The position numbers were made by a program, and so were the translations under genes. Below are positions 1 through 64,000 of a stretch of DNA of 64,000 nucleotides, one piece after another. The notes below the pieces were generated by a model, which was not told the DNA's origin, searched no databases, and saw only the letters and a program-made list of their open reading frames with translations. The stretch is from an uncultured SAR116 cluster alpha proteobacterium (GTDB lineage: Bacteria > Pseudomonadota > Alphaproteobacteria > Puniceispirillales > Marisalimonadaceae): the NCBI GenBank assembly GCA_902595515.1, contig CACJQK010000003.1, positions 1 to 64,000 of the forward strand. Reading direction: 5' to 3'. The first letter of the stretch is position 1. Each line of letters begins with the position of its first letter.

Positions 1-117
1 CTTACTTTTTTGTTTGATATGTACTTATAACATCGATATATCAATATATAGTTTTTATTAGAAATATTACAGATTAATCTAATTTTAAAGATTTTATAAC
101 TTATAAATTTTGATAAC

Positions 118-1194
118 ATGGTAAAAAATAAAAAAAATACAATTAAATCAATTATCACTTACAAGGACACAGGTGTTGACATTGATGCAGGTAATGAGCT
201 TATATCAGATATTGCAAAAATTACAGAAACCACTTCAAATGAAGGTTCATTAGGTAAATTAGGTGGCTTTGGGGGATTATTTGATTTAAAAAAATGTGGT
301 TTTAAAGACCCTATTCTTGTATCAAGCACTGATGGTGTTGGGACTAAACTAAAATTGGCTGTTCAAACTAAATCTTATTATAATATAGGGATAGATCTAG
401 TCGCTATGTGTGCCAATGATGTATTAGCACAAGGAGCAAAACCTTTATTTTTTATGGATTATTTTGCTACTAGTAAATTACATAAATCAGTAGTCGTTGA
501 AGTTATAAAGGGTATTGCAGAAGGTTGCAAACAATCAGGCTGTGCTCTCATAGGAGGAGAAACTGCTGAAATGCCAGGACATTATAGTAAAAATGATTTT
601 GATCTTGCTGGATTTTGTGTAGGAGCAGTTGAAAGAAATAAGATTTTAAAAAAAACCTCCGTCAAAAAAGGTGATTATGTAATAGGGTTGTCTAGTAATG
701 GGATACATTCTAATGGATATTCTCTTGTAAGAAAGATAATTGAAATAAATTCTATAGATATATTTAAGAATCCTGAATTTGATAAAAACAAGACTCTTGC
801 AGATATTCTTATGATGCCAACTTTGTTGTATACCAAGGCATTTCTAACAGCAAATAAAAACCATAAAGTTAAATCTATATGCCATATTACTGGTGGTGGT
901 CTAATAGACAATCCTCCTAGAGTATATAATAAAAATCTCACCCTTAAATTTGATATGAAAAACTTTATACTTCCACCTCTTTTTCAATGGCTAAAAAATA
1001 AAGCCAATATATCTATGTTTGAGTTAGCAAAAACTTTTAATTGTGGAATTGGCTTATTGATTTTTGTAGAAAAAAAAGACGCTCAAACAATAATTAATGA
1101 TGTAAAAAAAATTGGTTATAACGCTTTTTTAGTTGGATCTATGATTGAAAATAATTCAAATACTAATGTGATTTTTGATGGGTGGAACATTTAA
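118..1194 (+). CDS. purM: Phosphoribosylformylglycinamidine cyclo-ligase (PurM)
   Basis: ORF with PurM motifs (TYKDTGVDIDAGNELI; VSSTDGVGTKLKLA; GGETAEMPGHY; GLSSNGIHSNGYSLVRKI; ICHITGGGLIDNPPRV). Confidence 0.96.
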   Translation: MVKNKKNTIKSIITYKDTGVDIDAGNELISDIAKITETTSNEGSLGKLGGFGGLFDLKKCGFKDPILVSSTDGVGTKLKLAVQTKSYYNIGIDLVAMCANDVLAQGAKPLFFMDYFATSKLHKSVVVEVIKGIAEGCKQSGCALIGGETAEMPGHYSKNDFDLAGFCVGAVERNKILKKTSVKKGDYVIGLSSNGIHSNGYSLVRKIIEINSIDIFKNPEFDKNKTLADILMMPTLLYTKAFLTANKNHKVKSICHITGGGLIDNPPRVYNKNLTLKFDMKNFILPPLFQWLKNKANISMFELAKTFNCGIGLLIFVEKKDAQTIINDVKKIGYNAFLVGSMIENNSNTNVIFDGWNI

Positions 1195-1268
1195 AGTCTA
1201 ATATTTTTAAATATAAATTATTATATTTAAAATCTTAAAGTAATTATTTAAATAAAAAGGGAAAGTAA

Positions 1269-1397
1269 ATGGCAAACAAAATTGATAAAGAGACAAAAGA
1301 ACACAAGTTATTTTATGAAAATTTTTTAAAATTCACAACTTACAGTACTATAATCATAATAGTTATAGTTGCACTAATGGCAATTTTTCTAGTTTGA
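1269..1397 (+). CDS. Small single-TM protein, probable aa3-type cytochrome c oxidase subunit IV-like (42 aa)
   Basis: Read by hand (too short for the ORF track): MANKIDKETKEHKLFYENFLKFTTYSTIIIIVVIVALMAIFLV with AAAAAGGGAAAG upstream; N-terminal amphipathic segment plus one TM helix resembles alphaproteobacterial COX IV (PF07835-like). Confidence 0.55.
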   Translation: MANKIDKETKEHKLFYENFLKFTTYSTIIIIVIVALMAIFLV

Positions 1398-1404
1398 AAT
1401 TCGA

Positions 1405-1827
1405 TTAGGCAACTAACTCTATATCAGCAAAAAAGAAAGATATTTCTTTCTTGGCATTCTCCAAACTGTCAGATCCATGAATTGAGTTAGCCTCAATACT
1501 TTCAGCAAATTCTTTTCTAATAGTACCTTGTTCAGCTTCATCTGGATTAGTGGCTCCCATAATACTTCTGTTTAATTTTACTGCATTCTCACCTTCCAAT
1601 ACTTGAACAACAACGGGGCCTGAAATCATAAAGTCAACCAAGTCATTGTAAAAAGAACGATCTTTATGGATCTCGTAGAATTTTTCAGCAATAGATTTTG
1701 TCAATTGCAATCTTTTTTGTCCAATTATTTTTAATCCAGCATTTTCAAACTTTGCATTAATTAAGCCAGTTAAATTTCTTTTTGTAGCATCGGGTTTAAT
1801 TATAGACAATGTTTTCTCAATAGGCAT
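1405..1827 (-). CDS. ndk: Nucleoside diphosphate kinase
   Basis: [18 protein letters not shown]..., [20 protein letters not shown] active-site region. Confidence 0.96.
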
Positions 1828-1910
1828 GATTAATACTCCAGATAAAAGGTTTTGATATATTCATTAATAAAAATAATCAAGATAATTTTAAAATGTGAAG
1901 ATATTAAAAT

Positions 1911-3338
1911 TTAGTATTGCTGAATTAAATGGTATAACATCTTGACACCCCATCCGACACCACCAGAAGGTGTAGATGGTGTTGATTTATTTTGCCAGGT
2001 AACTCCAGCTATATCTAAATGAGCCCATGGAGTTTTTTCTACATGTCTTTTTAAAAAACATCCTGCGGTAATTGATCCAGCTCCAGGTCCTCCAATATTT
2101 TTCATGTCTGCAATCTCTGTTTTAATTAATTGATCATAATCATCATCTAATGGCATCGCCCAAACTTTTTCACCAGTAATTTCACCTGAATTAAAAATAG
2201 CTTCAGAAACTTCTTTATTATTTGAAAATAGACCTGCCCTAATATTTCCTAAAGCTACAATCATAGCACCAGTTAATGTTGCAAAATTAATCATGAATTT
2301 AGGTTTATATTTTTTTTCTGTCCACGAAAGTATGTCAGCTAGCACAAGTCTACCTTCTGCATCTGTGTTTAAAACTTCTATAGTTTGACCAGAAAATGAT
2401 TTTACTACATCTCCGGGTCTTTGAGCGTCCCCATCTGGCATGTTTTCAACAAGACCTATTACACCTATTAAATTATACTTTAACTTAGAAAGTGCTGCAG
2501 CTTCAATAATACCTGTAACTGTAGCGGCTCCACCCATGTCCCATTTCATATCTTCCATTGACTTTGACGGTTTTAGAGAAAGTCCACCAGAATCGAAGCA
2601 TACTCCCTTTCCTATAAATGCCATTGGCTTATTTTCTTTTTTGCCACCTAACCATTCCATAACAACTACTTGACTATCTTTTCTTGATCCACGACCAACT
2701 GCAAGTAATGCTTCCATTCCAATTTTCTGAAGTTGTTTTTCGTTATAGATTGTTACCTTGACTCCTATTTTTTTTAATTTTTGGCATTCTTTAGCAAATG
2801 AAGATGGATATAATATATTTGGTGGCTGCCATACTAAATCTCTGGCAGTGAATATACCCTTCGCTAGATTTTGAATTTCAGAAATGTTCTTTAAATTTTT
2901 TTTTAGATCATTACAAACAAAGACTACATTTTTTAAATTTGTTATTTGTTTTAACTTATTCTTTTTATAATTTGAGAATTTATATGAACTTAAAATAATT
3001 CCTAAAGCTAGCCGTTCGTTAATTAAAACATTATTTTCATAAATTTTTGCATGAGTTGAACCTAAAGTTTTTATTTTGTTATAAATTCTACCACCTAATT
3101 CTTCTAAATATTTATGTGTTAGATCTTTTTGTAAATTTTTTCTTTTAACTATAAGAAAGTTTCCCTTTTCTGATCTAACTAAAATTATGTTGGATTGTTC
3201 ATCTGTAATGATTTTTTTAAATAAGTTTAATAAATCTTTTTGAAAGTTAAATAAAATGTTTATTTCATTATCTTTAAACTTTAAATCAGTTTTTGGTTTT
3301 TCAAAATTGAATTTCATAAACCTTTTATCAATTAACAT
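1911..3338 (-). CDS. pepA: Leucyl aminopeptidase (M17); start trimmed from the ORF-track start, which overlaps lptF
   Basis: VGKGVCFDSGGLSLKPSKSMEDMKWDMGGAA and NTDAEGRLVLADIL metal-site motifs. Confidence 0.93.
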   Translation of the reverse strand: MLIDKRFMKFNFEKPKTDLKFKDNEINILFNFQKDLLNLFKKIITDEQSNIILVRSEKGNFLIVKRKNLQKDLTHKYLEELGGRIYNKIKTLGSTHAKIYENNVLINERLALGIILSSYKFSNYKKNKLKQITNLKNVVFVCNDLKKNLKNISEIQNLAKGIFTARDLVWQPPNILYPSSFAKECQKLKKIGVKVTIYNEKQLQKIGMEALLAVGRGSRKDSQVVVMEWLGGKKENKPMAFIGKGVCFDSGGLSLKPSKSMEDMKWDMGGAATVTGIIEAAALSKLKYNLIGVIGLVENMPDGDAQRPGDVVKSFSGQTIEVLNTDAEGRLVLADILSWTEKKYKPKFMINFATLTGAMIVALGNIRAGLFSNNKEVSEAIFNSGEITGEKVWAMPLDDDYDQLIKTEIADMKNIGGPGAGSITAGCFLKRHVEKTPWAHLDIAGVTWQNKSTPSTPSGGVGWGVKMLYHLIQQY

Positions 3339-3441
3339 TGTCTTTTCCTTGATACAATTTGTATTATAATATTTATATCGATTGATTATGTTACTATAAA
3401 CATTTAAAAAAAATTTAATATAGTTTTGAGAAAAAATATTT

Positions 3442-4554
3442 ATGATACTAAATTGGTATGTTTTTAGACAAACATTAAACAACGTATTCATTTCAACATG
3501 TGTTTTTGTTGGAATAATATGGTTAAGTCAATCGTTTAAGACCATAAAATTAATTATAAATAAAGGAGCAGGTATTTCTGATTTTTTTATCTTATCTGCT
3601 TATAGCTTTCCAAGTTGGCTTTTAATAGCTCTACCATTTGGTACTCTTGCAGGATGTATGATTTCGTATTTAAAACTTGAAAATGATAAAGAAATTTTGG
3701 TAATGAAATCAGTAGGTTTAAGTCCTTTAAGGTTGAGCTATCCCGCTTTTTTTGTGTCTACTCTAGCTTCTTTAATTTTATTTACAATATCTCATTTTAT
3801 TTTGCCAAAAACTTATAAAAATTTTAAAATTTTACAAAATGAAATAAGAAATAGTTCTCAGAATTTGATCTTGAAAGATAATACTTTTATTGACATAAAC
3901 AAAAACCAAACAATTTTTATAGGTAAATTCAAAAAAAATAACATACTGGAAGAAATTTTTATTCAAGATAGAACTGACCCTTTATATATGGTGGAGTTTT
4001 TTGCAAAAAGTGGTTTTTTAACCTTAAAAGAAAACATAACTTTAAGTATGAAAGATGGAACAAGAGTTTCTACAGATATAAAAGGAAAATCTACTATATT
4101 AAATTTTCAAAAATATAATATTAAAATAAAAAATACAGAACGTTCAAAGTCAGATGCGTATAATAGAGTTGTAGAATATAATGAATACAGTTTTTTTGAA
4201 TTAATCAATAAATCAAAGAATTTTAAGAAAAATGAAGGAAAGTTTTTAGCTGAAGCTCACAGCAGAAATACTATAGTGTTTATGCCATTCGTATTTTCAT
4301 GTATTGTAATGCTAACTATTTTAAAAGCTGGCTTTTCAAGAATATTTTCAGTTTATAGGAAAACAAGTGCAATTGGTCTTATCTTCATTGTCCAGAGTAT
4401 AGTTTTAATAATTAAAAACTTAGTTCACTCCAATACATTACTCTTACCTATTATGTATTTATTTCCGTTAATGATAATAATCATGTGCATTTTATTACTT
4501 AGTAAAAATGGACAATCTTTTAAATTGCAATCTAGCTATAAAGAGACTACATAG
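3442..4554 (+). CDS. lptF: LPS export permease LptF (YjgP/YjgQ family)
   Basis: YjgP/YjgQ-like topology, paired with lptG upstream of surA-pdxA-rsmA. Confidence 0.88.
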   Translation: MILNWYVFRQTLNNVFISTCVFVGIIWLSQSFKTIKLIINKGAGISDFFILSAYSFPSWLLIALPFGTLAGCMISYLKLENDKEILVMKSVGLSPLRLSYPAFFVSTLASLILFTISHFILPKTYKNFKILQNEIRNSSQNLILKDNTFIDINKNQTIFIGKFKKNNILEEIFIQDRTDPLYMVEFFAKSGFLTLKENITLSMKDGTRVSTDIKGKSTILNFQKYNIKIKNTERSKSDAYNRVVEYNEYSFFELINKSKNFKKNEGKFLAEAHSRNTIVFMPFVFSCIVMLTILKAGFSRIFSVYRKTSAIGLIFIVQSIVLIIKNLVHSNTLLLPIMYLFPLMIIIMCILLLSKNGQSFKLQSSYKETT

Positions 4555-4556
4555 TT

Positions 4557-5702
4557 ATGCCGTTCATAAATAACCATCCTACAATCATATATATATATTT
4601 TACTAAAGATTTATTTAAATTTTTTATTTTAACATTAATCTCAATAATTATATTTGTATTTTTTATTGATTTAATTGAACTTTTTAGAAGATCTTCAAAT
4701 AAAGTTGGCATAGCACATGTATATCAAGCTAATTTTGTTGATTTAATAGGAATGGCTTCATTAAAAATTGTAGGAAATATCCAAAAAATTTTACCGTTTG
4801 CAGCTTTGATTGGTTCTATTGCTTGCTTTAACCATTGGAGAAAAAAAAATTATTACGTAATATCTAAAACTTCCGGCATTTCTTTGTGGAAAATTCTTTC
4901 ACCAATATTAGTTTGTTTTTTTTGTGTAGGACTTTTTTCAATTATTGCTTTAAATCCTTTTTCAACCCTTTTAAACAAGAAATATGAAACATTAGAAACT
5001 TTATTTTTTGGAAAAGCTAATTTTAAACAGTTATCATTTGATACAAAAGGGTTTTGGATAAAGCAATCATCTGGGCAAAAGTATTTGATTATTAATGCCA
5101 ATAAAATAGATGAAAAATTAAATACATTATTCAACTTAAATATATTTGTTTACGATCAAGATAAAACTTTTTTAAAAAGGATAGGAGCCCAAATAGGGAA
5201 ATTCACGCCAGAAAAATTAATTTTAAACGACGTAAAATTAATAGATAAGAACTCAAAAATTTCAAATTTTAAAAATTACACTTTTTTAATTGATTTTGAC
5301 ACAAGCAGGTTAAATGTAGCAACTAAGAAACCAGATAAAATATTTCTATTAGATTATCCTAATTACTTAATAAAAATGAACACCTATGGTCTTAACATAT
5401 CAAAACATTTAATTCATTTTTTTAAATTAATATGTCAGCCATTTTTAATTATATCAATGATTTTACTTTCTGCTTCCTTAATGCTAAGGAGTAGTGAAAG
5501 GAAGGTTGAGTTCGGAATTGTCTCACTATCTCTTGTAGTTGGTTTTAGCTTATATTTTATTGGAGATTTTATTTTTGCATTAGGTTTTTCTGAAAAAATT
5601 CCCCCTCTACTTGCAGGCTTTGGACCTACATTAATCGGACTTTTTTCAGGATGTTATTTAATAAGTGACATCGATGAAATTAAATACTTTAAAAAAAAAT
5701 AG
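4557..5702 (+). CDS. lptG: LPS export permease LptG
   Basis: YjgP/YjgQ-like, tandem with lptF. Confidence 0.87.
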   Translation: MPFINNHPTIIYIYFTKDLFKFFILTLISIIIFVFFIDLIELFRRSSNKVGIAHVYQANFVDLIGMASLKIVGNIQKILPFAALIGSIACFNHWRKKNYYVISKTSGISLWKILSPILVCFFCVGLFSIIALNPFSTLLNKKYETLETLFFGKANFKQLSFDTKGFWIKQSSGQKYLIINANKIDEKLNTLFNLNIFVYDQDKTFLKRIGAQIGKFTPEKLILNDVKLIDKNSKISNFKNYTFLIDFDTSRLNVATKKPDKIFLLDYPNYLIKMNTYGLNISKHLIHFFKLICQPFLIISMILLSASLMLRSSERKVEFGIVSLSLVVGFSLYFIGDFIFALGFSEKIPPLLAGFGPTLIGLFSGCYLISDIDEIKYFKKK

Positions 5703-5716
5703 GCGATAATTGAAAG

Positions 5717-6976
5717 ATGAGTATAAATTCTTTAAATTTTAAATTAGTTTTTTTTATTTTTTTACTTTTCATTATTTTATTTAAAAGCGCTGTTGGTAAA
5801 GAAAACTATGTTGTTACTACAGTAAACCAATTACCAATAACAAAATACGAGATTTTAAACAGATCAAAATTAATAGCATCCACCATTGATAATAATTTTA
5901 CTCTAAAAAATTTAGAAAATTACTATAATCAAGCTCTTAAAACTCTAATTAATGAAAAGATTATTTTTTCAGCTGGCAAAAAAATTAATAAAAATTTGGA
6001 TTCTATCGTTTCAGAAAAAGCAAATAGATTACTTTTAATTGAGTTTGAAAATTCCAAAGCTAAATTAAACAGTTTTATCACAAAAACTACTGTTCCAAAA
6101 TCAACTTTAATTGAAAAATATAAAGCACAACTGATATGGGGGATAGTCTTAAAAAATAAGTATAAATCTCAATTCGATAAAATTGAAAAAAATATTGATC
6201 TAACAATCGCATTGAGTAAAGAAAAGAAAAATGAAGATTTATATGATTTAGCCGAAATAGTTATAGATAGGAAAAATAATTCTAAACTTTTGGAAAAAAT
6301 TAATTCTGCTCTTAAGGATGGAATAGCATTTATTGACATCGCTAAACAAGTCTCAATAAGTAGCTCTTCTAAATTTAATGGAAAAATTGGATGGAAAAAC
6401 TTTCAGAATTTACCTAGTTTTATCAAAAGAAAACAAACTACTATAAATGAAAAAGAAATTTTTACATCTATTGAAAAGGACAAAATTAAATTGGTAAAAG
6501 TTTTAGCAAAACGAATAAACGGAGAATTAAGTTACACTGAAGACCAAGTTCTATTAGCTCAAGTAAAGTTCCCAATTAATTTTCAAAAGCAAAGTATTGC
6601 ATACATAAAAATTAAGAAAATTTTAGATAATTTATTACTTAACAAAAAAAATTGTCAATCATTAAATAATTTGAAAAAACAAGATCATGAATTTTTAAAT
6701 TTAAGATTAATAAAATCAAGAATTGCTGATTTGAATCCAAAGTTACAAGATATTGTAAATAAGACTAATTTTTTTAAAACTTCTCAACCAATTTTTTACA
6801 GGAACCATGGATATGTATATGTTAAATGTGATATTGAAAAAGCAAAACTAAATGAAATTAATTACATAAGTCTAAAAAAATCAATCATGAATAAATACTT
6901 TATAATTTATAGTGAAAAGCTTTTAAAACGTCTGAATAATGAAGCTAATGTAAAACTAATTGAAAATTTAAAATGA
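5717..6976 (+). CDS. surA: SurA-like periplasmic chaperone/peptidyl-prolyl isomerase
   Basis: N-terminal signal segment, VVTTVNQLPITKYEILNRSKL (SurA N-domain-like), position before pdxA. Confidence 0.72.
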   Translation: MSINSLNFKLVFFIFLLFIILFKSAVGKENYVVTTVNQLPITKYEILNRSKLIASTIDNNFTLKNLENYYNQALKTLINEKIIFSAGKKINKNLDSIVSEKANRLLLIEFENSKAKLNSFITKTTVPKSTLIEKYKAQLIWGIVLKNKYKSQFDKIEKNIDLTIALSKEKKNEDLYDLAEIVIDRKNNSKLLEKINSALKDGIAFIDIAKQVSISSSSKFNGKIGWKNFQNLPSFIKRKQTTINEKEIFTSIEKDKIKLVKVLAKRINGELSYTEDQVLLAQVKFPINFQKQSIAYIKIKKILDNLLLNKKNCQSLNNLKKQDHEFLNLRLIKSRIADLNPKLQDIVNKTNFFKTSQPIFYRNHGYVYVKCDIEKAKLNEINYISLKKSIMNKYFIIYSEKLLKRLNNEANVKLIENLK

Positions 6977-7992
6977 TTTCATCAAAAAATTTTATATTAA
7001 TAACTGCTGGAGATCCAGCAAGCATATCAACAGAGATAACGATAAAAGCAATTGAGTCAAAAAAGAAAAATAATAACATCAAATGTATCGTAATAACTGA
7101 TCCAAACTTAGTAGAAGTAAATAAAGCCTTATTAAAAAGTAACATAAGGATTCATCAAATTAATGATATTGTAAATTTTACTGACTATAAAGATGGGTGC
7201 TTAAATATTATTGCATTGAAGCTTAAAAACAAATTTAATTTTGGGAAACCAGACATTAAAAACTTTTCTTTTATAAAATCATCAATAACTACAGCCACAG
7301 ATGTATATTTTAAAAGTGTAGCTTCTGCTATTGTAACTAACCCTATTAATAAGTTTATGATGCACGAAGCTGGATTTAATTTTGAAGGCCATACCGATTT
7401 CTTAGCAACGTTATCGTCAAAAAAAATTAAACCTGTAATGATGTTAGTAACTAAGGAACTAAAAACTTTACCTTTAACAATTCATGTACCCTTAATAAAG
7501 GTACCTAAATTAATTACTAAGGATCTGATTTGCTCAAATATAAAAATCGCAGCTGAATCTCTGAAAACTTTTTTTAATATTAAACGTCCTTCCATAATAG
7601 TTACTGGCCTAAATCCTCATGCTGGAGAAAATGGTGATTTTGGCAATGAAGAAATAAATGTTATCAAACCAGCAATAGATGAATTAAAAAAAAAGCTTAA
7701 AAACATATGCTTGTCTGGACCAATTTCAGCAGACACTGCTTTTTCTACAACTATAAGATCCAAATATGATTTAGCTGTGTGTATGTATCATGACCAAGCA
7801 TTAATTCCAATTAAAACTCTAGATTTTAATAATGGGGTTAATGTAACGTTAGGTTTAGATTTTATAAGAACATCACCTGATCATGGAACGGGGTTTGATA
7901 TAGCTGGTAAAAATTTAGCTAACCCCGAAAGTTTAATTGCAGCAGTAAATCTTGCTTATGATATGTGTGTTAACAAAAAAAATGCAAAATAA
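6973..7992 (+). CDS. pdxA: 4-hydroxythreonine-4-phosphate dehydrogenase
   Basis: AIVTNPINKFMMHEAGFNFEGHTDFLA; GLNPHAGENGDFGNEE; MYHDQALIPIKTLDFNNGVNVTLGLDFIRTSPDHGTGFDIAGK. Confidence 0.95.
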   Translation: MISSKNFILITAGDPASISTEITIKAIESKKKNNNIKCIVITDPNLVEVNKALLKSNIRIHQINDIVNFTDYKDGCLNIIALKLKNKFNFGKPDIKNFSFIKSSITTATDVYFKSVASAIVTNPINKFMMHEAGFNFEGHTDFLATLSSKKIKPVMMLVTKELKTLPLTIHVPLIKVPKLITKDLICSNIKIAAESLKTFFNIKRPSIIVTGLNPHAGENGDFGNEEINVIKPAIDELKKKLKNICLSGPISADTAFSTTIRSKYDLAVCMYHDQALIPIKTLDFNNGVNVTLGLDFIRTSPDHGTGFDIAGKNLANPESLIAAVNLAYDMCVNKKNAK

Positions 7993-8815
7993 AATTGAAA
8001 ATCTTCCAAATATTCAAGAAATTTTAAAAAAAAATAATATCAAAATCTATAAGGCTTTGGGCCAAAATTTTTTATTTGATTTAAACATAACAGATAAAAT
8101 TGTAAAAAAATCAAACCCAATTGCTTCAACTATTATAGAAGTTGGATCTGGTCCAGGAAGTTTAACAAGATCTATTTTAAAAAATAAATCTGCTACTGTT
8201 TATGCAATTGATAAAGATATTCAATCTAATGCAATGTTAGCAGAGCTTAAAATGATTTATAAAGATCGTCTAAACATAATCATTGATGATGCTTTACATT
8301 ACCCTATATGGGAGTTGGGTGATGCACCAAGACAAATAATAGCTAATTTACCGTACAACATAAGTACAAAATTATTAGTAATGTGGTTAAAAAATATTGA
8401 TAAATTTGACCTGCTCACACTAATGTTTCAAAAAGAAGTCGCCGATAGAATAATTGCAAAACCTGGTTCAAAAAATTATGGAAGATTATCAATTTTAACT
8501 AATTGGTTAACTAAAAGCACAAAATTATTTGATATTCCTAGTGAAGCATTCATACCTAAACCAAAAGTTAATTCAACAGTCATTCAATTGAAGCCTTATT
8601 CTAAACCAATTTTTGACGTATCATTTGAATCTTTAGAAAAAATAACACATCTTGCGTTTAGTCAAAAAAGAAAAATACTTAGAAATAGCTTAAAAGAAAT
8701 TAATAGTGAAAAAGTACTTGGGGAATTAAACATTTCGTCAAACTTAAGACCAGAAAATTTAACAGTTTTAGATTTTTGCAAAATAGCTAAAAAATCATTT
8801 GATTTTAATTGTTAA
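7982..8815 (+). CDS. rsmA: 16S rRNA (adenine1518-N6/adenine1519-N6)-dimethyltransferase
   Basis: KALGQNFLFD, EVGSGPGSLTR, IANLPYNIST, FQKEVADRI, AFIPKPKVNSTV motifs. Confidence 0.95.
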   Translation: MQNKIENLPNIQEILKKNNIKIYKALGQNFLFDLNITDKIVKKSNPIASTIIEVGSGPGSLTRSILKNKSATVYAIDKDIQSNAMLAELKMIYKDRLNIIIDDALHYPIWELGDAPRQIIANLPYNISTKLLVMWLKNIDKFDLLTLMFQKEVADRIIAKPGSKNYGRLSILTNWLTKSTKLFDIPSEAFIPKPKVNSTVIQLKPYSKPIFDVSFESLEKITHLAFSQKRKILRNSLKEINSEKVLGELNISSNLRPENLTVLDFCKIAKKSFDFNC

Positions 8816-9435
8816 AGAAGTTTGTCTAAAGTTTTTTTTAATGAAATTTGTCTTAGTCTTCGAAGTCTTTCAGAAAATATAATTGATTTGATTTGTTCAA
8901 CTGCGAGTTCAATTCTTGTATTGACTATTACAAAATCATATTCTTTGTAATGACTTATTTCCTTTTTTGCTTCAGACATTCTTTTTATAAAATTTTCTTT
9001 ATTCTCGCTTGCCCTTTTACCCAACCTACATTCTAACTCTTCCATTGACGGTGGTAAAATAAAAACTTTTATAACATCCAGAGGTAAGTGTTTTTCAATC
9101 TGTCTTGTTCCTTGCCAATCAATATCAACAATAACGTCAGTACCATTATTAATTTTTGAAACCACTTCATCTTTCAATGTTCCATATAAGTAACCAAAAA
9201 CGTTTGCATGTTCTAAAAATTTATTTTGTTTTATAAGATTGTTAAATTCACTTTCATTTTTAAAAAAGTAATGTTTTCCCTCTATTTCTTCTTTTCTTTT
9301 TTTACGAGTAGTTACAGATACAGACAAATCAATTCCATCAACTTGCTCAATTAACTTTTTACATATTGTAGTTTTACCAGCTCCTGAAGGAGAAGAAATA
9401 ACAAGCACCAAACCTTTGTTATTAATATTATACAT
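8812..9435 (-). CDS. gmk: Guanylate kinase
   Basis: LVISSPSGAGKTTICKKL; SVSVTTRKKRKEEIEGKHYFF. Confidence 0.96.
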   Translation of the reverse strand: MYNINNKGLVLVISSPSGAGKTTICKKLIEQVDGIDLSVSVTTRKKRKEEIEGKHYFFKNESEFNNLIKQNKFLEHANVFGYLYGTLKDEVVSKINNGTDVIVDIDWQGTRQIEKHLPLDVIKVFILPPSMEELECRLGKRASENKENFIKRMSEAKKEISHYKEYDFVIVNTRIELAVEQIKSIIFSERLRRLRQISLKKTLDKLL

Positions 9436-10391
9436 TATTTTTCCTTAGATCTTTTCTTTTTCCATAACTCAATATTTTTCTTATGTAAACTATATGTTTC
9501 TGCAAATCTATGTCTACCATTTCCATCACTTACAAAATACAAATAATTAGTTGTTTTTAGATCTATAAGAGAGATTAAAGCATTTTTTCCAGGGTAAGAA
9601 ATTGGTGTTGGGGGTAAGCCTTGAAAATAATATGTGTTAAATAAGTTATTTGATTTCAACATTTTTTTTGTTATTTTTTTCCCATTTACTCCAAATCCAT
9701 ACGCAAGTGTTACATCAGACTGAAGTCTCATTTTGTTTTTAAGCCTATTAATAAAAACACTTGCTACTAACATGCTATCATCAAAATTTTTTGACTCCTT
9801 TTGAATTATCGAAGCAAGTATTAATAATTCATTTTTATTTTTTAATATAAAATCCTTAGGTTTTTTTTTCCAAATAATGTCTAATAAATTGTCTTGCGCT
9901 ATTTTCATTTGTGCTAACAGTTTTTTTCTAGGATACCCGTATTTAAAAAAATATGTATCAGGTTTGTAAACACCCTCTTTTAAATTTTTAACTTCCCCAG
10001 TTAAATAAGGATTTTTAATCAAATTGATTTCTAACTCTTTTGCAGTAGAACCTTCGATTAGGGTGAAACTCCTAGTTAAAGTTTTACCTAGTTGGAAAAT
10101 TTTCTGTACATCATAGAGTGTAAAATTTTTAGGAATCAAGTACTCACCAGCTTTTGGCATAAAAGATTTTTCATGAAAAAATGAAATTAGTTCCCATTTC
10201 AAACGTGAGATTTCTATTTTTTTTGTTTTAAGTTCAGATAGAATTTTTTTCTGGTTGGTATTTTTTTTTAATAAATAATAAGTATCTTCAAAAACGATGA
10301 TTTTATTTTTCAAATCATTAAGAAAAAGATAAGGTAAAATTAAAAGAAAAAATAATATTAATAGAAGAACAGACTTTTTTTTTAAAATCAA
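9435..10391 (-). CDS. mltG: Endolytic transglycosylase MltG (YceG-like)
   Basis: ILASIIQKESKN...VASVFINRLKNKMRLQSDVTLAYG; LPPTPISYPGKNAL. Confidence 0.92.
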   Translation of the reverse strand: MILKKKSVLLLILFFLLILPYLFLNDLKNKIIVFEDTYYLLKKNTNQKKILSELKTKKIEISRLKWELISFFHEKSFMPKAGEYLIPKNFTLYDVQKIFQLGKTLTRSFTLIEGSTAKELEINLIKNPYLTGEVKNLKEGVYKPDTYFFKYGYPRKKLLAQMKIAQDNLLDIIWKKKPKDFILKNKNELLILASIIQKESKNFDDSMLVASVFINRLKNKMRLQSDVTLAYGFGVNGKKITKKMLKSNNLFNTYYFQGLPPTPISYPGKNALISLIDLKTTNYLYFVSDGNGRHRFAETYSLHKKNIELWKKKRSKEK

Positions 10392-11656
10392 TCTAAACTA
10401 CCAATCAATAAACTTGCATTTGTTCCTCCAAATCCAAAAGAATTTGAAAGAACATTTTTAACAATTCTTTTTTTTGATTTTAGTGGCACCAAATCAAATC
10501 CTTCAGTTTCATTATCAGGATTTATTAAATTATTTGTTGGCGGGACAATATTATTGACAATTGATAATATTGAGTAAATAGCTTCTATAGCTCCAGCTGC
10601 ACCTAATAAATGACCAGTTGCAGATTTAGTAGAGCTTATACTAGTATTATGTAATCTTTCATTAAGAAGTCTTCCTATTGCCTTTAATTCAATCATATCC
10701 CCAAGAGGAGTGGAAGTACCATGAGCATTAATGTAGTGCAGATCTGAATTATTTATACCTGCATCATTAATTGCAGATAACATGGCTCTAAAACCACCAT
10801 CACCATTATCTGCTGGCGCTGTTATATGATGTGCATCTCCAGATAACCCGTAACCCTTAATTTCGGCATAAATTTTTGCACCTCTTGCAACTGCATGTTC
10901 TCTTTCTTCTAAAACAACTACTCCAGCACCCTCACCCATTACGAAGCCATCTCTATTTTGATCCCATGGTCTTGAACTAGATTTAGGATCGTCGTTAAAA
11001 TTAGTGCTTAATGCTCTAGCAGCAGAAAAACCTGCCATACCTATTCTGCAACAGGCTGCTTCAGCTCCACCTGCAATCATTACGTCTGCATCACCATAAC
11101 GAATTATTCTTGAAGCGTCTCCGATAGCATGCGCACCTGTTGAACAAGCTGTTACCACAGAGTGATTGGGACCTTTAAAACCATATTTAATACTTACTTG
11201 TCCAGACAATAAGTTAATTAGTGCAGATGGAATAAAGAAAGGACTGACTTTTCTGGGGCCTTTTGAGTTTAGCAATTCTGTCGTATTAGAAATAGTTTCC
11301 AGACCTCCAATTCCGGATCCAAGAATTACTCCTGTTCTATTTCTTTGATGTTCATTTTGTGGTTTCCAACCAGAATCTTTAACCGCTTCAGATGATGAAA
11401 TAAGACCATAAGCTATAAATCTATCAATTCTTTTATATTCTCTTGGCTCTATCCAGTCATCAATGTTCAATCCACCCTCAGGATCATCATTTTTGGTAGG
11501 AATCTGTCCCGCTATTTTGCATGGTAGGTCTGATACATCAAAATTTTTGATTTTGTTTATACCAACAAAACCTGAAATAAGTCTTTTCCAATTGATATCT
11601 ACACCCAACCCTAAAGGTGTTAAAATACCTAATCCCGTTACAACAACTCGACGCAT
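10388..11656 (-). CDS. fabF: 3-oxoacyl-ACP synthase II
   Basis: MRRVVVTGLGILTPLG; VVTACSTGAHAIGDA; INAHGTSTPLGDMIE; SNSFGFGGTNASL. Confidence 0.97.
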   Translation of the reverse strand: MRRVVVTGLGILTPLGLGVDINWKRLISGFVGINKIKNFDVSDLPCKIAGQIPTKNDDPEGGLNIDDWIEPREYKRIDRFIAYGLISSSEAVKDSGWKPQNEHQRNRTGVILGSGIGGLETISNTTELLNSKGPRKVSPFFIPSALINLLSGQVSIKYGFKGPNHSVVTACSTGAHAIGDASRIIRYGDADVMIAGGAEAACCRIGMAGFSAARALSTNFNDDPKSSSRPWDQNRDGFVMGEGAGVVVLEEREHAVARGAKIYAEIKGYGLSGDAHHITAPADNGDGGFRAMLSAINDAGINNSDLHYINAHGTSTPLGDMIELKAIGRLLNERLHNTSISSTKSATGHLLGAAGAIEAIYSILSIVNNIVPPTNNLINPDNETEGFDLVPLKSKKRIVKNVLSNSFGFGGTNASLLIGSLD

Positions 11657-11697
11657 AAAAACTCCCAATTACAACTCGAGCAACTAATATGGGTATG

Positions 11698-11931
11698 TTA
11701 ACTATTTGATGATATAAAGTCTATTGCATCTTTTACAGTTTGTATTTTTTCAGCTGCATCATCGGGTATCTCACATTCAAATTCTTCTTCAAATGCCATT
11801 ACTAATTCTACAGTATCTAAGCTGTCAGCGCCTAGATCATCTATAAAACTAGCACTATCTACAACTTTTGATTCTTCTACACCAAGATGCTCAACAACAA
11901 TTTTCGTAACTCTGCCAGCTATATCACTCAT
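11698..11931 (-). CDS. acpP: Acyl carrier protein
   Basis: [20 protein letters not shown]...[23 protein letters not shown]; internal Met chosen as start. Confidence 0.97.
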
Positions 11932-12030
11932 TAAAATACCCCTTAATTCAATATGGAAAACTAAATTTTGTCTCCGAGTAACATAAATATTTACACATGC
12001 CAAGCATATAATTAACTCTTAACAAAAAAA

Positions 12031-12768
12031 CTATATCATACTCATTCCACCATTGATGTGCAAACTAGTACCAGTTATAAAACTTGCTTCATCACTTGAT
12101 AAAAATACACAGCCATTTGCAATATCTTCTACTCTACCTAATCTATTGATTGGAATATTAACAATTATCTTACTTTTTTGTTCGTTAGTAAGTTTCTCTG
12201 TCATTGGTGTAGATATAAATCCTGGAGCAATTAGGTTACACGTAATTCCTCGAGCTGCTACTTCCAAAGCTATAGATTTTGTTAAACCTACCAAGGCTGA
12301 TTTGGAGGCTGAATAGTTAGTTTGACCAGGATTACCAGTATAACCTACTATAGAACTTATAAATATAATTCTTCCATATTTTCTCTTTAACATTCCTTTG
12401 ATAACTTGCCTCGTCAATCTCATACTTGCAGATAAATTTATATTGATAACATTATCCCAATCCTCATCTTTCATTCTTAAAAAGAGATTGTCTGCTGTAA
12501 TACCTGCATTATTTATAAGAATGTCAATTTTACCAAAGCAAGTCTCTGCTTCTTGTGCTAAATTAGCTATACTTTCCTTAGAACTTAAGTCAGTTACGAT
12601 TGTTTTAGTATCATTTCCTAATTCTGATGACAGCTTATCAAGAATATTTTGTCTTGTACCTGAAAGAATTAGCTTTGCACCTTGTTTTATCATTTTTTTA
12701 GCTATAGAATTCCCAATTCCACCCGTCGCTCCAGTCAATAAAACAACCTTCCCAGTTAAATCAAACAT
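12031..12768 (-). CDS. fabG: 3-oxoacyl-ACP reductase
   Basis: SDR TGATGGIG, NNAGIT, YSASKSALVG; located in fab cluster. Confidence 0.95.
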   Translation of the reverse strand: MFDLTGKVVLLTGATGGIGNSIAKKMIKQGAKLILSGTRQNILDKLSSELGNDTKTIVTDLSSKESIANLAQEAETCFGKIDILINNAGITADNLFLRMKDEDWDNVININLSASMRLTRQVIKGMLKRKYGRIIFISSIVGYTGNPGQTNYSASKSALVGLTKSIALEVAARGITCNLIAPGFISTPMTEKLTNEQKSKIIVNIPINRLGRVEDIANGCVFLSSDEASFITGTSLHINGGMSMI

Positions 12769-12787
12769 TTCACTTCTCCATTAATGA

Positions 12788-13717
12788 TTAGATTAAATTC
12801 TCAAAATCTTCTGGATTTTCATAACATTCCGTTGAAACATTTTTCAGCATTCTTTTTGCAATACCAGTAAGAATTTTTCCACTTCCAAGTTCAACAATTT
12901 TTTTAATTCCCATATCATTAGCTAACTGCATAGTTTCCCTCCACCTTACAGTACCGATAACTTGATCAATTAAATTTTTTTTTAATTTAATAGGATCAGT
13001 GTGGGCTAACGCAGAAACATTAGAAATTATTGGAATTTTAGGTGGCTTGAAGTCTAAATTATTTATGGCCTTTTCCATAATAACAGCTGCTGGCTCCATT
13101 AAGCGACAATGAAAAGGTGCACTTACTGGAAGTAAAACGGCTCTTTTAACACCACTATTTTTTGAAAATTCGATCGCTTTTTCTACTGCTTTTATTTCAC
13201 CACTTATTACGACTTGTCCATCTGTATTGTCATTACCAATGTCACAAACACCGTGTATCTGAACTTTTTGAATAATTTCTTTTGTTTTATTAATGTTAAT
13301 ACCAATTAATGCTGCCATAGCTCCTTTTCCAACAGGAACAGCTTTTTGCATGGCCTCTCCTCTCAATCTTAGTAAAATAGCACACTCTCTAAGGGAAAAA
13401 ACTTCAGCAACTGTCATGGCTGTATATTCACCTAGAGAGTGTCCACAAGTAATATCAGCTAATTCTGCTATAGGTTTATTTTTAATTTTACTTAACACTC
13501 TATAAGCAGCAACTCCACATGCCATAAGCGCAGGTTGTGCATTTGATGTTAATGAAATTTCACTATCAGACCCTTCCCACATAATTTTTGTAAGATTAAA
13601 ATTTAGAGCATCATCAACCTCTTCAAAAACTTCTTTTGCTTCTGCAAAATTATCTGCTAGTTTCTTACCCATTCCTATTTTTTGAGACCCTTGTCCAGGA
13701 AAAACAATAAAATTCAT
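12788..13717 (-). CDS. fabD: Malonyl-CoA-ACP transacylase
   Basis: FPGQGSQKIGMG; GHSLGEYTA. Confidence 0.96.
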   Translation of the reverse strand: MNFIVFPGQGSQKIGMGKKLADNFAEAKEVFEEVDDALNFNLTKIMWEGSDSEISLTSNAQPALMACGVAAYRVLSKIKNKPIAELADITCGHSLGEYTAMTVAEVFSLRECAILLRLRGEAMQKAVPVGKGAMAALIGININKTKEIIQKVQIHGVCDIGNDNTDGQVVISGEIKAVEKAIEFSKNSGVKRAVLLPVSAPFHCRLMEPAAVIMEKAINNLDFKPPKIPIISNVSALAHTDPIKLKKNLIDQVIGTVRWRETMQLANDMGIKKIVELGSGKILTGIAKRMLKNVSTECYENPEDFENLI

Positions 13718-13896
13718 TTTAATTCCTCATTAATTTTAAAAAAATATAATTAATTATTGCATAATTTTAATAAACATTTATGTTCCACAAATAAATAAAT
13801 TACTAGTTTAATTTAAATTATTTAATGTACTCCTTTCCAGCTAATCAATATCTGGATAATTTGGGTAAGTACTCATTAAACCACAAGGAGATAAAA

Positions 13897-14286
13897 ATGG
13901 CATTATACGAAAGTGTAATAATTGGTAGACAGGACCTAACTCCTAGTCAATTTGAAACAATAATTAACAAATTTATTTCTGTAATTACTTCATTTAAAGG
14001 TGAAATTAAAAAAAAAGAAAATTGGGGTCTAAGAAATCTTACTTATAAGATCAAAAAAAATAGGAAAGGTCACTATATCCTTTTAAACATTGATGCTAGC
14101 TCTGAAGCAGTTTTTGAATATGAGCGATTAATGAGATTAGACGAAGATATTATTAGATTTTTAACCATCAAAATTAAATCAATTGATAATAATCCTTCAC
14201 CTTTAATGACTAACAAGTCCGACAAGAAAAAAGACGAAGCTATCATTGATGATAGTGGTACAACTTTTGACAAAGAAAAACAATAG
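13897..14286 (+). CDS. rpsF: 30S ribosomal protein S6
   Basis: [20 protein letters not shown]...; CACAAGGAGAT RBS upstream of this ATG. Confidence 0.95.
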
Positions 14287-14296
14287 GAAGATTAAT

Positions 14297-14551
14297 ATGA
14301 CGCAATTAAATATTAAAAGAGAAGCTCTAAGAAAGCCAAATCAAAAAAGAAAAAAATCTTGCCCTTTTGCTGCACCTAACACACCTGAAATTGATTATAA
14401 AGATTTAAAAGTTTTAACTCGGTATGTATCTGAAAGGGGAAAGATTATACCATCGAGAATTTCTGCAGTTTCCGCCAAAAAGCAAAGAGAATTAACTAAA
14501 GCAGTAAAAAGAGCAAGATTTTTAGCTTTAATGCCTTATGTTGTTGGTTAA
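14297..14551 (+). CDS. rpsR: 30S ribosomal protein S18
   Basis: KSCPFAA...[50 protein letters not shown]. Confidence 0.96.
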
Positions 14552-14565
14552 GTGTGGAGAATTAA

Positions 14566-15252
14566 ATGAATATTATCTTATTAGAGCGCATTGAAAAATT
14601 AGGTCAAATAGGTGATTTAGTTACAGTTAAATCTGGATATGCTAGAAATTTTCTTTTGCCAAAAGGTAAAGCTGTTTTTGCCTCTAAAGAAAATATACAA
14701 ATCTTTGAAGATAAAAAAGCACAGTTAGAAGGCGAAAATATAACAAGAAAACAAGAAGCACAAGATCTAGCAAACAACCTGCAATTTCAAGAAATTGTAA
14801 TTATTAGAGCCGCTAGTGAATCAGGTCAATTATATGGATCGGTATCAGCAAAAGATATTGCTCAAGAAGTTACAAATGCTGGTTTAACAATAGATAAATC
14901 ACAAGTTATTTTAAATAAAACATTAAAAACCTTATCTTTTGAAGATGTGTCACTAAGGCTTCATCCTGAGGTTCATATTAAAATAAAATTAAATATTGCA
15001 AGATCAATAGAGGAAGCAAAAGAGCAATCCAAGTCTGGTAAGGCTATTATTACCACAGAGATTACTGGTGGCGATATTAGATCAGATAGAGCACAAAAAG
15101 ATGCAAAACGTTTTGAGAAGAAAAATAATACTAAAGATGTTGAAAAGAAAAATGAAAAGCTAGTTGAAACTGATGAAAACAACATCCAAAAAAATAAAAA
15201 AGAAAATATAATTGAAAGTAAAAAAACTATAAAGGTGGATAAAGAAGATTAA
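14566..15252 (+). CDS. rplI: 50S ribosomal protein L9 with charged C-terminal extension
   Basis: MNIILLERIEKLGQIGDLVTVKSGYARNFLLPKGKA. Confidence 0.95.
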   Translation: MNIILLERIEKLGQIGDLVTVKSGYARNFLLPKGKAVFASKENIQIFEDKKAQLEGENITRKQEAQDLANNLQFQEIVIIRAASESGQLYGSVSAKDIAQEVTNAGLTIDKSQVILNKTLKTLSFEDVSLRLHPEVHIKIKLNIARSIEEAKEQSKSGKAIITTEITGGDIRSDRAQKDAKRFEKKNNTKDVEKKNEKLVETDENNIQKNKKENIIESKKTIKVDKED

Positions 15253-15323
15253 GTAACTTATAGACTTGTTTTTTTTAAATAGATTATTAAGAATTAATCT
15301 CCGTTTTCTACAGGAGACTTTTC

Positions 15324-16817
15324 ATGGACGATAGTTTAATCAATAGCTATATTAATTCTGATGAAATAAATAAAAATCCAAATTTAATGCCTCAGAACTT
15401 AGAGGCCGAACAAAGCCTGATAGGGTCAATCCTGTTTGATAATAAAGTTTTGGAGGAACTTTCACTAAGCTTTAATTCGAATTATTTTTTCGATCCTATA
15501 CATTCAAGTATTTATGAAGCAATTGTTTCTTTGATTGAGAAAGGCCGTTTAGCTGACCCACTAACTCTAAAAAATTATCTTAATGACAATAAACATAATA
15601 TAGATATTGACATTGAAAAATACCTAATAGATTTAAGAGACGGTGTATTATCATTAAGTAAAGCAAAGTTTTATGCTGAAGAGATTCGTAACTGTTTCAT
15701 TAGAAGATCTTTAATAATTATAGCCGATGACCTAATTTATAAGGCAAAAAATCCAACAATTGATATTTCTCCTGACGATGAGATATCTGCTACAGAAGAA
15801 AAACTATATAATCTTGCTGAAAAAGATCAAATCAATTCAGGCCCTTATGAGTTTAATACTGTTCTTGTTAATACTACGAAACTTATCAATGAGGCCTTTA
15901 ATAGAAAAGGAAAATTGTCAGGTGTTGATACAGGATTTTCTGGAATTAATCGTCAGTTAGGTGGATTAAACAAATCAGATTTAATTGTTCTTGCTGGTAG
16001 GCCTTCAATGGGAAAGACGGCGCTAGCAACAAATATTGGTTTTAACGCAGCAAAAAGTAGTAAAGTAGAAACAAATGAATCTATATTAATTTTTTCACTT
16101 GAAATGTCAGCAGAACAATTAGCTCAAAGAATACTTGCTGAACAATCAGGGATAGATTCTCATAGATTAAGAAGTGGTGATATTGATGATGAAGAATTTT
16201 CAAAATTAGTTGTCACTCAAAATAATATTCATAATTTACCTTTTTACATCGACGATACCCCAGCAGTATCTGTGGGACAAATTGCATCTAGAGCAAGAAG
16301 GTTAAAAAGAACTAATGGATTAGCATTAATTATTATCGACTACATTCAATTAATTAAAGGATCAAAGGCTAGCGAATTCCAAGGCAGAGTCCAAGAAGTG
16401 TCTGAAATCACAAGAGGATTAAAATCATTAGCAAAAGAATTAAATGTTCCTATTTTGGCATTGTCTCAATTAAGTAGGGCAGTTGAACAAAGAGAAGACA
16501 AAAGACCTATTTTAGCTGACCTAAGAGAGTCAGGTTCTATTGAACAAGACGCAGATGTAGTGATGTTCGTATATAGGGAAGAATATTATCTTGATAAAAG
16601 CGAGCCAAGTCAAAGAGATAACGAAAATCAAGAAAGTTTTAATGAACGATTTACAAGATGGCAAGAAAGAAGAAATACTGCAGAAGGTAAAGCTGAAATC
16701 ATTGTTTCTAAACAAAGACACGGACCAACGGGTATAATCCAAGTTCAGTTTGAAGCTAGACTGACAAGATTTATGGATCTAGCAAAAAGCGAAGTGTTAC
16801 CAGATCAAATTTATTAG
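15324..16817 (+). CDS. dnaB: Replicative DNA helicase
   Basis: LAGRPSMGKTALATNI; LIIIDYIQLI; DLRESGSIEQDADVVMFVYREEYY. Confidence 0.97.
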   Translation: MDDSLINSYINSDEINKNPNLMPQNLEAEQSLIGSILFDNKVLEELSLSFNSNYFFDPIHSSIYEAIVSLIEKGRLADPLTLKNYLNDNKHNIDIDIEKYLIDLRDGVLSLSKAKFYAEEIRNCFIRRSLIIIADDLIYKAKNPTIDISPDDEISATEEKLYNLAEKDQINSGPYEFNTVLVNTTKLINEAFNRKGKLSGVDTGFSGINRQLGGLNKSDLIVLAGRPSMGKTALATNIGFNAAKSSKVETNESILIFSLEMSAEQLAQRILAEQSGIDSHRLRSGDIDDEEFSKLVVTQNNIHNLPFYIDDTPAVSVGQIASRARRLKRTNGLALIIIDYIQLIKGSKASEFQGRVQEVSEITRGLKSLAKELNVPILALSQLSRAVEQREDKRPILADLRESGSIEQDADVVMFVYREEYYLDKSEPSQRDNENQESFNERFTRWQERRNTAEGKAEIIVSKQRHGPTGIIQVQFEARLTRFMDLAKSEVLPDQIY

Positions 16818-16848
16818 TAAATTATTGTAATTTGTATATTATTATTCT

Positions 16849-17931
16849 ATGAAATCTTTCCTAAAAATATCTCTAAAAGATATTAAATCTAATTGGAAAT
16901 TAATAAACAAAGCTTCTAATGGAAAGGCAGCAGCTGTAATAAAAGCTAATGCATATGGCCTAGGAATGTTTGAAATATACAAAGCATTATTAGAGGTTGG
17001 TTGTAATTACTTTTATGTTGCTAATATAGATGAGGCAATAAAGCTTAGAAAAAGAGATAATTCCACGGAAATCTCTATTGCAATTTTTGAAGGATATTTA
17101 GAAGGAAACCAAAAATTATATAATGAATTTAATCTAATTCCTATAATTAATAGTCTTGACCAATTGGTAAGATTAAATAGTTTTGCAGCGGAGGATCCTT
17201 TTCCTAGGGCAATTTTAAATATTGACACTGGTATGAACAGATTAGGCTTAAATCAAGAAGAAAAAAGTTTTTTACTAAAAAATAAAGATATATTAAAAAA
17301 TGTAACATTAGATTTTATTATGTCTCATCTCGCAAATGCACAAGAATATGAGGACAAAAAAAACTTAATGCAACTGGATAAAATCAAAAATTTTTCTACT
17401 AACTTACCAGGTATTAAATTAAGCCTTGCAAACAGTGGCGGCATAAAACTAGGGTCAAAATTTTGCCTTGACCAAACTAGGCCTGGTATCGCTTTATATG
17501 GAATAGATAATTATGGTAAAAGCTTTAATTTAAATTCCAAAAAATTAAAATTCCCTATAAGATTATATGCCACGATAATTCAAATAAAAAATGTTAACTC
17601 AGGGGAACCAGTTTCTTATGGTGGAATTGATATTTTGAAAAGAAATTCCACATTAGCTACAGTTGGAATTGGCTATGCAGATGGTTGGTTAAGATTATTA
17701 AAACCAAATAGTATTTTTTTGATTGGAAATGAAAAGTGTAAAATTGTTGGTAATATTACTATGGATAGTTTTGTTATGGATATTACTGATATAAAAAAAA
17801 ACAAGCTAAAAGAAGGAGATCACATTTGTTTATTAGATAATTCAAATATTGAACATATACTTAAAAATAATAACATTATAAGCTATGAATTATTAACGCT
17901 TATGGGTGATCGTTTATATAGAAATTATTAG
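16849..17931 (+). CDS. alr: Alanine racemase
   Basis: AAVIKANAYGLG PLP-lysine motif; GIGYADGWLR. Confidence 0.93.
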   Translation: MKSFLKISLKDIKSNWKLINKASNGKAAAVIKANAYGLGMFEIYKALLEVGCNYFYVANIDEAIKLRKRDNSTEISIAIFEGYLEGNQKLYNEFNLIPIINSLDQLVRLNSFAAEDPFPRAILNIDTGMNRLGLNQEEKSFLLKNKDILKNVTLDFIMSHLANAQEYEDKKNLMQLDKIKNFSTNLPGIKLSLANSGGIKLGSKFCLDQTRPGIALYGIDNYGKSFNLNSKKLKFPIRLYATIIQIKNVNSGEPVSYGGIDILKRNSTLATVGIGYADGWLRLLKPNSIFLIGNEKCKIVGNITMDSFVMDITDIKKNKLKEGDHICLLDNSNIEHILKNNNIISYELLTLMGDRLYRNY

Positions 17932-17952
17932 CACTTATCAATTTTTAATAAG

Positions 17953-18747
17953 GTGGTTAACTTGATCGATCTTTTTTTAGATATTCTTGGCACTACAGGA
18001 AAAAAATTTATTAATTTTGTTGTAAATATTGGACATTTTTTTATTTTTTTTGGAAACGCTATCTATTGGGTATTTAAACCACCCTGGTATTTTAAAAAGA
18101 TTTTTCAACAAATACTAGATATTGGATACTTCTCATTACCTGTAGTGGGCCTAACTACTTTTTTTTCTGGTATGGTTTTAGCTTTACAGACTTATAACGG
18201 CTTTACTGACTTCAACTCAGAGTCTACTGTTGCAAGAATTGTTCTAACGTCAATCACTAGAGAATTAGGCCCTGTATTGACAGGTTTGATGGTGGCAGGT
18301 CGCATAGGTGCAAAAATGGCTGCAGAAATAGCAACAATGAGAGTTACTGAACAGATAGATGCATTAGGAACATTAGGTACTAGACCTATGCAATATTTAA
18401 TAGCACCTAAGATAATTGCATCATTAGTTTGTATACCTCTTTTAGTTTTAATTGGAAATACTATTGGTATTTTAGGAGGTTATGTAATAGCTATTTACAA
18501 GATCGGTTTTAATGCAAGTCTATATCTCAATGCAACAATGGAATATTTACAGTTAATTGACATTATACAAGGTACTGTAAAGGCAGGTGTTTTTGGCTTA
18601 ATAATCTCAATGGTTAGTTGTTATTTTGGATATAATGCGAGCAAAGGAGCTGAAGGAGTTGGATTTGCGACAACATCATCAGTAGTTGTTTCTTCGGTAA
18701 TGATTTTAACAAGTACATATATAATAACAGCATTATTTTTTGGTTAA
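17953..18747 (+). CDS. mlaE: MlaE-family ABC transporter permease (GTG start)
   Basis: ELGPVLTGLMVAGRIGAKMAAEIATMRVTEQIDALGTLGTRPMQYL. Confidence 0.93.
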   Translation: MVNLIDLFLDILGTTGKKFINFVVNIGHFFIFFGNAIYWVFKPPWYFKKIFQQILDIGYFSLPVVGLTTFFSGMVLALQTYNGFTDFNSESTVARIVLTSITRELGPVLTGLMVAGRIGAKMAAEIATMRVTEQIDALGTLGTRPMQYLIAPKIIASLVCIPLLVLIGNTIGILGGYVIAIYKIGFNASLYLNATMEYLQLIDIIQGTVKAGVFGLIISMVSCYFGYNASKGAEGVGFATTSSVVVSSVMILTSTYIITALFFG

Positions 18748-18750
18748 AAT

Positions 18751-19524
18751 ATGGAAAAAAAAAATAACAAAAAAGTCATAATAAAAGTAAGTAATTTATC
18801 AAAAAGCTTTAATAACAATATTGTTCTCAAGAATATAAATTTTCAATTGCTCGAAGGAGAGTCTTTAGCAATTATTGGAGCATCTGGTTCAGGAAAATCT
18901 GTACTTTTAAAAAATATAATAGGCATATTACAACCTGACAAAGGGTCAATTATAATTAATGACAAGGAAATGGTGAATTTACCTAGAAGTTTAAAAGAAA
19001 AACTTTTGCTTGATCTTGGAATTACTTTTCAACATGGGGCTTTATTTGATTCTCTTAAAAATTGGGAAAATATAATTTTTAAAACAGCCAATAAAGATAA
19101 AACAAATAATAGACAAGGTAAACAACTAGCATTTTCAATAATTAAACAACTAGGACTTCAACCTGAAATTTTAGATCTGTATCCTTCTGAAATTTCAGGC
19201 GGGATGCAAAAAAGAGTTGCAATAGCAAGAGCAATCTGTGGAAATCCAAAGATTTTATTATTTGACGAGCCTACCTCTGGATTAGACCCAGTAACAGGAA
19301 GTTTAATAGATCAATTAATAAAAAAAGCTGTAAGAACAGTTGGAGGAAGCGCTATAACAATTACTCATGATATGGCATCAGTATGTAGAATTGCTGACAA
19401 GGTTATCTTAATTGATAAACAAACAATTTCATGGACTGGCACGCCAAAAGAAATGTTTGTGTCATCAAACACAAAGATACAAGAGTTTATCAAACCAATT
19501 AATTCTGAAATATTTTTTAAATGA
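18751..19524 (+). CDS. mlaF: MlaF-like ABC transporter ATPase
   Basis: IGASGSGKSVLLKNI Walker A; EISGGMQKRVAIARAI; LLFDEPTSGLDP. Confidence 0.92.
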   Translation: MEKKNNKKVIIKVSNLSKSFNNNIVLKNINFQLLEGESLAIIGASGSGKSVLLKNIIGILQPDKGSIIINDKEMVNLPRSLKEKLLLDLGITFQHGALFDSLKNWENIIFKTANKDKTNNRQGKQLAFSIIKQLGLQPEILDLYPSEISGGMQKRVAIARAICGNPKILLFDEPTSGLDPVTGSLIDQLIKKAVRTVGGSAITITHDMASVCRIADKVILIDKQTISWTGTPKEMFVSSNTKIQEFIKPINSEIFFK

Positions 19525-20888
19525 TTAAATCCAAAAAACTATTTATTTGTCAATCTTGTGGAAGTGTTTATTCAAGATGGATAGGTAAATGTGAACAATG
19601 TAATCAATGGAATACAATAGTCGAAGAAAATATTTCCAAACCATCTGGTATTTTATCAAAATCAAAAGGTAAAGAGATCAACTTTGAAAAACTGAATGAT
19701 GTAAATTACGATTACATAAGAGTTAAGACAAAGAACAATGAGTTAGATAGAGTAATTGGAGGAGGATTTGTACCAGGCTCAGTTACTCTTATTGGAGGAG
19801 AACCTGGCATTGGAAAATCTACCCTGCTATTACAACTTGTAGGAAATCTTTCTAATCAAAAAGAAAAATGTATTTATGTTTCAGGAGAGGAAAGTTTATC
19901 TCAAATTAAAATGAGAGCTGATCGAATTGGCGTTAAAAATGTTGAAATAGAATTTGCTTCAATTACAAACGCTTCAGATATTGCCATAACAATAAATTCA
20001 AAAAAAAAAAGATGTGTATTAGTCATTGATTCTATACAAACTATGTATTTAACTCAACTAGACAGTTCACCGGGAACTGTGTCTCAAGTTAGAGCTTGTG
20101 CGCATGAGTTAATTTTAGCTGCAAAAAAAACAAGCACTATATTAATCCTAGTTGGTCATCTTACAAAAGATGGAGCAATAGCTGGCCCAAAAGTTTTGGA
20201 ACATATGGTTGATACCGTTTTATACTTTGAGGGCGATAATAATTTTCAATATAGGATTTTAAGAAGTGTTAAAAATAGATTTGGTGCCAATAATGAAATC
20301 GGTGTATTTGAAATGCATGAAAATGGCTTAAAAGAAATAGTAAATCCTTCTGCGATGTTTTTGGCTGACAGACAAAAAAACATATCAGGAAGTGCAATTT
20401 TCGCTGGTTTGGAAGGTACAAGACCTATTTTAGTTGAAATTCAAGCGTTAGTTACTCAATCTACATTATCTACCCCTAGAAGAGTAATAGTAGGGTGGGA
20501 TATATCAAGGCTTGCAATGTTATGTGCAGTTTTAGAAGCGAGATGTAAAATTCATCTTTCCAATATGGACATATTTTTGAATATTGCAGGTGGTATAAGA
20601 TTATCTGAACCAGCAGCGGATTTAGCAGTAGCTGCAGCTTTAATTTCCTCTGTTAGGGATATTCCTTTATCTTTTACTAGTATATTTTTTGGAGAAATTG
20701 GACTTTCAGGAGAAATCAGGAAAGTTAACCAGCCAGAGTTAAGAATTAAAGAAGCATCTAAATTAGGTTTTAATAAGATTAATCTTCCTACTAAACAAAA
20801 AATTATAATTAACGAAAATATGAGTTATAACAACTTGAGTATTTTGAGTGACCTAGTAGAATTAATCGATAAAGATAATACAGATTGA
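19521..20888 (+). CDS. radA: DNA repair protein RadA
   Basis: FICQSCGSVYSRWIGKCEQCNQWNT zinc finger; GGEPGIGKSTLLLQ; KNRFGANNEIGVFEM. Confidence 0.96.
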   Translation: MIKSKKLFICQSCGSVYSRWIGKCEQCNQWNTIVEENISKPSGILSKSKGKEINFEKLNDVNYDYIRVKTKNNELDRVIGGGFVPGSVTLIGGEPGIGKSTLLLQLVGNLSNQKEKCIYVSGEESLSQIKMRADRIGVKNVEIEFASITNASDIAITINSKKKRCVLVIDSIQTMYLTQLDSSPGTVSQVRACAHELILAAKKTSTILILVGHLTKDGAIAGPKVLEHMVDTVLYFEGDNNFQYRILRSVKNRFGANNEIGVFEMHENGLKEIVNPSAMFLADRQKNISGSAIFAGLEGTRPILVEIQALVTQSTLSTPRRVIVGWDISRLAMLCAVLEARCKIHLSNMDIFLNIAGGIRLSEPAADLAVAAALISSVRDIPLSFTSIFFGEIGLSGEIRKVNQPELRIKEASKLGFNKINLPTKQKIIINENMSYNNLSILSDLVELIDKDNTD

Positions 20889-21424
20889 TGGAATTTTTAA
20901 ATAATTTATATTTTAATATTATTGATATAATAATCTTCGCAGTTATTCTCACATCATGCTTGGTAGCTACTTCAAGAGGTTTTGTTAGAGAATTCTTTAG
21001 TATTGTTTCTTGGATTTTATCTTTATTAGTAGCTTTTAATTTTTTTGATAAATTTAAAACAAAATTGTTAGAACACATATCGCAGGAAATAGTTGTAGAT
21101 TTTATTGCTTTTAGTTTTCCTTTTTTTACAACTTTAATCATTGCTAGCATTATATCTAATTGGTTATCTCCTAAGTTCAATATGAATGGAGTATTGGTTT
21201 TTGACAAAATTTGCGGTTTTGTTTTTGGTATTTTTAGAAGTTTTTTACTTATCATTTTATTTTATCTTGGTTTCCTATACTTAATTGGGAATAACAAAAA
21301 ATTACCAAACATACTTCTTGAATCATACTCATTTAAATATGTAAATTTTTCAGCTAAATATTTAGTGAAAATTTTTAATGATAATCAATTAAAATTAAAT
21401 AAAGAGAAAATTAAAGAATTTTGA
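20888..21424 (+). CDS. cvpA: CvpA-family membrane protein
   Basis: Multi-TM protein (DIIIFAVILTSCLVATSRGFVREFFSIVSWILSLLVAF) directly upstream of purF. Confidence 0.83.
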   Translation: MEFLNNLYFNIIDIIIFAVILTSCLVATSRGFVREFFSIVSWILSLLVAFNFFDKFKTKLLEHISQEIVVDFIAFSFPFFTTLIIASIISNWLSPKFNMNGVLVFDKICGFVFGIFRSFLLIILFYLGFLYLIGNNKKLPNILLESYSFKYVNFSAKYLVKIFNDNQLKLNKEKIKEF

Positions 21425-21448
21425 AACATATAACTTTAGGAAAAAAAA

Positions 21449-22861
21449 ATGTACTGTAAAAATACTGATAAGTATAAAGAAGAATGTGGTGTATTTGGTA
21501 TATTTGGAACCAATGAAGCTTCCGTTTTAACAACATTAGGCCTTCATTCTCTTCAACACAGGGGTCAAGAAGGTGCAGGAATCGTTAGCTTTGACGGAAA
21601 CTCTTTTCATTCAATACGTAAACAAGGTTTAGTAGGAGATAATTTTAACAACAATAATATTTTATCTCAGCTTCCTGGAAAAACGGCGATTGGACATGTA
21701 AGATACTCTACTACAGGAGAGTCTAAGCCCGAAAATCTTCAACCGCTTTTTGCAAATTTAGCTTTGGGTGGTTTTGCATGTGCACATAATGGTAATTTAA
21801 CAAATACTTATTCCATAAAAAAAAAATTAGTTGAAAGTGGTTCTATTTTTCAAACTTCATCTGATACCGAAATTATTCTACAACTTGTAGCCCGATCACA
21901 AAAGAAAAAAATCACCCATAAGTTAGTTGATGCACTAAAACAAATAAAAGGAGCTTATTCACTTGTAATTTTAACAAATAAAAAACTTATTGGGGTAAGA
22001 GATCCTTTTGGAATTCGACCATTAGTGTTAGGAGATAAAGATGGCTCTCCTGTTTTAGCATCAGAAACATGCGCTTTAGATATGATCGGAGCAAAATATA
22101 TTCGTGATATAGAAAATGGTGAGATTGTTGTAATAACCGATAATGGAATAGAGTCTATTAAACCATTTAAAAAAATTCCAGAAAGACCTTGTATATTTGA
22201 AAGAATCTATTTTGCAAGCCCTGATAGTTTAGTAGGCAATAAAACAGTTTATACATACAGAAAAGCATTAGGTGAACAATTAGCTATTGAAAATGATCTA
22301 TTTGCAGATGTAGTTGTGCCAATACCGGATTCCGGTGTTTCAGCAGCCATCGGATTTGCACAGAAATCAAATATTCCATTCGAACTTGGTATTATAAGAA
22401 GCCACTATGTCGGTCGTACATTTATTGAACCTTCTCAAACCATTAGACAATTTGGTGTCAAACTTAAACATAGTGTCAATAAATCATGTATTGAGAATAA
22501 AAAAGTAATATTAATTGATGATTCAATAGTAAGAGGAACTACCGCTAGCAAAATTGTAAAGATGGTTTATGAAGCTGGAGCAAAAGAAGTACATTTAGGA
22601 ATTTCATGTCCTCCGATTTTGCATCCAGATTTTTATGGAATTGACACACCAAATTATAATCAGTTAATTGCATCTAAATCTAATTTAAAAAAAATGACAA
22701 AGTTAGTAGGAGCTAAGTCATTGTTTTTTTTAAGTTTAGCTGGAACCTACAAAGCAATGGGATGTAAAGAAAGAAATACTCATACTCCTCAATTTACTGA
22801 TCACTGTTTTACAGGTGAATACCCAATAGATATCTCTGAAATTTTAGAACTTAATAGATAA
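21449..22861 (+). CDS. purF: Amidophosphoribosyltransferase
   Basis: EECGVFGIFG; GLHSLQHRGQEGAGI; VILIDDSIVRGTTASKIVKM. Confidence 0.97.
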   Translation: MYCKNTDKYKEECGVFGIFGTNEASVLTTLGLHSLQHRGQEGAGIVSFDGNSFHSIRKQGLVGDNFNNNNILSQLPGKTAIGHVRYSTTGESKPENLQPLFANLALGGFACAHNGNLTNTYSIKKKLVESGSIFQTSSDTEIILQLVARSQKKKITHKLVDALKQIKGAYSLVILTNKKLIGVRDPFGIRPLVLGDKDGSPVLASETCALDMIGAKYIRDIENGEIVVITDNGIESIKPFKKIPERPCIFERIYFASPDSLVGNKTVYTYRKALGEQLAIENDLFADVVVPIPDSGVSAAIGFAQKSNIPFELGIIRSHYVGRTFIEPSQTIRQFGVKLKHSVNKSCIENKKVILIDDSIVRGTTASKIVKMVYEAGAKEVHLGISCPPILHPDFYGIDTPNYNQLIASKSNLKKMTKLVGAKSLFFLSLAGTYKAMGCKERNTHTPQFTDHCFTGEYPIDISEILELNR

Positions 22862-22866
22862 AACTT

Positions 22867-23580
22867 ATGAATAATAAACAAATTGTTCTCATTACAGGCG
22901 CTGGAAGTGGCATTGGAGCTGAGACAGCAATAGTACTAGCAAAACAAAATTACCATACAATTATTACTGGAAAATCTATTTCAAGTTTAGAAAAAACTGA
23001 AAAAAAAATTGTTAAAAATGGTGGTACATGTACTGTAGTCAAGCTCGATATGAACGATTTTATTGGTATTGACAAATTAGGGTTGGAAATATTTAAAAGG
23101 TGGAAAAAATTAGATATATTAATTTCAAATGCTGCGATCCTTGGCACTTTAGGTCCTATACACCATCAAAATCATGATGAATTCATTAAAGTACTAAACG
23201 TCAATTTAATTAGCAATCATAGACTAATTAGATCTGTAGAACCACTTTTAAAGAATAGTCCCCAACCAAAAGCTTCTTTCCTGTCATCAACAGTGGCTAA
23301 TGAGGCAAGACCTTTTTGGGGTGCTTATGCTATATCTAAAGCATCACTTCAACATATGGTTAAAATTTGGTCAATGGAAAACCAAAATAATAATTTGTCT
23401 ATTTCAATAATAAACCCTGGAAAAACGAACACAAAAATGAGGAAACAAGCCATGCCTGGTGAGAATGTTGACAATCTGCAAACTCCAAGAGAAGTTGCAG
23501 AAAAAATAAAAAAAATTATTTCTTCTAACAAGATTTACAAAGGCGAAGTAATTGATTTGAATTTAGTTGATTTCGATTAA
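22867..23580 (+). CDS. Short-chain dehydrogenase/reductase
   Basis: ITGAGSGIG; SNAAILG; YAISKASLQ. Confidence 0.88.
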   Translation: MNNKQIVLITGAGSGIGAETAIVLAKQNYHTIITGKSISSLEKTEKKIVKNGGTCTVVKLDMNDFIGIDKLGLEIFKRWKKLDILISNAAILGTLGPIHHQNHDEFIKVLNVNLISNHRLIRSVEPLLKNSPQPKASFLSSTVANEARPFWGAYAISKASLQHMVKIWSMENQNNNLSISIINPGKTNTKMRKQAMPGENVDNLQTPREVAEKIKKIISSNKIYKGEVIDLNLVDFD

Positions 23581-24284
23581 TCTTCTATTATCGCTGGCTC
23601 TAAATAAGAGAAATCAAAATCAATTTTTTCGTCAAATTTTCTAGCAATTTCTTGAGCCTCTTTATCATTTCTAGCACAAAAACTCAAAATTAATCTATAA
23701 TTATTTAGCCTGTAAAAAAATCGTAATGAATCTATTTGACTACTTCCAACATACCAAGATTTTAATATCCAACCTATAAAAAATAACCATGGTGAAATCA
23801 TAAAAAGCATAAAATAAAATACCATGGTAATACCAAAGAAAGTCCATAACCTATTTTGTAACATCCATAGGGGTGGTGCAATACTTGCAAGAATTGAATG
23901 ACTTGTATTAAGTAATGCAGCATTATTTCCGGGTTTTTTGAAAACTTCAAATAAAAAATACAAGTCGTCCCTTTGGAAATAATCTTTTAAATTAATATTT
24001 TTAAGTTCAGGTATTTTTTCAGCAGTAATATCTTCACATATCACACCTAAAGATCCATGAACAAAAGTGTTAAAAAAAACACCTTCTCTGAATAAAGTAA
24101 TTACTTTTTTTTCTTTTATTTCAGATAACTCCTTAGATAGTTCTTCATAACTTTTGTTTACCATTTCTCCATTAAGGGCTATAATAACATCTCCTTCTTT
24201 AAGTTTCATTATGTATGCATTTGAAGATGTTCTTATTGATTTAATCTGGAGGAATGATTTTTCAGTTACAATTTCTTCACTCAT
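23577..24284 (-). CDS. Uncharacterised membrane protein with N-terminal PDZ-like domain
   Basis: AYIMKLKEGDVIIALNGEMVNKSYEELSKELSEIKEKKVITLFREG is PDZ-like; two adjacent hydrophobic helices follow; last gene downstream of flhB. Confidence 0.6.
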   Translation of the reverse strand: MSEEIVTEKSFLQIKSIRTSSNAYIMKLKEGDVIIALNGEMVNKSYEELSKELSEIKEKKVITLFREGVFFNTFVHGSLGVICEDITAEKIPELKNINLKDYFQRDDLYFLFEVFKKPGNNAALLNTSHSILASIAPPLWMLQNRLWTFFGITMVFYFMLFMISPWLFFIGWILKSWYVGSSQIDSLRFFYRLNNYRLILSFCARNDKEAQEIARKFDEKIDFDFSYLEPAIIED

Positions 24285-24312
24285 TTGATCAAACTCATTA
24301 TATATGTTTTAG

Positions 24313-25026
24313 TTATGGGTATTTAATCCTACTTGTTTTATCAGCAATTTTATTCAAAACATTATTATTTTGTTTTAACAGCTTTGAAATTTGCTGTGCT
24401 TGTATTGCTTGATTTGCCACAATTTTTTTATATATGGCTTTATTACTTATTTGTTGAATAGCTTTTGATATGGATTTGTTATTTGATTTATTAAGTCTTT
24501 GTATATCTGAACTAATTTTTTTATTATTATCTATGCTTGCTTGAGTATTTTTGTTCAACTGATTTACAAGAGTATTTGTGATTAACTGTAATTCGGCAAC
24601 TGTATTTTCGTTAGATGTTTGCATTCTCTTTTCTATCTTATTGAGAGTAACAACCAATTTTTTATTAACTTCTAGTAAATCTCCCTGTTTTTTAATAGCA
24701 CTATCTAAATTTTTTAATGAAGCATTAACTCCATCAACATTTTCTGCAAAAACTACTAAGGCTTCCCTGCTAGTTTCTGTCATGTTAGTCAATTTATCAG
24801 AGGATTGCATGAATAAATATGCACTAACAGTTATAACTACTAAACCTGATATAATTGATGATAAAAATACGATTGTAGTGTATTTATGAATTTGTTTCAC
24901 CTTTGCCTCCAATTTTTCATGCGCTTTTTTAACTTTATTATATTCTGAAGTTACATCAGTTGCTGCATCTGCTGCGTCTAAAGCTAATTTTATGCTTTCT
25001 TGAACAGCTTCCATTTTAGTATCCAT
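24313..25026 (-). CDS. Uncharacterised single-TM coiled-coil protein
   Basis: One TM helix (TTIVFLSSIISGLVVITVSAYLFM), flanked by long Asn/Lys/Gln-rich heptad-like sequence. Confidence 0.6.
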   Translation of the reverse strand: MDTKMEAVQESIKLALDAADAATDVTSEYNKVKKAHEKLEAKVKQIHKYTTIVFLSSIISGLVVITVSAYLFMQSSDKLTNMTETSREALVVFAENVDGVNASLKNLDSAIKKQGDLLEVNKKLVVTLNKIEKRMQTSNENTVAELQLITNTLVNQLNKNTQASIDNNKKISSDIQRLNKSNNKSISKAIQQISNKAIYKKIVANQAIQAQQISKLLKQNNNVLNKIADKTSRIKYP

Positions 25027-25068
25027 TTTATTTATCCTGTAATTTTCAGCTAAAAAAATATAAAATTA

Positions 25069-25257
25069 TCAATCTTTCTCTTTACGATATGCACATTCCA
25101 TACCAGTTGTACTAAATACTTCTAATGATGGTATAAATTTAGATATAAAACCAAATCTTTTGCATCCCCAAGGCCTTTGTTTTCTATGAGTAATGAAAAA
25201 ATAGTCACATCCACGACAAGTGATTCTTTTATTATCATTTTTAATATTCTTTATCAT
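25069..25257 (-). CDS. Small four-cysteine (zinc-ribbon-like) protein
   Basis: CRGCDYFFITHRKQRPWGCKRFGFISKFIPSLEVFSTTGMEC. Confidence 0.65.
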   Translation of the reverse strand: MIKNIKNDNKRITCRGCDYFFITHRKQRPWGCKRFGFISKFIPSLEVFSTTGMECAYRKEKD

Positions 25258-25260
25258 AAC

Positions 25261-25494
25261 TCAAACTTTATTTTTTTTATTATTATTTTTAAATTCTATT
25301 AATCTATATATTAATTGAGCAATCTTAAATCTAAAAGCACCTAAAACTGCTGTAAAACCAAAAAACCAATATAACGAAGCATTAAAAAAATCACCTTCTT
25401 CACGAAGGGAACTTGCCTCAAAATGACATAACAGTGCAGACCAAATAAACATTGCAGTAATAATAATTTGCCCAAATGTTTTTCTTTTTTTCAC
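25261..25494 (-). CDS. Small membrane protein, two predicted TM helices
   Basis: ORF directly downstream of flhB, 3 bp from the next gene; hydrophobic segments. Confidence 0.55.
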   Translation of the reverse strand: MKKRKTFGQIIITAMFIWSALLCHFEASSLREEGDFFNASLYWFFGFTAVLGAFRFKIAQLIYRLIEFKNNNKKNKV

Positions 25495-25508
25495 ATTACC
25501 ACCATTAA

Positions 25509-26654
25509 TTATTTAATTGTTTTTCCGTATTCATCAAAGCTCATATTTTTAGGTATTTCAAACTCAGGATAATCAGTTTCCTCTCCTCTTTCAATTTTAA
25601 AAATATAAGCTAATACGGAAGCAATAGCTGGATAGAGATTTTCAGAAATTTCCTTTCCTATTTCTCCTGTAAAATAAAGAGCTCTAGAAAGTAAAGGACT
25701 TTGAAAAACTGTAACTTTATTTTCATCAGCTAATTTTATGATTTTTTCTGCTATCATTCCTCTTCCCATAGCTAAGATTATTGGAGCACCTTCTGATCCA
25801 ACTTCATACTTAATTGCAACTGCAAAATGTGTTGGGTTAGTGATTACGGCTGACGCATCTTTTACATTATCAAGCGCAGCAGATTGACTAGCAGCTCTAT
25901 TGGCAATTTCATTTTGTAATCTTCTAATTTTTTGTTTAACTTCAGGTGATCCATCCGTATCTTTATGCTCATCTTTTACTTCTTTGATTGTCATTTTTAA
26001 TTTTTCTAAATGTTGGTATTTCTGCCAAATAAAATCAAAAATTGCTATAAAACCTAAAACTATTAATAGCGCAATTGTAAGTTGAGGAAAATTGTAAAGT
26101 AGATTTGATAGAGCAGAATATAAATTACGTTCGGATAAATTAATTATATCTTTCATATTAATATATATTACAAAAAATGTGATTCCCCCTAATAAGCCAA
26201 CTTTAAATAAAGACTTAATTAGTTCGAATAGACCTTTAGAAGAAAAAATTCTTTTTAAACCTGATAATAAATTAATTCTGTTTGATTTAAATTGAAAAGC
26301 TTTTGGAGCAAAATTTATACCTCCAACAGCCATTTGTGTAATTAAAATAATTAATATTAAGGGAATACCAACAATTAAAGTTATGTTAATTACATATTTT
26401 AACAATTTATTGATGCCATAGGCAGGTGATATATTCGTTATGTAATCGAGATCAAATAAGAACAAAGTTTTCCAAATTGCTAAAAAATCTCTAGCAAAAA
26501 AAGGTATTGAAGACAGAACCATTAAACCCATTATTAATGATGTAAAAACAAACATTTCTTTAGATGATAAAACCTGACCATCCTCGGCCGCTTTATCTAA
26601 TTTTCTTTGAGATGGTTCTTCGGTTTTATCTTGTGAATTGTCTTCTTCTGCCAT
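25509..26654 (-). CDS. flhB: Flagellar export switch protein FlhB
   Basis: EEPSQRKLDKAAEDGQV; NPTHFAVAIKYE autocleavage site. Confidence 0.96.
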   Translation of the reverse strand: MAEEDNSQDKTEEPSQRKLDKAAEDGQVLSSKEMFVFTSLIMGLMVLSSIPFFARDFLAIWKTLFLFDLDYITNISPAYGINKLLKYVINITLIVGIPLILIILITQMAVGGINFAPKAFQFKSNRINLLSGLKRIFSSKGLFELIKSLFKVGLLGGITFFVIYINMKDIINLSERNLYSALSNLLYNFPQLTIALLIVLGFIAIFDFIWQKYQHLEKLKMTIKEVKDEHKDTDGSPEVKQKIRRLQNEIANRAASQSAALDNVKDASAVITNPTHFAVAIKYEVGSEGAPIILAMGRGMIAEKIIKLADENKVTVFQSPLLSRALYFTGEIGKEISENLYPAIASVLAYIFKIERGEETDYPEFEIPKNMSFDEYGKTIK

Positions 26655-26655
26655 T

Positions 26656-27471
26656 TTATGGTCTTCCTTCTTTATAAGAATGAAGAACTTCGTCAATCAA
26701 ATTAATTGCCGTAGCCGTCAAATCAGAAAATGCATTTGAAATTGGCCCAACCCCTAAATACAAAAAAATAAAAACACTAATTAAGGCAATTGGAAAGCCA
26801 AAAGAAAAAAGATTTAGTGATGGGGCAGACCTGGTAATTATACCTATCGAACACTGTATTAATAATAAACCACCTACAATTGGTAAACTTATCAAAGCTG
26901 CAAGGTAAAACATATCTCCAACGGTATTTACAGCAACATTACTTACTTCAGAAAAATTAAAAATTAAGCCAATTGGCAAGTATACATAACTTTCTATAAG
27001 TAATTTTAGTAAAAACAAATGACCGTCTAATGATAAGAAACAAGATATAAGAAATAATGTTAAAACTGTACTTAAAACAAGTGTTTGCCCTCCTGATTGG
27101 GGGTCAATCATGCTTGACATTGATAGACCTGCTGTAGATGCTATTTTCTCACCTGCAACTGCCGCTGCTGAAAAAAGTATATTTAAAATTAATCCTACTG
27201 AAAGTCCGACACCTATTTCAGATAGTATAAGTATAAATAAATTGAAACCTTGCATGTTTTGAATCTCTGGTACTTTAATAACAGGAAATAGAAATGCAGT
27301 TAAACTTATGCTTGCAATAATTCTTACCTGTAAAGGTATTCCTCCTAATGAAAAAAAAGGCGCACTAATTAAAAATGAAGAAATACGTAAAGATGCCACA
27401 AAAAATATTACCATATATTGGTATAAATTAAATAAATTAACTCCCGGTAAAGCAAACTCTATCCCATTCAT
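26656..27471 (-). CDS. fliR: Flagellar export protein FliR
   Basis: FliR-like membrane protein between fliQ and flhB. Confidence 0.93.
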   Translation of the reverse strand: MNGIEFALPGVNLFNLYQYMVIFFVASLRISSFLISAPFFSLGGIPLQVRIIASISLTAFLFPVIKVPEIQNMQGFNLFILILSEIGVGLSVGLILNILFSAAAVAGEKIASTAGLSMSSMIDPQSGGQTLVLSTVLTLFLISCFLSLDGHLFLLKLLIESYVYLPIGLIFNFSEVSNVAVNTVGDMFYLAALISLPIVGGLLLIQCSIGIITRSAPSLNLFSFGFPIALISVFIFLYLGVGPISNAFSDLTATAINLIDEVLHSYKEGRP

Positions 27472-27489
27472 AGTAAATTTCTTTCGTGT

Positions 27490-27762
27490 TTAATTTTGTC
27501 CTACACCAGCAACCTGGTCAAAAATAAAATTAAAGTAATCAACAAGTCCCGTCATAAAAAAATTACCTAATAACCCTATACCTAACATTACTACAATTAC
27601 TTTTGGTACAAAACTAAGTGTCATTTCGTTGATTGATGTTGCGGCTTGAATAATGCCTATCAAAAGACCTATACCGAGTGCTAGAGCTAAGATAGGACCT
27701 GAAACAAGTAAAACCTGATAAAAGGCCATACTCAACATACTAATATTTTCATCAAAGTTCAT
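27490..27762 (-). CDS. fliQ: Flagellar export protein FliQ
   Basis: GLLIGIIQAATSINEMTLSFVPKV. Confidence 0.95.
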   Translation of the reverse strand: MNFDENISMLSMAFYQVLLVSGPILALALGIGLLIGIIQAATSINEMTLSFVPKVIVVMLGIGLLGNFFMTGLVDYFNFIFDQVAGVGQN

Positions 27763-27765
27763 TTT

Positions 27766-28608
27766 TTATCCTGCTGAGAAGGTACTTACTAAAGATCCTA
27801 CTGTCATACTCCATCCATCAACTAGAACAAATAATAATAATTTAAATGGAAGTGCAACTAACATTGGAGACAACATCATCATTCCAAGTGACATCAAAAT
27901 AGACGAAATAACCATATCAATTACTAAAAAAGGTAAAAATAAAAGAAATCCTATTTGAAATGCAGTTTTCAGTTCACTAGTCATAAATGCAGGAAGAGCT
28001 ATTCTAAAGGGAATATCAGAAACTTTATCAAATTTTTCTAAGCCAGCTAATTCAGTAAACATAATTAAGTCTGTTTTTCTTGTGTTTTTAACCATAAATT
28101 GTTTCATTTCAGAGCTGGCTGTTTCAATAGCCTGTTCTGCGGGTAAGTTTTTTTCCATATAAGGCACTGCAGCGTTTTCATAAACCTTATTAAATGTTGG
28201 AGCCATTATAAAAAAAGTTAAAAATAAAGATATTGCAATTAAAACTTGATTTGGAGGAGTTTGTTGCGTGCCCAGAGCTTGACGAAGAATAGACATCACA
28301 ATAATTATTCTTGTAAAACTAGTCATTCCAAGCACTAAAGAAGGTAATACTGTCAAAGCTGTCATTAGTAATAGAATTTGTAATGGAAATGAGTATTCAG
28401 TTGTATCACCATTAGTTGATACATTTAATGCAGGAAACCCAGAAGTAATGGGTTCTCCAAATGCTTGTACAGGAAATCCAGTTATTAAAATTAAAAGTAT
28501 AAAAAAAGATAATCTCTTTACTAAGTTTATTGTTATCTCAAAAATTTTATTTTTTTGATTTGAAAAATAAAATCTTTTTATAGGTTGTGGGCAAATTGCT
28601 TTACGCAT
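27766..28608 (-). CDS. fliP: Flagellar export protein FliP
   Basis: SFTRIIIVMSILRQALGTQQTPPNQVLIAISLFLTFFIMAP; LPFLVIDMVISSILMSLGMMMLSP. Confidence 0.97.
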   Translation of the reverse strand: MRKAICPQPIKRFYFSNQKNKIFEITINLVKRLSFFILLILITGFPVQAFGEPITSGFPALNVSTNGDTTEYSFPLQILLLMTALTVLPSLVLGMTSFTRIIIVMSILRQALGTQQTPPNQVLIAISLFLTFFIMAPTFNKVYENAAVPYMEKNLPAEQAIETASSEMKQFMVKNTRKTDLIMFTELAGLEKFDKVSDIPFRIALPAFMTSELKTAFQIGFLLFLPFLVIDMVISSILMSLGMMMLSPMLVALPFKLLLFVLVDGWSMTVGSLVSTFSAG

Positions 28609-29017
28609 TTTTATTACCTTTTTTATGAGCTGTTAATAAATCTGATATATTTACATGTTGAAGAGGTTTAGAGTTTTTAGGATTCTCTTGTAAAGTAATT
28701 TTCTTTGTTGATAAATGTTCTGACGCTTTATAATTTAAATTGCTTATTTCAGATTTATGTTGATCAATTTGTATAAGCGACCCCCTGCCAGACTTATGTC
28801 CTACAAAGAAAAATTTTTCATCTTCAACTTTAAAAACATAAGCTTGGAAACTGTTGTTAAGAGGCATTTGATTTATAACCTCAAAACTATTTTCTTTCTT
28901 AATGATTTTTTTTAGGTGCCCACTTTTTTTCTTAACAATAAAAGCAACAACACCTAATATTAATAAAAATGAAATTACTACAATAACTGTGGTGAAATCT
29001 GGAACGGATTGTGACAT
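28601..29017 (-). CDS. fliO: FliO-like flagellar biosynthesis protein
   Basis: N-terminal TM plus short cytoplasmic domain directly upstream of fliP. Confidence 0.72.
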   Translation of the reverse strand: MSQSVPDFTTVIVVISFLLILGVVAFIVKKKSGHLKKIIKKENSFEVINQMPLNNSFQAYVFKVEDEKFFFVGHKSGRGSLIQIDQHKSEISNLNYKASEHLSTKKITLQENPKNSKPLQHVNISDLLTAHKKGNKNA

Positions 29018-29046
29018 TTAGGCTTTCCTCAATTTTTATATAAGGA

Positions 29047-29062
29047 AGCAAGAAGTATGCCA
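29047..29062 (-). promoter_or_regulatory. Sigma54 (-24/-12) promoter element upstream of fliO-P-Q-R-flhB
   Basis: TGGCATACTTCTTGCT; predicted 5'UTR about 19 nt containing GAGGAAAG. Confidence 0.82.
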
Positions 29063-29125
29063 TTAGAAAATTTTAGTTTAAGTTATTGTTTTTAATAGAT
29101 TATTTTTGTGTCAATTTTTTGTATA

Positions 29126-29440
29126 TTATAGTTTTTGTACTCGGTTTTCAGGATTTGTAACCTCTGTAAATCTGATGCCAAATCTTTCCCCAACCATAAC
29201 CACTTCTCCTTTAGCAATTTTAACTCCATTCGCTAAAATGTCTAATGGATCACCAGCTAATCTTTCTAATTCCACCACTGATCCTTCATTAAGTCTTAGA
29301 AGATCTCTTATTTTGAGTTCGGTTGAACCAACCTCAACAGTAAGTTTTACCTCAATATTTTCAAGGACCTTGAGATTATCCAGACCAGCTTTATCTGTAA
29401 CTGTTTCTTCAACTTGTGCTTCAGCTTCATTTTCTGCCAT
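29126..29440 (-). CDS. fliN: Flagellar switch protein FliN
   Basis: VKLTVEVGSTELKIRDLLRLNEGSVVELERLAGDPLDILANGVKIAKGEVVMVGERFGIRFTEV (SpoA domain). Confidence 0.95.
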   Translation of the reverse strand: MAENEAEAQVEETVTDKAGLDNLKVLENIEVKLTVEVGSTELKIRDLLRLNEGSVVELERLAGDPLDILANGVKIAKGEVVMVGERFGIRFTEVTNPENRVQKL

Positions 29441-29458
29441 TAAATTACTCCTCAATAT

Positions 29459-30427
29459 TTATAATCTCTTATTTAAATTCACTGCAACCTGGCCATTTGT
29501 TTCACCAATTTCAGCTTTAAATAATATTTTGTCATTTACATAAAAATCAACACCGTCGACAGGAGGTAAGTTCATTACATCCCCCTCTTTGAATTGAACA
29601 AGATTGGATAATGAAACATGTGGTTCACTCAAAATTGCCGATACGGGAAGTGGAACATTTAATACTGATTTTTCTAAACGTTCTCTCCAGCTTGTATCAT
29701 CATTGATTATATCACTTTGTACTCTGGAACGTAATAACGAAGCAATAGGTTTTAAAGTTTGTAAAGGATAAATTATATCAAATGAAGCTGAGTCAACGTT
29801 TGGAAGCTGAACAACAAAAGAACAAATTATTACTGAATCTGATGATTCAACTAAAGTTGCAAATTGCGGATTAATTTCCCTACTTTGGTGCTTAATTGTT
29901 ATTGGCATAAGATCTTTCCAAGCCGTTTCAAGACATTGAGAAATTCCATCTGATACTATTTCAATTATTCTATCTTCAGTAGCCGTAAACTCAGCCTTCG
30001 CAGAAGGAAAATTTGCTAATTTACCACCATAATAACAATTTGTTAAAACACTAATAAAGGATGGTTCTAGCACAAGTAACATTGATCCTCTAAGCTCGTC
30101 AATTCTACTTGTGCTTAAACTCATGAAACTGTTTAGACCAGCACTATATTCATCATATGTTTTTACTTCTGGAGGAAATGGGTTGATTTTTGGCTGCAAT
30201 CTTATCATGGGTAAAAATATACTTCTTACTAATCGTGCAAACCTTTCATTAATTAACCTTAAAGCGTAGTAATCACCAAGAAGTTCTAAGTTGTCTGAAC
30301 CAAATGTAAAGTCTGTTACTTCAACATCATTATTTAATCCAGAGTTTGCAGTAATTTCTCCAGATTGCAGACCTTCCATTAAAGCTGACACTTCGTCAGA
30401 AGATAATTTTCTAGATGTATTGGACAT
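29459..30427 (-). CDS. fliM: Flagellar switch protein FliM
   Basis: LSSDEVSALMEGL N-motif; FMSLSTSRIDELRGSMLLVLEPSFISVLTNCYYGG. Confidence 0.93.
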   Translation of the reverse strand: MSNTSRKLSSDEVSALMEGLQSGEITANSGLNNDVEVTDFTFGSDNLELLGDYYALRLINERFARLVRSIFLPMIRLQPKINPFPPEVKTYDEYSAGLNSFMSLSTSRIDELRGSMLLVLEPSFISVLTNCYYGGKLANFPSAKAEFTATEDRIIEIVSDGISQCLETAWKDLMPITIKHQSREINPQFATLVESSDSVIICSFVVQLPNVDSASFDIIYPLQTLKPIASLLRSRVQSDIINDDTSWRERLEKSVLNVPLPVSAILSEPHVSLSNLVQFKEGDVMNLPPVDGVDFYVNDKILFKAEIGETNGQVAVNLNKRL

Positions 30428-30445
30428 TAATTCATAAATCCTACT

Positions 30446-31045
30446 CTATTGTAAAATAAACGCAGTAAAATATACATCTTCTATACCTGGAAATTCATCA
30501 AGTGACTCTAATTTTTTATTTAGAACAACCATTAACCTCTCAGACAATTTTTTCTTACCATCACTACCAGAAATATCTTCTTCAGTAAAATCACTTATAG
30601 TTGATAGTATTTCAGAACGTAATGCTAGTTGATGGGAATCAACTACCTCCATGACTTTTTCATCATACTGTGTGGATACACCTACACTAACTTGTAGAAA
30701 TTTTCTGCTTCCTTTTAAATTAGTTGTAAAGTCTCCTGGAAATTCAAAATAAGTAGTTTCATAACTATCAACTTCTGGGATAGCTTTAACATTCTTTTTT
30801 ATTATGCCATCTTCACCTTCTTCTTGACCTTCTTTATCTTCAACATCCTCTGTTTTTTTCTTTTCAGCTTCTTTCCCTTCTATTATTTGATTAACTTCGG
30901 CTGAAGGGTCAGGTTCAGGTTCACCACCAAACATAAAATAACCAATACCTAGACCAACAGCAATTAATAAAAAGCCGACTACTACAAAAATAATTATTTT
31001 TAACAAGTTACTTTTTTTTGGTTCTTCTTCAACTTCTTCTGCCAT
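30446..31045 (-). CDS. fliL: Flagellar basal body-associated protein FliL
   Basis: Single N-terminal TM, acidic linker, FLQVSVGVSTQYDEKVMEVVDSHQLALRSEILSTIS. Confidence 0.9.
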   Translation of the reverse strand: MAEEVEEEPKKSNLLKIIIFVVVGFLLIAVGLGIGYFMFGGEPEPDPSAEVNQIIEGKEAEKKKTEDVEDKEGQEEGEDGIIKKNVKAIPEVDSYETTYFEFPGDFTTNLKGSRKFLQVSVGVSTQYDEKVMEVVDSHQLALRSEILSTISDFTEEDISGSDGKKKLSERLMVVLNKKLESLDEFPGIEDVYFTAFILQ

Positions 31046-31070
31046 TTTTTTCTCACTATTTAGTTATTGA

Positions 31071-32432
31071 TTATGCTATTACGTTTACAATATGTCTAGA
31101 TGAAACATCATCATCCAACCCTGTTAAATTATTTATTTGTTCTTGTTTATCATCAGAATTTTGAAAATTATTTTGATTATTTTTATTTTGATTTGTATTA
31201 GAATTATTTTTGGAACCAAAATTTTTTGATTCATCATAAGCTGCAAATTCTAAGTTTATTCCTTGATCATTAAAAAGTTTCTGGAGATGGTTTTCATTTT
31301 GGTTCAATGCATTAGTAACAAAAGTGTTTTCTGTAATTATCTTTACGCTGCCTGTTCCATTTTTTAAGCTTATGGAGACTTTAAGTTTTCCTAAATTTTT
31401 TGGTTTGAGATTAAAATCAATTTCTTCACCACCATTTTCTAAAGCATTTTCTATTCTAGAAACAAGTTTTGTTGTCCAACCTTTCTGACCTAGATCAAGA
31501 GTATCTAACAACCCTTCTAAGATAGAATTTACTCTACTATTTGTAAATGAAGCATTGTTTTGCTGAGAAAATTGATTTCCTTTAGTGCCAGAATCATTAG
31601 AGTTTTGATTATTGTGTAATTTATCATTCACTTTAATTTCGTTCATCATATTCTTTTTTAATTCATCGCTAATTTGATTATTACTATATTTTAAATTTGT
31701 ATTGTTAGACAAACTAGCATCTATTAATGAAATAGAATCTATTTTTTCTCTAAATGTAAACGAATTAGATTTTGATACCTGATATAATTTATTAGGATGG
31801 TCATTTTTTTTGATTTTTTTTACAAAATTTAGTTTTCTATTTTTTGAATCAAATCTCGTTTCATTATCTAACTGATGTTCAGACTTTGTTGTCTCGTTTG
31901 TAATTTTGTTGACATTATTTGATTTAAAAGATTTTTCACTATTTTGGTTGATATATTGTTCTTTATTTTTTAATAAAGATTCTAAAGATTTTGAACTTTT
32001 GTTTATAATTTTAACATTACCTTTGTGATCAATGATATTCTTAATGTTTGATGATTTAAATTTCTGATATTCAGGTAATCTAATGAAAAAATTTTTATTA
32101 AAATCCTTTGTTGATTCTAATAAAATTAAAATTTTGTCTTTTATTTCGGTTTTAATACTTTCATCTGATAAGATATCACTTTTTATCTTTTTGAAATCTG
32201 GAGAATCTAAATTAGGAATGTTTAAATTAGGCAAATAATTTGATAAATTATCAATAATTGCTATATCTTCTTCATTAAAAATAAATTCAAAATCTTGTGA
32301 AATATCATTTGACTTTTCTTCATTATTAAAATTGGTAGAAAACAATGAACTTAATAAAGATGCGTTATTATCTTCTTTATTTGAAACAGACAAAAAGTCA
32401 GAATTATTATTTACATCATTTGTAATTTTCAT
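31071..32432 (-). CDS. fliK: FliK-like hook-length control protein
   Basis: Low-complexity N-terminus; C-terminal Flg_hook-like DFNLKPKNLGKLKVSISLKNGTGSVKIITENTFVTNALNQNENHLQKLFNDQGINL; start set at MKITND from the sigma54 element position. Confidence 0.8.
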   Translation of the reverse strand: MKITNDVNNNSDFLSVSNKEDNNASLLSSLFSTNFNNEEKSNDISQDFEFIFNEEDIAIIDNLSNYLPNLNIPNLDSPDFKKIKSDILSDESIKTEIKDKILILLESTKDFNKNFFIRLPEYQKFKSSNIKNIIDHKGNVKIINKSSKSLESLLKNKEQYINQNSEKSFKSNNVNKITNETTKSEHQLDNETRFDSKNRKLNFVKKIKKNDHPNKLYQVSKSNSFTFREKIDSISLIDASLSNNTNLKYSNNQISDELKKNMMNEIKVNDKLHNNQNSNDSGTKGNQFSQQNNASFTNSRVNSILEGLLDTLDLGQKGWTTKLVSRIENALENGGEEIDFNLKPKNLGKLKVSISLKNGTGSVKIITENTFVTNALNQNENHLQKLFNDQGINLEFAAYDESKNFGSKNNSNTNQNKNNQNNFQNSDDKQEQINNLTGLDDDVSSRHIVNVIA

Positions 32433-32458
32433 TTTAAATTCCATATTTTAAAATTTAC

Positions 32459-32474
32459 TGCAAATACAATGCCA
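32459..32474 (-). promoter_or_regulatory. Sigma54 promoter element upstream of fliK-L-M-N
   Basis: TGGCATTGTATTTGCA with correct GG-GC spacing. Confidence 0.78.
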
Positions 32475-32503
32475 TTCTAAAATATGTAATTGAAAATACT
32501 TTA

Positions 32504-32893
32504 TTAGTAGTTTTTGTTTTCAAATTCACTAATATAATTTCTTTTATAATCTCTAGCTTTTTCTTCAGCTTTAATTTTTTTGAAATTGTTTTGAATAATT
32601 TTTTTTCTTATTGTTTCTTTTTCTGTACGCAAATATTGATTTCGATTTGATGCAATATTTTTTTGACTTTGAAGGGTAGCAAATAGTTGAGCATTATTTT
32701 TAAAGTATCCTGAATTGATTATTTTATTTGAAGCATTATTTTCAGTACTTTCCATAATAGTGTTTATCTGGTCGATAAGACCTTCATTTTTAGTAATTTC
32801 ATTTTGTACTAAATTAGAGTTATTAATTTCTTTTGAAACGTCTTTTTTTCTAATTGTAGCAAGTCTCTCAAATCTTTTAATTTTTTTTTTCAA
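32504..32893 (-). CDS. fliJ: FliJ-like coiled-coil protein
   Basis: Coiled coil (ERLATIRKKDVSKEI...) directly downstream of fliI. Confidence 0.68.
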   Translation of the reverse strand: MKKKIKRFERLATIRKKDVSKEINNSNLVQNEITKNEGLIDQINTIMESTENNASNKIINSGYFKNNAQLFATLQSQKNIASNRNQYLRTEKETIRKKIIQNNFKKIKAEEKARDYKRNYISEFENKNY

Positions 32894-32902
32894 CTATCCT
32901 AC

Positions 32903-34225
32903 CTATTCATACAATTTTAATAATGCTTTTCTTGAATTCTCAAAACTTGCCTTTTCGGGACTGCTTTGTGAAATAAAATCAATTAATTTTGGCCACATAG
33001 CTATGGCATCATCGAGATCTTTATCTTGACCAGGAGTATACCCCCCCATTAATATTAAATCCTTATTTTCTACGTAAGCACTTACATGCTTTCTGAAAAG
33101 CTTTGAAGCATTCGCGTGATCATCTGAAATTAGATCATCCATTACTCTACTAATCGAATTAGGAATATCAACTGCTGGATACACACCCATTTGAGCGTTT
33201 AATCTACTTAGTACAATATGACCATCGAGTATAGCTCTAGCTGTATCAACTACTGGATCATTATTGTCATCTCCATCAGCTAAAATTGTATAAAATGACG
33301 TAATACTGCCATCTCCTTGATCACTGGTCCCTGTCCTTTCTATCAAATTAGGGATCATAGAAATTACGGATGGAGGATAACCTTTTGAAGTTGCGGCTTC
33401 TCCTAATGACAATCCAATTTCTCTTTTAGCATGTGCAATTCTAGTTAAACTGTCCATTATAAGTAATACATTTTTACCTTGATCTCTAAAATATTCTGCT
33501 ATAGCCGTGGCCCTATTCGCACCCCTGATCCTCGTTAATGGTGATCTATCTGCAGGCACAGCAACTACAGTAATTTTGTGAGATGAGTCGGCTTTAAATA
33601 ATTCATTGACCATTGTTCCGACTTCCCTTGCTCTTTCACCAATTAAGGCAATTACAACCACATCTGCCTCGGTAAATTTACTCATCATTCCCAATAAGAC
33701 TGATTTACCAACTCCTGATCCAGCAATGATCCCAAGCCTCTGACCTTGACCAACAGTTAATAAGGCATTTATAATCCTTACCCCTACATCTAATGGCTTT
33801 TTTACTAAACTTCTTTTTAGAGGATTCATAACTTTACCCATAAGGGGCCATTTATTTTTTATCTTATATAAAGGTTTTTCATCTAATGGTTTTCCAAAGG
33901 CGTCCGTTACTCTTCCTAGTAAAGTATTATCTACTTCTATATATCTTCCATCATCATTCAATGAAACTTCACATCCAGAAACTATATGTGAAGAGTGTTC
34001 TAAAATAGCAAGCATGTTATGCTTTTCATTAAAGCGAATAACTTCAGCAAAAATTTCTTTGCCCATTTGATCTTTTACAATACAAAGACTTCCAATAGGT
34101 GCTGGAAACGGATCGCAATAAATAATATTACCATCAAAATGATTAACTCTTCCTGAACTAAAAATTAATTTAGGTCTTTTTATTTGGGAAATATTATCAA
34201 TTAGTTTATTCTCAAAGTTCATCAA
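32903..34225 (-). CDS. fliI: Flagellum-specific ATPase FliI
   Basis: GQGQRLGIIAGSGVGKSVLLGMM; IGERAREV; LLIMDSLTRIAHAKREIGLSLGE. Confidence 0.96.
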   Translation of the reverse strand: MMNFENKLIDNISQIKRPKLIFSSGRVNHFDGNIIYCDPFPAPIGSLCIVKDQMGKEIFAEVIRFNEKHNMLAILEHSSHIVSGCEVSLNDDGRYIEVDNTLLGRVTDAFGKPLDEKPLYKIKNKWPLMGKVMNPLKRSLVKKPLDVGVRIINALLTVGQGQRLGIIAGSGVGKSVLLGMMSKFTEADVVVIALIGERAREVGTMVNELFKADSSHKITVVAVPADRSPLTRIRGANRATAIAEYFRDQGKNVLLIMDSLTRIAHAKREIGLSLGEAATSKGYPPSVISMIPNLIERTGTSDQGDGSITSFYTILADGDDNNDPVVDTARAILDGHIVLSRLNAQMGVYPAVDIPNSISRVMDDLISDDHANASKLFRKHVSAYVENKDLILMGGYTPGQDKDLDDAIAMWPKLIDFISQSSPEKASFENSRKALLKLYE

Positions 34226-34240
34226 TTACTTCCAATAGTA

Positions 34241-35257
34241 TTAAGCTCTATAATTGCTTTTTTCTGAATAACGCATTCCATCACAATTTAAAATTATGTC
34301 ACCTCTTGAAAGTTCTTTATTTGAGATAAAAAGTTTTTTATCTCCATTTTTATTAAAATTTTTTATTTTCGAAAGCGCATCAAAATCTCTATCGTTAACC
34401 TCAATTGTGATTTTATCTTTATAACAATTTATATTTTTTAGAAATGACTTAATTTTCTTTTCATATTTTTCTGGCATTTTATCTATTTGGTAACCTGCAA
34501 GTTCATAAGAAATTTCAAGAATTTTATTTTGAAAAACTTCATAGATTGCTTCTTCAGCTAAGGTTGGTAGTGATGATAAAATCTTTTTAAAATCTTCCAA
34601 ATCATTGTTAATTATCTCTGATACATTATCAGTTAATTCGTTGTTTTCTTCTGAAGTTTGGATAGTTTCATCATCACTTTTATTCATTGACTGAGAAACA
34701 GCATCTCTAACAGAATCTAGAGCTTGTTGCGTTTCATCATCAGTCTTTATAATTTTATCTGATTTTGTGTCAGTTATAGCTTCTTCTTGATATTTATTAT
34801 TGTCACTTTCTATATCTATATTATTTACATCTTTTACTAATTTTTCTGATTGTATATCATCAGCTTTATCTAAGTTTAACTCAGTAGAGCTATTATTCTC
34901 TGGTTCATTTTTAGATTGATTAGTCTCAGCTTGAACATCTGTTTTATTATCATTCTCTTGATTTTCTTCGTGCATTACCTCTTCAGTTTTTTGTTCTTCG
35001 CAAGCAATATCTTCTTTTTCCAGTAAATTATTATTGTTTTCTGGTTTATGATCGGTAACTTCATTATCCATAATATTTTGATTAGCTTCGAAATCAAGGG
35101 CAATATCAATTAATGATTTTTTTACAAAGTTAGAATTATTTGAAATATTTTTATCCTCAAAAACAGACTCAGATTGAGATTTTAGAATAGATCTAATTTC
35201 ATCGCTACCTAATGGAACAATGTTTTGATTTTCATGATTTTCCTGATCTTGTTTCAT
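34241..35257 (-). CDS. fliH: FliH-like export-ATPase regulator with long acidic N-terminal extension
   Basis: Position between fliI and fliG; C-terminal region compatible with FliH; N-terminal ~215 aa Asp/Glu/Asn-rich. Confidence 0.62.
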   Translation of the reverse strand: MKQDQENHENQNIVPLGSDEIRSILKSQSESVFEDKNISNNSNFVKKSLIDIALDFEANQNIMDNEVTDHKPENNNNLLEKEDIACEEQKTEEVMHEENQENDNKTDVQAETNQSKNEPENNSSTELNLDKADDIQSEKLVKDVNNIDIESDNNKYQEEAITDTKSDKIIKTDDETQQALDSVRDAVSQSMNKSDDETIQTSEENNELTDNVSEIINNDLEDFKKILSSLPTLAEEAIYEVFQNKILEISYELAGYQIDKMPEKYEKKIKSFLKNINCYKDKITIEVNDRDFDALSKIKNFNKNGDKKLFISNKELSRGDIILNCDGMRYSEKSNYRA

Positions 35258-35283
35258 AGCTCAATTAATAATATTAAAATTAA

Positions 35284-36321
35284 TTATACGTAATCATCGC
35301 CACCACGACCTGCCAATACAATAGATCCTTCATCAGACATTCTTCTTGCTACAGCTATTATCTGCTTTTGTGCTTCTTGAACTTCTGTCAATCTGACTGG
35401 ACCAAGCGCTTCCATTTCATCTTGTATGTTTGCTGCCGCACGTTGTGACATACATCCAAATAACTTTGTTTTCAACTCTTCATCTGCTCCTTTAAGCGCT
35501 AGTATAATTAAGTCGTCTTCTACAGCACGAAGAAGTGTCTGCAGCGATTTATCATCAGATAATAATAATGTTTCAAAAACAAACATACTGTCTTGAATAT
35601 CTTGCATTAACTGCTTATCGTCCTTTAAAATTTCTTTCATTATTTTCGCTTCGCCGTCTTGACTCAGGAAATTCATGATTTTAGCTGCTGCAGGAACACC
35701 ACCAACTTTACTGGCTCTAAGACTTGCATTTGAAGAAAAAACTTTTTGCATTACTCTATCTAGTTCTTTTAATGCTTCAGGCTGAACTGTTTCCAATGTA
35801 GCTATCCTTTTTATTATATCGGATTGGCTTTTTTCAGGCATAAACGTTAAAACATCTGATGCTGTTGAGGGTTCTAAGTATGAAATAATTAATGCTATAA
35901 TTTGTGGGTGTTCGTCAATTATTAGGTCAGCAATTGATCTTGCATCAAGCCAGTCAAGTATTTCAATTGCCTTATTACTATCAGAAGGAGTAATTTTACC
36001 TAAAACAGTTTGTGCTTTATCTTCGCCTAGTGATTTGGTTAAAACATTTTTTATGTATCCACCTCCAGATATACCAAGACTTGTTTGTGCTTTTATAATT
36101 GCTAAAAACTCATCTAAAACTAAATTAACTGTATCTTGTCCTAAACCTTGAACAGAATACATAGCTGATCCAAGGACTTGAACTTCCTTTGGAGAAAGGT
36201 TTCCCATTATTTCTGCAGCTTCATCTTCACCAATTAACATCATTAAAATTGCACATTTTTGGGTGCCTGTTAAACCTTGATAAACTTCGTCTGGATTTGG
36301 TTTTTTTACTGCTTCTGCCAT
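35284..36321 (-). CDS. fliG: Flagellar motor switch protein FliG
   Basis: LTGTQKCAILMMLIGEDEAAEIMGNLSPKEVQ; EHPQIIALIISYLEPSTASDVL; three-domain FliG. Confidence 0.96.
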   Translation of the reverse strand: MAEAVKKPNPDEVYQGLTGTQKCAILMMLIGEDEAAEIMGNLSPKEVQVLGSAMYSVQGLGQDTVNLVLDEFLAIIKAQTSLGISGGGYIKNVLTKSLGEDKAQTVLGKITPSDSNKAIEILDWLDARSIADLIIDEHPQIIALIISYLEPSTASDVLTFMPEKSQSDIIKRIATLETVQPEALKELDRVMQKVFSSNASLRASKVGGVPAAAKIMNFLSQDGEAKIMKEILKDDKQLMQDIQDSMFVFETLLLSDDKSLQTLLRAVEDDLIILALKGADEELKTKLFGCMSQRAAANIQDEMEALGPVRLTEVQEAQKQIIAVARRMSDEGSIVLAGRGGDDYV

Positions 36322-36342
36322 CTTATTACCCTACTCTGTACT

Positions 36343-38055
36343 TTATTCTTTTTCCATCATATTTTTAAAGACACTCGAAACCCTACCTGCCTCGTCTCCT
36401 ACTATCATTCTAATTACAGCAACTTTGTCATCATAAGTATTTGCTGTATCCAACATTTCAGCTGATATAGCGGCCTTCTTAGGTTTTAATTTTGCTTTTA
36501 TATCCTCTAGTGATTCACCTTCTTGAACTTCAATTTTGTCATCTACATCGTCTTCTTCGTCAGAAGACATTACACCAGGACCAGATGTATATCCAGCTGG
36601 AACAAGAACTCTTTTTAATAAAGGATGCAATGCACCAAATATAACAATGGCCAATATTAATACTGTTGCTAATTGTTGAGCAAGTTCCTTAATAGACTCA
36701 TTTTCATACCAAGGAACTTCGTCGGCCTCTAAAATATCTACAAAGGGACTACTAGTTACAGTCACGCTATCACCTCTTGCTTCATCGTATCCAAGAGCTT
36801 CTTGAACAAGAGATTTTATTTCTGAAAGTCTTTGATCACTAAATTTTTCAAATGTTACAATACCTTCGGGAGTAATTACTTTCTTTTCACGAATGATTAC
36901 TGCAGCTTTTATCTTTTTAATTTCACCGTACTGTGCCTTTGTGGTTTCAACTTTTCTACTAACTTCATAATTTTTAACAGAAGTTTGACTTCTTTGTTTT
37001 AGAGAACCACCAGCTTCCTTACCTTCAGGTACTTCTGTTTTTAAATCAGGAGCTAAAGGAGGAGCATTTGATAAAGCTCCAGGAATACCTCTGGCTTCAG
37101 GATTTGCACTTTCATCTAATGAATTTTGTTCACTTCTCAGGGCATTACCTTTAGGGTCAACAGATTCTTCCGTAATTTCTCTTTGAGTAAAATTCATATC
37201 AACATTTATTTCAGTTTTTAAATTACCCGCTCCAACAATTGGTGTCAGTAATGAGATAATTCTAGATTTATAAATTTCACCTAACCTCATAGTCTGGGAC
37301 ATTTGTTCACTAGAAATTGACGCAGATAGATCATTTGACGGTTTAGATAGAAGTTCACCAAATTGGTCTACAACTGTTATATTTTCTGATGGTAAATTTG
37401 GGACCGATGATGCCACAAGATGAACAATTGATTGAACTTGCTGTCTTCCTAAAGACCTGCCATTAGCTAATTTTACAAATATGGAAGCCGAGGGAAGAGC
37501 AATTTCTCTTGCAAACACTGTTTTTTCAGGAATAGCTAAATGCACTCTTGCAGAACTTACTCCAGAAATGTGATTGATTGAACGTGCTAATTCTGTTTCT
37601 AATGATTGTTTAATTTTAACAGCCTCAACAGATCTACTTGTTCCCATTGGCATATCACCTAAACTATCATAACCGTCAGGAACTGATGATGGCAGGCCTT
37701 CACCTGCTAGCAACATTCTAGATTCATGATAATCTTTAACTGGCACAACAACTTCTCCAGTCGATGGATTTAAGGATGCATTAACACCATTTTGTTTCAA
37801 TGTTTGAACCACTAAAGCCTTTTCACTTTCTGGAAGTGAAGCAAAAAGAGTTGTCATATCTGACTTTTGCATTGTAAAAAATACTATTAAACCTGCAAAA
37901 GCAACAATAACTCCAAATATTAAAGGAATTGATTTTTGCACAGCTGGATCAGAAGTCATTCTCCTAACATTTGAAATTGATGTAGAAATTCTATTAATAA
38001 TACTAGTGTTTTGGTTTACACCTGTTATATCATTTCCTGTTGTTGCTTCTGCCAT
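36343..38055 (-). CDS. fliF: Flagellar MS-ring protein FliF
   Basis: MTTLFASLPESEKALVVQTLKQNGV; SSARVHLAIPEKTVF. Confidence 0.96.
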   Translation of the reverse strand: MAEATTGNDITGVNQNTSIINRISTSISNVRRMTSDPAVQKSIPLIFGVIVAFAGLIVFFTMQKSDMTTLFASLPESEKALVVQTLKQNGVNASLNPSTGEVVVPVKDYHESRMLLAGEGLPSSVPDGYDSLGDMPMGTSRSVEAVKIKQSLETELARSINHISGVSSARVHLAIPEKTVFAREIALPSASIFVKLANGRSLGRQQVQSIVHLVASSVPNLPSENITVVDQFGELLSKPSNDLSASISSEQMSQTMRLGEIYKSRIISLLTPIVGAGNLKTEINVDMNFTQREITEESVDPKGNALRSEQNSLDESANPEARGIPGALSNAPPLAPDLKTEVPEGKEAGGSLKQRSQTSVKNYEVSRKVETTKAQYGEIKKIKAAVIIREKKVITPEGIVTFEKFSDQRLSEIKSLVQEALGYDEARGDSVTVTSSPFVDILEADEVPWYENESIKELAQQLATVLILAIVIFGALHPLLKRVLVPAGYTSGPGVMSSDEEDDVDDKIEVQEGESLEDIKAKLKPKKAAISAEMLDTANTYDDKVAVIRMIVGDEAGRVSSVFKNMMEKE

Positions 38056-38077
38056 AATCTTTTCCTAACAATATAAA

Positions 38078-38389
38078 TTAAACGGGCATGTTCATTATGT
38101 CTTTGTAAGAACTTAAAACTTTGTTTCTCACATTTAAGGTCATTTGAAATGCAATATTTGAAATTTGCTGTTGCATAATTACTTTTGTAAGATCAGTTTC
38201 TTTTCCAAGTTCATAATCTTTTGTAATTTTTGATGCTTTATTTTGACTTTCAGCTACAGAATTAATCGCATCATTAATTTTTTTTGAAAATTCTTCAGTT
38301 TTTTTATTTCCTGAAAAAACTTCATTTGCTTTTTCTAAAATATTTTGTCTTAGAATATCAGTGCTTAAATTTTGACCTGAAATTTTCAT
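38078..38389 (-). CDS. fliE: Flagellar hook-basal body protein FliE
   Basis: Downstream Met chosen as start; FQMTLNVRNKVLSSYKDIMNMPV. Confidence 0.88.
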   Translation of the reverse strand: MKISGQNLSTDILRQNILEKANEVFSGNKKTEEFSKKINDAINSVAESQNKASKITKDYELGKETDLTKVIMQQQISNIAFQMTLNVRNKVLSSYKDIMNMPV

Positions 38390-38402
38390 TTTTATTTTCC
38401 TT

Positions 38403-39599
38403 TTATGTAACTTTTGCAAATGCCAGTTGATCTGCAAATGAATCAACTGATGAACATTCATTAATCATCGATAATGATTTATCTATCATTATTGATTTTT
38501 CATCAATTGTATTAGCATCAGATAAAACAAGAGCTCTCTGAAGAGTATTTTCTAGTTCTCTGACATTCCCAGGCCAATTGTGGGTGAGTAATAATTCTCT
38601 TGCTTCACTTGTAAGATAAGGAACTGGTTTACCTTCTTGAATATGTTTATCTAAAATTTTTATAGCAATAGGTAAAATATCATCTTTTCTAGTTGACAAA
38701 TTACGTGTTTGGAGAGGAAAAACATTAAGTCTGTAATATAAATCCTCTCTAAATCTAGACTGATTAACCTCATAAGCCATATCTCTATTAGAAGTTGCTA
38801 AAACTCTAACATCAACATCAATATCTCTTTGACCACCTACCGGTGTTACTTTTCTTTCCTGTAAAACCCTCAATAATTTTGCTTGTAAAGATAAAGGCAT
38901 TTCAGAGATTTCATCTAAAAGTAATGTACCTTTATCAGCTGCTCTGAAAATACCTTTATTAGCATTTGAAGCACCTGTAAAAGCTCCCTTTTCATGACCA
39001 AAAAGAATTGCTTCTAGCATATTTTCAGGTATTGCTGCACAATTCACTGCCACGAATGGTTCATCTTTCCTGTTAGAATTTTCGTGTAGGTAATTGGCTA
39101 ATACCTCTTTTCCTGAACCTGTTGGACCATTTATGAAAACAGTTACATCTGTACCAGCAACTCTTCTGGCTAATGACAATAATTCATATGTTTGGACGTC
39201 TCCTGCAGAAAAGGATATGTTTGGACAACAAGAATTGAATATTAATTCTAAAGAATATTGGTCTGTAAAATCTGAAATTTTAATTCTCTTAACTGCACCA
39301 CCCAGTTCATCTTTAATTTCTACACCATCACAATTAGTATCATCCGCTATAATGATTATTTTTGTAAGTTTTGCTTGTCTGGCAATCGAAACTAATTTTG
39401 ATGAGCCTCCAATTTCTTTCTCAAAAACATCTGAACAAACTAGTGTATCTGCTTCGTAACCAACAAGGTCAATACCAAAAAAATCAGGTTTGGAACTGCC
39501 AATACCTGCTTTTATAACAGTAATGTCTCTTTTTTCTAAAATATCACAGAGATTATTTGCTATGTTTAAACTATTATTAACAACAATAACTTGGCTCAT
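38403..39599 (-). CDS. Sigma54 activator (FlbD/FlgR-like): degenerate receiver-like N-domain plus AAA+ domain, no C-terminal HTH
   Basis: GPTGSGKEVL Walker A; GHEKGAFTGA sigma54-contact loop; ends soon after LTHNWPGNVRELENTLQRALVL without a Fis-type HTH. Confidence 0.88.
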   Translation of the reverse strand: MSQVIVVNNSLNIANNLCDILEKRDITVIKAGIGSSKPDFFGIDLVGYEADTLVCSDVFEKEIGGSSKLVSIARQAKLTKIIIIADDTNCDGVEIKDELGGAVKRIKISDFTDQYSLELIFNSCCPNISFSAGDVQTYELLSLARRVAGTDVTVFINGPTGSGKEVLANYLHENSNRKDEPFVAVNCAAIPENMLEAILFGHEKGAFTGASNANKGIFRAADKGTLLLDEISEMPLSLQAKLLRVLQERKVTPVGGQRDIDVDVRVLATSNRDMAYEVNQSRFREDLYYRLNVFPLQTRNLSTRKDDILPIAIKILDKHIQEGKPVPYLTSEARELLLTHNWPGNVRELENTLQRALVLSDANTIDEKSIMIDKSLSMINECSSVDSFADQLAFAKVT

Positions 39600-39631
39600 A
39601 AAACACTCCTAAAATTATCAGAAATCTTAGA

Positions 39632-39647
39632 AGCAAGAAGCTTGCCA
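39632..39647 (-). promoter_or_regulatory. Sigma54 promoter element upstream of the HTH-less activator and fliE-F-G-H-I-J
   Basis: TGGCAAGCTTCTTGCT; 5'UTR about 22 nt with AGGAG. Confidence 0.82.
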
Positions 39648-39731
39648 AACTCTAATTAAAAGAGATTATTGGTTTCTTATAATTAAAATAAAACTATTTT
39701 TTTATTTATAATATTGATTTATTTGTTGAAA

Positions 39732-39747
39732 TGTCATTATTATGACA
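39732..39747. promoter_or_regulatory. Inverted repeat between the divergent sigma54 activators
   Basis: TGTCAT-TATT-ATGACA perfect 6-bp arms. Confidence 0.5.
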
Positions 39748-39787
39748 AAAGTTGCTTAAATTTTTCAATTATTTGACGGATTTTTAA

Positions 39788-40930
39788 ATGAATGTTGTAG
39801 ATAAATTAACAAGCCCATTTGACCAAAATAAATCTACATTAGACAATCTTAATAAAATGATTGATGGTGAAAGTCCTGAAACTAAGTCAATGAAAAATTT
39901 AATTGCAATGGTTTCTCAAACAGACAGCACCGCATTAATCTTAGGTGAAACTGGTACTGGCAAGGACATTGTGGCTCAAGCTATTCACAAATGTTCAAAT
40001 AAAAAAGGACCCTTTATAACTGTTAATTGTGCTGCAATTCCGTCTGAATTACTAGAGTCAGAACTATTTGGACATGAAAAAGGTTCATTTACAGGTGCAG
40101 ATAAACAGAGAAAAGGAAGATTCGAACAATCTAGTGGCGGGTCTCTTTTTCTTGACGAAATTGGGGATATGCCATTACCTCTTCAGGCTAAACTTTTAAG
40201 AGCTATTGAAAGTAAAACTATACAAAGAGTTGGTGGTGCACAAGATATTAAAATAGATTTAAGATTAATTTGTGCAACACATAGAAATCTTGAAAAAAAA
40301 GTTGAAAGTGGTGAATTTAGAGCAGATTTATTCTTCAGAATAAATGTCCTACCTATAAATGTTCCCTCTTTAGCTGAAAGAAGAACAGATATACCTAGTC
40401 TCCAAAAAACACTATTAAATAATCTAAAAGTTGATGAGACACAAAAACCAATTTTTACACCAGGTGCTATAACAGCACTTTGTAAACATAATTGGCCAGG
40501 CAATGTACGTGAGTTAAAAAATGTTATTGAAAGAGCTTGTATAATTTTTCCAGGTAAAGAGATTACAAGCACTAACGTTTTCGAAAATTTATTAAGATTG
40601 AAGGTTCCAACAATTGCCGAAGAACAAGAAGCACTTTGGGAAATGACTTCTGATCTAAGTGGAATAAGCAACCTTGAAGAAAATGAAGCTACAACAAACC
40701 TAGAAGATTACTTACCACACCCAAAGAATTATAAAAACTGGTTTTCTTTTTATGACGAAATAGATTTAAGGAGACATCTTCAAGATGTAGAAATTGTACT
40801 TATAGAAGAAGCTCTCGAAAAAACTAATAATAAGGTAGCACTTGCAGCAGATAAATTAAAACTTCGAAGAACTACCTTAATAGAAAAAATGAAAAAATAT
40901 TCAATAAATGTAAATCAAAATATTAATTAA
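39788..40930 (+). CDS. Sigma54 activator: AAA+ domain plus C-terminal Fis-type HTH, no receiver domain
   Basis: GETGTGKDIVAQAIH; GHEKGSFTGAD; C-terminal EIVLIEEALEKTNNKVALAADKLKLRRTTLIEKMKKYSI. Confidence 0.9.
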   Translation: MNVVDKLTSPFDQNKSTLDNLNKMIDGESPETKSMKNLIAMVSQTDSTALILGETGTGKDIVAQAIHKCSNKKGPFITVNCAAIPSELLESELFGHEKGSFTGADKQRKGRFEQSSGGSLFLDEIGDMPLPLQAKLLRAIESKTIQRVGGAQDIKIDLRLICATHRNLEKKVESGEFRADLFFRINVLPINVPSLAERRTDIPSLQKTLLNNLKVDETQKPIFTPGAITALCKHNWPGNVRELKNVIERACIIFPGKEITSTNVFENLLRLKVPTIAEEQEALWEMTSDLSGISNLEENEATTNLEDYLPHPKNYKNWFSFYDEIDLRRHLQDVEIVLIEEALEKTNNKVALAADKLKLRRTTLIEKMKKYSINVNQNIN

Positions 40931-42917
40931 TTAACCTCAAAAAAACTTCACCACTCGCGTTAGCTTGAGCAAGCATGGAAGAAGCAGCTTTAGACATAAT
41001 TTGAGCTTTTGTTAGCCTAGCTGTTTCTAGAGCAAAATCAGCATCTTCTATTTTAGATAATCTTAAGGAAGAATTATTCTTAGCGTCAATTAAATAACTT
41101 AATCTATGATCGATTGCATTTTCACTTGCCCCAAATTTTGCTCTTGTATTAGCTATTGTATCAATTGCAGTATCAATCTTAGTCAAAGCTGACGTGGCAT
41201 TTGAAGAATTTGATACTGAAACTATAGATCCCGGAGTTGATGCGCTGCTGGATGCTTGAGCTTGAAACCCAAGTTCGCCAACATCATCACCTGATATTTT
41301 TATAACATCTCCAGCAGTATGAGTAAGAAGTATTTGTCCCTTAAATGTCACTGAGCTACCTACAGAAATTGTCGCTCCGGTTGCGTCAGTATGACCATCA
41401 ATAAAAACACCAGCTGTTCCTGCATGTGCTATTACAATATCAGCTCCACTCGCGCTTGCAAGTTGAACTTCTCCACTTGAGTTAACAGAAGCAACAATAT
41501 CTCCAATAGAAGCATTATTAATAGCTGCAATAGTCTGAGTTCCGTTAGTTACACTAGAGAAATTTATTGCATTTCCATTTATACTTATATTAGAAGACGC
41601 CGATGAAGCTTCTGAATAATTCAAGGTTAACGTTACTAAATTATCTCCTGTAGCAGCAACATTTGTTGATGATGAGACAGCATTAATTGCAATAGCTTTT
41701 GACGCAGCTGATGCGCTATCTGATGCTCCAATTGCAACATCATTTATTTTAATATCATGAGATGCTGTAAGAGCATTCGTTGATACTAAATCTGATCTAA
41801 TAATGGTACTTGAGTCAACTTCATTAAAACCAAATCTTGCTAGATCATCAATGTTTCCACTGTTGGATGCGTATCCATTGGCTTTTGTCATGGCTTCAAT
41901 TTTAACAAATGTACCATCAACATTTTCTAACTTAATGTACCCCAAATAAGTGCCTGCCGTGAAACCCGCATCAGTTGGTGCATTGCCACCAATAACAATG
42001 TCATTCCCAGTAGTATTTGATAATGTAATTGTATTATCAGAATTTAATGTGGCTGTAACACCGCCAGCTTCTTGATTAATTTCAGTTACTAAGTTTTCTA
42101 AACTTGTTTGAATTGATATTACATTAGTATTAATTGTAAAACTATTGCTCATAGAAAGAGAGTTTTTTGCAGCTGATGTAAGTTTATTAAAACCAGTTGC
42201 AGTAGCACCGTGGGTATTCGAATTAGCATTAATAGCAGTAACCAGTGCGGCTGCTGTATTGTTTCCTGATGATAAATTATCAGTTAAGTTTGCTGCTAAA
42301 GCGTTTTGTGAATTAATTTTGATATCACTTGCTGCAAGATTACTACTATTGTAAGTAAATCCTGTTACTCGTCCACTGGTAAACTCTTTTACTCCAGATG
42401 ATCCAGACAAACCTAAAGCTGTACTATCAGATTTAACTAAACTAATAGAAATATTATCATCCTTATTCTCTCCGAGTAAAAAATTTACCTTGTCAACAGA
42501 TCCATCCAATAATTTAATGGTATTAAAGTTAATCAATTTTGTAAGTGCGTCTATTTCTGTCAAGTAGGAATCTATTTCAACCTGTAGTGTGTTTCTATCA
42601 GCTGTTGTTAAAGTTGAACTGCCACCTTGAACAGCTAATTCTCTTATTCGAGCGAGTAAATTATTTATTGAACTTAGACCACTATCAGCTGTTTGAGTAA
42701 GTATTTTTCCTTCAGCACCATTCGAAATTGCTTCACCTAAGGATAAAACTTGAGCATTTAACCTTGAAATAGGGCCTAAAGATGCCGGATCATCAGATGC
42801 ACGATTAATTCTTTTTCCAGAAGACAACCTCTCAGTAGTCTCTGTAATCTCTTTAATTTGATTAGTCATATTTCTTTGAATAAATTGAGAAGTAGTCAAA
42901 TTACCAATGTTAAGCAT
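40923..42917 (-). CDS. Flagellin 1 (664 aa), without the phage-like repeat module
   Basis: Flagellin N-domain (RLSSGKRINRASDDPASL...ARIRELAVQ) and C-domain (RLSKIEDADFALETARLTKAQIMSKAASSMLAQANAS). Confidence 0.93.
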   Translation of the reverse strand: MLNIGNLTTSQFIQRNMTNQIKEITETTERLSSGKRINRASDDPASLGPISRLNAQVLSLGEAISNGAEGKILTQTADSGLSSINNLLARIRELAVQGGSSTLTTADRNTLQVEIDSYLTEIDALTKLINFNTIKLLDGSVDKVNFLLGENKDDNISISLVKSDSTALGLSGSSGVKEFTSGRVTGFTYNSSNLAASDIKINSQNALAANLTDNLSSGNNTAAALVTAINANSNTHGATATGFNKLTSAAKNSLSMSNSFTINTNVISIQTSLENLVTEINQEAGGVTATLNSDNTITLSNTTGNDIVIGGNAPTDAGFTAGTYLGYIKLENVDGTFVKIEAMTKANGYASNSGNIDDLARFGFNEVDSSTIIRSDLVSTNALTASHDIKINDVAIGASDSASAASKAIAINAVSSSTNVAATGDNLVTLTLNYSEASSASSNISINGNAINFSSVTNGTQTIAAINNASIGDIVASVNSSGEVQLASASGADIVIAHAGTAGVFIDGHTDATGATISVGSSVTFKGQILLTHTAGDVIKISGDDVGELGFQAQASSSASTPGSIVSVSNSSNATSALTKIDTAIDTIANTRAKFGASENAIDHRLSYLIDAKNNSSLRLSKIEDADFALETARLTKAQIMSKAASSMLAQANASGEVFLRLIN

Positions 42918-42958
42918 AAATAAATTCCTCCACGAATTTTATTAAAATTACGACAGTA

Positions 42959-42985
42959 ATTACGACTGAAATTAAAATTTGTTTA
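42959..42985 (-). promoter_or_regulatory. Possible sigma28 (FliA) promoter of flagellin 1
   Basis: TAAA-N15-GTCGTAAT; spacing as in TAAA-N15-GCCGATAA. Confidence 0.4.
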
Positions 42986-43010
42986 ATTTTTTTTATAATT
43001 AAAATAGATC

Positions 43011-43307
43011 TTATTTTTTGCTCATGGAATATGCTTTAAGTCTTTTACTAAATTGTATGTGATTTTTGGATGAGTTTTCTAATTTTTTTTCTGTGGCTTT
43101 TATATTTTCAAGATTATTTTCAATAAGCTTCTCTATTCTTTTTTTAATATTAACTCTTCTAATTTCACTATTTTTAATTTTTTCTATCAATAACCTTCTT
43201 TGAGAATCAAGATATGAAATATTAGCGAATTCGTTATCGTGTATTAAATCAGAAATTTTTTTCGACAGATTTTCTAGTGTTTCTAAGTCAGAGTTTAGAG
43301 TATCCAT
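43011..43307 (-). CDS. FliT-like small helical protein
   Basis: Small helical ORF directly downstream of and overlapping the fliS-like gene; YLDSQRRLLIEKIKN. Confidence 0.45.
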   Translation of the reverse strand: MDTLNSDLETLENLSKKISDLIHDNEFANISYLDSQRRLLIEKIKNSEIRRVNIKKRIEKLIENNLENIKATEKKLENSSKNHIQFSKRLKAYSMSKK

Positions 43308-43309
43308 CT

Positions 43310-43747
43310 TTATTTCTCTAAAGATGGTATTTCTTCCCATCCTTCCATGATTTGTTTAACAACATCAATGGCTTTTAAAATTCCATCTTCAATTTTTTGA
43401 CTAAAGCCTCTAATTATTTCGTAACGGCAATATTCGTATAACTGAAAAAGATTATTAGCAATTTCTATAGCTTTATCAAAATCTAAGCTAGTTTGAAGAC
43501 CATAAATTATGGATAGTGATTTACTAAGATTTTTAGCTTTATGGCGAGCATTTTTTTCTTCAAAAGCTTTATCGACGAAATACTGATCTTGTTTTCTTTT
43601 TCTTTCTTCTTGAATGTCCAAAACAATTTTTTGCATTGAATTTAGTAATTCTTTCATCAAAGTTCTTACTATTTCATGTGAAGATGTCACTGCATTTGAC
43701 GATTGCTGTGTTTTTTTATATGCATCAATGTATTGGTTGTTGTTCAT
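43310..43747 (-). CDS. fliS: Flagellin export chaperone FliS-like
   Basis: SSHEIVRTLMKELLNSMQKIV...LSKSLSIIYGLQTSLDFDKAIEIANNLFQLYEYCRYEIIRG. Confidence 0.75.
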   Translation of the reverse strand: MNNNQYIDAYKKTQQSSNAVTSSHEIVRTLMKELLNSMQKIVLDIQEERKRKQDQYFVDKAFEEKNARHKAKNLSKSLSIIYGLQTSLDFDKAIEIANNLFQLYEYCRYEIIRGFSQKIEDGILKAIDVVKQIMEGWEEIPSLEK

Positions 43748-43821
43748 AATAAAGAATTCAACTATTTAAAATAAAGTGTCAAAAATTTGATTTTTCATGA
43801 ATTTTATGTTTAATTTGAAAA

Positions 43822-44178
43822 ATGATTGTTAATAATACTCAAAACCCATATGCTATTAATGAAATTTATGCTTCTAGACCATTGAGGAATGAAAGCTCTA
43901 GTCTTTCTGCAAACAGCATGCCAACTAATGACAGAATAGTTTCTGAAACTAGTGTTACTAAAAGACCTTTAAATAATACACCCCCCAATTTTATTAGACA
44001 TGTATATGTAAACAATCAAACTGCAAGCAACGGATCACTGACAGAGAGCTTTATAAGATCAAGAGCTTCATTATCTCCGTCCTATTTTCATAATGAGATT
44101 GTAACACGTTATAATATGATAAGCGCAATTCCAAAAGATCTTACGCAATTAAAAAAATCAGTTGAAAAATATGCATAG
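43822..44178 (+). CDS. Uncharacterised 118-aa protein upstream of flagellin 2
   Basis: ORF between divergent fliS and flagellin; no recognised family, weak RBS. Confidence 0.4.
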   Translation: MIVNNTQNPYAINEIYASRPLRNESSSLSANSMPTNDRIVSETSVTKRPLNNTPPNFIRHVYVNNQTASNGSLTESFIRSRASLSPSYFHNEIVTRYNMISAIPKDLTQLKKSVEKYA

Positions 44179-44196
44179 ATAAAAATATCTAGATTT

Positions 44197-44212
44197 TGGC
44201 ATAACAATTGCA
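44197..44212 (+). promoter_or_regulatory. Sigma54 promoter element upstream of flagellin 2
   Basis: TGGCATAACAATTGCA; 5'UTR about 23 nt with GGAG. Confidence 0.84.
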
Positions 44213-44245
44213 GTGTTTCCCTACGAAATTAATTTGGAGATTGAT

Positions 44246-46477
44246 ATGCCAACAGTTAATTCTAATACTGCTTCACAGTTTGCGCTTAATAAAATGGCTG
44301 CAACAGAGCGTGATATGACTACGGCGATGGAAAGATTATCGTCAGGCAAACGTATTAATCACGCAGGTGATGACGCAGCGGGTGCAGCTATTGCTGACAG
44401 AATGACTGCTCAGATTAAGGGATTAGAACAATCAGTAAGAAATGCAGCTGACGTTATTTCAATGGCACAAGTTACTGAAGGTGCCTTAGACGAATCTTCT
44501 TCAATAATTCAAAGAATAAGAGAATTAGCAATTCAATCAGCATCAGATGTTATGAACGCAGAAGAACGTTCTTATTTGGATGCAGAAGTTGTTCAAATGT
44601 TAGCAGAATTAGATCGCGTAACTAGAGATACTACTTTTAATGAAATAGCAGTTTTAGATGGATCATTTGCAGATAGACGTTTTCAGATTGGAACACATGA
44701 ACGTGAATTTGCTCAGTTATCAATATCATCAATGAGATTGGACAGCTTAGGAGCGTACAAGGCTAAATCCCAAGGAACAGAGACAACTGATGACGCTGGT
44801 GGCCCAGTTGATAATGATAATTTAGCATTGAATGCTTATGCAGTTGCTGATACCTCAGAAACCAATTTGGTACAGGCAGAATCATTTACTATTCATGGTA
44901 TTTTGGGAAGTTCATCAGTAACTGCTGCAGAAGGATCGAATGTTAGAGATATAGCAACGTCTGTTAACGCCGTCTTTGACTCTACTGGAGTTACAGCTAT
45001 AGCGTCTACACAACTTAAAATTCAGGCAAAGACTTTAGATGCTTTATTTAATGGTCAAACAAGTGTTTCTTTTAGCATTCAAGGAAAAAATACTACAGCA
45101 GTTACTATTGCTGCAAATGTTACTTTAAATAACAGTGAGGGAAGTTCTGTATTATCTGAACTTAGAGATTCTATTAATAATTACACAACTACTACAGGTG
45201 TAACAGCAACTTTATCCACAGATAAATCATCTATAATAATGGTTCAAAACGAAGGTTATGATATTAAACTAGGTGATGTAAATTTTGCTGGTGATACTGT
45301 TACTGACGGAGCTCAAAGAACTTTATTAGTAACAAGCTTAGATAATGATGAGGTTGTAGCTGGAGACGCAGTATCTTTAGGTGACACAAATGTTACTACA
45401 ACTGATCAAAATGGTATCGTTACAATTGATACCAGTGGTCAAACAACTATTGGAAGTCTGGCTGGTACAGCTTTCGAAGCAACAGGTCCTCGCAAACATG
45501 GAACAAGCACAACATCAGTTGTTGCGACCCAAAGAATTAGAACAACTGAGGAAGGTATCAATGGTACTGGGTCCATGGTTATTTTAAATTCTGCTAATGT
45601 TCTTAATTCTTTCATAACAATGACATCAAGTGCAGCTACTGCTGGTATCACTTATAAAATAGTGGGAACTGATGTACATGGTAATGCTCAAGAAGAAACA
45701 ATTCCTGCATTTACTGGGGCCGTAACTTTAGAATCTACTAAAGTTTTTGGAACAGTTACATCAGTAGTGCCATCTGGTCAACATGCAACGGCCGAAGTTA
45801 GTGTGGGTACTCGAAACACAATTGCAAAGCAATCAGCACTTGTCACTGTCACAAGTTCTACTGGTGATGAAAGTGCTTTAACATTTACAGTTACTGGTAA
45901 AGGAATGGATGGTACAGATCTAACAGAAATAATAACCGGCCCTGCTGTAGGTAAAACAGTAACAGGCAGAAGAATTTTTACAGAAATACACACAGTTGTT
46001 GTATCTGGTGATACAGCTCAATCAGTTGATATTGGATTAAAAGCAGCGGATTCTGTCATTATTACTGGACAACTTGAAATGTCCTCTAGCAACAGTTTTA
46101 CAGTTGTTGGCGAAGATGGAAAAGGATTATTTGAAGCATCACCTGGTGCAGCATCATTAGATAAATTATCTGGTGTGAATGTAAAGACAAGACAGTCATC
46201 AATTGACGCATTACGAGTATTAGACAGGTCGCTTGATAGAATTCATAAAGAAAGAGCAAAACTTGGAGCTCTTATGAGCAGAATGGAAAAAGCGATAGAT
46301 AATTTATCAAATGTAGCTCTAAACACTAATGCTTCTAGAGGTAGAATTGAAGATGCTGATTTTGCAAAAGAGTCTGCACGATTAACTAAGGCACAAATTT
46401 TACAACAATCTGCTATGGCCATGATAGCACAAGCAGGAAAAGCACAACAAAATGTGCTTCAATTATTACAAAATTAA
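44246..46477 (+). CDS. Flagellin 2 (743 aa) with two internal GTD-repeat modules
   Basis: Flagellin N-domain (RLSSGKRINHAGDDAAGAAIADRM...QRIRELAIQ) and C-domain (GRIEDADFAKESARLTKAQILQQSAMAMIAQA); start chosen after GGAG RBS. Confidence 0.93.
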   Translation: MPTVNSNTASQFALNKMAATERDMTTAMERLSSGKRINHAGDDAAGAAIADRMTAQIKGLEQSVRNAADVISMAQVTEGALDESSSIIQRIRELAIQSASDVMNAEERSYLDAEVVQMLAELDRVTRDTTFNEIAVLDGSFADRRFQIGTHEREFAQLSISSMRLDSLGAYKAKSQGTETTDDAGGPVDNDNLALNAYAVADTSETNLVQAESFTIHGILGSSSVTAAEGSNVRDIATSVNAVFDSTGVTAIASTQLKIQAKTLDALFNGQTSVSFSIQGKNTTAVTIAANVTLNNSEGSSVLSELRDSINNYTTTTGVTATLSTDKSSIIMVQNEGYDIKLGDVNFAGDTVTDGAQRTLLVTSLDNDEVVAGDAVSLGDTNVTTTDQNGIVTIDTSGQTTIGSLAGTAFEATGPRKHGTSTTSVVATQRIRTTEEGINGTGSMVILNSANVLNSFITMTSSAATAGITYKIVGTDVHGNAQEETIPAFTGAVTLESTKVFGTVTSVVPSGQHATAEVSVGTRNTIAKQSALVTVTSSTGDESALTFTVTGKGMDGTDLTEIITGPAVGKTVTGRRIFTEIHTVVVSGDTAQSVDIGLKAADSVIITGQLEMSSSNSFTVVGEDGKGLFEASPGAASLDKLSGVNVKTRQSSIDALRVLDRSLDRIHKERAKLGALMSRMEKAIDNLSNVALNTNASRGRIEDADFAKESARLTKAQILQQSAMAMIAQAGKAQQNVLQLLQN
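45566..46045 (+). repeat. Two tandem GTD-repeat protein modules within flagellin 2
   Basis: ITYKIVGTDVHGNAQEETIPAF...STKVFGTVTSV and LTFTVTGKGMDGTDLTEIITGPAVGKTVTGRRIFTEIHTV. Confidence 0.78.
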
Positions 46478-46502
46478 ATCCTCCAATTAATAAATAAAAA
46501 AA

Positions 46503-46524
46503 AAGGCCACCCTAGGGTGGCCTT
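46503..46524. terminator. Bidirectional intrinsic terminator between convergent flagellin genes
   Basis: AAGGCCACCCT/AGGGTGGCCTT perfect 11-bp arms, flanked by an A-run that is a U-run for the minus transcript. Confidence 0.88.
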
Positions 46525-46544
46525 CCTTCCTTTATCTCTCCAAA

Positions 46545-49500
46545 TTATCCTTGAAGAAGAGCTAGTAAGTTTTGCTTAGATGCATTTGCCTGAGCTAACA
46601 TTGATGTTGCAGCTTGTGACAAAATCTGAGCTTTCGTTAGATTAGATGTCTCCTGAGCAAAATCAGCATCCTGAATTCTAGATTGAGCGGCTTCTGTATT
46701 AACTTTCAAAGTTGTTAAGTTACTTATAGAAGCATCAATTCTATTTTCAATGGCACCAAAAGATGATCTAAACTTAGAAACTTGTTCTATTGCTTTATCG
46801 ATCAATTCTAGGGAAGCATTTGCTCCAGCCATAGTCTCAACTGACACTTTTGTACCAGAAACTTCAAACTCTGCACTTTGACCCTGAATACCTAACTTTT
46901 GAAGAATGGTTTCAGTTGAGCCAAATGTACCGTCAACACCAGTCCTCATATTTGTATTAGAGTCTGCAGCAACAGTTTCAACTTTTATTGGGGTACCTGT
47001 TGAGTTAGAAAGTTCTAATTTACCACGAGAAGTAAAATCATCTCCTATACTTGCAGTATATCCAATTTTAACAGCGTTTGATGTAAAATCAACATCAAGG
47101 TCAATTCTTGATACGGTTGCAAAAGCTTTAGTACCAGTAGAAGTACCACTCTGAGCAGGACCAACTATTACTTCGGTTAAACTATTACCAAGCATGTCAG
47201 TACCATGAACAGTGATTGTACCGTTGGCTGCTGTAGCATTGTTTCCTTCAGTTATTGTAATCAATGCACCACCAAGATTTAAACTTGTAGCACCGGAAAC
47301 TAATGTCAATGCAGTAGCAGCACCATGGTCACCAGAAGCGACTAATCCATCATCATCTGCTACCTTATTACCATGATTGGCTGCGTTAGTTCCACCAGCA
47401 TTAGTGTTACCAATTGTACTTGCATTGGTATCAGCTTGTGAGGCAGTTATAGAAGTAACAGACTCGTACACATTTTTACTTAAAGCTTCAAGTGTACCAC
47501 CAGCTCCTCTTACAACCTCAGTAACTGTATTACCAAAAACATCTGTACCTGTTATAGTATAGTTTTGGTCAGCTTGACCAGTTATTGAACCAATGTCAAA
47601 AGTAAGTGTAGAAGTTTGATCAGCTACGATTTCAGTGACAGTATTAAAAGTTTTAATACCATCAACAGTACCATTTTGTGTTGCACCAGCAATAACCTCA
47701 GTTTGGACGTTTCCATCCATATCTGTACCAGTAATAGTAAAGTTTATACCAGATGCATCACCGTTATTTAGTTCTGTAATCCTAACCATTCTACCTTTTG
47801 GTGTTGCGCTTGTAGCTGTTGAAGTTAATGTCATTGCAGATGTAGAAGCTGTCTGACCATCAGACAATTCATCAGTATCTGTTACCGCACCAGCAGAAGT
47901 AAAAACAACTTGGCTATTAAAGTTTGATGGGCTCAACAATGTCAAGCTTGTATCTGTGATTGCAGCACTTGCACGTAGTGAATCAACGTCTTCATCACTA
48001 CCTCCAATAATACCACTAACACTTACTGTTCCATTAACATCTTTAAATGCCCTTATGAAATCAGTATCACCCTGATGAGTTACTCTAATGTCCACACCAG
48101 ATGCACTTGATAATGTAACAGCACCATCAGAATTAGCTTTAGCTCTTATGTCACCTACTGATGCATTATTGATTGCAGTAACAACACCTTCAATGCCATT
48201 AGCAGATGTTACATTAATTGAAGTACTATTAACAAAAAATTCAGTTGTACCACCAGGCATTGCACCAAAATTTAAAGCTAGCTGAACTTCGTTACTTGCT
48301 TTAGCAGTTACGCCTGACTCAGTAGATACTGCATTAATAGCTTCAGCTATAGAAGAAGCTTGACCTGTAGCTGAGGCTCCAATTAATACATCGTTAATTT
48401 TGATCTCATTAGCAGATAGAGCTGTACCACTTACAGTATCAGTTTCTAATATTGAACCAGATGAGGTTTCATTAAAACCTAGAGCATTAACATCACCAAT
48501 AGTACCTAGACCATCAGTATATCCGTTGACTTCACTTCCTGCTTCAATTCTAACAGCGGAACCATCTAAGTTTTTAAGACTTACAAAACCTGTATATGTT
48601 CCTGCTGTGAAACCAACATCTGAGGCAGCTGAACCTGCAATAACAATAGCTTCACCAGTTTTATTTGACAATGTTATTGTATTATCAGCATTTAATGCAG
48701 CGTTTATACCAGACACAGCTTCGTTAATGTTGGCTGTCAATTTTGAATATGATGTGGCAAGAGCGACAGTGTCACCATTAATTGTAAAAGTAGCAGATTG
48801 TGAAAAAGTACCTTTAGCAGTTGATTGAACAGAATTAAAAGCGTCTGCTTCTGCACCATGTATACCAGTATTAGCGTTTATTGCATCTGCTAATAACTTA
48901 GCTTCATTAGCTCCAGAAGCTGAAGTGTCCTGATTAAAGTCAGTTGCAAAAGCATTAAACCCATTTATCTTTACATCGGCAGCTGCAATAGTATTAGCAG
49001 TGTTACTAAAATCTTTTTCATCAATTCTTTCACTTGTTAATGTAGTAACACCAATAGCACCACTTAACCCTAATGAAATTGAATCAGAACTTTCTAAATC
49101 TACTTTCAATGTATCAGAGGCATTAATACCGATTTGGAATTTAACATCTACATTACTACCATCTAGTAATTTAACATTATTAAAATGAGTGTTTGCAGAT
49201 ATTTTATCAATTTCTTCAATGAGTTGATCAACTTCAGATTGTATCATGCTTCTGTCAGAGTCACTTAAAGTGCTGTTTCCAGCTTGAACTGAAAGTTCTC
49301 TTACTCTCTGCAACATATTTTCAACTTCACCCAAAGCGCCTTCAGCTGTTTGTGTCATTGAAATTGCATCATATGAGTTTCTGATTGCGACACCAAGACT
49401 TTTAACTTGGGATTCCATTTTAGAAGCGATGGCTGAACCAGCAGCATCGTCAGCGGCAGAATTGATTCTGAAACCAGATGATAGTCTATTCATTGCATCA

Positions 49501-49577
49501 TCTAAATCTGCATTCAATTTAACCATATTTTTTTGGGCTGTTAAAGCACCAATGTTTGTATTTATACTATTAGCCAT
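46545..49577 (-). CDS. Flagellin 3 (1010 aa) with three internal GTD-repeat modules
   Basis: MANSINTNIGALTAQKNM...RLSSGFRINSAADDAAG and C-domain SRIQDADFAQETSNLTKAQILSQAATSMLAQANASKQNLLALLQG. Confidence 0.95.
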   Translation of the reverse strand: MANSINTNIGALTAQKNMVKLNADLDDAMNRLSSGFRINSAADDAAGSAIASKMESQVKSLGVAIRNSYDAISMTQTAEGALGEVENMLQRVRELSVQAGNSTLSDSDRSMIQSEVDQLIEEIDKISANTHFNNVKLLDGSNVDVKFQIGINASDTLKVDLESSDSISLGLSGAIGVTTLTSERIDEKDFSNTANTIAAADVKINGFNAFATDFNQDTSASGANEAKLLADAINANTGIHGAEADAFNSVQSTAKGTFSQSATFTINGDTVALATSYSKLTANINEAVSGINAALNADNTITLSNKTGEAIVIAGSAASDVGFTAGTYTGFVSLKNLDGSAVRIEAGSEVNGYTDGLGTIGDVNALGFNETSSGSILETDTVSGTALSANEIKINDVLIGASATGQASSIAEAINAVSTESGVTAKASNEVQLALNFGAMPGGTTEFFVNSTSINVTSANGIEGVVTAINNASVGDIRAKANSDGAVTLSSASGVDIRVTHQGDTDFIRAFKDVNGTVSVSGIIGGSDEDVDSLRASAAITDTSLTLLSPSNFNSQVVFTSAGAVTDTDELSDGQTASTSAMTLTSTATSATPKGRMVRITELNNGDASGINFTITGTDMDGNVQTEVIAGATQNGTVDGIKTFNTVTEIVADQTSTLTFDIGSITGQADQNYTITGTDVFGNTVTEVVRGAGGTLEALSKNVYESVTSITASQADTNASTIGNTNAGGTNAANHGNKVADDDGLVASGDHGAATALTLVSGATSLNLGGALITITEGNNATAANGTITVHGTDMLGNSLTEVIVGPAQSGTSTGTKAFATVSRIDLDVDFTSNAVKIGYTASIGDDFTSRGKLELSNSTGTPIKVETVAADSNTNMRTGVDGTFGSTETILQKLGIQGQSAEFEVSGTKVSVETMAGANASLELIDKAIEQVSKFRSSFGAIENRIDASISNLTTLKVNTEAAQSRIQDADFAQETSNLTKAQILSQAATSMLAQANASKQNLLALLQG
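47052..47837 (-). repeat. Three GTD-repeat protein modules within flagellin 3
   Basis: INFTITGTDMDGNVQTEVIAGATQNGTVDGIKTFNTVTEI; NYTITGTDVFGNTVTEVVRGAGG...KNVYESVTSI; GTITVHGTDMLGNSLTEVIVGPAQSGTSTGTKAFATVSRI. Confidence 0.82.
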
Positions 49578-49661
49578 ATTATCGTCTCCAAGGTTTGTTA
49601 GTATTTTCTAACAATAGAAACGACAAGATAAAGAAATGTTTAGTTTTTTATATAAGTAAAA

Positions 49662-51920
49662 TTATTTTATATAAATATCATTTTTTGGTAAAGATGTTCT
49701 AAAATTTTGTGAGACTTTAATAAGTCCCTTTTCAAATTTTTTAATATAGTGCTGAGTATTTAATAACTGATTATTATCTTTTTTATTTTTTAGTATATTT
49801 TTTAATTTATCAATTTCCTTTTTATTTTTTCCCAATAATATACCTTTTTTTATATATTCTTCTTCTGATAAAGTTATCAAAGTTTCAAGATGTAATGATG
49901 TTAATACACTTCCAGCAACTCTTGAAGGGAAACTGTTTCCTAACAAAGTTAAGATTGGCAAACAACCATTAACTGCATCTATTGCTGTTGTATGGGCATT
50001 ATAATTAGACGTGTCTAAAAACAAATCTGCTAACTTGTGTCTTGCTAAATGTTGAGAAATTGAAACTCTTTTTGCAAAGATTATTCTCTCACTATCAACA
50101 CCGTTTATTTTAAATTTTTTCAAAAGTTTTGCTTTTAGAAGATCAGATTGGTGGGCTAACCATAAAATACTCTCTTTTACTTCTAATAAAATTCTACTCC
50201 AATGATCTAAATCCTGATCTGAAATCTTATAACCATTGTTAAAACAACAAAATATAAATTTATCTTCAGGGAGTTCTTCAATAGTTTTGTTTGTTTGAAA
50301 ATCGTAATTTTTACTATCGTCTGATATCAAATATGTGTCTGGCATATAAATTATTTTTTCTGAAAAAAATTGTTTTTTATTTTCAGGTATTACAATTTTA
50401 TCACCTACAATGTAGTCCATACAATCAGAGCCAAAAGTTCCTGGATAACCGAGATAATTAACTTGAATTGGAGCTAAGCGATTAACGAATAATGAGGGTC
50501 TTGAATATTGTGTATAACCCATCAAATCCACAGCAATCTCTATTTTGTAATCTCTCGATAATTTAATTATGTCTTTATCACTAAAATTTTTAACATTAAA
50601 AAATTGTTTTACATTTTCTTTTAAAAAATTTATTTCATCATTTTCTTGTTCATTTCCAAAAGAAAATATAAAAACTTCAAAATTATCTTTATCATATAAA
50701 CTGAATGCTTTTTTTAAAAGATGCATGACAGGGTGATTTTTAAAATCAGCAGAGAAGTACCCTATTTTAATTTTTCCATTGAAGCTATTTTGCTTAAAAC
50801 AATAACTGTTTTTAGCAGTTAAAATTTTATTACTGTAGTGTTTTGACGTTAGATATTGAACTTCATAATCATTTACTAGAGGCATCATAGTTAGTGGGGG
50901 TATAAATTCTCCTGGTTTTAAAGACGAAATTAACTTGATAGACTCTTTCTTAATATCTAAATTTTTAGATATTATATTTTCATTATTAATTCCTAAAATT
51001 GTTGATGATGCTTTTTTGAATTCGCCAGAATATATGTAAGCTTTCACTAAATTGAAATAAATATTCACAAAAGAATTATCTATACTTATTCCAAGCTTGT
51101 AAGTATCAATTGCTTTGTCGTATTTTTGCAAATTTAAATAACAATTTCCTAAATTATTATAAAATTCTGGGAATGACCCATCTATATGAATTGACTTTTT
51201 AGAAAAATCTATTGCATTTTCATATTGGCCTTGATTTGATAAAATGAGTGAAATATTATTATAGGCTCTTGAATTTTTTGGATCTAATTCAATAACTTTT
51301 TTAAACAATGAAATTGCTTTAATGTCATCACCCATTTTAGACAAACATAAACCTTTATTTAAGTAGGCAGGAACATAAGAAGGACTAATGTTTATGGATT
51401 TATCTAAGATATCTAATGCTTGGTCAAATTCACCACAACTTAAATACAAAAAACCTAAAGCATTCATAGCCCTAAAATTATTTGGTTTTGATTGAATGGC
51501 TGCCATATATAATATTTTTGATTTTTCAAAATCAAATAACTCTCTATAACTATTTCCAAGATTACATAGAGCTTCTTCATAAACAGGGTTAATTGTTATT
51601 GCTTTTTTTAATGGATCAAGAGCAGATTTAAATTCAGATATCTCATTTAACGAAGCACCTAAGTTATTATAATATTCTGCAACTTGAGGATTTAACTTAA
51701 TAGCTGTTTTAAAATAAGCCTGACCTTTTTCGTGTTTTTTTGTTTTTATATAAGAAACACCAAGTAAATTTAGTAAAAAAGTATTTTTTTTATTTTTTGT
51801 TAGTAATATTTCTCCATATTTAATAACTTTAGAAAATTCTCCCAAATTAAAATTATTCAGAATATCGTTAATAGTTTTTAAAAATAGATCCTTATCAATA
51901 TCACTGGACACAGCTTGCAT
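49662..51920 (-). CDS. TPR-repeat GT41 (O-GlcNAc transferase/SPINDLY-like) glycosyltransferase
   Basis: Multiple TPRs then KIGYFSADFKNHPVMHLL, RLAPIQVNYLGYPGTFGSDCMDYIVGD, FLDTSNYNAHTTAIDAV, FPSRVAGS. Confidence 0.92.
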   Translation of the reverse strand: MQAVSSDIDKDLFLKTINDILNNFNLGEFSKVIKYGEILLTKNKKNTFLLNLLGVSYIKTKKHEKGQAYFKTAIKLNPQVAEYYNNLGASLNEISEFKSALDPLKKAITINPVYEEALCNLGNSYRELFDFEKSKILYMAAIQSKPNNFRAMNALGFLYLSCGEFDQALDILDKSINISPSYVPAYLNKGLCLSKMGDDIKAISLFKKVIELDPKNSRAYNNISLILSNQGQYENAIDFSKKSIHIDGSFPEFYNNLGNCYLNLQKYDKAIDTYKLGISIDNSFVNIYFNLVKAYIYSGEFKKASSTILGINNENIISKNLDIKKESIKLISSLKPGEFIPPLTMMPLVNDYEVQYLTSKHYSNKILTAKNSYCFKQNSFNGKIKIGYFSADFKNHPVMHLLKKAFSLYDKDNFEVFIFSFGNEQENDEINFLKENVKQFFNVKNFSDKDIIKLSRDYKIEIAVDLMGYTQYSRPSLFVNRLAPIQVNYLGYPGTFGSDCMDYIVGDKIVIPENKKQFFSEKIIYMPDTYLISDDSKNYDFQTNKTIEELPEDKFIFCCFNNGYKISDQDLDHWSRILLEVKESILWLAHQSDLLKAKLLKKFKINGVDSERIIFAKRVSISQHLARHKLADLFLDTSNYNAHTTAIDAVNGCLPILTLLGNSFPSRVAGSVLTSLHLETLITLSEEEYIKKGILLGKNKKEIDKLKNILKNKKDNNQLLNTQHYIKKFEKGLIKVSQNFRTSLPKNDIYIK

Positions 51921-51950
51921 TTTTTCCTCATCGATATTTGTGAGATATTA

Positions 51951-51966
51951 TGCAAATCTAGTACCA
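51951..51966 (-). promoter_or_regulatory. Sigma54-like element upstream of TPR-GT41 glycosyltransferase
   Basis: TGGTACTAGATTTGCA; 5'UTR about 20 nt with GAGGAAAAA. Confidence 0.72.
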
Positions 51967-52013
51967 TTTAAAATAGCTATAATAACTAAAATTATAAAAT
52001 AACATATCGGTTA

Positions 52014-52029
52014 TGGAATAAAATTTGCA
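52014..52029 (+). promoter_or_regulatory. Sigma54-like element upstream of FkbM methyltransferase
   Basis: TGGAATAAAATTTGCA (C4 replaced by A). Confidence 0.58.
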
Positions 52030-52064
52030 TGTCAAAAACACATCATAAAATTAGAGAAAAAAAT

Positions 52065-52883
52065 ATGTTAAATATAAAATTTAAAAATAAAGAATTAAGT
52101 TTTTGGCAGATAGAAAGGTTATCACAAGAGCATAAATTGAATAAGTACGAGTTACTTGCTAGTGCTTTTAACCAAGACATCTTATATTCTGAAGAAACTG
52201 AGTTGTTAAAAAATTTTATATTATCTCTAAGAAATATTTCTCATATTGTAAAATCTCAAATTTTTCAGGATGCATTTGCACATTTTATTATTAGCCAAAA
52301 ATATGAGAAATCATTTTTAGAATTCGGAGCAACGAATGGTTTAGATTTATCTAATACTTTTTTACTTGAAAATAATATGAATTGGTCAGGTGTTGTAGCA
52401 GAGCCAAGCCCTCAATGGCATATGTCATTAGAAGACAATCGTCCAAAAGCAAAAATATTAAAAAAATGTATATGGAAATCATCTGGTGACAAATTAAAAT
52501 TTTTTATGTCGGATCTTGGTGAATTGTCAACTTTGAATGATTTTACCCATTCTGATGAAACAACATTACCCCAAAATACTGCATTAAGAATTAAAAGTGG
52601 AAGAATTATAGAAGTAAACACAATTTCATTAAATGATGTTATGAAAGAATATTTTAATGATAAAGCCCCTTCTTATATTTCTGTTGATACAGAAGGAAGT
52701 GAATTTGAAATATTATCTAGCTTTGACTTTAAAAAATATAAACCTATATTTTTTTCAGTAGAACATAATTTTACAAACCTAGAATCAAAGATAGATGATT
52801 TAATGATTAGTAACGGATATTTTAGGGTTTTCAAAAAGTTGACTTCATTTGATGCTTGGTATTTAAGAAATGATATTATTTAA
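52065..52883 (+). CDS. FkbM-family SAM-dependent methyltransferase
   Basis: SFLEFGATNGLDLSNTFLLENNMNWSGVVAEPSPQWH; SYISVDTEGSEFEILSSFDF; start moved downstream because the ORF-track start lies in the sigma54 -12 box. Confidence 0.85.
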   Translation: MLNIKFKNKELSFWQIERLSQEHKLNKYELLASAFNQDILYSEETELLKNFILSLRNISHIVKSQIFQDAFAHFIISQKYEKSFLEFGATNGLDLSNTFLLENNMNWSGVVAEPSPQWHMSLEDNRPKAKILKKCIWKSSGDKLKFFMSDLGELSTLNDFTHSDETTLPQNTALRIKSGRIIEVNTISLNDVMKEYFNDKAPSYISVDTEGSEFEILSSFDFKKYKPIFFSVEHNFTNLESKIDDLMISNGYFRVFKKLTSFDAWYLRNDII

Positions 52884-52999
52884 ATAAAATTCTAAATTTT
52901 TAAATAATTGTCCAATTACATAAATAATTGTAGTTAAAGGTTTAATAACATTTAAGTTGCTTAAGATTTACATCAAATTAAAAATAAATTTGTCAACTG

Positions 53000-53015
53000 T
53001 GGTATAGATATTGCA
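53000..53015 (+). promoter_or_regulatory. Sigma54-like element upstream of TPR-2OG oxygenase
   Basis: TGGTATAGATATTGCA. Confidence 0.65.
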
Positions 53016-53025
53016 TTTCTTGTTT

Positions 53026-54480
53026 ATGGAAAATGAACAAGTATTAGAATTTATTCAAAATCTATCTCCTGGTAAAAAAAAATACGAGGAAAAAAGAGCA
53101 AAAAAATTAAATTATAACTCTTTATATGATTATATTTTGTCTAAGTTTGAAAAGCCAAAACAAAATATTAGAACAGAAAATGATAGATGTGCAAAACATC
53201 AATCATTTTCATCTAGCGTTAAAAAAATTCCACCTAAGTATCAGATTGATAATCTTTACCAGCACTATCAAAACGGACAATTTAAAGACGCTGAAAATCT
53301 TGCACTAATTATTACTAAAAAATATCCAAAACATCAATTCGCGTGGAAAGTGTTAGGTGTTATTCTAAAAGAAAGTGGGCGTGTGGTTGAATCTTTATTA
53401 CCCAATCAAGAATCTGTAAAATTAGCACCAGAAGATGCTATAGCGCAAATGAACTTGGGATCCACACTCCAGGAATTAGGAAAATTAGAGGAAGCTGAAG
53501 TATGCTTTAGGAAAGCTATTATTTTAAAACCTGACAATGCTTATGCTTACTATAATATGGGTGTAACACTGAAAGAGCTAGGTAGATTTGAAGAAGCCGC
53601 AGAAAACTATGAACAAGCTTTGATTTTTAATCCTAATTATTTTGAAGCCTATTGTAATTTAGGCGCTTTGATGCAAGAACTCGGTAGTTTAGAAAAAGCT
53701 GAAATTAATTGTAGAAAAGCGATATCTTTAAAACCCAATTATGCTGAAGCCCATCATAACTTGGGTGTCGTCTTATACAGTAAGGGGAATATTGACAAAG
53801 GAATTGATAGTTTAGTAAAGGCAAACACTATTGATCCTAATTCAAGAGAAAGTGATTTAGTTTTATCAGTTTTACAAGGTAGAAAAACTAGAATGCAAAC
53901 AGAAATTAAAACTAATAATTCTAATGATATACATTATAAATTAGGCTTAAAATCAAACCCATTTTTTCTAAAAAGAAAAGTTGAACCAGAATTAATAATG
54001 TCATTATCCCAACTGCAATCAAGAAAAATGGATGAAGCTAAAAATACACCTGTTTTTGGAAATGGTAGATGTTCACTTGATTACAATATGTTCGATCAAG
54101 CATGTCCATCAATTAAAAATTTGGAAACTGATTTAACTGAGCTTATGAAGTCTGCTGTAAATTCAGATATATATATATATGATTCTTTTTTTAATATTTA
54201 TGGTGCTGGAGCTGGAATTCCTCCACATACACATTTAAGTGCAATTGATAAAGATAAATATCTTAATTTAGCTAAACAAAAGTATAGCCTTGTTTATTAC
54301 GTATCGGTTGGTGACCAAAATTGTAGTGAACCAGGATTTTTTAAGCTTTATGATCCTGAAGAACAGATACTTCCAAGTAACGGTATGGTTATAATAATAC
54401 CAGCAGATAGAGTGCATTCAGCAGTTTATAATGGTACAAAAGACAGAATCATAATTGGTATTAATTTTTATAGTTTATAA
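53026..54480 (+). CDS. TPR protein with C-terminal 2OG-Fe(II) oxygenase domain (PF13759-like)
   Basis: Central TPRs; GAGIPPHTHLSAIDK...YSLVYYVSVG...GFFKLYDPEEQILPSNGMVIIIPADRVHSAVYNGTKDRIIIGINF. Confidence 0.85.
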   Translation: MENEQVLEFIQNLSPGKKKYEEKRAKKLNYNSLYDYILSKFEKPKQNIRTENDRCAKHQSFSSSVKKIPPKYQIDNLYQHYQNGQFKDAENLALIITKKYPKHQFAWKVLGVILKESGRVVESLLPNQESVKLAPEDAIAQMNLGSTLQELGKLEEAEVCFRKAIILKPDNAYAYYNMGVTLKELGRFEEAAENYEQALIFNPNYFEAYCNLGALMQELGSLEKAEINCRKAISLKPNYAEAHHNLGVVLYSKGNIDKGIDSLVKANTIDPNSRESDLVLSVLQGRKTRMQTEIKTNNSNDIHYKLGLKSNPFFLKRKVEPELIMSLSQLQSRKMDEAKNTPVFGNGRCSLDYNMFDQACPSIKNLETDLTELMKSAVNSDIYIYDSFFNIYGAGAGIPPHTHLSAIDKDKYLNLAKQKYSLVYYVSVGDQNCSEPGFFKLYDPEEQILPSNGMVIIIPADRVHSAVYNGTKDRIIIGINFYSL

Positions 54481-54486
54481 TTTATA

Positions 54487-56598
54487 ATGATAACCAAGCA
54501 TCAAAAAAAAACACTTAAACAATCCAAACATAATTTCTCTATTACTTTAGACACTCTTCAACAAATGCAAAATAATAGAGACTACAAAAACATTGTGAAT
54601 TTACAAAGTATAATTTTTAAGAAATTTAACAATGATTTTAGAGTTCTTAACCTTCTTGGAATAGCCAACAAAGAAAATGGAAATTTAGACAAAGCTATTC
54701 ACTTCTTTAATTTATCATTAAGAATTAATCCAAATTATATAATTGCATTGAATAATTTAGGAAATATTTATAATTATATCGGGAAATTTGACGAAGCAAT
54801 TTGTTTGTTTTTAAGGGCTATAAATAATTCACCAAATAATACTGTTTTGTACTCAAATTTAGGTAACTCCTATTTGGGCAAAGAAAACTTCAAATATGCT
54901 GTTGAATATTACAATAAAGCCTTAAATCTTGATCATACTAACTTTGACGCGCACTTTAACATAGCAAATAGTTATTTTAAAATTAATAACAATATCATGG
55001 CTATGAAACATATAATCATAGCATTGAATTTAAATCCAAATCTCAAAGATATATGGAAACTATTTGGATACATTTGTTCTCATACTGTTTTTGAAAAATT
55101 CGATCAAAATATTGCCGATAAAATTAATTTACTTTTAGATCAAAATACAAATTATAATTTAACTATTAGCAAAAGTTTGTTTGAAAAATTAAAAAAACAC
55201 ATACAAGTTAATGAATTTCTTTCTCTCAAGAAAGAAAATTATAATGTTAAAAATGTCATTGATATTTGCTTTTGTCTTAATAAAACATACTTGCCTAAAT
55301 TATTGTCTAACTTGATTATAACTGACATTGATTTTTTTAATTTATGTCAAAATTTAAGAGAATTTATTTTATTAAATTGCAATAAATTTAAAGGAAATAA
55401 AAATGTATTAAATATAACACAATCAATTGCAAAACAATGCCATATGAATGAATATATATTCAATATTACTAATAAAGAAAAGGTAATTTTAAATAAACTC
55501 AAAAATTTTAGTAAAGCTGAAATTAACAGTGGAAGATTTGTTAGTGAGTTAGAATTATATATTTTAAGTTCTTATGAATATTTAGATTATTTGCATAATT
55601 ATGTAGAAGATTTAGATAAAATATACTCTTCAAAAATAATATCACAAATTATTAAAAATTTTTTGAAAGAAAAAGAAATTCAATCTCAATTTCTTTCTAA
55701 CAAAATATTAGACAATACAGTGTCACAAGCAGTTTCGTCTATGTATGAGGAAAACCCCTATCCTCGATGGGAAGTAGCAAGTATTCATCAATATAATTTT
55801 ACGATGAGACAATTCGCTTATTACAAAAAACTTATTTCTAATGATTTTGATGGTACTGGTAAAATTGTTAAAATATTAGTAGCTGGTTGTGGTACCGGAC
55901 AACAAATAGTTTCATTAAGTGGCATATTTAAAAATAGTTTAATTGATGCAATTGATATTAGTGCTGCAAGTTTGGCTTATGCAAAAAGAAAAATAGAAGA
56001 ATTAAAATTAAACAATATTAATTTTTCCAAGACAGACATTTTAGATCTTCAAAATTTTAATACAAAGTATGATTATATTGAATGTTCAGGCGTCCTTCAT
56101 CATATGGGAAACCCGGAAAAAGGTTTTGAAATATTAGTTAATTCACTTAATCCAAATGGTATTATAAAAGTAGGCCTATACAGTTCTATCGCAAGATCTA
56201 CAATTAACAAAGCAAGAGAATTTATTAAAAATAAAAATATTAAATTTTCAATCGAAAACTTAAGAGATTTTAGAACTAATGTAATTGAAAAAAAACCTAC
56301 CTATGAAGAATTTGATGAATTATTAAATTATACAGATTTTTACAGTACAAGTAACTGCAGGGATTTACTTTTTCATATTCAAGAAAAACAATATAATCTT
56401 GAAGATATTAAAAATTTGATAGATAAATTTAATATGAAATTTGCTGGATTTGATTTTATTAACCAATATACTCAACAATATTTTAAAAACAGCTTTCCCC
56501 AACAAGATTCAGAGTATAATTTGAATAACTGGGAAAAATATGAACAAGAGAACATCAATACTTTTTTGGGTATGTATAATTTCTTTTTAATTAAATAA
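54487..56598 (+). CDS. TPR protein fused to class I SAM-dependent methyltransferase
   Basis: N-terminal TPRs; ILVAGCGTGQQIVSLSGIF...YIECSGVLHHMGNPEKGFEILVNSLNPNG. Confidence 0.87.
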   Translation: MITKHQKKTLKQSKHNFSITLDTLQQMQNNRDYKNIVNLQSIIFKKFNNDFRVLNLLGIANKENGNLDKAIHFFNLSLRINPNYIIALNNLGNIYNYIGKFDEAICLFLRAINNSPNNTVLYSNLGNSYLGKENFKYAVEYYNKALNLDHTNFDAHFNIANSYFKINNNIMAMKHIIIALNLNPNLKDIWKLFGYICSHTVFEKFDQNIADKINLLLDQNTNYNLTISKSLFEKLKKHIQVNEFLSLKKENYNVKNVIDICFCLNKTYLPKLLSNLIITDIDFFNLCQNLREFILLNCNKFKGNKNVLNITQSIAKQCHMNEYIFNITNKEKVILNKLKNFSKAEINSGRFVSELELYILSSYEYLDYLHNYVEDLDKIYSSKIISQIIKNFLKEKEIQSQFLSNKILDNTVSQAVSSMYEENPYPRWEVASIHQYNFTMRQFAYYKKLISNDFDGTGKIVKILVAGCGTGQQIVSLSGIFKNSLIDAIDISAASLAYAKRKIEELKLNNINFSKTDILDLQNFNTKYDYIECSGVLHHMGNPEKGFEILVNSLNPNGIIKVGLYSSIARSTINKAREFIKNKNIKFSIENLRDFRTNVIEKKPTYEEFDELLNYTDFYSTSNCRDLLFHIQEKQYNLEDIKNLIDKFNMKFAGFDFINQYTQQYFKNSFPQQDSEYNLNNWEKYEQENINTFLGMYNFFLIK

Positions 56599-56603
56599 AT
56601 AAA

Positions 56604-58739
56604 TTATGAAGAAATAATATCTTTAAAACATTTTTCCATGTTTCTTGCGTGTAGATCTTTATCGCATAGATCTGATTTAATAAGATTTAGTCTTAAACTT
56701 TTCTTAAATTCTTTTAAATCATTAATTTTCTTTGAAAAATCTACAGCACAGTTAACATATTCGTCCTCAGTAAAAGTAATTAATTTGTCTAGATTTAAAT
56801 TTTTTAAAATTGTGAAGCCTACCCTATTAGAATGTCTTTCTCCAATAAGAGTAATTACCGGAACACCCATCCATAACGCTTCAAAAGTTGTTGTTGTTCC
56901 ATGATATGGATATGTATCAAGAGCTATATCAATATCATTGTAAACTTCAAGATGTGATTTTTTTCCTTTTACCCAGCCTAATAATATTACTCTATCTTTA
57001 GAAATACCATACATGGAGAATTTTTTAGAATAAAAGTTTTTCATAAATTCTGAATTCAACTGCTTATTTTTTAAAATTAATTTTGAATCTGGAACCTTAA
57101 GTAAAATCTTTGACCACAAAGCTATTAATTCATCTGACAATTTTGATAAATTATTGAAACTTCCAAAAGTTATAAATTTATTTTTTAAGAAAGGAATATT
57201 TTTTTCAAGCTCAATATTTTGGTCACCTTCATAACATAAAAAAGGGGTATCTAATTTATATAATTTTTCTATATTAAAAATGTCATTTTTTTCTAAATCC
57301 GTAAATTTATCCACAATTCTATAATTGATTGTGTTAATTCCAGTAGTATTTGGGTAACCTAACCATGTAGCTTGTTTTTTTGTTGGTCTCATAGCAAAAA
57401 CTGACAATCTATTCTTGTCAGTATGACCTGATATATCAATTAATAAATCCAAATCATCATTTCTTATTATTTCAAATATTTGATCATCATGAAGGTGAGG
57501 AATATCTCTCCAGTAATTAGAGAGTTTTTTTATTCTTTCAGTTCTTTCATCATTTATCAGTGCATTATAATAACAAAAAATTTCAAATTCTTCTTTATTA
57601 ATTGATTTTAGGAGTGGTTCAAAAAAACAACTTACAGAATGATTGTGCAAGTCTCCTGATACAAAACCTATTTTCAACTTTTTGTTCGTTGCAATATTTA
57701 AATTAATTATTTCATTAAAGTTTTTTACTTTGTCTTTATACAGATTACTCAGATATTCACCATACTTTTTATGAAAGTAAAATATTTGATTATTAGAATA
57801 TGAATAACTATAGTTTGTAATCAACATTAAATTTGAAATTGCAACATTATCTTTTGGATTAATATTTAAAGATTTTTCAATCCATGATATTGCTTTATCA
57901 TGTTCTCCAACCTCTGATAAAATAGTTCCATAATTTAGAAATATATCTGAACTGTCTTGACCAATTGCTATTGCCTTTTCGAAAGTTAAAATAGCATTTT
58001 CATAGTCGCCTATATTTCTATATAAAATGCCGAAGTTATTATATGCATCAAGATTATTTTGATCTAACTCAATAGATTTTAAGAAATTTTCTTTTGCTTC
58101 TTCTATTAAAAATTTATCCCTATAGGTCACACCAATATTTTGATAAAAAATACTGTTTTTAGGAGATAATTCTATTGCCTTTGATAAGTATTTGATTGAT
58201 AGGTCAAAATTACCAATATTATTATATATAATACCTAAATTATTCAGTACAGCGGTAGATTTAGGGTTGACAATAATACTTTTAGTATAAAATTTTATAG
58301 CATTTTTTATGTCACCAATATTAGCATATGATAAACCAATACAACTTAAGGACTCAAAATCGTTTGGGTTAATGTTAATTGACTTAGTATAAAGTTGAAT
58401 AGCTTCTAAAATATTTCCCTTTTCGAAATTCGCCATTGCATTTACTTTTAAAACTATTGCGTCATTTGGGATTTCAGCTAAAAGTTTTTGTGCATCTTTT
58501 AAAGCTAAATCTATTTTTTTCTCTTGTAAGAAAACCTTTATTCTGTTTGTTTCTTCCAAAATATTTTTATTTAACTGTTTTTGAGTGTTTGATCCTTCTA
58601 ATAGATTTTTTAATTTTTCTCTAATTCTTATATTTTGAGGAAACTCCAATAATATATCTTCTAATAACTTTTTAGCTAATTTTGTTTCACCATTTTTAAC
58701 GTAGTTATCGACTTTTTTTAATTTAAAATCTATCATCAA
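56604..58739 (-). CDS. TPR-repeat GT41 (O-GlcNAc transferase/SPINDLY-like) glycosyltransferase, second copy
   Basis: TPRs then KIGFVSGDLHNHSVSCFF, MRPTKKQATWLGYPNTTG, ALDTYPYHGTTTTFEALWMGVPVITLIGERHSNRVG. Confidence 0.92.
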   Translation of the reverse strand: MMIDFKLKKVDNYVKNGETKLAKKLLEDILLEFPQNIRIREKLKNLLEGSNTQKQLNKNILEETNRIKVFLQEKKIDLALKDAQKLLAEIPNDAIVLKVNAMANFEKGNILEAIQLYTKSININPNDFESLSCIGLSYANIGDIKNAIKFYTKSIIVNPKSTAVLNNLGIIYNNIGNFDLSIKYLSKAIELSPKNSIFYQNIGVTYRDKFLIEEAKENFLKSIELDQNNLDAYNNFGILYRNIGDYENAILTFEKAIAIGQDSSDIFLNYGTILSEVGEHDKAISWIEKSLNINPKDNVAISNLMLITNYSYSYSNNQIFYFHKKYGEYLSNLYKDKVKNFNEIINLNIATNKKLKIGFVSGDLHNHSVSCFFEPLLKSINKEEFEIFCYYNALINDERTERIKKLSNYWRDIPHLHDDQIFEIIRNDDLDLLIDISGHTDKNRLSVFAMRPTKKQATWLGYPNTTGINTINYRIVDKFTDLEKNDIFNIEKLYKLDTPFLCYEGDQNIELEKNIPFLKNKFITFGSFNNLSKLSDELIALWSKILLKVPDSKLILKNKQLNSEFMKNFYSKKFSMYGISKDRVILLGWVKGKKSHLEVYNDIDIALDTYPYHGTTTTFEALWMGVPVITLIGERHSNRVGFTILKNLNLDKLITFTEDEYVNCAVDFSKKINDLKEFKKSLRLNLIKSDLCDKDLHARNMEKCFKDIISS

Positions 58740-58755
58740 AAAAATCTCATTTTTA

Positions 58756-59265
58756 TTATTTTTTAGCTATAATATTTAAACTTACAGGAAAACCATAAGG
58801 TTTATAATTACTTGTATCGTCAAACAAACCAAAACTTTCCACTTTTTTTAGGTCTAAAAAACCCACTTGTGTTAAAAATGTACTCATTAAATCAACATTC
58901 CATCCAAAATAATGGAAATCATATTGATCCGTCTGACCACCGTAAATTATTCTCATTATGTGGAACTTTACTTCTTTAGAATAATAAGGACTTATCATTG
59001 TATGACAAAGAATATCTAAATCTGGAACTGATATGTAAAAACTACCATTTTTCTTCAATACTCTATAAACCCCTGCAAGTGTGTGTTCTATATCTTTTTG
59101 TCTTACATGTTCTAAGACATGACTTGCGTATATTTCTTCAACACTGTCACTTTCAAACTGAGATAAATCACTTAAATCACCAATAAGATTGTTTTTTGTT
59201 TTTTGTTGGGTATTTAATATTGTCCACCCCTCTTTTTCTTCTTCACCACCAATATGTAATTTCAT
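58756..59265 (-). CDS. Small SAM-dependent methyltransferase (class I)
   Basis: MKLHIGGEEEKEGWTILN...GDLSDLSQFESDSVEEIYASHVLEHVRQKDIEHTLAGVYRVLKKNGSFYISVPDL. Confidence 0.85.
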   Translation of the reverse strand: MKLHIGGEEEKEGWTILNTQQKTKNNLIGDLSDLSQFESDSVEEIYASHVLEHVRQKDIEHTLAGVYRVLKKNGSFYISVPDLDILCHTMISPYYSKEVKFHIMRIIYGGQTDQYDFHYFGWNVDLMSTFLTQVGFLDLKKVESFGLFDDTSNYKPYGFPVSLNIIAKK

Positions 59266-59283
59266 AATTGTTACCTTATTTTT

Positions 59284-61911
59284 TTAATCATCTTTGTTCA
59301 TGGCTTCAAAGAGGTTTGTTAAATATTCACCTGTCGATTTAAGGCTTGTTACAGCCTGTTCCATGCTTGTAAACTGTTTTACATATCTATCTCTTAAAGA
59401 TGTCATTTGGGCATTTAAATCAATCAGTAAAGCTGATTGGTCTGTTACTTCTTGATTAATAGTTGTTTCTCGTGTGGACAATTGTCCGTTTGAAGTATTA
59501 AGTGTTTCTGTCAAAAATGAAGTTAATTTTTCAATGAGACTCTGTCCGTAATAGATAGTTGCATCAGATCCTAACCCTGAGTATTTAACTTTTAATCCAG
59601 CTGCATTTCCTGAGGTAATAGTAAAAATTTTATTCGATATATCTGCTACCATTGCAACATTATCCAATGTAGCAGAACCGGTTACACCAGTAGTCGTAAT
59701 GCCGGCGCCCGTAAAACCCAGAGTTACGGAACCTGAAGTGTTGGCTGAAGGAGTAATTGACGAAATTGTTTGAAATGTTTTGGACCCTAGGACTGTTGCA
59801 TTAGCGGCGGGACCAGTAATAACTTCTGTTTGAGCATTACCTGACATATCTGTTCCAACAACAGTAAAAGTTTTGCTACTTTCATCTCCGCCTGCACTTA
59901 CAATTGACGGTCTTTTTCCAGTTAGGTCAACAAAAGCTGATTTTGTTCCAATATTTACTCCTGAAGCTGCTGAGTTTGATGAAATTTGTGTAATATCTCT
60001 AAATATTTTTGTTCCTGTAACACTATTTCCAGCAGTTGGACCTGTAATTGTCTCAGTTTGGGAAGTCCCATTAATATCTGTTCCAGTTATAGTAAAAGTA
60101 ACAGATGACAAATTATTAGAACTTGCTACTGTCACAAATGAGTTAAGATTTGTTGCCGATCTAGGACTAGTTGCAGTTGTTTGTGCTCCATCAAGTGTAA
60201 AATTACCAGTACTACCAAGTGTTTCATTATCGACAAGTCCGTCTGGATCAGTTGTAGTAACAGACGTGCCATTTAGTAATAAAGCAGTATCAGCTGTACC
60301 TGATTGTGAGGTTCCAATATTATCAGCATCAGTTGTTCCTTCAAATTTTAAAAACCCATCTAAATTACTTCCTATTGCGTTAACCACAATTGACGAAGAC
60401 GATCCAGTTGATCCAGAGGTAATAGAATAACTTCCATTAGAATGAGTAACAACTACAGACTTTCCAGCAGCAGTTAATGTACTATCTGCATTAATTGCCG
60501 TTTGAATAGCTGTTGCAAGTGCAGCTTCAGATGTATAGTGAGCAGCTGGTACACTTACTGAACCCGATTGAGTACCATCAACTGTTACCTGGATAGTGTT
60601 ATTTGAGCTGGTAACCTCTGGGGATGTATCACTACTAACTAGTCCTGTGAAAGCACCTGATACATAAGCTGTCATTGCAAAAGCATATGAACCAGCGACC
60701 GGTTTAGAACTGCTACCTCCACTTACAGAAAGCAGACTGGATGATGATGAATACATTGAATTAAAAATAGCATCTAAAGATGTAGGATTATTTTTTAATT
60801 CGTTCTCTAGTACTGTTGTGTTTAGACTTAGTAAACCATCTTTTTCTGTCCTTACTCCTAAATTGGAAAGATAAACTCCATTTGCTCCAAAACCTGTTAG
60901 TTGGTTAGTTGTTAATGCATTTAGTTGTTTTTGGATACTTTTAATAACGGGGTCATCTGACAAATCACCAGCTTCTTTTGAAGCAGATCCTCTAAATGTT
61001 TTTTCATTTAATAAAGTTCTAGCTTCATTTACTGCTGTTACAAAAGATTGTAGACTTGTAGTAGCTGAACTGGTGTCTACTGAACCTGTTAAATTTGCTG
61101 GCGTATCGGTTCCATTTACTGTTGTTGATGCTAGTAAGTTAACATTATATCCAGTAAATAAGTCTGAAATACTATTTGATGATCTAGTCAAGGAAATGCC
61201 GTCAACAGAAAAAGATGCATCAGTTCCTGCAAGTTTTTGTTTAGAACCATTAGTTGTTGTGTTGTCGATAGCTGAGAGGCCTGAGCCTGATGGGCTCTCA
61301 GTAGCTGTTATTCTTAATGCATTCTCTTTTCCATTTTGTGACTTTAATACAAGAGTAAATGTACCATCACCTGCACCTATTACGCTTGCAGTAGTTCCAT
61401 AATCTAATGCGTTGATTTTATCTTTTAAGGACTCAAGCGTGTCGGTTTCAGTTACTGATAAAGTTTTTGATGAAACTGTTGCACTAGCAACAAAACTGCC
61501 TGAAGACCAGTCACCTCTTTCAAGAACTAAACTTCCTGCGCCAACAAGATAAGTATTTGATGTATAATCTTCAAATGCTAAAGTTTGTCCTTTAGCTAGG
61601 GTAGAAACGCTAATTGATGAATTTATAGCTACTGCAGTAGATGGATCAGAAATAGTTGCACTAACTGCTGAACTAGTTGAATTTACCTTTAATGATGTGT
61701 TTCCTGTTAAAGTGCTTAATGAAGTAGAGAGTTTAGATAGTGCACTTTTTATTTCACCAATAGCAGAAATTGCTGTATTTCTTGCATCTATTTTTGATTG
61801 AATTTGATTTTCTTGTGGTGCTTGTTCTGCTTCAACTAAGCTATCAACAATTTGAGTTATATTAAGACCACTGCCTCTTTGATTAATTGCACTTAAATAA
61901 TCTACAGCCAT
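59284..61911 (-). CDS. fliD: Flagellar filament cap FliD (875 aa) with two internal GTD-repeat modules
   Basis: N-terminal GSGLNITQIVDSLVEAEQAPQ; flagellin-IN-like segments; C-terminal YGQSLIEKLTSFLTETLNTSNGQLSTRETTINQ...RYVKQFTSMEQAVTSLKSTGEYLTNLF. Confidence 0.93.
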   Translation of the reverse strand: MAVDYLSAINQRGSGLNITQIVDSLVEAEQAPQENQIQSKIDARNTAISAIGEIKSALSKLSTSLSTLTGNTSLKVNSTSSAVSATISDPSTAVAINSSISVSTLAKGQTLAFEDYTSNTYLVGAGSLVLERGDWSSGSFVASATVSSKTLSVTETDTLESLKDKINALDYGTTASVIGAGDGTFTLVLKSQNGKENALRITATESPSGSGLSAIDNTTTNGSKQKLAGTDASFSVDGISLTRSSNSISDLFTGYNVNLLASTTVNGTDTPANLTGSVDTSSATTSLQSFVTAVNEARTLLNEKTFRGSASKEAGDLSDDPVIKSIQKQLNALTTNQLTGFGANGVYLSNLGVRTEKDGLLSLNTTVLENELKNNPTSLDAIFNSMYSSSSSLLSVSGGSSSKPVAGSYAFAMTAYVSGAFTGLVSSDTSPEVTSSNNTIQVTVDGTQSGSVSVPAAHYTSEAALATAIQTAINADSTLTAAGKSVVVTHSNGSYSITSGSTGSSSSIVVNAIGSNLDGFLKFEGTTDADNIGTSQSGTADTALLLNGTSVTTTDPDGLVDNETLGSTGNFTLDGAQTTATSPRSATNLNSFVTVASSNNLSSVTFTITGTDINGTSQTETITGPTAGNSVTGTKIFRDITQISSNSAASGVNIGTKSAFVDLTGKRPSIVSAGGDESSKTFTVVGTDMSGNAQTEVITGPAANATVLGSKTFQTISSITPSANTSGSVTLGFTGAGITTTGVTGSATLDNVAMVADISNKIFTITSGNAAGLKVKYSGLGSDATIYYGQSLIEKLTSFLTETLNTSNGQLSTRETTINQEVTDQSALLIDLNAQMTSLRDRYVKQFTSMEQAVTSLKSTGEYLTNLFEAMNKDD
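59707..60156 (-). repeat. Two tandem GTD-repeat protein modules within FliD
   Basis: VTFTITGTDINGTSQTETITGPTAGNSVTGTKIFRDITQI and KTFTVVGTDMSGNAQTEVITGPAANATVLGSKTFQTISSI. Confidence 0.82.
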
Positions 61912-61958
61912 TTAAAAAAAACCTAATTAATTTATTTTTTAATAATACGACCCTAGAA

Positions 61959-61974
61959 TGCAATCTTTATGCCT
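61959..61974 (-). promoter_or_regulatory. Sigma54-like element upstream of fliD-methyltransferase-GT41 unit
   Basis: AGGCATAAAGATTGCA (T1 replaced by A); 5'UTR about 37 nt. Confidence 0.68.
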
Positions 61975-62064
61975 TATTAAAAATTAGATAAAATTATTCT
62001 TAAAAAGTTCTCAATAATAATGACAACTGATAAAAATTATGTAGTAATTTGTGTGGAGCTCAAA

Positions 62065-63777
62065 ATGTTTAAAAAAATAAACATAAAAGCATTAACAGAT
62101 AGTCTCGCATTATTATTTATTGCAGCTGTAGTTGGAACTATTGTTTCGTTTGTTGCCCAAATATTTATTATAAGCGCAAAAAATATCTATGATTTTATAT
62201 TTAATAACCCAGATTTCCATCTAAGTATTGATATTGGCAGTGTGTCACTTAACTTAGTACCATTACTAATTTGTGTTCCTAGTTCTATTTTAGTTGCTTT
62301 ACTAATGTATAGCCTGAAATTAACAAGATGGTTTGGTCCAGCAGATACAATTTACGCAGCACACCATCGTGCAGGAATTTTAGATTTAAAAGGAGGATTT
62401 GGATCAACATTAGCTTCTTTTATATCAATAAGTGGTGGAGCTTCAGTAGGAATTTATGGACCACTAGTCCATTTTGGTGCAACAGTATCATCATTTATAA
62501 GACGTCAAAAATATATTCCTAAAATTCCTCATGATATAATAATCGGCAGTGGTGTTGCTGCAGCAATATCAGCGGGGTTTGGAGCTCCTTTAGCAGGTAT
62601 TATATTTGCTCATGAAACAGTCTTAAGACATTTTTCTATGAAGGCGGTAGCTGCTCTAGCTATTTCATCAATGGCTGCTAATTTTTCCGCCACAGAAATA
62701 GGAATTGTTAGTCCACCTTTATTACTTTCTGCAATACCATTTGAAATGAGTGATATTTTACTAAGTCTTTCAATTATTGGTCCCCTAGCTGCTGTTACTG
62801 CAATATCTTTTATGAAACTAATCCTTATTCTAGGGACAATTCCGGCTAAATTAAACATTAAAAGCTGGCAAGCCCCAATAATTGCTGGATTTGCATGTGG
62901 GTTATGTGGAATGATTTTTAGTGAAATTTTGGGATTAGGCACTGAAGTTTTGATGTCTGTTATAACCTCGCAACAAATTCTTAGCTATCTTATAGTACTT
63001 TTAATAGGAAAATTAATTCTCACTTCTATTTGTATAGGTTTTGGATTTTTTGGTGGAACATTTTCTCCTGCTCTCTTTTTAGGCGGTGTTCTTGGTGCTA
63101 TTGTATTTCAATTGCCAATTACATCAACTAACCCTGAATTAATGTCTGTACTTGCTGTCTCAGCTATGGCAGCTGTATCTAGTTCAGTAATTGGAGCACC
63201 CATAACTGCTATTATTTTAGTTTTAGAACTAACAAGCTCCTACGAATACGCTATAGCTGCTACCTTTCCTATTGTTGTGTGTTCATTTATTACAAGTAGA
63301 ACTTTTGGAAATAGTTTATTTGACAAACAACTTATAACACGAGGAGTTGCTATTACGAAAGGTCGAGAACAGATAAGATTGAACGAAGCAATAATAAAAA
63401 ACTATGTTGATTATAATTATACAAGACTAAATTCAAAAAATTCAGTCAAAAGCGCTATCAAATTATTAATTAAGTCTAAAACGACTGAAGGCTACATTGT
63501 TTCAAATGATAACAACTATATTGGTAAAATTAGCCTAATGAGTTTAATAGGGAAAAAAGAAACTAATTTAGTAGATCTCGTGGAAATAAAGCCTTTAATA
63601 ATTGATCCAAATTCGAACCTTATATATGTGATAAAAAAATTGTCTAAATTTGTAGGTGAAAGTATCCCAATTGTTGATAAAAAGACCAATCAAATGATAG
63701 GTATAATATCTGAAAATGATGTTCTACAAGCATATTTAGACATTTCTGAAGAAATAAATCTAATTGAAAAACATTAA
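62065..63777 (+). CDS. ClC-family chloride channel/transporter with CBS domains
   Basis: GGSVGIYGP-like motif (SGGASVGIYGPLVHFGA), GFGAPLAGIIFAHE, GFFGGTFSPALFLGGVLGA; C-terminal CBS-like region; start after GGAG. Confidence 0.92.
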   Translation: MFKKINIKALTDSLALLFIAAVVGTIVSFVAQIFIISAKNIYDFIFNNPDFHLSIDIGSVSLNLVPLLICVPSSILVALLMYSLKLTRWFGPADTIYAAHHRAGILDLKGGFGSTLASFISISGGASVGIYGPLVHFGATVSSFIRRQKYIPKIPHDIIIGSGVAAAISAGFGAPLAGIIFAHETVLRHFSMKAVAALAISSMAANFSATEIGIVSPPLLLSAIPFEMSDILLSLSIIGPLAAVTAISFMKLILILGTIPAKLNIKSWQAPIIAGFACGLCGMIFSEILGLGTEVLMSVITSQQILSYLIVLLIGKLILTSICIGFGFFGGTFSPALFLGGVLGAIVFQLPITSTNPELMSVLAVSAMAAVSSSVIGAPITAIILVLELTSSYEYAIAATFPIVVCSFITSRTFGNSLFDKQLITRGVAITKGREQIRLNEAIIKNYVDYNYTRLNSKNSVKSAIKLLIKSKTTEGYIVSNDNNYIGKISLMSLIGKKETNLVDLVEIKPLIIDPNSNLIYVIKKLSKFVGESIPIVDKKTNQMIGIISENDVLQAYLDISEEINLIEKH

Positions 63778-63790
63778 TTAATAATTTTAT

Positions 63791-63817
63791 TAAACATTAA
63801 AATTAATGATCCGTAAT
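63791..63817 (+). promoter_or_regulatory. Possible sigma28 promoter of the right-edge FliS-like gene
   Basis: TAAA-N15-TCCGTAAT. Confidence 0.38.
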
Positions 63818-63852
63818 TAATAACAGTCCAATAATTATTCTTGGGGATTATT

Positions 63853-64000
63853 ATGAATTACAATGCGTCTATGAAACAATATTTAGCTGAAGAAATTACA
63901 GCTAAAACAAGTAATCTTGATCCCCACAAAATAATTGAAGAAGTACTCAAAGATCTTAAGAAGAATATGGAAACGTTAGCATATTCAATAGATAATGAGC
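63853..64000 (+). CDS. Partial ORF running off the window, FliS-like N-terminus
   Basis: MNYNASMKQYLAEEITAKTSNLDPHKIIEEVLKDLKKNMETLAYSIDNE; PHKII-type FliS signature, truncated at the edge. Confidence 0.5.
   Translation, partial: MNYNASMKQYLAEEITAKTSNLDPHKIIEEVLKDLKKNMETLAYSIDNE

Follow-up and report, generated by a model that had tools for sequence, protein, structure and literature searches.

How does a flagellin come by a large new outer domain, and where does such a domain come from? The question is raised by three flagellin genes in a 64,000-nucleotide stretch of a SAR116 alphaproteobacterial contig, referred to here as the window. From the letters and open reading frames of the window, a sequence-only reading had described flagellin 3 as flagellin 1 plus a modular insertion of about 330 aa, a three-repeat block, and had taken the two proteins as a before/after pair for domain gain in a filament protein. 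The features discussed below are collected in Table 1.

Table 1. Flagellar genes, insert and module repeats; positions are those of the window unless another contig is named.
Feature	Position	Strand	Description
Flagellin 1	40926..42917 (ORF 40923..42917)	-	664 aa; D2 scaffold as in flagellin 3, repeats absent, core divergent
Flagellin 2	44213..46474	+	754 aa called from GTG; two repeat copies
Flagellin 2 repeat 1	45584..45808	+	HMM 3e-24
Flagellin 2 repeat 2	45812..46036	+	HMM 1e-24
Flagellin 3	46548..49577 (ORF 46545..49577)	-	1010 aa; D0/D1, D2 scaffold, ~345 aa insert, D1/D0
Flagellin 3 insert	47031..48062	-	residues ~506-849; gap boundaries from pairwise and multiple alignments
Flagellin 3 repeat 1	47589..47819	-	residues ~587-663; repeat HMM 2e-24, genome search
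Flagellin 3 repeat 2	47409..47579	-	residues ~667-723; HMM 3e-18; N-terminal end shorter; strands in model
Flagellin 3 repeat 3	47061..47288	-	residues ~764-839; HMM 6e-23
FliD filament cap	59287..61911	-	875 aa; two repeats; Pfam FliD_N 5.5e-14, FliD_C 6.4e-30
Two FliD repeats (59716..60159)	59947-60159 and 59716-59904	-	genome search
FlgK junction protein	L273:11104-17826, beyond window end	-	2243 aa, ~9 repeats

Both terminal flagellin domains are found in flagellin 3, the N-terminal D0/D1 helical domain (Pfam Flagellin_N, PF00669) at 1.6e-42 over residues 5-142 and the C-terminal D1/D0 helical domain (Flagellin_C, PF00700) at 3.5e-26 over residues 923-1008, and by these two domain assignments we class it as a bacterial flagellin (FliC). 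Solved flagellar filaments resemble its predicted model by fold. Flagellin 1 likewise possesses both domains (Pfam), and for flagellin 2 an ATG at 44246 is a likely alternative to the called GTG start. A protein identical to flagellin 3 is encoded on two public SAR116 contigs, in agreement with an origin of the window in the SAR116 cluster (Puniceispirillales). The 148 kb contig holds four Flagellin_N matches; three are the flagellins of the window and the fourth, which lies just beyond it, is an FlgL-like protein of 430 aa. After the flagellin cluster, at 49662-58739, lie several TPR proteins whose C-terminal parts, judged by eye, are glycosyltransferase-like or methyltransferase-like; these are possibly flagellin glycosylation genes.

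Global alignment of flagellins 1 and 3 shows them to be collinear over residues 1-500 of the former and 1-505 of the latter, after which a single large gap opens in flagellin 1. Collinearity resumes at 'FKGQILL' in flagellin 1 and 'RGKLELS' in flagellin 3 (the 'GxLxLS' segment) and continues through to the end; the isolated letters aligned within the gap, roughly flagellin 3 residues 506-850, are a product of chance. Between the two proteins, identity is 49% for the C core, 41% for the N core and 46-48% across most of the outer region. Some 355 aa of the outer domain align collinearly at ~46% identity and, because the flagellin 1 outer domain (146-503) scores 771 against flagellin 3 when the maximum of 500 shuffles is 144, the homology of the two outer domains is not due to chance. 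The pairwise alignment and gap-boundary check that the sequence-only reading had proposed thus bear out its main claim: the long shared D0/D1 and variable region is collinear, the boundaries are clean and flagellin 3 has the scaffold of flagellin 1 plus a modular insertion. Its description of the insertion was right as to the three repeats and wrong as to extent, since the insert is ~345 aa long and only ~210 aa of this are repeats, the remainder consisting of linkers and a lead-in on the N-terminal side. The long forms of flagellin 3 also have ~20 further residues directly after 'RGKLELSNSTGTPIKV'.

Neither flagellin 1 nor the short flagellin 3 alleles contain the insert. Indeed, comparison of the insert with flagellin 1 yielded no counterpart (alignment score 119, below the shuffle maximum of 139) and no repeat remnants. 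The idea that the repeats arose within the flagellin, by duplication of its D2, was rejected, as the insert does not score above shuffles against flagellin 1. The repeats themselves are three diverged copies, 57-77 aa in length, of a module that is ~75 aa when complete and has the consensus 'FTVTGTDxxGNxxTExITG...TGTKxFxTVTSI...VG'; on reversed and shuffled controls the repeat HMM gave a best E of 0.07. In the predicted model of flagellin 3 each repeat has 5-6 strands, and the repeats form separate all-beta stretches between the D2 part and D1, with a pLDDT of ~70-88 in repeats 1 and 3 and a lower value in repeat 2. No Pfam or NCBIfam domain was reported within the insert, and Pfam and PDB searches with the repeat returned nothing credible and no solved structure that matches the domain.

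We scanned the flagellin loci of the genus and the order for repeats and added the sister genera. Repeat-bearing flagellin 3 was found in 15 genomes of one genus (three copies in 11, two in four), with open frames of 907-1045 aa. Repeat-less flagellin 3 occurs within the same genus in G004, G005, G009, G017, G033 and G806 (669-723 aa). It is also found in G803, G809, G811, G819 and G821 (676-710 aa), which belong to the sister genera g461 and g463. The intermediate repeat counts that the earlier reading had suggested looking for in relatives therefore exist, flagellin 3 being found with 0, 2 or 3 copies. None of the 28 flagellin 1 genes (open frames 663-703 aa) has a repeat, and flagellin 2 in relatives has two copies, three in a few species and none in a form of 592-596 aa. 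Flagellin 3 is tandemly duplicated in G007, where the copies are near-identical, and in G004, G005 and G017 (L121, L117, L119, L134).

On a tree built from 568 insert-free columns, the repeat-bearing flagellin 3 sequences form one clade (support 99/96; with the sister genera 100/98), and when the tree is rooted on flagellin 1 they are nested among repeat-less flagellin 3. Since flagellins 1 and 3 both occur in the sister genera, their split predates the insertion. Identity to long flagellin 3 in the N core is 72% for short flagellin 3 and 41% for flagellin 1, and the flagellin 1 stem is ~1 change per site long. The position of flagellin 1 shifts, falling with short flagellin 3 on D0/D1 and with F3alt on the scaffold before the sister genera were added, which is typical long-branch behaviour. 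Flagellin 1 is an old, fast-evolving paralogue that is older than the genus split and has a diverged core, and the earlier choice of it as the 'before' partner has to be given up: it is not the direct ancestral state. The better 'before' state is repeat-less flagellin 3 itself, found in sister species and in two sister genera.

The opposite order of events, in which the repeats were already present before flagellins 1 and 3 diverged and later disappeared from flagellin 1 and the short alleles of flagellin 3, has some points of contact with the data. Flagellin 2 of the same genomes has repeats at an analogous site, and a phylogeny with basal repeat-bearing flagellins, which the sequence-only reading had set against a gain, proved less likely on D0/D1 but was not rejected by the AU test (p 0.251; p 0.118 in an earlier, larger set). 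Deletion would, however, require separate losses in flagellin 1 (28 genes), F3alt, the g461 flagellin 3 and one or two groups of short flagellin 3, as against one gain. Moreover, the carriers are a single nested clade with the root on flagellin 1, the sampled flagellins in other families of the order are repeat-less (G875, of family f2, apart), and the repeat-less forms of flagellin 2 suggest a separate gain in that protein. We thus consider deletion very unlikely. When outgroups are included in the D0/D1 tree, a repeat-less branch splits off first within the group (99/89). The claim of domain gain is upheld by the single carrier clade and by parsimony, if not by the AU test; gain is far more parsimonious than deletion and a single gain would account for the distribution, a conclusion that is well supported although not proven.

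Two observations made in the course of the survey concern particular sequences. The genome G875 (L304, L305), filed in another family, has two sets of the SAR116 family's flagellins beside its own, and these extra sets probably reflect a contaminated bin. Flagellin 1 shows an inverted pattern of conservation across the genus, with a mean pairwise identity of 83% in the outer domain and 74% in the N core; the usual pattern is seen in flagellin 2 (N core 92%, outer domain 79%) and flagellin 3 (75% and 49%). It is also without the usual N-terminal start motif and may be a specialised minor subunit.

The module is common to four axial proteins of one flagellum, namely flagellin 3, flagellin 2, the cap protein FliD and the junction protein FlgK, and a search of the source genome found it absent from FlgL and flagellin 1. 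The identity of FlgK is given by TIGR02492 (1.7e-70) and by the Pfam domain FlgK_D1 (1.3e-42); the NCBIfam FliD model matches FliD at 5.3e-41, a value below that model's cut-off. Confinement of the repeat to one genus was rejected, as an order-wide scan finds it in four genera of the family. FlgK is also giant in other families of the order (~1200-2030 aa), yet without repeats. Within the family, FlgK-sized open frames have repeats in G801, G804, G816 and G820, where the F2-type flagellin (592-596 aa) has none, and G030 has a single copy, in FliD, its FlgK being broken by contig ends. From this we infer an order of spread in which FlgK and FliD would have come first, flagellin 2 next and flagellin 3 last.

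The flagellin 3 repeats may have been copied within the genome from flagellin 2, FliD or FlgK and not have arrived from an external source. This is a variant of our best explanation, differing in the immediate source only, and we rate its chances as appreciable, if somewhat short of even. In species with repeat-less flagellin 3 the neighbours already have the module; the repeats of flagellin 2 and FliD are mutually close, with 65-69% identity at most; and in both flagellin 2 and flagellin 3 the exchange site is followed by a comparable 'GxLxLSS/N' segment. On the other hand, the flagellin 3 repeats for the most part cluster among themselves instead of branching from within those of flagellin 2, albeit in a weak tree, and one G008 repeat is nearest to phage repeats (65% over 63 aa). 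On average the flagellin 3 repeats are no nearer to the repeats of flagellin 2, FliD or FlgK than to those of phages (mean best bits 39-41), and fast evolution may have erased the trace of copying within the genome. Recent conversion from flagellin 2 was rejected, since the repeat tree mostly separates the repeats of flagellins 2 and 3.

We found relatives of the module encoded in 197 viral contigs of IMG/VR (tblastn; best 67% over 63 aa), and an HMM made from the flagellin repeats alone detected 90 copies in viral ORFs at ~1e-7 to 1e-18, mostly 1e-12 to 1e-18. The viral ORFs with the module are mostly ~200 or 320 aa long and have one or two copies each; there are no flagellins among them, and a search of the viral contigs with full flagellin 3 gave no match. 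Where the context was read, the viral repeat gene follows shortly after the major capsid gene. In the viral contig L161, for example, the portal gene (phrog_1216) is followed by those for the major head protein (phrog_371), a small protein and the repeat protein, and then by genes for tail-type or virion structural proteins. An isolated phage, the Pelagibacter phage HTVC023P (MN698239), encodes a relative of the module protein, gp42, two genes past its capsid gene. It was found in INPHARED only with a viral protein as query; the flagellin repeat itself had no match among INPHARED phages. The predicted model of the viral repeat protein is all-beta (pLDDT 81), in structure it most resembles uncharacterised phage proteins, and a fold search against the PDB gave no match at 1e-3. 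In the source genome the module sits inside flagellar genes and not in a virion structural gene module, and by this gene context it is best described as a shared domain, not a prophage gene. Transfer would have run from phage to bacterium, a direction we infer for a repeat too short for a rooted tree.

Bacterial matches outside SAR116 were few: three genomes among the 384 other Alphaproteobacteria sampled and four among 398 Pseudomonadota. Another alphaproteobacterium, G712 (L283), has two repeat copies in an open frame of 9496 aa, probably a giant surface protein. These matches bear on whether the insertion is ordinary turnover of a hypervariable region, the module being a generic beta-rich surface domain that is widely reused and not particularly tied to phages. 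Replacement and enlargement of flagellin outer domains are documented (PMC7018530, PMC6248924, PMC5595980), and the repeat in the 9496 aa open frame is what such reuse might produce. Against this, detectable homology is concentrated in viral contigs and one SAR116 family, with very few matches elsewhere in ~780 sampled genomes, and flagellin 2 of relatives contains a second, unrelated virion module. We regard ordinary turnover as unlikely, though less so than deletion.

Flagellin 2 of G014, G022, G031, G003 and G020 (L112, L114, L115, L116, L131) has a further insert of ~220 aa. In G014 this insert holds the second module, an 'IGSEYFTYTG..GVTRG' unit whose hits among phage families are to virion structural proteins, baseplate wedges and tail fibres (2e-15 to 3e-12), with relatives in 115 viral contigs and 67 phage records, mostly of cyanophages and pelagiphages. 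Because two unrelated virion modules are found in the flagellin outer domains of one bacterial family, a domain pool shared by flagellins and virions seems more likely than one accident. In flagellin 3 of G014, G022 and G031 (L112, L114, L115) there is yet another insert, unlike the repeat block, ~330 aa long and ~60 residues upstream of the repeat insertion site; no viral relatives of it were found.

At the level of sequence, the homology, the insertion boundaries, the distribution and the single carrier clade are established. Building on these, we propose as the probable explanation that the flagellin 3 outer domain was enlarged by a phage-type all-beta cassette, gained once, of a module family already present in FlgK, FliD and flagellin 2. 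The ~345 aa cassette of small all-beta domains would have been placed just before the last beta segment that returns to D1, most likely in a single gain in the ancestor of one subclade of the SAR116 genus, long after the split between flagellins 1 and 3. Its module family would have entered FlgK and FliD earliest, then flagellin 2 and lastly flagellin 3, and would ultimately derive from the phage gene pool; head-proximal proteins of marine tailed phages have the module as a domain. In flagellins the filament is built by D0/D1 and the surface by the middle of the chain, and assembly depends little on the outer domains (PMC8931119, PMC7018530). D0/D1 of flagellin 3 would keep forming the filament core while the shared D2 scaffold carries the cassette outward and, because the insert sits in the surface part of the flagellin, the repeats most likely project outward. 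They would form the outermost surface, such that filament, cap and junction may display related domains. Our best guess at their role is surface contact, adhesion or sheath-like packing rather than assembly. A more speculative extension, which we think improbable, slightly more so than ordinary turnover, is that a single pool of surface domains supplies both SAR116 flagella and the virions of marine phages that occur alongside them, and that filament and virion bind the same ligands or particles or the filament acts as a decoy or mimic. If this were so, flagellin evolution in the open ocean would partly be a history of capture from phages.

Gain of a domain by a flagellin is already known, from flagellinolysin (PMC5595980) and the giant flagellins (PMC6248924). 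The novelty here lies in which module is involved and how far it has spread, a virion-type domain being present in four axial flagellar proteins, with before and after states in sister species; we found no report in the open-access literature of a domain common to flagellin, FliD, FlgK and phage. In a large survey, a source was known for no hypervariable region in the two species studied (PMC7018530). The present work names a candidate source pool for flagellin outer domains, the virion proteins of marine phages, and makes filament domain gain testable in an abundant ocean lineage.

Four known systems are comparable. HTVC023P gp42 is a relative of viral proteins with one module copy but, unlike flagellin 3, it is ~200 aa long, is encoded by a stand-alone gene in the virion gene module and has no flagellin domains. 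Flagellinolysin is likewise a discrete domain in a flagellin hypervariable region, with related flagellins that do without it (PMC5595980). Its HExxH metallopeptidase was not detected in flagellin 3, where NF033876 gives 24.6 bits against a cut-off of 205 and matches core residues 112-143 only; flagellin 3 has instead a repeated all-beta module and no sign of an enzyme. The outer-domain-sheath flagellins of EHEC H7, EPEC H6 and Achromobacter likewise have several outer domains beyond D1, which are thought to serve adhesion and waveform (PMC8931119), but searches did not link the repeat by sequence to any solved structure. Finally, flagellin 3, at 1010 aa, is of giant flagellin size (>1000 aa), as are the flagellins of the marine gammaproteobacteria Bermanella and Oleibacter, whose outer region has likewise been enlarged stepwise by repeat units and inserts (PMC6248924). 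In those proteins DE units are copies of a flagellin region and DX inserts lack relatives elsewhere, whereas the unit of flagellin 3 is common to FlgK, FliD and marine phage proteins.
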